Below are positions 1 to 32,287 of a stretch of DNA of 32,287 nucleotides, in pieces. The translations under genes were made by a program, and so were the position numbers. Location: positions 1-32,287 of the IMG/VR virus record IMGVR_UViG_3300025120_000281; one strand, 5' to 3'. The stretch is from a virus. Every line of letters begins with the position of its first letter. Position 1 is the stretch's first letter. Under the pieces are notes generated by a model. The model ran no database searches. It was not told where the DNA came from and worked only from the letters and a program-made list of their open reading frames with translations.

Positions 1-1
1 A

Positions 2-52
2 ATAGCAAGCGGCGCTTTTATAGTGTCAATAGGTATAACTATTAAAATATGA
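2..52 (+). CDS. Possible 3' end of a plus-strand gene (hydrophobic C-terminus)
   Basis: The only plus-strand frame open from the left edge gives 16 codons ending at TGA (50-52). The encoded tail is hydrophobic (IASGAFIVSIGITIKI), like the end of a membrane helix. It points toward the terminator at 109..144, as the last part of a convergent operon would. The stretch is very short and the rest lies outside the window, so it may be chance; no function can be given. Confidence 0.2.
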   Translation: MASGAFIVSIGITIKI

Positions 53-55
53 ATT

Positions 56-103
56 ATGTGTCCATTATGTTTAGGCGGTATTTGTGAATACTGTAATAGC
101 TAA
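56..103 (+). CDS. Possible 15-residue Cys-rich micropeptide
   Basis: An ATG three bases after the upstream TGA (50-52) opens a 15-codon frame reading MCPLCLGGICEYCNS before TAA. It contains four cysteines arranged CxxC-x5-CxxC, the spacing of a zinc-knuckle or redox peptide. Four Cys codons in 15 is striking in such AT-rich DNA. The three-base gap to the preceding stop matches gaps seen elsewhere in this genome, and the bidirectional hairpin at 109..144 follows directly. It is too short to trust by itself and could be coincidence. Confidence 0.22.
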   Translation: MCPLCLGGICEYCNS

Positions 104-108
104 AATAT

Positions 109-144
109 AAAAAAGGGGAAGTCTTAATTGACCTCCCCTTTTTT
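109..144 (-). terminator. Strong intrinsic terminator ending the minus-strand operon, probably bidirectional
   Basis: A 15-base-pair stem surrounds the loop at 124-129: positions 109-123 pair with 130-144, and the ends are A6 and T6. The only non-Watson-Crick position (120/133) is a G-U pair in minus-strand RNA but an A-C mismatch in plus-strand RNA, so the minus orientation is favoured. The A/T flanks give a U-tract in either direction, so transcripts arriving from the left would probably stop too. It lies about 45 bases past the last confident minus-strand stop (188). Confidence 0.85.
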
Positions 145-187
145 GGTTACAGGAACTTTGGGTATGGTGCCCAGTTTTTTCTTGTTC

Positions 188-514
188 CTAACGCCCGTAA
201 TTAGTTCCAGCTTCTTTATTAGCATTAGCTTCCCAAGGTGCGTCTTTACGTCCTTGCCACTCTTCTTTACTATATTTTTTACCTTTCCAATAAAAATTTT
301 CATCGTCCCAAGCTAAAGCTCCTGATTTTACATCATCTACATGTCCAAGCTCGTGTTTTATAACAGATTTAATATGGCTATTAGGTATATCTGTGCTTAG
401 TGTTATGTTTCCAGAACTTGTTGTTCTACCTAAAACATTAGCATCATCCTCTATATGACTAACAGAAGTGTTCATTAGTCTCATGTCAAATTTGTTTTTT
501 AATTTAAACGCCAT
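188..514 (-). CDS. Small zinc metallopeptidase-like protein (HELGH)
   Basis: A 108-aa protein with HELGH at residues 54-58, preceded by a short hydrophobic run as in the active-site helix of zincins. The two His would bind zinc and the Glu would be catalytic. A plausible third ligand is Glu95 in a PWE motif (93-95), preceded by a Trp/Lys-rich stretch (YWKGKKY, 75-81). The order KHELGH-VDD, YWKGK, PWE resembles small putative neutral zinc peptidases I recall from phage genomes. No signal peptide or membrane segment is visible. It is the last gene of the operon, starting 9 bases after the 87-aa gene and ending before the terminator. The substrate is unknown: it could process virion proteins or attack a host protein. 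Confidence 0.72.
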   Translation of the reverse strand: MAFKLKNKFDMRLMNTSVSHIEDDANVLGRTTSSGNITLSTDIPNSHIKSVIKHELGHVDDVKSGALAWDDENFYWKGKKYSKEEWQGRKDAPWEANANKEAGTNYGR

Positions 515-523
515 AATATATTT

Positions 524-787
524 TTAAAATCTCGAACAACACCATCTTTTTCTAGCAGCTCTACCTCTTTTACCATCCCAACTTTTAGATCTACTACAAA
601 ATGCTTTTTGTCTTTTGTAAGCTTTAGTACCTGCTTTAACATCACATTTAGTTACTGCAGTTTTAAGCTTGCTTCCTGGGTTTTTCTTTCTATATTCTTT
701 AACCCCTTTTTCTGTCATACCAGCGCCCTCTTTAACAGTTCTAAAGTTACGACCTTTTCCTTTTGTAGTTTTTCTAGGCTCTGACAT
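524..787 (-). CDS. Small basic Cys-containing phage protein
   Basis: An 87-aa, strongly Lys/Arg-rich protein. Its motifs are GAGMTEKGVKEYRKKNPGSK (residues 22-41), then KAFCSRSKSW (61-70) and GRAARKRWCC (75-84). This GMT..G...YR..NPGS...FC.R...RRW.C pattern recurs in small proteins of unknown function from marine phages; from memory it is the type grouped as DUF6321, which I could not verify. The charge and Cys/Trp content suggest nucleic-acid or virion binding, but no fold is evident. Its ATG overlaps the TAA of the preceding gene by one base (TAATG), so the two are probably translationally coupled. Confidence 0.75.
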   Translation of the reverse strand: MSEPRKTTKGKGRNFRTVKEGAGMTEKGVKEYRKKNPGSKLKTAVTKCDVKAGTKAYKRQKAFCSRSKSWDGKRGRAARKRWCCSRF

Positions 788-1017
788 TACTTATTCTTTA
801 ATTGTTTTTTTATTTCTTTATCAGTTAAAGGTCTATCTCCTTCGTCTGTTGGACGTAGTGATATTTTTGTACCATCACAATAATATTCGTCTTTTTCAGT
901 GGCCCACTCCGCTGCTCCGTCTTTTTTCTTTAAATACTCAGCTTCTTTATTTGCCCATAACCCCGTACAAGGATCAGACTTCTTTTTTCTTTTAGATTTA
1001 TTACCGTTACCTATCAT
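787..1017 (-). CDS. Small basic hypothetical protein (76 aa)
   Basis: A 76-aa protein with a basic N-terminal run (NKSKRKKK), a DPCTGLWANKEAEYLKKKDG segment, a second Cys in YYCDGT, and an acidic/basic C-terminus. The frame can be extended to TTG at 1044, but I chose ATG at 1017 because it overlaps the TGA of the 39-aa micro-gene in an ATGA junction. The stop overlaps the next ATG as TAATG. I recognise no family. It shares the size, basic charge and PC(G/W/T) motif of its neighbours (the 39-aa and 91-aa proteins), which suggests one functional set. Confidence 0.7.
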   Translation of the reverse strand: MIGNGNKSKRKKKSDPCTGLWANKEAEYLKKKDGAAEWATEKDEYYCDGTKISLRPTDEGDRPLTDKEIKKQLKNK

Positions 1018-1133
1018 TTCTTTTGTTTTTTTATTGGTACACAATTGTTTACCATTCTGTTACCTTTTTTTTTCATACCTTTTTTAACATAACCATCCCA
1101 ACAAGGTTTTTTATTTTTTCTTTTAGTAGCCAT
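1014..1133 (-). CDS. 39-aa micro-gene with a CWDGY-GMK-NCVP motif
   Basis: This short frame fills the gap between the 91-aa and 76-aa genes. It starts with ATG at 1133, overlapping the upstream TAA (TAATG), and ends with TGA at 1014-1016, overlapping the next ATG (ATGA). The product is very basic and contains KKPCWDGYVKKGMKKKGN and then VNNCVP. A CW.GY...GMK.K...(V/P)NCVP pattern recurs in many marine phage proteins, sometimes as a domain within larger ones; this is from memory. Two conserved-looking Cys may bind metal. Precise coupling at both ends and the motif make it a convincing real gene despite its length. Function is unknown. Confidence 0.72.
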   Translation of the reverse strand: MATKRKNKKPCWDGYVKKGMKKKGNRMVNNCVPIKKQKK

Positions 1134-1408
1134 TACTTTTTCTTTTTACGAGTTCTACTTGATGCTCCACAAGGTGCGCCAGTTGCTACATTAATCCAGT
1201 TTTCTTTTTCAAACCAATCTTTTAAAGTGGCTCCCTTTTTACGTGCACCTTTAACATTTGATTTGCTAGATCTTTTATATTTACCTTTGCTAGCAGCAGA
1301 TTTTTTAGCATTAACTACTTTCTTCTTTTCAGCAGCTGACATAGATTTAACTTTACTTGCTGGTAAACAAACTTTAGTAGTTCCTCCTCCTTTAACTTTT
1401 TTCGCCAT
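1133..1408 (-). CDS. Basic Lys/Ser/Ala-rich protein with a C-terminal PCG motif
   Basis: A 91-aa protein. The N-terminal two thirds are low-complexity and basic (Lys, Ser, Ala), like a histone-tail or DNA-binding region. The C-terminal third, LKDWFEKENWINVATGAPCG (about residues 62-81), is a compact module ending in Ser/Arg/Lys. This W...W.....G.PCG pattern resembles small domains found in marine phages and algal viruses; from memory it is similar to the DUF5872 type, not verified. The ATG at 1408 lies 17 bases inside the end of the phosphatase gene, and its stop overlaps the 39-aa gene start. DNA or virion binding is a guess from charge only. Confidence 0.72.
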   Translation of the reverse strand: MAKKVKGGGTTKVCLPASKVKSMSAAEKKKVVNAKKSAASKGKYKRSSKSNVKGARKKGATLKDWFEKENWINVATGAPCGASSRTRKKKK

Positions 1409-1904
1409 CTTGTTTTATATGATCATACAACATGTCTCCAATTTTTTTACCAAATTTTGAGTCTGATTCGTAATGTGCTTTAGCAACATTCCTGCTATCA
1501 GATATATTATTTCCTAAAACTGTAAATCTACTAGTATTATTTAAATCATTTAAATAATTAGCAACCAATCTACCTTGAACAGAATGTCCAGATGGGTACG
1601 AAGGAGTTTTCATAGATTTCAACTCAATATCATTTAATTTTATATCATACTGTTTAGCAAGATCTTTAGGTCTAGGTCTATTAAAGTGTAGTTTTAATTT
1701 TTTAATTACATCATCATAAGCATCTAAAGCCATTTTTTTTACATTTTCTTTTGGAAAATTAAAATTATTAGCTTCAGCAAAGTTTCCAAAAACTTTCATT
1801 ATGTCGTCATTGTTTTTAACAAACTTTTCGTCATCTTTAATTTTAGTCAGATCTTGTATTTCTCTAAAGGTTTCTAAAGAATTGTCTTTAGGTGGCTTTT
1901 GCAT
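1392..1904 (-). CDS. Soluble PAP2-family acid phosphatase-like protein
   Basis: The protein carries the complete three-part signature of the PAP2/vanadium haloperoxidase superfamily. Numbering from the upstream GTG at 1970, K-x6-RP is at 91-99, PSGH at 126-129 and SR-x5-H-x3-D at 159-170. In this family these residues bind phosphate and form a phospho-histidine intermediate. No transmembrane helices are visible, so it resembles soluble bacterial acid phosphatases more than membrane lipid phosphatases. I prefer ATG at 1904 (170 aa); GTG at 1970 gives 192 aa but overlaps the 49-aa gene by 35 bases. There is no clear signal peptide. It could dephosphorylate nucleotides, lipids or sugars; the substrate cannot be read from sequence. 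Confidence 0.86.
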   Translation of the reverse strand: MQKPPKDNSLETFREIQDLTKIKDDEKFVKNNDDIMKVFGNFAEANNFNFPKENVKKMALDAYDDVIKKLKLHFNRPRPKDLAKQYDIKLNDIELKSMKTPSYPSGHSVQGRLVANYLNDLNNTSRFTVLGNNISDSRNVAKAHYESDSKFGKKIGDMLYDHIKQDGEKS

Positions 1905-1935
1905 CTTTAATTTGCTTAAATCAAAGTTTTTAAAC

Positions 1936-2085
1936 TTACTTCTTTTTTCCAACTCCCCAATTTTTTGCACCTCTTTTTCTACACTGAACTAACTGACCAG
2001 AAGCATAAGCACTAGGCCAAACTTTAACCGCTGCTTTAACCTTATGGTAACAAGCATCTTTTTTTGTTTTCTTTTCTCTAGCCAT
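1936..2085 (-). CDS. 49-aa micro-gene with a DACY-WPSAYASG-CRKRG motif
   Basis: This frame runs from ATG (2083-2085) to TAA (1936-1938), filling what would otherwise be an empty stretch. It starts three bases after the stop of the 135-aa membrane protein. The product is basic and contains KKDACYHKVKAAVKVWPSAY, then ASGQLVQCRKRGAKNWG. This DACY.KVK..VWPSAYASG..V.CRK.GA..WG pattern is, from memory, a very widespread small protein of marine phages and also occurs in large algal viruses. Its two Cys and invariant-looking Trp suggest a small fold. The function is unknown. Its end lies within the frame extension of the phosphatase gene, which is one reason to shorten that gene. Confidence 0.8.
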   Translation of the reverse strand: MAREKKTKKDACYHKVKAAVKVWPSAYASGQLVQCRKRGAKNWGVGKKK

Positions 2086-2088
2086 GAT

Positions 2089-2496
2089 TTATAATTTTCT
2101 ACCTTTTTTATCTACTTTAACTTCTTTAACTATAACCCTAGTATTAGGTTTTTTATTTCTTAATTCTTCTAACTGCCTGTCAAGCTCTTCTAGTTTACCA
2201 TCATTCTCTGTACCATCTTTAATTAAAGTGGATATAACATTTATTTCTTCAAATACAACATCATCAACTTGTTCAAGCATATCAACTCTTTCTTTCAAAT
2301 CTATTATCATATCTTCGTTCCACTTTTCTTTTAGCTCATATTCTAAACGGGTTACTTCTACAGGTGGCAATGTTTTAGCTTGTGCTATATCTTCTTGCAA
2401 AGTATAATACATACCTACTATTGTAGTTGTAAACATTATTATACCTATTACGGTTTTTATATCTATTTTAAACTCTGTATTTTCTGATATTTTCAT
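2089..2496 (-). CDS. Single-pass membrane protein with coiled coil; candidate spanin-like or holin-like lysis protein
   Basis: A 135-aa protein with a short charged N-terminus, one membrane helix at about residues 14-32 (TVIGIIMFTTTIVGMYYTL) and a long charged region with coiled-coil heptads (about 45-118), ending in a basic tail. Small inner-membrane proteins with a periplasmic coiled coil are typical of phage inner spanins (Rz-type), and this organisation is also seen in some phage membrane proteins of unknown role. No partner outer-membrane lipoprotein or endolysin is visible in the window, so the lysis role is an inference from topology. Its ATG overlaps the TGA of the giant gene (ATGA), which suggests coupled translation. 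Confidence 0.68.
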   Translation of the reverse strand: MKISENTEFKIDIKTVIGIIMFTTTIVGMYYTLQEDIAQAKTLPPVEVTRLEYELKEKWNEDMIIDLKERVDMLEQVDDVVFEEINVISTLIKDGTENDGKLEELDRQLEELRNKKPNTRVIVKEVKVDKKGRKL

Positions 2497-5400
2497 TTTT
2501 CCATTAATTCTAGCAATTTATCAACTCTATCTTTTTCGTACTTTAAAGATTTTATATTGCTTTTAGTTAAACCTAAACTATCTAATTTTTGTATTTGTTC
2601 TTGTTTTGTTAATTTAAAATACTTTTCTGTATCTTGTTTTATTTTTTGATTTTTATAACCTGCTTCATCAAGTACTGGTTTGTATGCATATTTTCTTGTT
2701 TTAGCTTCTTTTCTTTTTAACGCTCTTTCTTTTCTATCTTCTTCTTTTTCTTTTTCAGACATCAACTGCCACTCAGGCCAACCAAGACCCATTGCTAAAC
2801 GTTTCCAGTTTTCATTGTCATCATTTAAAGCTCCTTTAATATTTTCTACTTTTTGATAAATTCTATCAAGAGGCACGTTAGTTGTAGAAGCTACTACTTT
2901 TGCAGCCGCTTCATAAGCTGGATTATTTATATTAAAAGGATCTTTAGCTTCTGGATCTTTTCTACCATATTCCCAAGTAGTCATACCTTGTTTAAACTTA
3001 CTAACTTTAATATCTATAGGAGGAGAAACATCAAGCAATTTAAAAGCAACATCAGGATACTCAGGTCTTGATTTTTTAGATCTATCATAAATATCTAAAG
3101 CAATATTTTTTATTGTAGAAACAACAGCTCCACCAATTCCAAGTCCTCTTAGGACGTTGTCTGTCATGCTATTTAAAGTTTTTACACCTTTGTATTTTTC
3201 TAAAAATGATTTTTGTTCTTCATCATCATCATTAAAAGCTACGGCAAATAAAGCAGATTGTAGTGTAGTAAATATTATGTTTTGTAAAGCGCCGTAATAT
3301 AATATTTTACTTACATTATCTTTCCAATCACCTCTTCCATTGACTAAGTCTAAACTTGCTTTTTTCATTATTCTAGAATATTGACTAGGTGTATTAGCAA
3401 ATGCTAATATAACTTTACCAGCAGTACTAGCTTGTTGTTGAGATATTTTACTTGGGTCAGAGGACTGTTGTGATTCTTCAGACTTAGCCTTAAAATCTTC
3501 AAAAGCTCTAGCTTCTGCATCAGCTTTACTCAATCCTTGTTTTAAATAAGCATTTACTTTATTTCTATAATAACTAGCACCACCAGTGGCTATAGCAAAG
3601 CTATCTGCTATTTGAGTTAATACAAAACCTTTTTTAAGCAAAGTCGCTATAACAGCTTTAGCTTTATTTGTACTGGTTTTTGCTGATTCAGCTATTTCAG
3701 ATTCACTTACATTTATTTTTAAACCATTACGTCTATCAACTAAGTAATCTGAGTTCATTAAAGTCATAAAGTCAGACCAGTATTGAGGTTGATTAGCAAA
3801 TGCCTTACCAGCTTTGTATAAGTTGTTATCTCCAGTTAGCTCTATAAAGTTTAAAGAAGATATAGTTTGTAGCACTGCTGATCTAGCATTTAAGAACATA
3901 ACACCACCAATAGAATTATTAACATAGTCTAAGAACCTAGATTCTATTCTACCCATTGCAACACCTCTGTTGGTTCCTGTTTTCATTCTTCTAATAGAAT
4001 CTTCTAAAGCTTCTCTATATTTAGAGCCAAATGCAGCTTCTATTTTGTTTAAGTTCTTATTTGAAAAAGCTTGGTCTATGTTATTGTTCCATTGTGCTAA
4101 ATACTTTGATCTACCTTGAGTTCTTAAACCTTCTCTCATGTCAGTAGTAATTGTTCCAGCCAACCAGTTTTTACCAGGGTAGTGATAGCCATTACTCTTG
4201 TTTATGTCTATTAACTGACTAGAAAAAATACCAATTTCAGGGTTTTCTTTTACGAAATCATCAACTTGTTTTAAATCTCTTTTAGATAAACCTTCTATTT
4301 TTATATCTTGTTTGCTCCAAGCATCTATTCTTACTATATCTTCAAAAGTAAAACCACCAAAAGCTTTCTTTTTTAAATTTTTAGGTATACCTTCTAAGCT
4401 GTTTTTAAGAGCTTTAAAATCTGCTGCCAAAGTATTTTGAGCAACTGTTAAATCATTAATACCTCTATTGTAAGGTTTTATTAAGTTGTCTTGCATCCAT
4501 TCCCATTGAGCATCACCTACTGATCCTTTACCTAGTAAGTTGTATAACAAACCTCCAAAGTCTTCTGCCGATGCTGGTATTAAGTCAAAGCTTCTTTTGT
4601 CTCTACCTTCTGATTTAGCTCTTACGTCTGAATATTCTTTAAATGATTCAATACCAGTTTTCTGGTATATAATATCATTCATAGTTTGATCAACAGTTTC
4701 ACTAAACTTTATTTTAGGTTGCTGTTCTGGTGATTTAATATCTACAACATCTAAAGCTCTAGAAATAGGACTAGGTTTAGTTAACTCAAAGTCAAAACTA
4801 TTCACACCACCTGTAAAACTTTTTGTTTCATATACATCTAGTTCCCATCCAAGCTTTTTAGATATTCTATTTGCTAAAGTAGTATATAACTTAATTCTAC
4901 TAGGCTCTGCTTGATTAGCAGAGAATTCAATTCTTTTTATATTTTTGTTTTGATCTATTGCATCTAATAAACCGTTATATACCGTCTTAACAACTGTAAC
5001 TGCATTACCTGTACCAGTAATATCTCGCCTACCGCCTAAGCTAAAATCTACATCAAAACTTCCTTTACTATCTCTGGAGTCTAAACTAAAATTATATTTT
5101 TTATTACCTACGCTAAAAGTAGTATTTATATTACCAGCTTCATCTGTTTTCCAATCTAATTTCTTACCACCAGTTTCACTAAACTTTATTGTGTTTTCTT
5201 TTACTAGTTGAGTTTTAGATTTAACATCCATCAAATCTAAAGCATTTTTTACGGCATTAACATTTTGTGCAGCATCATCAGCAAAATAAAAGTCATTATA
5301 ACCTTCAGCAGCTTTATTAACTATCCAGCTTGACTTAGCAAATTCAGAACTATTTCCAAGGCCGGTAATGTTTTGTATAGGTATTTCAAGTCCAACACTT

Positions 5401-8400
5401 TTTAAAAACGACTGTATAGGTTGCGCAGATTCAGGAGCACGAGCAGTTAATACAAAAACATCTTCAGTTCCTCTAGCATTTTGTATAGCTTTAGCAACTT
5501 TTAATAATGGACCTGGTTTGCCATCTCTTACAATATTAAAGTCTTCAAAATCAAAACTTGCTCCTTCAGTTAGCAAATCAGAACCACGTTCTGCGAATTG
5601 TTCAGCTGTTAATTCACCTTTAGTTCCATCTGGCATAGTATAAAATACTAAGCTATTACTTTGAGCTAAAGTATCGTCAAAGTCAAATACTCTAATTTTC
5701 TTAACAGGAGCATTAGGATCACGAGCTATAGATAAAGCTTTGTCTAATATTTCTGTTTCAATAATAGTTATACCGTTGTTTTGAGTTTCAGACGGTTTCA
5801 TTACTTGGCTACTATCTACAAGATCTACATTAGCTTTTTTAGTTTTAGGATTATTATTCATTTTACTAAACCTACTACTATTCTGTCCTATTTTAGTTCC
5901 ATCTACTAAAGTAAATTCTAATAATTTTATTAATTCTGAGTATCTAGTGTCCCATTGAGAGTCTCCTGTTTTATAATTTAATCCCATAGAAGACTGTAAA
6001 CCAGCTTCTCTCAACATTGTGTCAAGTCCAAAAGGTAGCATAATTGTATTATAATTATCTAGTTCTTTATTGAATTCTTTTTTATTTGCTGGTGAAGGAT
6101 CTAATAAATATTTATATATTTGAAGTGACATTCTCATAGCTGGAGTCATATGTTCTAATACAAATTTATCATTAGCAGGTAAATTTAACATATCTAACAA
6201 AGTAGCTTTATCTAAAGTAGGATAGCCTAAAAATACAGCAGCACTTTTTATATAACTAGCCATTGTCTTACCACCTATAGCTACAAAAAATCTAGATTCT
6301 TCAGGTGTTAATTCACCTTGCCTTCTCATTTCAGCTAGTTCTTCTACAGTACTTCTTAAATTTTCATTACTTTCTTTAGTAAGCTCACTAACTTCTTTAG
6401 CCTTTTTTAATTTGTTTTCGTCACTTAGTTTTTGAAACTTATCATTCATGTACCAATCTTTGGTATAAGCGTCTTTCTTTATTGCTGGTACATTTTTCCA
6501 ATTAGGATATTTTTTTAAAGCTTCTGGATTGTTAAAAACGTTTTGTTCAATATCTGGTACGTTTAAAAACAAACTAGGATAAGATTTAGCGCCTTTATTT
6601 ATATACGTATTTAATTTGCTTATATCTGAATTTATTTTTTTATTCTTTTGCTCTATAACTAAAGATGAATCATCTATTGTGTCAAATTTCCATCCCTTAT
6701 AATCTAATAAATCTATCATATCTACAAAACCTTTAGGATCAGAATTTTTATATGTAATAGGTCCTATAGGATTACCTTTAGAATCTGTTTCAAAATCTAT
6801 ACTACCTCCTACTTTTCCAGGTAAACTTCTTTTAAATTCACTTTTTGTTATATTAATATCAGAAGGCGTACCTTCTACTATTATACCACCTAATCCAGCA
6901 GGCCCAGAAAATCCTAACTTAAAAAACTTCATAAATCTATCAGGACCAACAGTTAAATATAATTTTAATGCTAAATTTCTACCTTGATTTATACTGGTTC
7001 TAGATTTAAAATCATAATTTACTTTTTCATATCCCATTGATAATTCTAAAGCTTTATAGTTTGGAGGAAAAATTACATTATTTGCCATAGTAATTGCAAC
7101 TATATCAGCAACTTCAGCAGCATCAAACTTTTTAATAGCAGCTCTTGTTTGCCTTTGCATACCATCTATTTTGCTAAGCTCTGTAGCTATTTTCTTTATT
7201 TTATTTTTATCTAAATCAATATTAGCTTCGTAAAAATATTGAGTAATAGCATTTCTAAGAGGAAAAGCAGATCCATTTACAAAGTTAGCCTCTAGCATTG
7301 CTCTAAATCCACTGCTGTTTAATCCATCTATAAAAGTTTGTTTTACTTGAGGATTTTTCTTACCTTCAGCAGCTAAAGTTTCACTGAACTTAACATTATC
7401 TTGTTGTAGTATTTCACTAGCTGTATTATCTAATTCAGACTGTATGTCTTCTATAACATTGTCTACAAAAAATTCAGTTACCTGTATATCGGTCATACCA
7501 GTTCTATCAGCTAAATCTTGTAAAAAATTCTTGTCTTGTCTTAATCTAGATATTTCAGATCTTGTTAATTGCTGAGCCATTGGCTTTATTAAAGATCTTT
7601 GTCTTTCAATTAATGTAGTGTAACCACCTCTAGTAAAGTATCTTTGGAATTTTTGAGCATCTGGTTTTTCTAACTTAAATATTTGTTTTCTATAATTAGT
7701 TATTTTACCTGTATCTGGATTAACCTTTTTAATATCTTCTTTACCTATTTCTTCTAGCTTAAAAACCTCTGCCCAAGCTTTACTTTTAGCTTTTTGTTTG
7801 ATTAAATTAGTAGGCATAGATCCCACTATTGTCATCATTTCGTCTTTAATAAAGTCTATGTATTGTTTAGGTGCAAAACCCAAAACACTTCTAGTAATAG
7901 GACCCATTTTACTTTTAATGACCTTAGTCATTTCTTTATCCACAGCTTTGTTAAGATCTGCTAATACAGTTTCTTTTGATATACCTTGTGTTAAAGCTGT
8001 TCTTTTTAAAGTTTTAGTAATTATATCTTTAACTTCGTCCACTAGCTCTGGAGTTATTATTTTTAAATCTTCAACTGGCTTGATCTCTCTAGCTTCAGAT
8101 TCAGGAACTACACCTCTTCTAGCGCTAGTAACATCTACATCAAACTTGCTAGCTTTAATATCTTCTATTTGTCTAGCAGTTTCACTGTCAATAGACATAT
8201 CATTTCTTACTAAGTCATTTGGTAAATATCCTAGTATTCTTTGGTTTAATCTAGCGTTGATCCACTTAGGTAAAGATATATCACCAAACCTAGCCATATC
8301 TCTATTAGACCACGACTTAACTAATCCAGGTATACCTGACCCACCTGTAGCCATGTCAGATACCACATCTTCTAATATTGTATCATTAAAACCGCTGAAA

Positions 8401-11400
8401 TCTCTTGGTCTTATTTTAAGTTTACCTACTTCAAAACCTTTATTAAGTCTAGCTGTAACAAAATTTCTATATAAATTTCCTATTTCAAGACCTTTATTTT
8501 TAAGTGATTCATCACTTTTAAAAACATCATCTACTTTAGTAAACAACTTTGAATCTGTTTGTGAAAAACTAGTTTGTGACGCAGCCATAGACATAGTTGG
8601 CGATTTTGATTTTATAGCATCTCCTAGTCCTTTAAAGTAATTTAATATCTCTTCTTGACCACTAAATTTTATATTATAAGATCCATCAGTAGCGGCTTTT
8701 AAACCTACATTTAAAAGAGCACCTAAAACAGCAACTTGATTATCCATTTTAGTTAAATCAATCTTGTCGATGTTTTCCATAAAGCTAGAAACTAATTCTG
8801 AAGCATTGTAACCCTTGTCTGTTAGACTTCCTACTACCTCTCCGTTAGCATCTTTATAAAGCTTTCTTAAGTTAGCATTGTCTACTCCCATTTTAACAAG
8901 AACTTCTCCTTGCTGTGTATACTCTAGATATTGAACTATTTGATCAGCCATTAGGTTAAATCCCGAAGAATTATTAGCAATCAATTTATCAGTAAGTTGA
9001 TGAGTTATTTCGTGAACACCTGTTTTAGTTAAACCAGTTGCTACCATGTTGTCTATAATTGCAACAGCACCTATTTTTGGATCATTTAATCCACTTAATT
9101 TTTTTGAACTAATACTATTCATTAGTTCTTGCTTCTCTTGTCTGAGCGAACTAACTTCAGAATCATTACCAGCTTCTTGTGCTTCTTCTATTAATTTGTT
9201 ATATTCTTTATTAACGTAAGTATTAGCCTCAAGTGCAGTTTCAAAAGCTTCGTATTTTATATCATTTTTATTAGACCAAGTTTTATCTTTTTCAACTTGT
9301 TCTTTTATTTCTCTTCTTTTTATAACATCACTACCAGCATCAAAAATTTCCTTTGTAGTAGGGTCATAATTTTGACCTTTTTCTTTTCTTATATTTACTA
9401 CAGCTTCGGCTTTAGCTTTATTAAATTCTGTTCTAGCTTTGCTGAAAGGAGCAGATCTTTGAGCAGCCATTGCCATAGCAGCGTAACCATCTCCAAAAGT
9501 TTTAGTGTCTGTAAATATATCTCTGTAAAACTCTGTTTGTCTATACTGATTGTCTAAAATATCTAATTGTTCATTTTTTTCATCTACAGATAATGTTTTA
9601 TCATTAACGATAGATTCGGCTTCTATTCTTATATCGGCCATGTCTGACAGTCCTTGAGTATAGTTTTTTACGTATCGCTCTTCGGCTATGCCTTTGTTAT
9701 TTAAGTTTTGTACAACTTGATTGTCAGCTTCAATAATTGTGTTTTGAGCCTGATCTCTTAATTTTCTATATTTATCAATCTCTTTGTTTATATTAACATC
9801 TGGAGCTAAACCTTGTCCTTTAATATTTATTTTTTGATTAATAAGACTGTTTATTTTCATGGAATATTTACTGATATTTTTGTTTGCTTTTTTAATTATT
9901 CCAAGTTCTTTACTATTAGCAAACTCTCTTCTTCCAAAAGCAACAGCACCTGGCATCCCAGACATACCAGCTCCCCATACGCCAGCCGTTACCAAAGTCT
10001 CTGTCATATTTTCTAAAAACGGTCTTCCATCTATTAAGTTTTGAAGTCCAGTAGTTAAGCCTTCAGCACCCATTTCAGTTAAAGTTTCTGGTAATAATTC
10101 TTTTGTTAAGTAGTTTTTTACAAAAGCTCTTCTACCCATTTCTTTAGCATTGTCTGTAACAGCTCTATCTATTTTAAGGCCTTTAATTTTTAAACCTTTA
10201 TTAAGCAATGGTGCAGTACTAATAGCGGCGAGGCCACCTTCTACAACACCGTACATAAGACCTTTAGTTAGTATTTCAGCATCAGAGTAAAGATCTTTAC
10301 CAGTCTTAAATTCCTCATAATTCATATCACTAACTTTGCTACCAAAAGAAGATAAACCTACTAAAGAAGAGCTAGAAATAGTACTTAATCTAACAAGTTG
10401 AGCTGCTGTTAAACCAGCTGCTTCACCGGCTGCAACAGATAAGCCGCCTGTTGCTATCATAGATATTATTATAGGTAGTTGACTAGCCACCGACTGTAAT
10501 GCATATTCACCAACATCGTCTAAATCTTCAATTTTTCCAAACTGCTGGTCTCTTTTATACTCTTCAGATACGTCTTCTTTGTAATTTTGCCAAGACATCA
10601 TTACGTTATCTAAAACGTTTCCAGAATCAACACCAATTCCTTCAAGCATTAATGATGCTGGATTAACCATATTTAGCAGCTTGCTAGCACCATAGCCTAC
10701 ATTTACTAAAAGATCTGCAGAATTTAAAGCAAGTTGAGAAAAGAATTTAGCTCCATCATTATAATTTCTCTTAACAACATCCCATTGCTCTTCAGCATCA
10801 TTCATTTTAGCAACTTGATTAAAGAAGTTGTTTTGTTGATCTTTGGAAAATTGTATTTTAGAACCTAATATTGATTTTTCTTTTTGAGCATTGTCATACA
10901 AAGCGGCAGGTACAAGTCTAAAATCATCAATTGGTGTTTCACCAGGCTTGTATAACCTATTTTTTAAAGCCCCTTTGTTAGGTATTTTGTAAGCTAATTC
11001 TCCAGGCTTTATATTATAAACAATTGTCTCGTCGTTGTAAAAATTGTTTAATTCTTTTATATTGTCAGTTCCGTTTGCTATAAAATTGTTTACACTTTTT
11101 GTAGATTTCTCAACTAAGTAATTTGCTTTTTCAGCTTTGTTTACAGATTTTAATTTAGATATTGAAGTATATTTTCTTATTAAATCTTTATCTAAAACTG
11201 TATTTACATCAGTGTCTCCTTCTATATAGTCCTCATATTTACCGTTTTTAGTATCTCTTTCTATTTCAAGCTTTATATTTTCTCTAGTAAGATCTTGAAC
11301 CTCTTTAGAGTTTATAGTTAAAGGTTCCTCTCTTTTAATGCCATTAGTGACATCTGAAATATTTAATTGTTGTAGGGCTACATTTAATTCTTCTTCGTAT

Positions 11401-12788
11401 GGCTGTACAATTACTTGAGTACTACTTCCTGTTGCTCCACCCATAGACATGCCTCCAGATGCTACTGTTCTAGATTCTGGAGCAAAACTTATATTATCTA
11501 CTTTTTCTTGTATTGATATTCTATCATCTACAGATAAACCTAAAAAACCAGATTTATTGTCATTAATAGAGCGATTTTCTGAGTAAATTTTCTTTTTTTC
11601 TTCTTCAGTAGTTCCTGGTGCAAATGAAAAGTCGTTAAAATCTAATGCATCTTTAAATAGCTCTTCTACTGAGTCTTCTTGTTGAGCTGTAGTATTTTTT
11701 ATGTCTTGTATTACAGAATCATCTAAAGAAGCTCCTAGAAACTTTATAAATGCTTTCTGAGCTGCCTTAGGTGTTTGTTTGTCATACATCCCTGGATCAA
11801 ACAATGATTTTATAGCATGAGTATTACCTCTTGGGTCTTGGATTACTACAAAATCTTTAGACTGTATATCTGAAACTTTTGTTTCGACTTCAGAAAAACG
11901 ACCTAAACCAGTTACGTAAACATCTTCTGCTTTGCTTTCTCCTTTTGCGTCTCGGCCTGAATTGCTAGGTGTCCATATTTTATATCCTTCCGGTAAAGAA
12001 CCTTGAAAAGCTAATCTAAAACCTTCTGAACCATAATCGCCACCAGAAGCTTTGTCTCTTGTGAAAAATTCTACACCAAAAACGTTTTCTTTTTCTAATC
12101 TATCTCCAAACTCTTGCACGGTTTCTTTACGACTTTTCGTCACAAATGCACCGTCCTCCTGTTGATCTAGGTATTCAACTTCTTCAGGTCTTTCTTGAAA
12201 TTCAGCAGCTTCTCTTTTGTCTATTTCTTCTTGAGCATCGGTACCTGGAGCTAATACATCACCTGAATAATTGTCTGCAGGTAAGTAATCACCTCTTTTA
12301 TACTCATCATATTCTACTATAGTTGCTATTTGGTTATCATAGCTAGGCGCTGCTATAGGCTCAATTAATGCTTGATTAATATCTTCAACAGTGTTTAACT
12401 TATCTTTCTCTCTCTGTGCTTCAGGATGATCTTTTAACCAGTTATTAAAGTCTTGCTTTTCTTTAAAAGCAGAACCCATTTCATCATAGTAATCATAATC
12501 TATTTCTCCATTTATTGTTTGAGGTACAAATGGCTGAGGATTTTCTACAACTTCTTTTTCTTCGTAAGTAATACCTCCTTCAACCGCTGCTTGACCTCCA
12601 AGATTAACTTTACCTGCCAACATATCATCTATTGTAGCTCTTACTTCGTCATTGTAATTGTACAGTTTTCCAAAAACTTCATTTACAAATTCTCCGTCGC
12701 CTTTTAGCATACCTAAAAACTCTTGAGAACTATAAGGGTTATCAAATGTTGAAGCATAAGCTTCGTATAGTAAATCTTCTGGATTCAT
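2493..12788 (-). CDS. Giant 3431-aa multidomain virion (ejection-type) protein with zincin and HAD domains
   Basis: I see, in order: an acidic N-terminal region; several hydrophobic or amphipathic segments at about 680-960 (for example near 760-800), as in ejected internal virion proteins; a charged coiled-coil-like stretch at about 960-1130; HEITH at 1259-1263, a zincin motif; a HAD-type phosphatase domain with DFDDT (2369-2373), VLTAR, a downstream Lys and FADD (2502-2505); an alpha/beta domain at about 2540-2680 that faintly resembles acetyltransferases; and a C-terminal module (about 2694-3431) with RMKTGTNRG and MFLNARSAVLQTIS, which from memory is conserved in giant proteins of marine phages. 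KFSET occurs at domain edges (1799-1803, 2534-2538, 2693-2697), with weaker FS variants elsewhere. No RNA polymerase DxDGD motif or lysozyme signature was found. It follows the two internal virion protein genes. A role in genome ejection and host takeover is inferred. Confidence 0.8.
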   Translation of the reverse strand: MNPEDLLYEAYASTFDNPYSSQEFLGMLKGDGEFVNEVFGKLYNYNDEVRATIDDMLAGKVNLGGQAAVEGGITYEEKEVVENPQPFVPQTINGEIDYDYYDEMGSAFKEKQDFNNWLKDHPEAQREKDKLNTVEDINQALIEPIAAPSYDNQIATIVEYDEYKRGDYLPADNYSGDVLAPGTDAQEEIDKREAAEFQERPEEVEYLDQQEDGAFVTKSRKETVQEFGDRLEKENVFGVEFFTRDKASGGDYGSEGFRLAFQGSLPEGYKIWTPSNSGRDAKGESKAEDVYVTGLGRFSEVETKVSDIQSKDFVVIQDPRGNTHAIKSLFDPGMYDKQTPKAAQKAFIKFLGASLDDSVIQDIKNTTAQQEDSVEELFKDALDFNDFSFAPGTTEEEKKKIYSENRSINDNKSGFLGLSVDDRISIQEKVDNISFAPESRTVASGGMSMGGATGSSTQVIVQPYEEELNVALQQLNISDVTNGIKREEPLTINSKEVQDLTRENIKLEIERDTKNGKYEDYIEGDTDVNTVLDKDLIRKYTSISKLKSVNKAEKANYLVEKSTKSVNNFIANGTDNIKELNNFYNDETIVYNIKPGELAYKIPNKGALKNRLYKPGETPIDDFRLVPAALYDNAQKEKSILGSKIQFSKDQQNNFFNQVAKMNDAEEQWDVVKRNYNDGAKFFSQLALNSADLLVNVGYGASKLLNMVNPASLMLEGIGVDSGNVLDNVMMSWQNYKEDVSEEYKRDQQFGKIEDLDDVGEYALQSVASQLPIIISMIATGGLSVAAGEAAGLTAAQLVRLSTISSSSLVGLSSFGSKVSDMNYEEFKTGKDLYSDAEILTKGLMYGVVEGGLAAISTAPLLNKGLKIKGLKIDRAVTDNAKEMGRRAFVKNYLTKELLPETLTEMGAEGLTTGLQNLIDGRPFLENMTETLVTAGVWGAGMSGMPGAVAFGRREFANSKELGIIKKANKNISKYSMKINSLINQKINIKGQGLAPDVNINKEIDKYRKLRDQAQNTIIEADNQVVQNLNNKGIAEERYVKNYTQGLSDMADIRIEAESIVNDKTLSVDEKNEQLDILDNQYRQTEFYRDIFTDTKTFGDGYAAMAMAAQRSAPFSKARTEFNKAKAEAVVNIRKEKGQNYDPTTKEIFDAGSDVIKRREIKEQVEKDKTWSNKNDIKYEAFETALEANTYVNKEYNKLIEEAQEAGNDSEVSSLRQEKQELMNSISSKKLSGLNDPKIGAVAIIDNMVATGLTKTGVHEITHQLTDKLIANNSSGFNLMADQIVQYLEYTQQGEVLVKMGVDNANLRKLYKDANGEVVGSLTDKGYNASELVSSFMENIDKIDLTKMDNQVAVLGALLNVGLKAATDGSYNIKFSGQEEILNYFKGLGDAIKSKSPTMSMAASQTSFSQTDSKLFTKVDDVFKSDESLKNKGLEIGNLYRNFVTARLNKGFEVGKLKIRPRDFSGFNDTILEDVVSDMATGGSGIPGLVKSWSNRDMARFGDISLPKWINARLNQRILGYLPNDLVRNDMSIDSETARQIEDIKASKFDVDVTSARRGVVPESEAREIKPVEDLKIITPELVDEVKDIITKTLKRTALTQGISKETVLADLNKAVDKEMTKVIKSKMGPITRSVLGFAPKQYIDFIKDEMMTIVGSMPTNLIKQKAKSKAWAEVFKLEEIGKEDIKKVNPDTGKITNYRKQIFKLEKPDAQKFQRYFTRGGYTTLIERQRSLIKPMAQQLTRSEISRLRQDKNFLQDLADRTGMTDIQVTEFFVDNVIEDIQSELDNTASEILQQDNVKFSETLAAEGKKNPQVKQTFIDGLNSSGFRAMLEANFVNGSAFPLRNAITQYFYEANIDLDKNKIKKIATELSKIDGMQRQTRAAIKKFDAAEVADIVAITMANNVIFPPNYKALELSMGYEKVNYDFKSRTSINQGRNLALKLYLTVGPDRFMKFFKLGFSGPAGLGGIIVEGTPSDINITKSEFKRSLPGKVGGSIDFETDSKGNPIGPITYKNSDPKGFVDMIDLLDYKGWKFDTIDDSSLVIEQKNKKINSDISKLNTYINKGAKSYPSLFLNVPDIEQNVFNNPEALKKYPNWKNVPAIKKDAYTKDWYMNDKFQKLSDENKLKKAKEVSELTKESNENLRSTVEELAEMRRQGELTPEESRFFVAIGGKTMASYIKSAAVFLGYPTLDKATLLDMLNLPANDKFVLEHMTPAMRMSLQIYKYLLDPSPANKKEFNKELDNYNTIMLPFGLDTMLREAGLQSSMGLNYKTGDSQWDTRYSELIKLLEFTLVDGTKIGQNSSRFSKMNNNPKTKKANVDLVDSSQVMKPSETQNNGITIIETEILDKALSIARDPNAPVKKIRVFDFDDTLAQSNSLVFYTMPDGTKGELTAEQFAERGSDLLTEGASFDFEDFNIVRDGKPGPLLKVAKAIQNARGTEDVFVLTARAPESAQPIQSFLKSVGLEIPIQNITGLGNSSEFAKSSWIVNKAAEGYNDFYFADDAAQNVNAVKNALDLMDVKSKTQLVKENTIKFSETGGKKLDWKTDEAGNINTTFSVGNKKYNFSLDSRDSKGSFDVDFSLGGRRDITGTGNAVTVVKTVYNGLLDAIDQNKNIKRIEFSANQAEPSRIKLYTTLANRISKKLGWELDVYETKSFTGGVNSFDFELTKPSPISRALDVVDIKSPEQQPKIKFSETVDQTMNDIIYQKTGIESFKEYSDVRAKSEGRDKRSFDLIPASAEDFGGLLYNLLGKGSVGDAQWEWMQDNLIKPYNRGINDLTVAQNTLAADFKALKNSLEGIPKNLKKKAFGGFTFEDIVRIDAWSKQDIKIEGLSKRDLKQVDDFVKENPEIGIFSSQLIDINKSNGYHYPGKNWLAGTITTDMREGLRTQGRSKYLAQWNNNIDQAFSNKNLNKIEAAFGSKYREALEDSIRRMKTGTNRGVAMGRIESRFLDYVNNSIGGVMFLNARSAVLQTISSLNFIELTGDNNLYKAGKAFANQPQYWSDFMTLMNSDYLVDRRNGLKINVSESEIAESAKTSTNKAKAVIATLLKKGFVLTQIADSFAIATGGASYYRNKVNAYLKQGLSKADAEARAFEDFKAKSEESQQSSDPSKISQQQASTAGKVILAFANTPSQYSRIMKKASLDLVNGRGDWKDNVSKILYYGALQNIIFTTLQSALFAVAFNDDDEEQKSFLEKYKGVKTLNSMTDNVLRGLGIGGAVVSTIKNIALDIYDRSKKSRPEYPDVAFKLLDVSPPIDIKVSKFKQGMTTWEYGRKDPEAKDPFNINNPAYEAAAKVVASTTNVPLDRIYQKVENIKGALNDDNENWKRLAMGLGWPEWQLMSEKEKEEDRKERALKRKEAKTRKYAYKPVLDEAGYKNQKIKQDTEKYFKLTKQEQIQKLDSLGLTKSNIKSLKYEKDRVDKLLELMEK

Positions 12789-12800
12789 ATTGTTAATTTA

Positions 12801-14060
12801 TTAACTTAAATATCCGCCTTGACCAGCTGGGTTGTCTATGTTTTCAAAAGTATCTTCTTCAGATCCTATATTTTCATCTATTAAAATAGTGCCTTTGTTG
12901 TAAGTTTGCTCTAAATCTAACACGATAGCATCAAGGAGAGCATCTTGTGAATAAGTACTAGAAGGATACCCAAAACCTGCATATACAGCTCTAGGATTTT
13001 TTCCGCCTAAACTTGAAAGTAGGTAGTTAACACCTTCCTTAGTGTTTCTAAATTCTTTAAGTTTTTCTGCATTTAGTATTGTTTTCTCATCAACATCAGG
13101 AACCATTACCTGAATTAACGGGCCTGTTGGATTTTTAGGGTCTGGTCTTTTTCCAACTTTCATTTTTGGAACTAACTTACCTTCTTTATTTTTAACCATT
13201 GTAGGTTCTGACACTACTGTTTCAATATTGTAATCTGTATTTTTTAGTTTACCCATTGTGCTAGTCACAAAATCTATACGACTACCACCTCCAGGAGCAT
13301 ATACTTCAACCTGTTCAAAAAACTTAGGATTATTTGGATCTTTTTTTACGTATTTTCTATATTCAGTTAAACTACTTCCTGTTAAAATTTCTCCAGCCTC
13401 ATCTTCTCTTTTTCCTTTATTAAACTTACCAATATTAAAAGTGTTTCCATCAGCTGACGGGTAAATACCAACATCACCTTTTTTATTATGAATAGATTCA
13501 TATATAGGTATCATCTCATTAAATGGAGCAGTTTCATCACTTAATATAGCATCTTCTTCATTAGGACCTAGATCTCTTTCTTTTATATCTTTGTAAACTC
13601 TATAACCACCTATAAAGACATCCATATCTTGTTTAAAAGTGGCTATTCTGTTGTCGTACTGTGCTTGTATTTTACTTATTTCTGCAGAACCTAAATCAGG
13701 TTTAGATATTTCAGATAAAAACCTAGTTCTCATTGCTATTAAGTTCTCCATTATAGCATCATCTTGTATATTTTTAGATCCCTCTCCTGCATCAAAATCA
13801 CCACCTATTTGGTCTATAAGACTTTCTATGTGTGCGTAGTCTTTGTCAAACTTGCCAAGCGCTTTACCTTCTCTAACGTCTTTATCTCTTTTTTCTCTAT
13901 CTTTTTTAGCAGTTGCTTTTTCTGCTTCTCTTTTATTAATAGTAGCTTGTCTTTCAATATTTTCAGCTACTCCTTTCATAGCTGTAAAAAACTGAGCTAT
14001 GTTTCTAGCTCCTTGATCTATTTTCATTCGCACTGCCTGCGGATTATCGTATGCTCCCAT
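12801..14060 (-). CDS. Probable internal virion / structural protein (419 aa)
   Basis: A 419-aa protein that I cannot assign to a named family. The N-terminus starts MGAYDNPQAVRMKIDQGARN and continues into a highly charged Lys/Glu/Arg helix (about residues 37-70) likely to form a coiled coil. The middle is mixed alpha and the C-terminal half has Gly/Pro-rich loops (YAPGGGSRIDF near 250) and an acidic end. There is no signal peptide or membrane helix. It lies between the 228-aa probable ejection protein and the giant protein, with 12 bases before the latter. In short-tailed phages that position usually holds internal core proteins, so I infer a packaged virion protein. Confidence 0.6.
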   Translation of the reverse strand: MGAYDNPQAVRMKIDQGARNIAQFFTAMKGVAENIERQATINKREAEKATAKKDREKRDKDVREGKALGKFDKDYAHIESLIDQIGGDFDAGEGSKNIQDDAIMENLIAMRTRFLSEISKPDLGSAEISKIQAQYDNRIATFKQDMDVFIGGYRVYKDIKERDLGPNEEDAILSDETAPFNEMIPIYESIHNKKGDVGIYPSADGNTFNIGKFNKGKREDEAGEILTGSSLTEYRKYVKKDPNNPKFFEQVEVYAPGGGSRIDFVTSTMGKLKNTDYNIETVVSEPTMVKNKEGKLVPKMKVGKRPDPKNPTGPLIQVMVPDVDEKTILNAEKLKEFRNTKEGVNYLLSSLGGKNPRAVYAGFGYPSSTYSQDALLDAIVLDLEQTYNKGTILIDENIGSEEDTFENIDNPAGQGGYLS

Positions 14061-14090
14061 GTTATTTTTTATTTAATAATCTGTTATCCA

Positions 14091-14777
14091 TTAGCCTGGC
14101 CCAGGCTTGTAAGTCATCCCCTTTCCAACCATACCAGCTCCTTGTGCAAATCCAGCTACACCAGATGCCATAGCAGCATTACCAGCTTGAGTAAGATCCA
14201 TAGCTTGTTGACCAGCTACTTGTTGTAACCCAGCAAATCTTTGTAACTGCATAATATCTCTCTGCTCTTGTCTGCCATAAGCGCCAATTTCTTCTTGAAT
14301 AGCAGCTTGCTCTAAAGCCATTTGCTGTTGTTGTTTTTGTTGCTCGCCTTGTAAGTATAGTTGTTGGTTTTTAAGTTCTTGATTTTCTATGCTAGCAGCT
14401 ACTTGTGCTTTGCTTGAAGCGGCTTGTCTAGCTAAAGCCGTTGCAGCACCAGCACCACCACCTGCTCTATTGATAGCATTTAAAGTATTAGCTAAAGCCT
14501 CATCTGTTTCCTCCATTTTTAAATTAACACCTTGCATTGCCACAGCGTTATTTTGATATGGATTAAATATTTGATCTTTCATAGCTCTTATATCATCAGA
14601 CTTGTCTATTACTTGTTGTCTGTTTGCTTCTAATCTTCTTAATTCAGAAGCTGCTAATTCTTCTTTTCTACGTTGTTTTGCGGCAGCTCTCTTGTTTTGT
14701 GAGTTCTGCGCAATACCCATGCCTAAACTACCTAAAGCAGTCACTCCTCCAACTATAGCCGTTACTATTCCACTCAT
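14091..14777 (-). CDS. Internal virion protein-like, with Gly-rich N-terminal helix and Gln/Ala-rich body
   Basis: A 228-aa protein with a glycine-rich hydrophobic N-terminal segment (residues 1-23, SGIVTAIVGGVTALGSLG). This is followed by a basic stretch (NKRAAAKQRRKEE), then a long Ala/Gln-rich helical body including QQKQQQQ near residues 145-155, and a Gly-rich C-terminus ending PGPG. This layout, with a membrane-active Gly-rich N-terminus and a helical body, is typical of small ejected proteins of podoviruses such as the T7 gp14 type. The similarity is in composition, not proven homology. It starts four bases after the SET/cupin gene and precedes the 419-aa gene. Confidence 0.62.
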   Translation of the reverse strand: MSGIVTAIVGGVTALGSLGMGIAQNSQNKRAAAKQRRKEELAASELRRLEANRQQVIDKSDDIRAMKDQIFNPYQNNAVAMQGVNLKMEETDEALANTLNAINRAGGGAGAATALARQAASSKAQVAASIENQELKNQQLYLQGEQQKQQQQMALEQAAIQEEIGAYGRQEQRDIMQLQRFAGLQQVAGQQAMDLTQAGNAAMASGVAGFAQGAGMVGKGMTYKPGPG

Positions 14778-14780
14778 GTT

Positions 14781-15599
14781 TTATTGTTTTTGTTTTAAAT
14801 AATCTTTGTATTCACTTCTATTTAAAGCGAATAATCTTTTTTCTATAATATCAATGTCTTGTTTATTGTCAGGATTAGAATGTATATTAACCCATATAGC
14901 ATCTTCTAATACTTCTATAACTCTTTGAGTTCCTGGTTGAGATATTGTGTAGTAAGGTGCTTTAAAACAGTTTACGTTTTCAGCATCGGCAACTTTAACT
15001 GTACCGTGCATTAAAAACCATGAGTGTAATTCTTTATGTATAGCTCCTACTATTAAAGTATCTTTTTTTACATCCATACGTCGCATATAGACGCCTTCTG
15101 TGAACTCATCTATTATTTCTAATGATTCAGCTTCTCTAACTGTTTTCTTGCCATCTCCGATGATATTAACACCATCTGCTATATCAATTAAGTTGGTTAA
15201 TAAATTATCTATTTTATTTTCTCTTTGTGTAATTAAATTTGATTCCATTTGCTTTGTTAGTGTTTTTAAATTAGTAATATAATTTACTAACAACTCTGTA
15301 TTTTCTTTTATATTTTTTAATGCAAAAAATTTATTATCTTTAAAATAAACATTAGGATTTGAAGAGTGATTAACATATCTACCTAATTCAGTTTTATAAT
15401 TATTATTTAAAACTTCACCTATTAAAGAATCTTTACTGTAATATTTGGTAGTAAAACAACCAATACCGTGTATGTGTGATTTTTTTAGTTTTATTTCTTT
15501 GTTTTCATGTTTTACTTTATGAGAGTTTACAACTTCCTTAACAAACCTCTCTTCAGTATAACCTATAATATTTAAATAATCTTCGTATGTTTCATTCAT
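14781..15599 (-). CDS. SET-like domain fused to a cupin-like domain
   Basis: In this 272-aa protein, residues about 35-110 show SET-domain hallmarks: HGIGCF (44-49), GRYVNHSSNPN (73-83), matching the family R(F/Y)(I/V)NHS..PN motif that binds S-adenosylmethionine, and then FALKNIKENTELLVNY (92-107), matching the catalytic-Tyr region. SET enzymes usually methylate lysines. A coiled or linker segment follows (about 111-165). Residues about 168-245 (GVYMRRMDVKKDTLIVG, HSWFLMHGTVKV, APYYTISQPGTQRVI, WVNIHSNP) match a small cupin-like phage domain. The SET part is short and lacks an obvious pre-SET region, so methyltransferase activity is not certain. TAAATG joins it directly to the 581-aa tail gene, so it is expressed with structural proteins. 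Confidence 0.8.
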   Translation of the reverse strand: MNETYEDYLNIIGYTEERFVKEVVNSHKVKHENKEIKLKKSHIHGIGCFTTKYYSKDSLIGEVLNNNYKTELGRYVNHSSNPNVYFKDNKFFALKNIKENTELLVNYITNLKTLTKQMESNLITQRENKIDNLLTNLIDIADGVNIIGDGKKTVREAESLEIIDEFTEGVYMRRMDVKKDTLIVGAIHKELHSWFLMHGTVKVADAENVNCFKAPYYTISQPGTQRVIEVLEDAIWVNIHSNPDNKQDIDIIEKRLFALNRSEYKDYLKQKQ

Positions 15600-17345
15600 T
15601 TATTGTGATGATAATACATAATTTGATGATACTGAAAACAACTGTTTAGCTCCTCCAACATCTGTGCTAGTGTCTATTGACATTTTGACTGTCATTATAT
15701 AACCTTTTACACCGCTAACACTATTTCCAAATATAACCTCTCCTGGTCTAGCAACACTGGAGTTTATTAGATTAGCTACGTAATCATTTTCTTTTCTATC
15801 AAAACCAGCTCTAAATATAGGTTCTGTTAAAACAGCTGGATATACGTTTCCAGCACTATCATATTGGCCTTCAACAAAACTTTTTATAGAAGCTGTAGTG
15901 TCTTGATATTGATTAAAAGATCCAGTATTTTTTACTTGATCAAAACCTTCAAAGTCTGATACATAGCTATTAACTTCCCATCCACTGTTACCTTCGTATG
16001 AAATAGTATTAAAGTTTTTTACTACAGTAGGATTAGGATTAAATATGAATCTAACAAAAGAATCAGCAGGAGTAGTAGCACCGTAAAATTTACCTCTATT
16101 ATTAGAAGTTGTTTGATCGTAATGTTTGTATACATTTGTATTAATAAATGTAAAAAAGTTATTTTTTAAACTACCCATAAAAACAGGTTTATAACTATAG
16201 AAACTAGTCCATCCTTTTACTTGTTCGTCAAAACCTAAAGTATCAAAAGTACTATCAGCTGTAGATATAATTCTTGGTTTAGTTTGTAAAGACAGAGTAT
16301 ATGCAGATTGATGTGCATCCCATGATCCTAATATAACTCCTTTTCTAAAAGTTACAAAATTAACAGTAACATAAGTTCCAACAGACCCAAAATCAAACGT
16401 ACCGCTTAGCGTAGCTTTATTGGCGCTAATAATGTCTATAACATAAAGATTAGTAGAAGTAACAATACCGCCGCTAGTAGCAACTTCAACCATAGCGCCT
16501 ATTTCAACATCTGCAGTGCCGCCACCAATACCACCAACATTAACTTCGTTGCTTACACCAGCAGGCTGCAAACCTGTTAAATTTGAAGTTATTACTTGCC
16601 TTTGTGGTGTGTCCGATATTTGAGCTAAGGTATCTCTAAAATAATCTTTCATACCATAGCCTGATATTTCTGTTATACCATCTCTAGACAGTCTAAGAAT
16701 TGAAGCTCTATCTTTATCTGCAAAATATTTTCTATATCCGTACTCGGCAAAACTTTCAGGATTTCTACTTATACCATATTCACCTAAGTAAGGAACATCT
16801 TGACCTAGCACATTTACATTGCCAGTTTCTAAAGAACCTTGATCACCTGAGTATATAGCATTTTTATTTATTAAAACTTTACTAACTTTAGATTCTTGAA
16901 ATACATTTAAATTAGTATCTTCAGTGTATAGTTTTTGTATTGATCCGTTTCTAGGATCTAAATCTTTCACTAGTGGATCTGCTATAGAAAAAACATTAGT
17001 TTCGTTAAAACCTGTTCTAGTATTTAATAGTCCAGAATATATTAAACTATGTTTTCTGTCTTGAGAATCCACATTTTGATTAACTACATATGCTCTAACA
17101 CCTAAACTTACTTGTGAATTATTAAAACCACCTCTTATTCTTGATTCTTCTACATAAAAGTTATTGTAAGTAGGTGAATTAGAAGGCGTAGAATTAAAAG
17201 GAAAAGTAGGATAAGTAGATGGATTCCAAGGTAAACCAGGCCAACCATAAGTTATAGTTTGGATTGGAAAAACTCCTGTTATTGTTTTAACTATTCTTTT
17301 CAACCAGAAAGAATTAAAATATTTCACTCCAATAGTATAACTCAT
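15600..17345 (-). CDS. Tail protein following the 1288-aa tail protein (581 aa)
   Basis: A 581-aa beta-rich protein with Gly/Asn/Ser-rich composition and no enzyme motif. Its motifs include VEESRIRGGFNN (about residues 66-77), RTGFNETNVFSIADPLVKDL (110-129), LDPRNGSIQKLYTEDTNLNV (129-148) and YGYRKYFADKDRASI. From memory, this set recurs in marine phage tail proteins located next to crAss-like stabilization or muzzle proteins. The order DPRNGSIQKLY-EDTN is the strongest identifier. It starts 35 bases after the 1288-aa gene and probably forms the distal tail with it. A receptor-binding role is possible but not shown; the C-terminal third is the less recognisable, probably variable, part. Confidence 0.68.
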   Translation of the reverse strand: MSYTIGVKYFNSFWLKRIVKTITGVFPIQTITYGWPGLPWNPSTYPTFPFNSTPSNSPTYNNFYVEESRIRGGFNNSQVSLGVRAYVVNQNVDSQDRKHSLIYSGLLNTRTGFNETNVFSIADPLVKDLDPRNGSIQKLYTEDTNLNVFQESKVSKVLINKNAIYSGDQGSLETGNVNVLGQDVPYLGEYGISRNPESFAEYGYRKYFADKDRASILRLSRDGITEISGYGMKDYFRDTLAQISDTPQRQVITSNLTGLQPAGVSNEVNVGGIGGGTADVEIGAMVEVATSGGIVTSTNLYVIDIISANKATLSGTFDFGSVGTYVTVNFVTFRKGVILGSWDAHQSAYTLSLQTKPRIISTADSTFDTLGFDEQVKGWTSFYSYKPVFMGSLKNNFFTFINTNVYKHYDQTTSNNRGKFYGATTPADSFVRFIFNPNPTVVKNFNTISYEGNSGWEVNSYVSDFEGFDQVKNTGSFNQYQDTTASIKSFVEGQYDSAGNVYPAVLTEPIFRAGFDRKENDYVANLINSSVARPGEVIFGNSVSGVKGYIMTVKMSIDTSTDVGGAKQLFSVSSNYVLSSQ

Positions 17346-17380
17346 ATTATAAATATTACTTGTTTTTTTAAATTATTACA

Positions 17381-20300
17381 CTAGCCTAAATCTATATCTA
17401 CTGTACAGTCTGCAAACAAACCTCCACCGTCTGTTATTCTTATATATATTTCATGTGGTCCTTTTCCAAGATCTGGAAAAGCTAATTTATTAACGAAAAA
17501 TTTTCCACCAGTTGATCCACTACCATTAATGTAATCTGTAGAGAAATAAGTTTTTGCAACTGATAGATTATTACCTGGGCTCGCTAAAACACTAAATGCA
17601 AAATTTAAATCTTTTCCCTTATCAGGACTGGCTCCATATGTGCCATTTTCTACATCAAAATTAAAAGCTAATTCTTGGCTGTTAGTTGTATTAAAAACTT
17701 CAATTCTACCAGGGCAACCAGATGTAGTAACACTTACGTTAGGACCATAAGAAGTTATTGTAAATGTAGGTGAAAGATTATCTAATGGAAAAGTAGGTTG
17801 AGATGGTAGCGTGCCTGGAACTAAACTTGGCGAAGCTTGTAAATTTAAATCAGTAGTTATTAAGCTTCCAGTTGTGTTATAATCAAAACTAGGAGCTACA
17901 ACTCTTATAGTAAAATTATAAACATCTTCTAAAGCAGAGTTATATCCAAAGAATTTATAAGTAGTGTTTTGTATTTTGTAAGCACCAGGAAAACCAGGAA
18001 CTGGTAATAAAGCAAAATCACTAGTCATATCAATAGGTGTCGATGCTGAGTTAGTCACGCTTAGTAGTGTCATTGTTGGATTTATAGGCGCAAGAGTTCC
18101 TAAAGCAGAGCTTATTGGAGTTCCATTAACATCAGTCGCATAGAAGCTGGATAAATCACTATTTAAATTATTATCTTCTGGAAAACCCCAGTTTATTCCA
18201 TATGTTCCAGCCGCATAATCAGGAAGACCTCTAAATCCATAAGGAGTATATTGATCATTAGCAACTATGTTAGAGTTTAAATCTGATATTTTACCAGACG
18301 TAGATGTTTCCCAATATATATCTAGTTTAGAATCTAAAGGATTTGTTTCAAAACATGAAAATATAGGTGTCATAGAAAGTATTGAATTAGTACCTCCAGA
18401 GCCTATAGCTTGTCTAGTTACTTTAACATTAAAAGTGGCGTTTGTAGTTCCAGCTGCAGCTATTGTAGCGAGTGCTGTAATACTACCACCCAGCGTTATC
18501 CCAGCAGTGTCCCAACCGCTACCTTCGTTAGTTATAACAACATCGTCAACTATACCACCAGTCGCTCCAAATGTTATTTGTATTCCCTTGTTTTTAAATT
18601 TTAAAGCATCACCAGAAGTGCCCTCGAAAACAACAGGTACTCCAGTACCTCCGGCATCAGGATAACCAGCGCCTCCAGAACTAATTGATACAAACTCTAC
18701 TTTATACTCAGAAGCTTCTGGGCTAGGACCTATCATTCCGTATTTTTCTATAGTTCCTTGAAATTTAGCGCTATATATATTTAATTTAGCTATAAATGGA
18801 TTTTGCTCGTAATTGTAAAAAACAGGTGCAGCATTATAAGGGTACTTAGCAGTATTACCTACAGCAAATAAACCTAGATCAGATCCAGTGCCTATAGTTG
18901 TAACTACTTCTGCTGTTTCACCTGGGTAATATTGATTGCTTGCTATACCTATACCAGGTAATCCAGTGTTTACTACTCTACCAAAAAGTTCAATAGAAGC
19001 GTTATTTACTTGACTTCCTGAATCTAAATCTCTTTCTCTATCTCTAGTTTTTAACAGCTGTTCATCTTCTTCTGAATAAGGATCTGCTTGAAATAAGTTG
19101 CCGTTAGTATCGGTGAATTGATAGTAATCAGGATCTTCATTAAATGATGGTCGAGCTGTTCTAAAAATGTTTTGATTAGGACCTACTAAACTAGTATCTT
19201 TTGGTATTTTACTTAAATTATCAGAGTGTAAAACAAAGTGCCCAACAGGTTCATCTAAGCTAGCTTCTAGAGGATCGGCAGTTTCACCATCTATATAACC
19301 GTTTAAAACGCCTGGACAATATACATTGTAATAATCAACTTGAGTTTGCTTAACAACAACTTTATAACTATACCACCCAGTAGGGTTAGTAGCACTAAAA
19401 AGTCCTGGTGTTCCAGTAGCGCTATTAAAATTAGAACTTATTGTTTCATTGAACTTTACCCGCAGTTGATCTCCTGGCCAAGTTTCTCCACCTCCAGAAA
19501 ATAATACTTGTTGTGTTGGTCCAGGACTTATCGCACTGAAGTAATTACTGAAAGTGTTTCCCGGATTTATAGGCACACCAGGAGTACCTGGTAAAACACC
19601 ACTTTTGTAAGGGCTAAATATTGTAGATCCTTTTAGTAACGCGTTTTGAGAATTTGCGTCTACGGTAGATAATATAGTATCAGATTGTCTGCCGTATTTA
19701 TCAGATAAAACTAAACCTACTTGATAAGTTCTATTTTGTTTAAGAGTATGGTTTTGGTATTCTCTTCTAACATAACTATACTCTACAGCACCTGTTCCAG
19801 ACTCTTCTACTTTGAAACCGGTTAAAGTGTTGTAATTTATACTTGAAGGTGGTGTGTGTTTATCAACTAAATTACCAAATACTATTCTATTACCTACTGC
19901 CTCCTGTGCTAATGCTCTTACTGGAACTTGATCAGAAACTCTTAATAAATCTCTTGTTGGTAAAGTTTTAAAAGGTTTTTTAGCTTGGTATTCGTAGACA
20001 AATACAGTAGTGTTGTTAGATATTAAAGAATTAGCATTTACTGTTTCAATAACTTTTAATGTAGTTTGACTATCGTCTTTAAATATTATATCTATAGAAG
20101 AAATTCTTAAATCGTTTAAAGCGCTACTCCAAGTAGTACTTTCAGCCGGTACAGGTATTAATAATTTTATATTATCAACTTTATTTTGCATAAACTCTAC
20201 CTCTGTACTTTTATAAGTTTTTTCAGTGTCTTTGTCTATAAAATAACCGTCTTGCTGTGGAATAAAACAAGCTTGAGTAAATGGAGATATTAAAGAATAT

Positions 20301-21247
20301 TCTCCATCATCATATTGAAACCTATATGCAAATCTTACAAATTTATCTTTTAAATAGTTTTTGTCTCCAGGCCAATTAGGATTATAATAAGGGTTTGGTG
20401 TAGTTTCATCTGGAAGAAACTCTGAAGTAACATCTTGCATTGTTGATATATCCTGAACTAGAAGAGTAAAAACCAATGTTCCACCGCCGGCGCCAACTCT
20501 TTCTATAGGAACTATAATATCACCATTAGTATATCCAAAACCAGGATTATTTATTTCTATACCTCCTGTAGAGCTTGTTATATTTACTGTGAGTCCAGAA
20601 CCAGTGCCACCAGTCGTTTGTAAGTTAGTGTCGGGAACATATCCTGCTCCTACGCCAGTACGGTTTATAGCTACAACAAAACCACCTACTAATGATATAG
20701 GTTCGTAAGGATAGTACTTAGCTAAAGATATTTGATCTTCATTAGTATAATATGTTGGATCTCCTAAGGCTCTACTTACGTTTATTTTTCTAGGTTGGTT
20801 TCTATTATCTGTAAAAAACAAACTTCCATTAACAAAATTAACTCCTAAAACAGCATGCGTTTTTGAAAAATTTAAAAAGCTTCCACTAACTAATATATTA
20901 GCTAAATTAGTATTTATATCATAAAGACATATATAACATTGCGTTGCTGCTGGAGCAAATCTAGATAATTGATCGCTAGAGTTATCAACATAGTTAGTCA
21001 TGAATAAAAATATTCTATTATTATTTACATCCATGAAAAAACCAATAACATCTATATTTGTAGAAGTTAAACCAAAATCAGTTAAAGATATATTACCTAA
21101 TATATTCTCTAGTGATCCTACGTCTGCGCCTTCAGATTTACTTACAGATACGTTTAAAGCTTCTCTATATTCACCTGGAGGTACAAGCCTAGCGTCTAAG
21201 TCTCTATTCATTTTAGACTTGATAAAACTATTTCTTGATTCAGCCAT
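17381..21247 (-). CDS. Large tail protein, crAss-like stabilization / muzzle type (1288 aa)
   Basis: The N-terminus has KMNRDLDARLVPPGEYREAL (residues 12-31) followed by NVSVSKSEGADVGSLENILG, a signature I recall from crAss-like phage proteins annotated as stabilization protein or tail muzzle. The rest is beta-rich. Two insertions at about 213-262 and 849-945 carry a GxGYxxGD / GSGW-type repeat (for example NPGFGYTNGDI) that also occurs in the 331-aa protein at 23820..24815. The C-terminus (about 1170-1288) looks Ig-like and ends in an ADCTVDIDLG strand. It follows the ring-protein block by four bases and precedes the 581-aa tail protein. The protein is longer than many relatives, largely because of the inserted repeats. 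The exact function is inferred. Confidence 0.75.
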   Translation of the reverse strand: MAESRNSFIKSKMNRDLDARLVPPGEYREALNVSVSKSEGADVGSLENILGNISLTDFGLTSTNIDVIGFFMDVNNNRIFLFMTNYVDNSSDQLSRFAPAATQCYICLYDINTNLANILVSGSFLNFSKTHAVLGVNFVNGSLFFTDNRNQPRKINVSRALGDPTYYTNEDQISLAKYYPYEPISLVGGFVVAINRTGVGAGYVPDTNLQTTGGTGSGLTVNITSSTGGIEINNPGFGYTNGDIIVPIERVGAGGGTLVFTLLVQDISTMQDVTSEFLPDETTPNPYYNPNWPGDKNYLKDKFVRFAYRFQYDDGEYSLISPFTQACFIPQQDGYFIDKDTEKTYKSTEVEFMQNKVDNIKLLIPVPAESTTWSSALNDLRISSIDIIFKDDSQTTLKVIETVNANSLISNNTTVFVYEYQAKKPFKTLPTRDLLRVSDQVPVRALAQEAVGNRIVFGNLVDKHTPPSSINYNTLTGFKVEESGTGAVEYSYVRREYQNHTLKQNRTYQVGLVLSDKYGRQSDTILSTVDANSQNALLKGSTIFSPYKSGVLPGTPGVPINPGNTFSNYFSAISPGPTQQVLFSGGGETWPGDQLRVKFNETISSNFNSATGTPGLFSATNPTGWYSYKVVVKQTQVDYYNVYCPGVLNGYIDGETADPLEASLDEPVGHFVLHSDNLSKIPKDTSLVGPNQNIFRTARPSFNEDPDYYQFTDTNGNLFQADPYSEEDEQLLKTRDRERDLDSGSQVNNASIELFGRVVNTGLPGIGIASNQYYPGETAEVVTTIGTGSDLGLFAVGNTAKYPYNAAPVFYNYEQNPFIAKLNIYSAKFQGTIEKYGMIGPSPEASEYKVEFVSISSGGAGYPDAGGTGVPVVFEGTSGDALKFKNKGIQITFGATGGIVDDVVITNEGSGWDTAGITLGGSITALATIAAAGTTNATFNVKVTRQAIGSGGTNSILSMTPIFSCFETNPLDSKLDIYWETSTSGKISDLNSNIVANDQYTPYGFRGLPDYAAGTYGINWGFPEDNNLNSDLSSFYATDVNGTPISSALGTLAPINPTMTLLSVTNSASTPIDMTSDFALLPVPGFPGAYKIQNTTYKFFGYNSALEDVYNFTIRVVAPSFDYNTTGSLITTDLNLQASPSLVPGTLPSQPTFPLDNLSPTFTITSYGPNVSVTTSGCPGRIEVFNTTNSQELAFNFDVENGTYGASPDKGKDLNFAFSVLASPGNNLSVAKTYFSTDYINGSGSTGGKFFVNKLAFPDLGKGPHEIYIRITDGGGLFADCTVDIDLG

Positions 21248-21251
21248 TTAA

Positions 21252-22418
21252 TTAATGTTTAATCCATTTAGATTTTCCTCTAAAAACTTGAGCAAACTCT
21301 GATAATTTTATATTTGATAATCTTATTTTTGCATTTCTTAACTTTGCAGATCTTTCTCTTTTGTATCTCAAAACAATGTATTCTGGAACGTTTGGCTTTG
21401 TTGATAATATAGAATGATTAATATGTGCATATAATGCATCCTCGGCCATCTTAGGTATTTTAGAATCAACATCGTAAGCTAACCCGTCAGATATGTATTC
21501 TAAAACTATAAGCTTACCTACTAAGTTACTAGAAAAAGTAAATTTGCCTTCTCTTTCGTTTATTTGAAACCAACCATTCGATTGACTAGTTTGAGGGTCT
21601 AAACCATATCTTTGTCCGTAAGCTAATTTTTCCCACCCAAAATCATACACTCCTTCATTATACATTTGATCTGTATAACTACCTGATATATCACTATCAT
21701 TAGCGCTGTTCCATCTTTCCTCTGTCAAAGATTGTTCTGCTTGTAGATTGCTACTAAAAGCGTCTTGAGTAGGAATTCCTGATTCATCTTGAATAGGTAG
21801 ATCAAGAGGTGATGTAGTTAAATTATTAACTGGATATATTATATGTTGAACACCATTTCCATCACTCCAAGAGCATCTTACATAATTAACGTAGTCTTGC
21901 GGTATAGCAACACCTAAGCTTGGTGGTATTGTTAATTCTTGTGATTTAATACTTTTTAAAGTGTCATAGCTAAATTCTTGTAGACCTCTTTTAGCATGAA
22001 ACATCACATCTGTTCTTTTTATTTTTGAAATTAACTTATCTTCACCTACGTAAGCAACTAAAAAATTATTTATAACATTATCTAATGTTGTATACTCATA
22101 ACCGCCATAATTCTTAGCTATTGATGGCTCTTTTAGTTCAATGTAAATGCTAGTAGTAGGACCATAAGATCCATTAAGTGTTATTATATTATTATACGGG
22201 TCTGATACATAAGATAAGTCTTCATCTACTGGATTTCCATCTATATATATTGTGTAAGTTGATTTAGAATTTACTTGACTTCCTAAGCTATCAAAAGCGC
22301 TAATAACATCTACTCCAAAAGTACAATTAAAAGTTGGGTTAACCGTGACAACAGCTAAATTAGGAAATACTTGTTGACCTGAATAATATTGAGCATTAGT
22401 TTCAGTTATTAGTCCCAT
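21252..22418 (-). CDS. Neck/tail ring protein B' (388 aa)
   Basis: This is the larger paralog of the 195-aa protein at 23227..23814. The core from about residue 105 has LDNVINNFLVAYVGEDKLI, HAKRGLQEFSYDTLKS, a KIPKMAEDALYA helix and a basic end. Compared with its paralog it adds an N-terminal beta-rich domain of about 105 residues (including TYTIYIDGNPVDEDL) and a mid-protein insertion of about 60-80 residues (around 215-290). By position it probably forms part of the ring stack between portal and distal tail, and the added N-terminal domain could contact the 1288-aa protein encoded four bases downstream. crAss-like phages build the tail from several ring proteins; the specific ring number is not assigned. 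Confidence 0.68.
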   Translation of the reverse strand: MGLITETNAQYYSGQQVFPNLAVVTVNPTFNCTFGVDVISAFDSLGSQVNSKSTYTIYIDGNPVDEDLSYVSDPYNNIITLNGSYGPTTSIYIELKEPSIAKNYGGYEYTTLDNVINNFLVAYVGEDKLISKIKRTDVMFHAKRGLQEFSYDTLKSIKSQELTIPPSLGVAIPQDYVNYVRCSWSDGNGVQHIIYPVNNLTTSPLDLPIQDESGIPTQDAFSSNLQAEQSLTEERWNSANDSDISGSYTDQMYNEGVYDFGWEKLAYGQRYGLDPQTSQSNGWFQINEREGKFTFSSNLVGKLIVLEYISDGLAYDVDSKIPKMAEDALYAHINHSILSTKPNVPEYIVLRYKRERSAKLRNAKIRLSNIKLSEFAQVFRGKSKWIKH

Positions 22419-22440
22419 GTTTATTTTTTTTATTTTTAAA

Positions 22441-23217
22441 TTATTCTTGTGCTAATTCTTGAGAAGCTACTTGAACTATCTGTGGATCTCTTATAACTAC
22501 CCCAGCATACTGAAGTATTTGTAGTATAAGTTCTGTTTGATCATTGCTGCTTATCTCAAAATCTACTGATACATTTACTGTTGGGTCATAAATATAAGCG
22601 CCTACACTATTAACAGTAAAACCCCAAACTGGATTAACTGGTTTTCTTATAAAACTAGCTTGAACTTGAGTTTGAATAGAATTTGGCTTTACCCATACTT
22701 TTTTACTTTCATATAAATATACAGGATAATTTTCACTAGGAGCAGTTAAATCTGATCTGTCTATATTATAAAATGGATCTCTTTGTAGTCTTTCTATTTC
22801 TATAGGCTTTAAAGGTGGGTTAAAATTGCCTGGATCTCCATAATTAACAGTTCCCAGTCTATAAAAAGCAAATTGGCTAGAAGAGGGTTGATCATTATAT
22901 ACTATAGTTTTGCCAGTGAGATTATCTACAGTTGGTAGTGTAAAAAAATTATTAGGTATAGCTAAAGTAAAAGCAAGATCACCGAAGCATTTAAATGTGG
23001 ATAACTCGTCATCAATATTTTTTATAGGGTTACTATAGTCAAATTCATTTTGAGGTATTCTTAGTTGTGCATCTAGATCAGTAAAGTATTTTTCAAATAT
23101 ATCCAACTGTGATTGCGTAGCAGCTTTATTAAATTCATATGGTGTTAAATAACCACGCTGCTCTTTATTAAGTATACTTAATACAGTTGTGTAGACTGTG
23201 TTTACGTTAATAGCCAT
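22441..23217 (-). CDS. Neck/tail ring protein A' (258 aa)
   Basis: This is a paralog of the 331-aa protein at 23820..24815. It begins INVNTVYTTVLSILNKEQRG, then LTPYEFNKAATQSQLDIFEK, and ends with a PVWGFTVNSVGAYIYDP segment and an Asp/Glu-rich terminal helix. It lacks the roughly 70-residue GxGY repeat insertion of the other copy, so it probably represents the minimal fold. No enzymatic motif is present. It starts 9 bases after the B gene and precedes B' by 22 bases. A connector or ring role comes from its place between capsid and tail genes. Confidence 0.7.
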   Translation of the reverse strand: MAINVNTVYTTVLSILNKEQRGYLTPYEFNKAATQSQLDIFEKYFTDLDAQLRIPQNEFDYSNPIKNIDDELSTFKCFGDLAFTLAIPNNFFTLPTVDNLTGKTIVYNDQPSSSQFAFYRLGTVNYGDPGNFNPPLKPIEIERLQRDPFYNIDRSDLTAPSENYPVYLYESKKVWVKPNSIQTQVQASFIRKPVNPVWGFTVNSVGAYIYDPTVNVSVDFEISSNDQTELILQILQYAGVVIRDPQIVQVASQELAQE

Positions 23218-23226
23218 ATTATAGTT

Positions 23227-23814
23227 TTAATCGAAGTTAGTAAATACTAGTCTTGATTTAGCTCTTTCTAGTTTGTCAGTTTTTTCTATAAGTAATCTTT
23301 GTAGTACATCTGGCCTTGTTTTCTCTCTATTAGCTAATATAGCATATATCATGCAAGCATATAAAGCTTGTTCTGCTAACTTAGGTATTGCAGCTGATTC
23401 ATCTGTTGTAAGTGCATTTGATAAATACGTTAATGTTGCATCACCACTGTCACCATAAACAATAGTTTTAGCCACGTAGTCTATAAAAAAAGTTTCAGTT
23501 GTAAGATCAACTAATTTTGAAACCTCTGTAAGAGGCGTGTTTGGCACTGGTACTGTGTTTGTTGCTGATATGACAGCGACAAAATCTGTTGGTAAAGCCC
23601 TAGCTACACCTGATACAACAGCGGTAGGTCCTTCTACGAATTGACTTTTTATAGTCTCATATGCGAATTCTTGTAAGCATCTACGTGCGTGAAATATAAC
23701 TTCTGTTCTTACCGCGTCTGGTATTAACTTGCCAGGTCCAGTGTAAGAAATTAAGAAGTTGTTTATAATATCATTTAAAGATATAAAAGCGTTTGATAAA
23801 GGTGTTGTTGCCAT
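23227..23814 (-). CDS. Neck/tail ring protein B (195 aa)
   Basis: A 195-aa, mostly helical protein. Its motifs are LNDIINNFLISYTGPGKLIP (residues 13-32), HARRCLQEFAYETIKS (43-58) and AIPKLAEQALYACMIYAIL, with a charged C-terminal helix. The homologous segments in the 388-aa protein show that this is the short paralog without the N-terminal beta domain. The beta-strand middle section carries many small residues. It lies five bases after the A gene, with start and stop close together, so the A-B pair is likely translated as a unit. Confidence 0.7.
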   Translation of the reverse strand: MATTPLSNAFISLNDIINNFLISYTGPGKLIPDAVRTEVIFHARRCLQEFAYETIKSQFVEGPTAVVSGVARALPTDFVAVISATNTVPVPNTPLTEVSKLVDLTTETFFIDYVAKTIVYGDSGDATLTYLSNALTTDESAAIPKLAEQALYACMIYAILANREKTRPDVLQRLLIEKTDKLERAKSRLVFTNFD

Positions 23815-23819
23815 AATTT

Positions 23820-24815
23820 TTATTTTTGTCCGTCAATATCTATTTGTTGTTCTTTACCAGCTGCTAATTGCAAAGCAAGTTGATCTCTAGTCATAACGCC
23901 AGCATATCCTAATATCTTATCTACTAATAAAGGCTCGTCAGATTGGTGTAATTCAAAATTAACTGAGCTTTGTGGATTGTAAATATAATTACCTAACTCT
24001 GTATCAATAGTAAAACCCCATTTAACATCTGCTGGGTATTTTAAAAAGTTCAATTGAACATTATTAGTTGAAATAGGTAAAGGATTTGGATAAATTTGTA
24101 TTACATTATCTTCATAAATGTATACAGGGTATCTTTCAGAAGGTTTAGTCAATGGAGACTGGTTAGTAGTAAAAACTTCGTATTGTTGTATTCTTTGAGC
24201 TTCTCTACCTTCACTAGCAGGAGTAGCAAAATAAATAACAGAACCTAACTCTTGTACTGCTACAGTAGGCTTTACTCTAGGGCCTGAGTTAATATCTGCC
24301 AATGTTAATGTGCAAACCGCAGAAACACCACCACCAAAAGTGCCCGATGCAAAAGTTATTGTATCACCTGCGCTATAATTTGTTCCTGGATCTGAAATAA
24401 ATAAAGTAGTAATACCACTTCCTAAAGTTACAGCCATTTTTACTTTTAAACCTGTTCCAGCTCCTGTTATTGTGACTCCAGTAGAGGAGTTATCATACTC
24501 AGCTAAAGCTAACGTAGGAGCAGTAGCGCTTAGGTTAGTACCTAAACTAGTTATTAAATCGCCATATTGCGTTGTTAAAATTTCTGTTCTTTTAAATATT
24601 TGTATCTTTTCGTCTAATAAAGCATATCTATCAGCGTATGCTAGACTTGTTTGAGGTTGTCTCAATAACTGGTTTAGTTCATCAAAATATTCTATGAATA
24701 TCTCTTGCTGCGCTTGTGTAGCAACTTTGTTGAACTCAACAGGTGTAAGAACTCCTCTTTTTTCTTGTTGCAGTACTACAAGTACAGACTTATATACCTG
24801 ATTTATGTTTATCAT
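23820..24815 (-). CDS. Neck/tail ring protein A with an inserted GxGY repeat domain (331 aa)
   Basis: The N-terminal part (INQVYKSVLVVLQQEKRG, LTPVEFNKVATQAQQEIF) and C-terminal part (VKWGFTIDTELGNYIYNP) match the 258-aa paralog. Between them, about residues 108-177 form an insertion with GTGLKVKMAVTLGSGITTLF and DPGTNYSAGDTITF, a beta-rich repeat absent from the paralog but present twice in the 1288-aa tail protein. The ATG follows a long A-rich leader and lies about 22 bases after a terminator-like hairpin (24836..24867). It is the first gene of the ring-protein block. Ring identity is inferred from context. Confidence 0.7.
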   Translation of the reverse strand: MININQVYKSVLVVLQQEKRGVLTPVEFNKVATQAQQEIFIEYFDELNQLLRQPQTSLAYADRYALLDEKIQIFKRTEILTTQYGDLITSLGTNLSATAPTLALAEYDNSSTGVTITGAGTGLKVKMAVTLGSGITTLFISDPGTNYSAGDTITFASGTFGGGVSAVCTLTLADINSGPRVKPTVAVQELGSVIYFATPASEGREAQRIQQYEVFTTNQSPLTKPSERYPVYIYEDNVIQIYPNPLPISTNNVQLNFLKYPADVKWGFTIDTELGNYIYNPQSSVNFELHQSDEPLLVDKILGYAGVMTRDQLALQLAAGKEQQIDIDGQK

Positions 24816-24835
24816 TTTGTTTTGTTTATTTTTTT

Positions 24836-24867
24836 TTAAAAAAAAAGGTGGTGATTAAACCACCTTT
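24836..24867 (-). terminator. Terminator-like hairpin after the 261-aa gene
   Basis: An 8-bp stem (24844-24851 with 24860-24867, core GGTGG/CCACC) has an 8-base loop and is followed in minus-strand RNA by a run of U. It lies 14 bases after the stop of the 261-aa gene and about 20 bases before the ATG of ring protein A. Because the next gene starts so soon with no room for a clear promoter, partial read-through or an mRNA 3'-end-stabilising function is likely. Confidence 0.7.
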
Positions 24868-24881
24868 ATTATAATCACTTG

Positions 24882-25667
24882 TTATTTAAGTTTTTTATCT
24901 ATAGATCTATAAACTTCAAGCCCTTCATCTGTTTTAAACCAAGCAGCTAAAGCTGAGTATGGATTTTCATCAAAAGGAACTGTCATAAGTTTTCTTCCAT
25001 TAGTTGCCCAAGTAAAAGTTCTTTGATCTGAAGCTAAATTTATTATTCCAGAATCAACAGCATTTATACCAAAGTTTCTTAAAACAACATTGTCATCATT
25101 TGCCAATTCAATAAACAATCTTGGATTTTGTCTAGCAAACAATAATAAATCTCTTTTTAATTCTTTTGAAGACAATTTATTTACATTAGAACCTAATTCA
25201 ACTCTTAATATAGCTTCTGCTTGTTCTATATCCATAGATCTAGCAGCATTTAAAGCGTCTAATTGTAAATCTAACTCTTCTAGTTGATCTACAGCTTCTA
25301 CTTGTCTATCTAATTCAGAAAATATAATATTATTGTGCGGATGATGTTTTAAAAATTCTTGTAAATTTCTTTTTTCTTTTGGTACAAATAAAACACCAGA
25401 TTGAAAAACAATATGTTTTAAAGTGGCATTTCCAACTTGTTCATCTACGAAAATACTTTTTTGATTAGTAGCATATCTAAGTTCTCTTTCATATCCTTTA
25501 TCCTTGTCAAACCAAACTAAAGGGTATCTTCTAGTGTGCTTGCTGGGTATAGTATATGTTAAAGGTTCTTTATTATCTATTAAATAATAATGTCTATCTT
25601 TATATTCCCAATTATCTTTTTTAACCTCTTGCTTGGGAGCAGGAGCTTTTTTTACTTTTGTTTCCAT
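24882..25667 (-). CDS. Conserved-looking phage protein of unknown function (261 aa), between capsid and ring genes
   Basis: A 261-aa soluble protein. It begins with a Lys/Pro-rich tail (residues 1-20), then a beta-rich segment with YPLVWFDKDKGYERELRYAT (48-67), a leucine-rich helix with DLQLDALNAARSMDIEQAEA (133-152), KELKRDLLLFARQNPRLFIE (168-187) and TFTWATNGRKLMTVPFDENP (217-236). I recall related proteins in marine phages with the same RELRYATNQ.S.FVDEQ and ELKRDLL elements, always unannotated. There is no catalytic motif. The gene is flanked on both sides by terminator-like hairpins, so its dosage may be set separately from the major capsid protein. A head-completion or DNA-binding role would fit the context but is not shown. 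Confidence 0.65.
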   Translation of the reverse strand: METKVKKAPAPKQEVKKDNWEYKDRHYYLIDNKEPLTYTIPSKHTRRYPLVWFDKDKGYERELRYATNQKSIFVDEQVGNATLKHIVFQSGVLFVPKEKRNLQEFLKHHPHNNIIFSELDRQVEAVDQLEELDLQLDALNAARSMDIEQAEAILRVELGSNVNKLSSKELKRDLLLFARQNPRLFIELANDDNVVLRNFGINAVDSGIINLASDQRTFTWATNGRKLMTVPFDENPYSALAAWFKTDEGLEVYRSIDKKLK

Positions 25668-25689
25668 AATATAATATAATATAATAATT
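25668..25689 (-). promoter_or_regulatory. Short TATTA-repeat leader between terminator and start codon
   Basis: Only about 22 bases of pure A/T separate the hairpin at 25690..25715 from the ATG at 25667. In minus-strand orientation they are iterations of ATTAT ending TATTATATTATATTATG. A nearly identical leader precedes the scaffold-like gene (28689..28705). No Shine-Dalgarno sequence is present. The tract probably keeps the ribosome-binding region unstructured, and it could also supply a -10-like TATAAT element. Confidence 0.4.
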
Positions 25690-25715
25690 AAAAAAGACCC
25701 CGCCTAAGCGGGATC
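25690..25715 (-). terminator. GC-rich terminator-like hairpin after the 89-aa capsid-associated gene
   Basis: The stem (25696-25703 with 25708-25715, core CCCGC/GCGGG, four-base loop) is followed in minus-strand RNA by six U residues. The single non-Watson-Crick position (25698/25713) is G-U in minus-strand RNA and C-A in plus-strand RNA, which supports the minus orientation. It lies about 15 bases after the 25731 stop and 22 bases before the next ATG. It probably boosts capsid-region mRNA relative to downstream genes. Confidence 0.82.
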
Positions 25716-25730
25716 TTATTATTTTGTTAA

Positions 25731-26000
25731 CTAGATTCCAGCTACATCTGTACCTGAAATTAATCCACTTAGTGGTGCTGGAAAAATACCTGGGCCAGAA
25801 GCTCCATTTATCTTATCCATAGCATCGATTATTAGATCAACGTCTTTCTGTACTAGAGTACCAACTCCATCAATAGTTACTTTATATCCCGAAAGATATT
25901 CAACTATAATGGCACCAGTTGATTCTTTAACTGAACCTACGTTGTCAGCTGATAGCAAATCAAACTTTGCGTCAGCTTTTAACAATTTTACATATCCCAT
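25731..26000 (-). CDS. Small capsid-associated protein of unknown function (89 aa)
   Basis: An 89-aa protein directly after the major capsid gene, with a strong terminator behind it. The first 60 residues look beta-rich and compact (KFDLLSADNVGSV, AIIVEYLSGYKVTIDGV), and the C-terminal 25 residues are Gly/Ala/Pro-rich (GASGPGIFPAPLSGLISG). No motif is recognised. A 28-base gap with a poly-A leader separates it from the capsid gene. High expression with the capsid and small size suggest a capsid decoration or accessory protein, inferred only from position. Confidence 0.6.
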   Translation of the reverse strand: MGYVKLLKADAKFDLLSADNVGSVKESTGAIIVEYLSGYKVTIDGVGTLVQKDVDLIIDAMDKINGASGPGIFPAPLSGLISGTDVAGI

Positions 26001-26028
26001 TTTCTTATTTTTTTTTAAATGTTAATTA

Positions 26029-27516
26029 TTATACAGTTTTAAATAACACGAAGTTATTAGCAGCTTGTGTAACTAAACATCTTTCAGTTAAGAAATGTAC
26101 ATCCATAGCATCTAAAGCATCAGTATACGCTCCGCCAACAGAACCAGTGATCCAGTTTTTGTAACGTCTATCTTCAGTTTCAGAAGCTCTGTATCTTACA
26201 TGTAAGAATGGACGTCTAATATTAGAACCTAACATTTGATCGTACACTGTAGTTGTTCCAGCAGGAATCATCACACCGTCAATAGCATTAGATAAACCTC
26301 TTGTAGAAGCATCATTTAGATATTTCCAGTCAGTTTTATAGAAGTCATAAGAACCTCTTCTAAAACCAGTAAATCCAAAGTTAAGTGCCATTTCAGACTC
26401 ATTATCAAATAGACCATAAGATGCAGCAGCAGTAGAAGCAAAAGCTCCGTTCATTGCAGCAATCATATCATCAAAATCTAAAGCAGTAGATCTTTGTAAG
26501 AAAAGCATGTTTTCTTCAATAGCTCCTTGCTTGTCTAAGTTTTTAAGGATTTCATCGAAATCACCTAAAGCACCAGAACCAGGAGCAGCAGCTCCAGCAA
26601 ATCCTTGATATACGTTACCTCTTGCTTCAATAGCAGAAAATAAACCTTGTGTACCTTTTAAGTTAACAGTAGTTTGATTAGGCATAGCAACTGTGTGACC
26701 AGCTAATTCACCTTCAACCATTGCCATTTCCATATAGTCTTCAAATCTTAGTCTTGTTTCAGACTCAGCTTTTAAATACCATAAGTATCCAGAAGTACCA
26801 TCTTCAGTAGCAACTTCAATCCAACCAATTTGAGCAGCATCAGAACCATTTACTTGGTACTTGTCTCTAATAATAATTGGAGAGTTGTTAAACTCAGTAA
26901 AGCTAGGCTCAATAGAATCCATACCAGCATCCGTAGATCCTTTTCCAAATTCAGAACCGTAAACAAATACGTTTACGTCACCACCATTAACTAAAGCTTG
27001 TACATTTGCTGGGAAAGCCGCAGCAGCATAAGGAACTAAAAGTACCTCAGCTACAGTAGCCGGAGCAACAGGCTGTGTTACACTTGATACAATAGCTTTA
27101 GCTGTAATCAAACCAGTAGCATTGTCAGAAATCAATACTGTTTGATTTTCTTTTATAGCTACAGTATTGTTACCTCTACCACTCGCTATTGGGTTAGCAT
27201 TAACTAAATCAATTTCAAGTGTAGTTAAAGCCGCAGCTTTAATATTACAATCATTGTAAGACACGTGTAATCTATTTTGTTCAGACCATAATACTTGATC
27301 TGATGTCATTGGCATTTCAGCGCCAACCATTCTTAAGAAACCTGCTAACGTTCTGTTACCATATCTCTCAACTTCAGCTTCATAAAGCTCAGGTAAATAC
27401 TGTTGAGCCCAGTCAGACGTACCGTCTGCAAAGTTCAAATAGTTATTATCTAATGCTTGTTTCCTTTGAGCTGGAATTAAACTTGCGGGAAAACTCCCAC
27501 TTGTTGCAAAACTCAT
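26029..27516 (-). CDS. Major capsid protein (HK97-fold type expected)
   Basis: A 495-aa protein with WAQQYLPELYEAEVERYGNR (residues 36-55), TLAGFLRMVGAEMPMTSDQV (56-75) and WSEQNRLHVSY near 77-87. This E...YGNR...GFL..VGAEMP...D...W.E..RLH pattern is what I recall from capsid proteins of crAss-like phages, which adopt the HK97 fold; the length is near that family's usual 490-500 aa. The Ala/Gly-rich middle and moderate charge fit a capsid subunit. It lies after a scaffold-like gene and before a small capsid-associated gene. No N-terminal protease-cleavage domain is apparent. Assignment is strong from context, with family naming from memory. Confidence 0.88.
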   Translation of the reverse strand: MSFATSGSFPASLIPAQRKQALDNNYLNFADGTSDWAQQYLPELYEAEVERYGNRTLAGFLRMVGAEMPMTSDQVLWSEQNRLHVSYNDCNIKAAALTTLEIDLVNANPIASGRGNNTVAIKENQTVLISDNATGLITAKAIVSSVTQPVAPATVAEVLLVPYAAAAFPANVQALVNGGDVNVFVYGSEFGKGSTDAGMDSIEPSFTEFNNSPIIIRDKYQVNGSDAAQIGWIEVATEDGTSGYLWYLKAESETRLRFEDYMEMAMVEGELAGHTVAMPNQTTVNLKGTQGLFSAIEARGNVYQGFAGAAAPGSGALGDFDEILKNLDKQGAIEENMLFLQRSTALDFDDMIAAMNGAFASTAAASYGLFDNESEMALNFGFTGFRRGSYDFYKTDWKYLNDASTRGLSNAIDGVMIPAGTTTVYDQMLGSNIRRPFLHVRYRASETEDRRYKNWITGSVGGAYTDALDAMDVHFLTERCLVTQAANNFVLFKTV

Positions 27517-27536
27517 ATTTATATTTTTAGTTTAAG

Positions 27537-28688
27537 TTATTTTTTTGTTTTTATTTTTAACTTAGAACTATCTACACCACTAATTGCTTTTATTTTTAAC
27601 CCATTAATAAACATTTCACCAGAGCTAGTAGCTCTAACTTCATTTGTTATATTTTTAGATTTAGCATTGACATCTCTTATCGCGTCAGTTTTACCTTGTT
27701 CGTAAAAGTGTTTTGCTATTTTATCAGCATTATTAGCGGTATACAAGGCTTTGTGATAACCTCTATAATCTTCGATTTCACCTTTTTTATCTAGGAACTT
27801 CCCAACAAAATTATTTAAATCAGATTGATTTTGAGCAACATCACTCTTGTTATTTACATTATATCTAAAAGCTTTTTCACCAACGCTATATTCAAAACCT
27901 TTGAATTCATCAGAGAATAATTTTTTAGTATTATTTGTAAAACTTTCGTGACGCTGTTGAATCACCTTCTGTTCTTCGTTGTATCTATTGAAAAAGTCAT
28001 TAGCTTTTTTTTGTTCTTTAGATACTGAAGGTTTCAACTTGATCTCTTCATAGTATTTTTCTTTAGAACTATCTAAAAAGCTTTTGGCTTTGGCAATCTC
28101 TTCTTTGTAAGCTAGTTTTTTCTTTTTAACCACTCTATCTTCCTCATCTTCATCCCAAGCGAAATTATCATCCATTAAAAAATTTATTTCTTCTGAATTC
28201 AAATGTGGTTTGCTTACACTATAATATTCTTTAAGTAATTGTTCTCCGTTTAACTTACCGTAGTCTCTGTTTAAGTTAACGTAATCTTCAACAGTACCAC
28301 CAGTATCTTTCATGAAGTCTACTAGCTTTTCAATGTTTTCTGGTAAGTCTATTTGTGGATTTTCTTTTACTTCTTCTTTAATTTCTTCTACAACCTCTTT
28401 AGTTTCTTTAACTTCTTTATCTGTTTCTTCTACTTTTATTTCTTCAATAATTGGAGATTCTTCGGTTTTAGCTTCTTCTACTACAGGTTGTTCAACTTTA
28501 ACTTTTTCCACTTTAGTTTCTTCAACTGCTTCTGGTTCGGTTTTAGTTTCTTCTTTTGGCTCTTCTTTTTTAGCCATATCTAACTTAGTTACTTCTTTAT
28601 TAGTGACTAATTTTTTAGGTTTCTTTTTAATTTTAAAGTCACCTTGTTCTAGCTCGCCAGAGGCGGTTTCTTTTATTTGTTCTGACAT
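27537..28688 (-). CDS. Scaffold-like / head assembly protein with acidic repetitive N-terminus (383 aa)
   Basis: A 383-aa protein lying between the portal and the major capsid genes, where many phages encode a scaffolding protein. Residues 1-115 are a low-complexity Glu/Lys/Val/Thr-rich tract with repeated E(E/T)K.E and VEE patterns. The remainder is helical and highly charged, with LNGEQLLKEYYSVSKPHLNS and repeated Lys-rich helices, and a C-terminal NEVRATSSGEMFINGLKIKA segment. It has no catalytic motif. Composition and position fit a scaffold or head-assembly factor. No protease domain is visible, so scaffold removal would need another factor or exit without cleavage. Confidence 0.68.
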   Translation of the reverse strand: MSEQIKETASGELEQGDFKIKKKPKKLVTNKEVTKLDMAKKEEPKEETKTEPEAVEETKVEKVKVEQPVVEEAKTEESPIIEEIKVEETDKEVKETKEVVEEIKEEVKENPQIDLPENIEKLVDFMKDTGGTVEDYVNLNRDYGKLNGEQLLKEYYSVSKPHLNSEEINFLMDDNFAWDEDEEDRVVKKKKLAYKEEIAKAKSFLDSSKEKYYEEIKLKPSVSKEQKKANDFFNRYNEEQKVIQQRHESFTNNTKKLFSDEFKGFEYSVGEKAFRYNVNNKSDVAQNQSDLNNFVGKFLDKKGEIEDYRGYHKALYTANNADKIAKHFYEQGKTDAIRDVNAKSKNITNEVRATSSGEMFINGLKIKAISGVDSSKLKIKTKK

Positions 28689-28714
28689 AATATAATATAA
28701 TAGTTAATATAAAA
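28689..28714 (-). promoter_or_regulatory. TATTA-repeat leader before the scaffold-like gene
   Basis: In the minus orientation the bases before ATG (28686-28688) read TATTATATTATATTATG, the same leader as before the 261-aa gene. The 26-base gap after the portal stop contains only A/T-rich sequence and no Shine-Dalgarno sequence. It is likely a translation-initiation leader rather than a promoter. Confidence 0.35.
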
Positions 28715-31123
28715 TTATCTAGGCGCAAATTGTTCTAAACTAACTCCACCTAAATTATCGTTACCCTTAGATTCAAAATTTATAGGTAGTCCATCTTGTT
28801 TTCTTTGGGTTATCATTTCACTCTGTTGAGTGCCTTGAAGCTTAATTCTTTTGTCTTTTCTATCTTCAATTTCTTTTTCTTTTTGAGATATAACATTAGA
28901 CTGCTCTTTAGCTAGTTTAATGTTATAATCAAACTCTTGTTGCATTAGACCTCTTTTTATCTCTGCTTCTGTTTGCATTCTTTGTATTTCAAATTGAGAC
29001 TTAGCTTGCTCTACTTGAACTTTACTACTAGTTAAAGCTTCTTGTTTTTGTAATTCAGCTAGAATAGTTTTTTCTGCAGTTTCAGCTTGAGCTTGAGCTT
29101 GAGCTTGTATTTGTTGTAGTTTTAACTCTTGGTCTTTAGCTTGCTTTTCTTGTCTTCGTTTTTTAAGTAAAGTATTAGCTAATTTTAAATTGTTTACATT
29201 TCTGATGTCAATAGCATCTTCTAAATCTATTGATTGGGTAGATAAAGCTACTTGAATGTTTTGTTCTAATTTAGCTTTTTCTTCATCATCTGGTTCTAAT
29301 TCTATAAATATTCCAAAGTCGTGAATATTAATACTAGTTAACTCATCTAATGTGTTAGTATTAAAATTAGATATACTATTTATTAAAGACATTCTAGTTA
29401 ATGGAAACATTAAAGAATCATTAACCCTTAACGATATGTTCTCACATGTTCTAAGTGTTAAATATAAACTTGCTTGAAGAATATGTCTTGTAGCAGTGTT
29501 TGAATTAGCTGCAGCAAGCTTTTGTATACCTACCAAAGAGTTTTTATCTGGAACACTACCGTCTCTTGCTTCATTAAGCCCGGTCACATCTCTAATCATT
29601 TGCAAATAATAATTATACGTTTGAATTAAAGAATTTATTTTAGCTCCTCCAGAAGAAGATTGAAGTTCTTGCACAGGTATCTTACCTCTATTAATTTCAC
29701 CATCTTGTGTTAAAGATCTACCTATAACACTACCAGTTTGAAAATACATATTTAAAGCCTCAGCTGGGTTGTAGTTAGTGCCATTACCTAGATCTACCTC
29801 TGCTAAACCATCCATATCTAAATAAACTCCATCAGGAACCATTCTAGACATTACTTGCTGTAATTTCAAGTGAGTCAACTGTATCATATCAGCAAAACCA
29901 GTAACTCTACTTACTAAGCTTTCTATTCTACCTTGATACATTCTAGGAGCTGTTATAGTATAACTAAGATTAACTTTACTAGTATCTGCATAAGGTCTAG
30001 TCATATTTTCAGCCATTCTCCAGTCAAGCATTTCTTCCATGCCTAGTACTTTGGCTCCACTATATAAAGTTTCTATACTTCTAGAAGCTTTTTTAAAGTT
30101 GTCTGTTTCTTTTACTTCTAAAAAAGTATCTTCTTTTTCAATTGTTTTTTCTAACCCTGTAGCTGTTGTTTTTATTTTAAACACCTGGTCAATATAACTT
30201 TTCCATTCAAAATATAATACTTGAACTGTGTTTTGATCGTACCTACCATTAAAATTAGACGAATATGCTGTGTTACCATTGTAATTCTGTAACTTTTTTA
30301 CCTGCTCAGGAGTTAAGCTAGGGAATTGCTTTTTTAATTCTACTAAAGGTACATTTTTAACTTCACCTACGTAATATACATCTTCAAAATTAGGATCGTT
30401 GGTATAAGAATAAACTATATTAGCTGGATCTACATAATCAATAACAATACCTTCAGCTGGATTCCAAGATGTCTTAACACAAGATATTCCTAAAACTGTT
30501 AAGTCATAATTAAGTCTTTTTCTAATTAAATTATATTTGTTTTTATCTAATACTTGTGAAATAAGTTCTTCTTCTGCAACTTCTATAGATTGTTTGTAAT
30601 CCATTTGCATGTGTGCTGGAATGTCTTCTAAAGTTTCAGGAGTATTTTTAGCAGTAGATTCAGATAAATCTATTCCAAATTGCTGCATAACCATTTCATT
30701 AAACTTTTTAGCTTCTATATCCATCATTATTCGCTGAGCATATAAAGTTCTTTTTCTTAGTGAAGTAGGATCTTGAGCCATAGCTTTCACTTCATAAGTT
30801 CTTTGAGACATACCATTAACAACAATATCTACAAACTTAGGAATAATAGGTACAGGTTTCCAGTCTAGGTTTAAATAAGATAAATCTCCATTTATAGCTA
30901 ATTCATCTTTATATTTTTGTACTGGCTGCTCTGCTCTAGCGTAAAGTCTTAAATTGTGAAAATTATTGTAGTTTGTCATATATCTATAACCAACTCCTTG
31001 TGAATTTCTGAACCATTCACTTTCAATAGCTCTCGCAACTTTTAAACCATATTCGTAAGTAGCTTTCTCAGCAGCAGGCACAACCTGATCTGGAAATGTA
31101 CTATATGTAGTTGTAGCTTGCAT
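28715..31123 (-). CDS. Portal protein (802 aa)
   Basis: An 802-aa protein three bases after the terminase stop. The region around residues 490-560 contains IRDVTGLNEARDGSVPDKNS followed by LVGIQKLAAANSNTATRHIL, a motif I recall as highly conserved in portal proteins of crAss-like and related marine phages. The N-terminal half is mixed alpha/beta with a long beta-rich wing region. The C-terminus (about 650-770) is a Gln/Glu/Lys-rich coiled coil that includes an AQAQAQAE repeat. Length and position between terminase and scaffold genes agree with a portal, the dodecameric ring through which DNA is packaged and ejected. The coiled-coil tail could form the barrel inside the head. Confidence 0.9.
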   Translation of the reverse strand: MQATTTYSTFPDQVVPAAEKATYEYGLKVARAIESEWFRNSQGVGYRYMTNYNNFHNLRLYARAEQPVQKYKDELAINGDLSYLNLDWKPVPIIPKFVDIVVNGMSQRTYEVKAMAQDPTSLRKRTLYAQRIMMDIEAKKFNEMVMQQFGIDLSESTAKNTPETLEDIPAHMQMDYKQSIEVAEEELISQVLDKNKYNLIRKRLNYDLTVLGISCVKTSWNPAEGIVIDYVDPANIVYSYTNDPNFEDVYYVGEVKNVPLVELKKQFPSLTPEQVKKLQNYNGNTAYSSNFNGRYDQNTVQVLYFEWKSYIDQVFKIKTTATGLEKTIEKEDTFLEVKETDNFKKASRSIETLYSGAKVLGMEEMLDWRMAENMTRPYADTSKVNLSYTITAPRMYQGRIESLVSRVTGFADMIQLTHLKLQQVMSRMVPDGVYLDMDGLAEVDLGNGTNYNPAEALNMYFQTGSVIGRSLTQDGEINRGKIPVQELQSSSGGAKINSLIQTYNYYLQMIRDVTGLNEARDGSVPDKNSLVGIQKLAAANSNTATRHILQASLYLTLRTCENISLRVNDSLMFPLTRMSLINSISNFNTNTLDELTSINIHDFGIFIELEPDDEEKAKLEQNIQVALSTQSIDLEDAIDIRNVNNLKLANTLLKKRRQEKQAKDQELKLQQIQAQAQAQAETAEKTILAELQKQEALTSSKVQVEQAKSQFEIQRMQTEAEIKRGLMQQEFDYNIKLAKEQSNVISQKEKEIEDRKDKRIKLQGTQQSEMITQRKQDGLPINFESKGNDNLGGVSLEQFAPR

Positions 31124-31126
31124 ATA

Positions 31127-32287
31127 TTAATTAATTTTTGATATTACGCCGGTATTATCATAAGTTTTAATACCAAGATTTATTTTATTAGTAATTTTAT
31201 TGGGCACAGGTCTATATAAATTTTTATTACAAGCCATTATAGCAAGTCCCGAGCTTATAGTAGCATCGTGCTTAGTTCTGCTATTTATGTTAAAAACAGC
31301 CCAATCTTCTAATGTTTTTTGATGATACATATCACCGTAGGAATTATCTTTAGATCCTACAAATTTTTCAATATAACTTTCTACAGCAGCAGCATGAGCT
31401 TGCTTTATATCTTCACTTGAGTTAGGTATTCCACCTATTTCTCTTTCTGTTATAGATAATTTATTAATAAGTTTATCCGGCCTGTTCATAGAAAAACCTC
31501 TGTATCCTCTACGCTTAAAATAGTATAATAGTCTTGGTTTGTTATTTTCACAAAGTAAAGGCATACCGTAAAATACACAAGCCATCAATACATCTTCAAA
31601 AAATATTTCCGCAGTTTGAGGTCTAGCTATATATTCTAAAAAGAAATGATTAGAAGGTGCTTCTTCCATTGAAAATTTAGTTAAACCATGTAACGCTCCA
31701 TTAGACCCTTTACCATCAACAGTGCCACTAATATCATAACTATCACAACCAAAAGCACCAATATGCTCACTGCCAGGATATTTAATTCCATTTTTAACAA
31801 TAACTCTATTTTGAAGATTTTTAGGTGGTACCCAGCTAATTTTAAATCTTCCGTCATTGTTAGGGGTAAAAACAACGCTAGTATCTTTAATGCCATTTAG
31901 CCAGCTAAAGCTTCCTTTAGTTACGTTTAAACTATTATTTAAAGAGTCGTTATAGTCTATTTGTTCATAGATTTTTACTAAATTAAATAAACTTTGTTTT
32001 GTCTCGTCTCTAAAAGCATGAGCTTCAGTTCTTGGAAACTGTCTGTAATATTCGTTTAAACTGTCTTGATCTGATTTTAAGCCTTCAACCTCGTTTTCCC
32101 AGTGTTCGATAACGCCTGTTGTAATTTCAAAACCGTCGACTCCTTTGACTGTATTTTCTTTTCTAACGAAAACAGGTGATCCGTAAGAATCCATGAATCC
32201 TTCGTAGTTCCATTCCATAGGGACGAACAAAGAATAGAGTCCAGAAGAAGTTTGTCCGTTACGATTTCTTTTTGTAACGTCTGAATT
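31127..32287 (-). CDS. terL: Terminase large subunit, C-terminal nuclease part (5' end cut by window edge)
   Basis: The frame is open to the last base of the window. The local TTG at 32230 is not a real start, because codons upstream (NRNGQTSSGLYSLFVPMEW) continue the protein. The visible 386 codons hold the RNase H-like nuclease domain: Asp in GCDSYDISG (31742-31744), a probable second acidic residue in LLCENNK (about 31547), and a third Asp in KHDATISSGLAIMA (31265-31267). The D...E...D triad and the DATISSGLA helix are typical of terminase nucleases that cut concatemeric DNA at headful or end sites. The ATPase domain lies outside the window to the right. It sits directly before the portal gene. 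Confidence 0.9.
   Translation of the reverse strand, partial: NSDVTKRNRNGQTSSGLYSLFVPMEWNYEGFMDSYGSPVFVRKENTVKGVDGFEITTGVIEHWENEVEGLKSDQDSLNEYYRQFPRTEAHAFRDETKQSLFNLVKIYEQIDYNDSLNNSLNVTKGSFSWLNGIKDTSVVFTPNNDGRFKISWVPPKNLQNRVIVKNGIKYPGSEHIGAFGCDSYDISGTVDGKGSNGALHGLTKFSMEEAPSNHFFLEYIARPQTAEIFFEDVLMACVFYGMPLLCENNKPRLLYYFKRRGYRGFSMNRPDKLINKLSITEREIGGIPNSSEDIKQAHAAAVESYIEKFVGSKDNSYGDMYHQKTLEDWAVFNINSRTKHDATISSGLAIMACNKNLYRPVPNKITNKINLGIKTYDNTGVISKIN

Follow-up and report, generated by a model that had tools for sequence, protein, structure and literature searches.

Predicted multi-enzyme content of a giant virion-family protein of an uncultivated marine phage

Organization of the locus

Uncultivated marine phages commonly encode giant virion proteins, 551 relatives having turned up in a single scan, and the enzyme content of these proteins is almost never named. 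The window (the whole analyzed stretch of DNA, 32,287 nucleotides) comes from an uncultivated phage of marine origin. It is of the crAss-like/flavophage type, and Elemovirus and Pervagoviridae are among its relatives. The open reading frame of 3431 aa that the first-pass annotation had placed at 2493..12788 was confirmed, and it lies on the minus strand. Within and upstream of this gene, the following features were distinguished:

14091..14777, minus strand: 228-aa protein with a hydrophobic N terminus, in the place that the small ejection protein takes in phi40:1 (gp099) and N4 (gp52), by synteny
12801..14060, minus strand: 419-aa protein, the putative counterpart by synteny of the medium ejection protein of phi40:1 (gp100) and N4 (gp51)
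2493..12788, minus strand: gene of the 3431-aa giant protein (P0001), by open reading frame and translation
10905..12788, minus strand: variable N-terminal part, residues 1-628, without a recognized domain (profile and Pfam searches)
9867..10904, minus strand: conserved hydrophobic/helical core, residues 629-974, common to virion proteins of Pervagoviridae and Elemovirus
8613..9722, minus strand: zincin-like domain, residues 1023-1392, with HEITH at 1259-1263 (9000-9014) and Glu1331 (8796-8798)
7377..7394, minus strand: linker VKFSET, residues 1799-1804 (repeat search and statistics)
5886..6509, minus strand: conserved EHxxPA module, residues about 2094-2301 (alignment of 39 sequences)
5199..5747, minus strand: HAD phosphatase domain, residues 2348-2530 (four motifs, sub-threshold Pfam matches, structural model)
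5616..5633, minus strand: HAD insertion slot after motif I, residues about 2386-2391, empty in P0001 (comparison with relatives)
5172..5189, minus strand: linker IKFSET, residues 2534-2539 (repeat search and statistics)
4827..5159, minus strand: GNAT-type acetyltransferase-like domain, residues 2544-2654 (model and fold match), absent from the relative L014
4695..4712, minus strand: linker IKFSET, residues 2693-2698 (repeat search and statistics)
2511..4772, minus strand: large helical C-terminal module, residues 2673-3426, beginning with a repeated linker helix

The family used for comparison has 78 members, P0001 and 77 IMG/VR relatives collected with residues 2263-3431 as the only query; the HExxH motif was therefore not a criterion for their selection. 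Scans of the whole P0001 against Pfam, PHROGs and NCBIfam gave nothing usable, a tblastn search with residues 1-2262 found nothing among phage records, and sequence-profile searches of the PDB with the HAD, zincin, GNAT, core, C-terminal and EHxxPA alignments revealed no credible relative. Compared with the near-identical relative L014, dN/dS is 0.12 for the whole protein, 0.085 for the zincin region and 0.07 for both the HAD domain and the C-terminal module. In 76 relatives, a homolog of the 228-aa protein is encoded upstream of the giant gene, and the small-medium-giant gene order is the same as that of N4 gp52-gp51-gp50.

The hydrophobic core and virion location

For residues 1-628, four rounds of profile searching recovered just three sequences, and none of the 49 relatives examined showed a Pfam match in this part. 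The core profile (residues 629-974) matches gp101 of phi38:1 (E 6e-66), gp18 of elemo (E 4e-71) and Panino (E 8e-14), and phrog_22602, annotated as virion structural protein, is matched by one of the relatives. A structural model of the core and zincin region is similar in fold to an Elemovirus structural protein (E 1.7e-5); against the PDB (Foldseek and VIA-align) it gave only helical-bundle and transporter-like matches with Z below 9, which are uninformative for both domains. A match of the core to interferon gamma (E 0.002), confined to a short stretch of helix, was disregarded. The earlier description of several hydrophobic helices at residues 680-960 was overstated: there are only two modest 19-residue peaks, at 767-785 (KD 1.61) and 844-862 (KD 1.38), so several transmembrane helices were rejected. 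A KD of 1.6 is reached in 6 of 31 proteins with the core domain.

The proposal that P0001 is a virion protein gains support from homology and synteny, i.e., from the shared core, the N4-like gene order and the syntenic giant protein gp101 of Cellulophaga phage phi40:1, which is a virion protein according to MS/MS-based annotation. This MS-detected homolog, however, lacks the zincin motif, the HAD domain and the C-terminal module, and the hydrophobic core alone is common to both. By homology, P0001 belongs to a virion-protein family, and it is very probably packaged in the particle. What the lineage as a whole has in common is the core; the HAD domain and the C-terminal module were added in this marine clade.

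Zincin-like domain

The HEITH motif was found at residues 1259-1263, where it had been reported, and is the sole HExxH in P0001 (about 0.0008 expected from the composition of the protein). HExxH is kept in 77 of the 78 family members, its two middle residues varying freely, and H1259, E1260, H1263 and E1331 are invariant in 31 aligned sequences. E1331, 72 residues past the first histidine, completes the zincin ligand set, and the predicted order of elements is strands, the HExxH helix and then the Glu helix. Model confidence (pLDDT) is mostly 80-94 as far as the HExxH helix and in its surroundings, and 46-51 between the HExxH and Glu helices. The invariant residues and predicted secondary structure speak for a zincin-like metallopeptidase, but the fold itself found no match in library searches, which were dominated by helical bundles. 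At E<=1, none of 31 records matched profile PF18818 (MPTase-PolyVal), and hhalign aligned the C1 zincin of N4 with the HExxH neighborhood only (prob 1.5%), so that a relation to it was rejected. The motif is also found in Elemovirus and ctfjg026, and not in phi38:1 or Panino.

HAD phosphatase domain and neighboring modules

Upstream of the HAD domain lies the EHxxPA module, in which E2212, H2213 and P2216 are invariant (39 sequences). It had not been noted in the first-pass annotation, and comparison with the PDB gave no match.

All four HAD motifs claimed at 2369-2505 are in place: D2369/D2371 (DFDDT), T2448 (LTAR), K2485 and D2504/D2505 (YFADD). These residues are invariant in 33 aligned sequences, and 75 of the 78 family members show the four motifs in a strict pattern; L016 and L030 miss it solely through the spacing of motif III. 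Pfam matches (DUF2608, HAD, Hydrolase) are all below the cut-off. The model is Rossmannoid, and its nearest structures are Pnkp1 chains (4xrp and 4xru, residues 175-300; Z 8.3 and 8.1), a match of moderate strength with 115-117 aligned residues and 16-17% identity. Ordered motifs, weak Pfam matches and this fold match together support placing the region in the HAD superfamily. A relation to gp60 of crAss001 was rejected, since motif I alone aligns; the free-standing HAD hydrolase gp48 of elemo has no similarity.

In relatives, the slot after motif I is filled by a P-loop kinase, by a putative ART-PolyVal domain or by an insert of about 47 aa. The nested kinase occurs in 7 of the 78 members and resembles the T4/bacterial polynucleotide kinase and gp61 of crAss001. 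Among Pfam models AAA_33 fits it best, with further matches to Zeta_toxin and CPT; T4 PNK is one of its weak relatives in the PDB, and the crAss001 PNK is matched at E 2e-5. The putative ART-PolyVal domain (PF18760) lies inside the HAD domain of three relatives (best E 1.6e-4, below the curated cut-off) and not in P0001. Neither does P0001 contain a P-loop kinase, and it does not unite kinase and phosphatase in one chain as T4 Pnkp does. The slot appears to be new; it was also absent from the earlier description of this DNA.

The GNAT-type domain, missed previously, was recognized from its model, which matches RimL with Z 9.1 over 120 residues (Foldseek prob 1.00), pointing to a GNAT fold. Its GTGN loop is largely conserved, and stand-alone versions occur in Vibrio phage D479 and in PA5oct, where the protein was detected by MS. 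The domain probably acylates a host protein.

The C-terminal module and the HAD domain are the most conserved parts of the family (78 members). The module, linked in the first-pass annotation with marine giant phage proteins, is real and conserved, with a mean column identity of 50% (50 sequences) and an all-helical model, but no name could be assigned to it; the suspected LPD38 (PF18857) did not match, in a search whose controls matched nothing either.

Repeated linkers

Domains of the giant proteins are separated by [KR]FS[EK][TS] linkers, of which 57 copies were observed in 50 proteins against 8 expected; the counts are not independent because the linkers after the HAD domain are partly inherited. 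L014 lacks the GNAT cassette, which sits between two linkers, and a recombination tract begins at the HAD end. Among relatives, the position of the GNAT module varies between xFS linkers. Codons differ between linker copies (AAGTTTAGTGAA vs. AAATTTAGTGAA) while the peptide motif is strict, and selection on the linker peptide is therefore suggested, which is not a demonstration of cleavage. Such repeats are apparently new, and were not among the features noted initially.

Comparison with known systems

The giant protein at the same locus in phi40:1 (gp101) and Elemovirus (gp18) shares a homologous core with P0001, and that of phi40:1 is a virion protein by MS; unlike P0001, neither has a detectable HAD domain or C-terminal module. 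Phi38:1 gp101 is devoid of HExxH, whereas elemo gp18 carries HEIFH and DUF3293. The virion RNA polymerase gp50 of N4 is likewise of about 3,500 residues, has an HExxH domain, ends a small-medium-giant gene series and is packaged in the virion. It differs in its RNA polymerase domain: no Pfam, PHROG or NCBIfam polymerase match was found in P0001, and Pfam scans of relatives, covering their middle and N-terminal parts, gave none either. The proposed ejected cargo of PhicrAss001 (gp45-gp50) is similarly located after the muzzle gene (PMC10172136); the domain profiles of P0001 had no match at E<=1 in the examined parts of crAss001 and phi14:2, including this cargo.

With the polyvalent proteins (Iyer et al., 2017; PMC5512222), P0001 shares its giant multidomain build, a virion gene neighborhood and unrelated enzymes in one chain. 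It carries at least two unrelated domains, including predicted enzymes (the HAD and GNAT folds and the HExxH region), and is located among late/virion genes according to gene order and PHROG/Pfam matches. A zincin-like peptidase and GNAT are also common to both, and a candidate ART-PolyVal domain (PF18760) is seen in relatives of P0001. The differences are that its zincin does not match PF18818, that its lineage is that of crAss-like marine flavophages, and that HAD phosphatases are not named in PMC5512222 under the terms searched.

Proposed role of the giant protein

We favor, with moderate confidence, the view that P0001 belongs, as the giant component, to an ejection cassette of three proteins (228, 419 and 3431 aa) and carries a multi-enzyme cargo. 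Upon infection, a conduit across the envelope would be formed by the small protein, the medium protein and the hydrophobic core; the remaining domains would cross it and regain their fold inside the cell, acting as a multi-enzyme "polyvalent" effector. Processing of the chain would probably fall to the zincin, as was proposed for polyvalent proteins (PMC5512222), and the linkers are candidates both for cleavage sites and for points of exchange. For the HAD domain, a phosphatase like that of polynucleotide kinase-phosphatases is probable, which would heal the ends of cut tRNA or DNA. Of these functional assignments, the substrate of the HAD domain and cleavage at the linkers are the least secure. 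Rather unlikely, in our estimate, is a self-cutting cargo polyprotein, in which the zincin would recognize the linkers and free the enzymes in the cell and the HAD domain would be a plug-in chassis, its slot accepting a polynucleotide kinase or an ADP-ribosyltransferase; related phages might then exchange effectors of early infection through recombination at the linkers and the slot. A conserved HAD domain whose slot takes up kinase or ART domains, together with border-marking linkers, would offer a rule for reading giant virion proteins, and also a direct test of whether phages deliver ready-made repair or counter-defense enzymes with their DNA.

It is improbable that P0001 is mainly a structural ejection or channel protein, with a zincin serving virion maturation only and other domains as passengers idle in the host. 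The virion protein gp101 of phi40:1, about half the size of P0001, and the phi38:1 copy without HExxH and HAD are compatible with such a role, and in-head processing is among the proposed roles of such peptidases (PMC5512222); passengers, however, would lose their catalytic residues, and those of the HAD domain are invariant at a dN/dS of 0.07. A better case, which we still rank behind the polynucleotide phosphatase, can be made for a phosphatase acting on nucleotides, sugars or proteins, in which case the kinase nested in relatives would be a zeta-toxin-like small-molecule kinase. It draws on the generic nature of the sub-threshold HAD and DUF2608 matches, on the Zeta_toxin and CPT matches and on the gp60 alignment confined to motif I. 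Against it stand the Pnkp1 chains, which are the best non-GNAT fold neighbors of the model and align over its HAD part, and the kinase's AAA_33, T4 PNK and crAss001 PNK matches.

Chances are even that the linkers are flexible joints or recombination points only, and not protease sites. Exchange at a linker in the L014/P0001 mosaic and the differently placed GNAT module both agree with this, whereas the strictness of the peptide despite codon differences suggests selection acting on the peptide itself.

Giant gene and its genomic setting

An ORF of 3431 aa, placed at 2493-12788 by the first-pass annotation, is present in the IMG/VR contig (32,287 bases), although it is encoded by the minus strand (12788 to 2493). 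It is a conserved, virion-type gene under selection, whose product (P0001) comprises, in order, a core (residues 629-974), a zincin-like region (1023-1392), an EHxxPA module, a HAD domain (2348-2530), a GNAT-type domain and a C-terminal module (2673-3426). Upstream, PHROGs and crAss muzzle models distinguished terminase, portal, scaffold-like, major capsid, ring-type, muzzle and fibre genes, in this order. The closest named phages are ctfjg026, Maribacter phage Panino, Elemovirus and Cellulophaga phi40:1/phi38:1.

Giant genes at the equivalent position in named phages
ctfjg026: 3859 aa
Maribacter phage Panino: 1829 aa
Elemovirus: 3694 aa
Cellulophaga phi40:1 (gp101): 1691 aa

The annotation of phi40:1 gp101 and the two genes preceding it derives from experimental MS/MS proteomics. 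In 76 relatives a homolog of the 228-aa gene, which occupies the position of the small ejection protein, is located upstream of the giant gene. The gene order matches that of N4 (16.5 kDa protein, 66 kDa protein, 3,500-residue virion RNA polymerase).

Other features of the window
524-787, minus strand: DUF6321 protein, downstream of the giant gene
1392-1970, minus strand: PAP2-like phosphatase (sub-threshold match), downstream of the giant gene
14781-15599, minus strand: N-terminal SET methyltransferase-type domain (PF00856, E 3.4e-7); C-terminal half matching tail-fibre adhesin PHROGs
15600-21247, minus strand: muzzle-like protein as two genes (N- and C-terminal parts of phrog_14478); one gene in phi40:1 and elemo
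21252-24815, minus strand: apparent duplication of ring-type tail genes

Within the ring-type region (minus strand), 22441-23217 and 23820-24815 match one shared ORF per relative, and 21252-22418 and 23227-23814 match another.

Family, conserved core and proposed role

Viral contigs were scanned with residues 2263-3431 as the query; 551 relatives were found and 80 kept, 77 of which have a near-full ORF and, with P0001, form a family of 78 members. As the query was drawn from the HAD and C-terminal parts, finding the two together reflects in part how members were chosen; HExxH occurs in 77 of the 78 members, though the zincin region lay outside the query. In profile searches the core was homologous to phi38:1 gp101 (E 6e-66), elemo gp18 (E 4e-71) and the Panino protein (E 8e-14). 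Profiles of the HAD domain and of the helical, very conserved C-terminal module matched nothing in the cultivated phages phi38:1, elemo and Panino, and the phi38:1 and Panino giant proteins lack HExxH. Because the core matches cultivated phages and the other two profiles reach none, the core is the common part, and the HAD domain and C-terminal module are additions in the clade of P0001. The several hydrophobic helices described earlier are fewer and weaker, with peaks at 767-785 and 844-862. Among MAGs, the contigs that bear the family fall mostly, not exclusively, in Bacteroidetes bins, a weak hint as to the host.

The giant protein would be packed in the virion and ejected after the two smaller proteins; its core would sit in the envelope, and the enzyme domains would end up in the cell. 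It would work like an N4/T7-type giant ejection protein, and no polymerase was found in it; it would also work like polyvalent proteins, but PF18818 did not match its zincin-like region. With no relation to crAss001 cargo proteins found either, it fits the named families only in part.

Zincin-like region and EHxxPA module

The HEITH motif reported at residues 1259-1263 is indeed there and is the sole HExxH in P0001 (about 0.0008 expected from composition). H1259, E1260, H1263 and E1331 are invariant in 31 sequences, and the predicted order is a strand, two helices, two strands, the HExxH helix and the Glu helix. Several metallopeptidase families gave weak Pfam matches in single relatives, amid many other weak matches. 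The giant protein of MW202828 (L004) carries two separate HEFGH motifs, at residues 1615 and 2500.

The EHxxPA module (about 2094-2301; window 5886-6509, minus strand) has invariant E, H and P and nearly always a downstream Arg (39 sequences), and is possibly catalytic.

HAD domain, insertion slot and GNAT-type domain

All four previously noted HAD motifs were recovered (D2369/D2371, T2448, K2485 and D2504/D2505). DUF2608 matched 27 of 33 members (best 2e-6), HAD 12 of 33 and PF00702 one (5e-4), these Pfam matches being below cut-off save possibly the best. Of the two folds anticipated by the first-pass annotation, that of the HAD domain is supported by a Rossmannoid model, to which, GNAT proteins aside, Pnkp1 chains 4xrp (Z 8.3) and 4xru (Z 8.1) come closest; the zincin region gave no fold match. 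The matched part of Pnkp1 is its phosphatase. The adjoining GNAT-type domain (2544-2654) matches RimL (Z 9.1; Foldseek probability 1.00) and is also free-standing in jumbo phages, where one such protein was MS-detected.

The distance between motifs I and IV is 132-134 in 65 of the 78 members and longer in 12. Inserts always enter just past motif I, behind the short strand that follows it. Seven members (L025, L068, L070, L072, L079, L080 and L084) carry a nested P-loop kinase with Pfam matches to AAA_33 (E 2e-16), Zeta_toxin and CPT, as well as a match to crAss001 gp61 (E 2e-5); the weak matches of this kinase in the PDB include T4 polynucleotide kinase. ART-PolyVal occupies the identical point in L033, L039 and L044 (best E 1.6e-4, below the curated cut-off), and two members have an insert of about 47 residues. 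Two further scans, biased towards insert-bearing cases, brought the totals to 25 kinases, 7 ARTs and 10 short inserts among 150 distinct copies. P0001 itself has an empty slot. Because the fold neighbours of the HAD domain are PNK-type proteins, and so is the kinase nested within it in relatives, our best, tentative guess is that this domain is a polynucleotide 3'-phosphatase; if it arrives together with the DNA, it could serve to heal the ends left when host defence cleaves tRNA or DNA.

Linkers and recombination

KFSET occurs three times in P0001 (residues 1800, 2535 and 2694). The 50 non-redundant members hold 57 copies of [KR]FS[EKRQLD][TSNAE] (shuffles: mean 8.4, maximum 15; seven altered motifs: 3 to 25 copies), and 11 proteins have at least three (0.02 expected), counts that are not independent, since post-HAD copies are inherited from a common ancestor. 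Better evidence is provided by repeats within a protein and by linkers that flank the GNAT module even when it is located elsewhere. Processing by the zincin has been suggested for polyvalent proteins as a class (PMC5512222), and these linkers are a concrete candidate site for it.

The close relative L014 is 98% identical to P0001 up to residue 2539 and lacks the GNAT-type domain exactly between two linkers. Nucleotide differences between the two genes jump at codons 2507-2514 and drop again after about 3250, a pattern that points to a recombination tract with its left end at the HAD end and linker.
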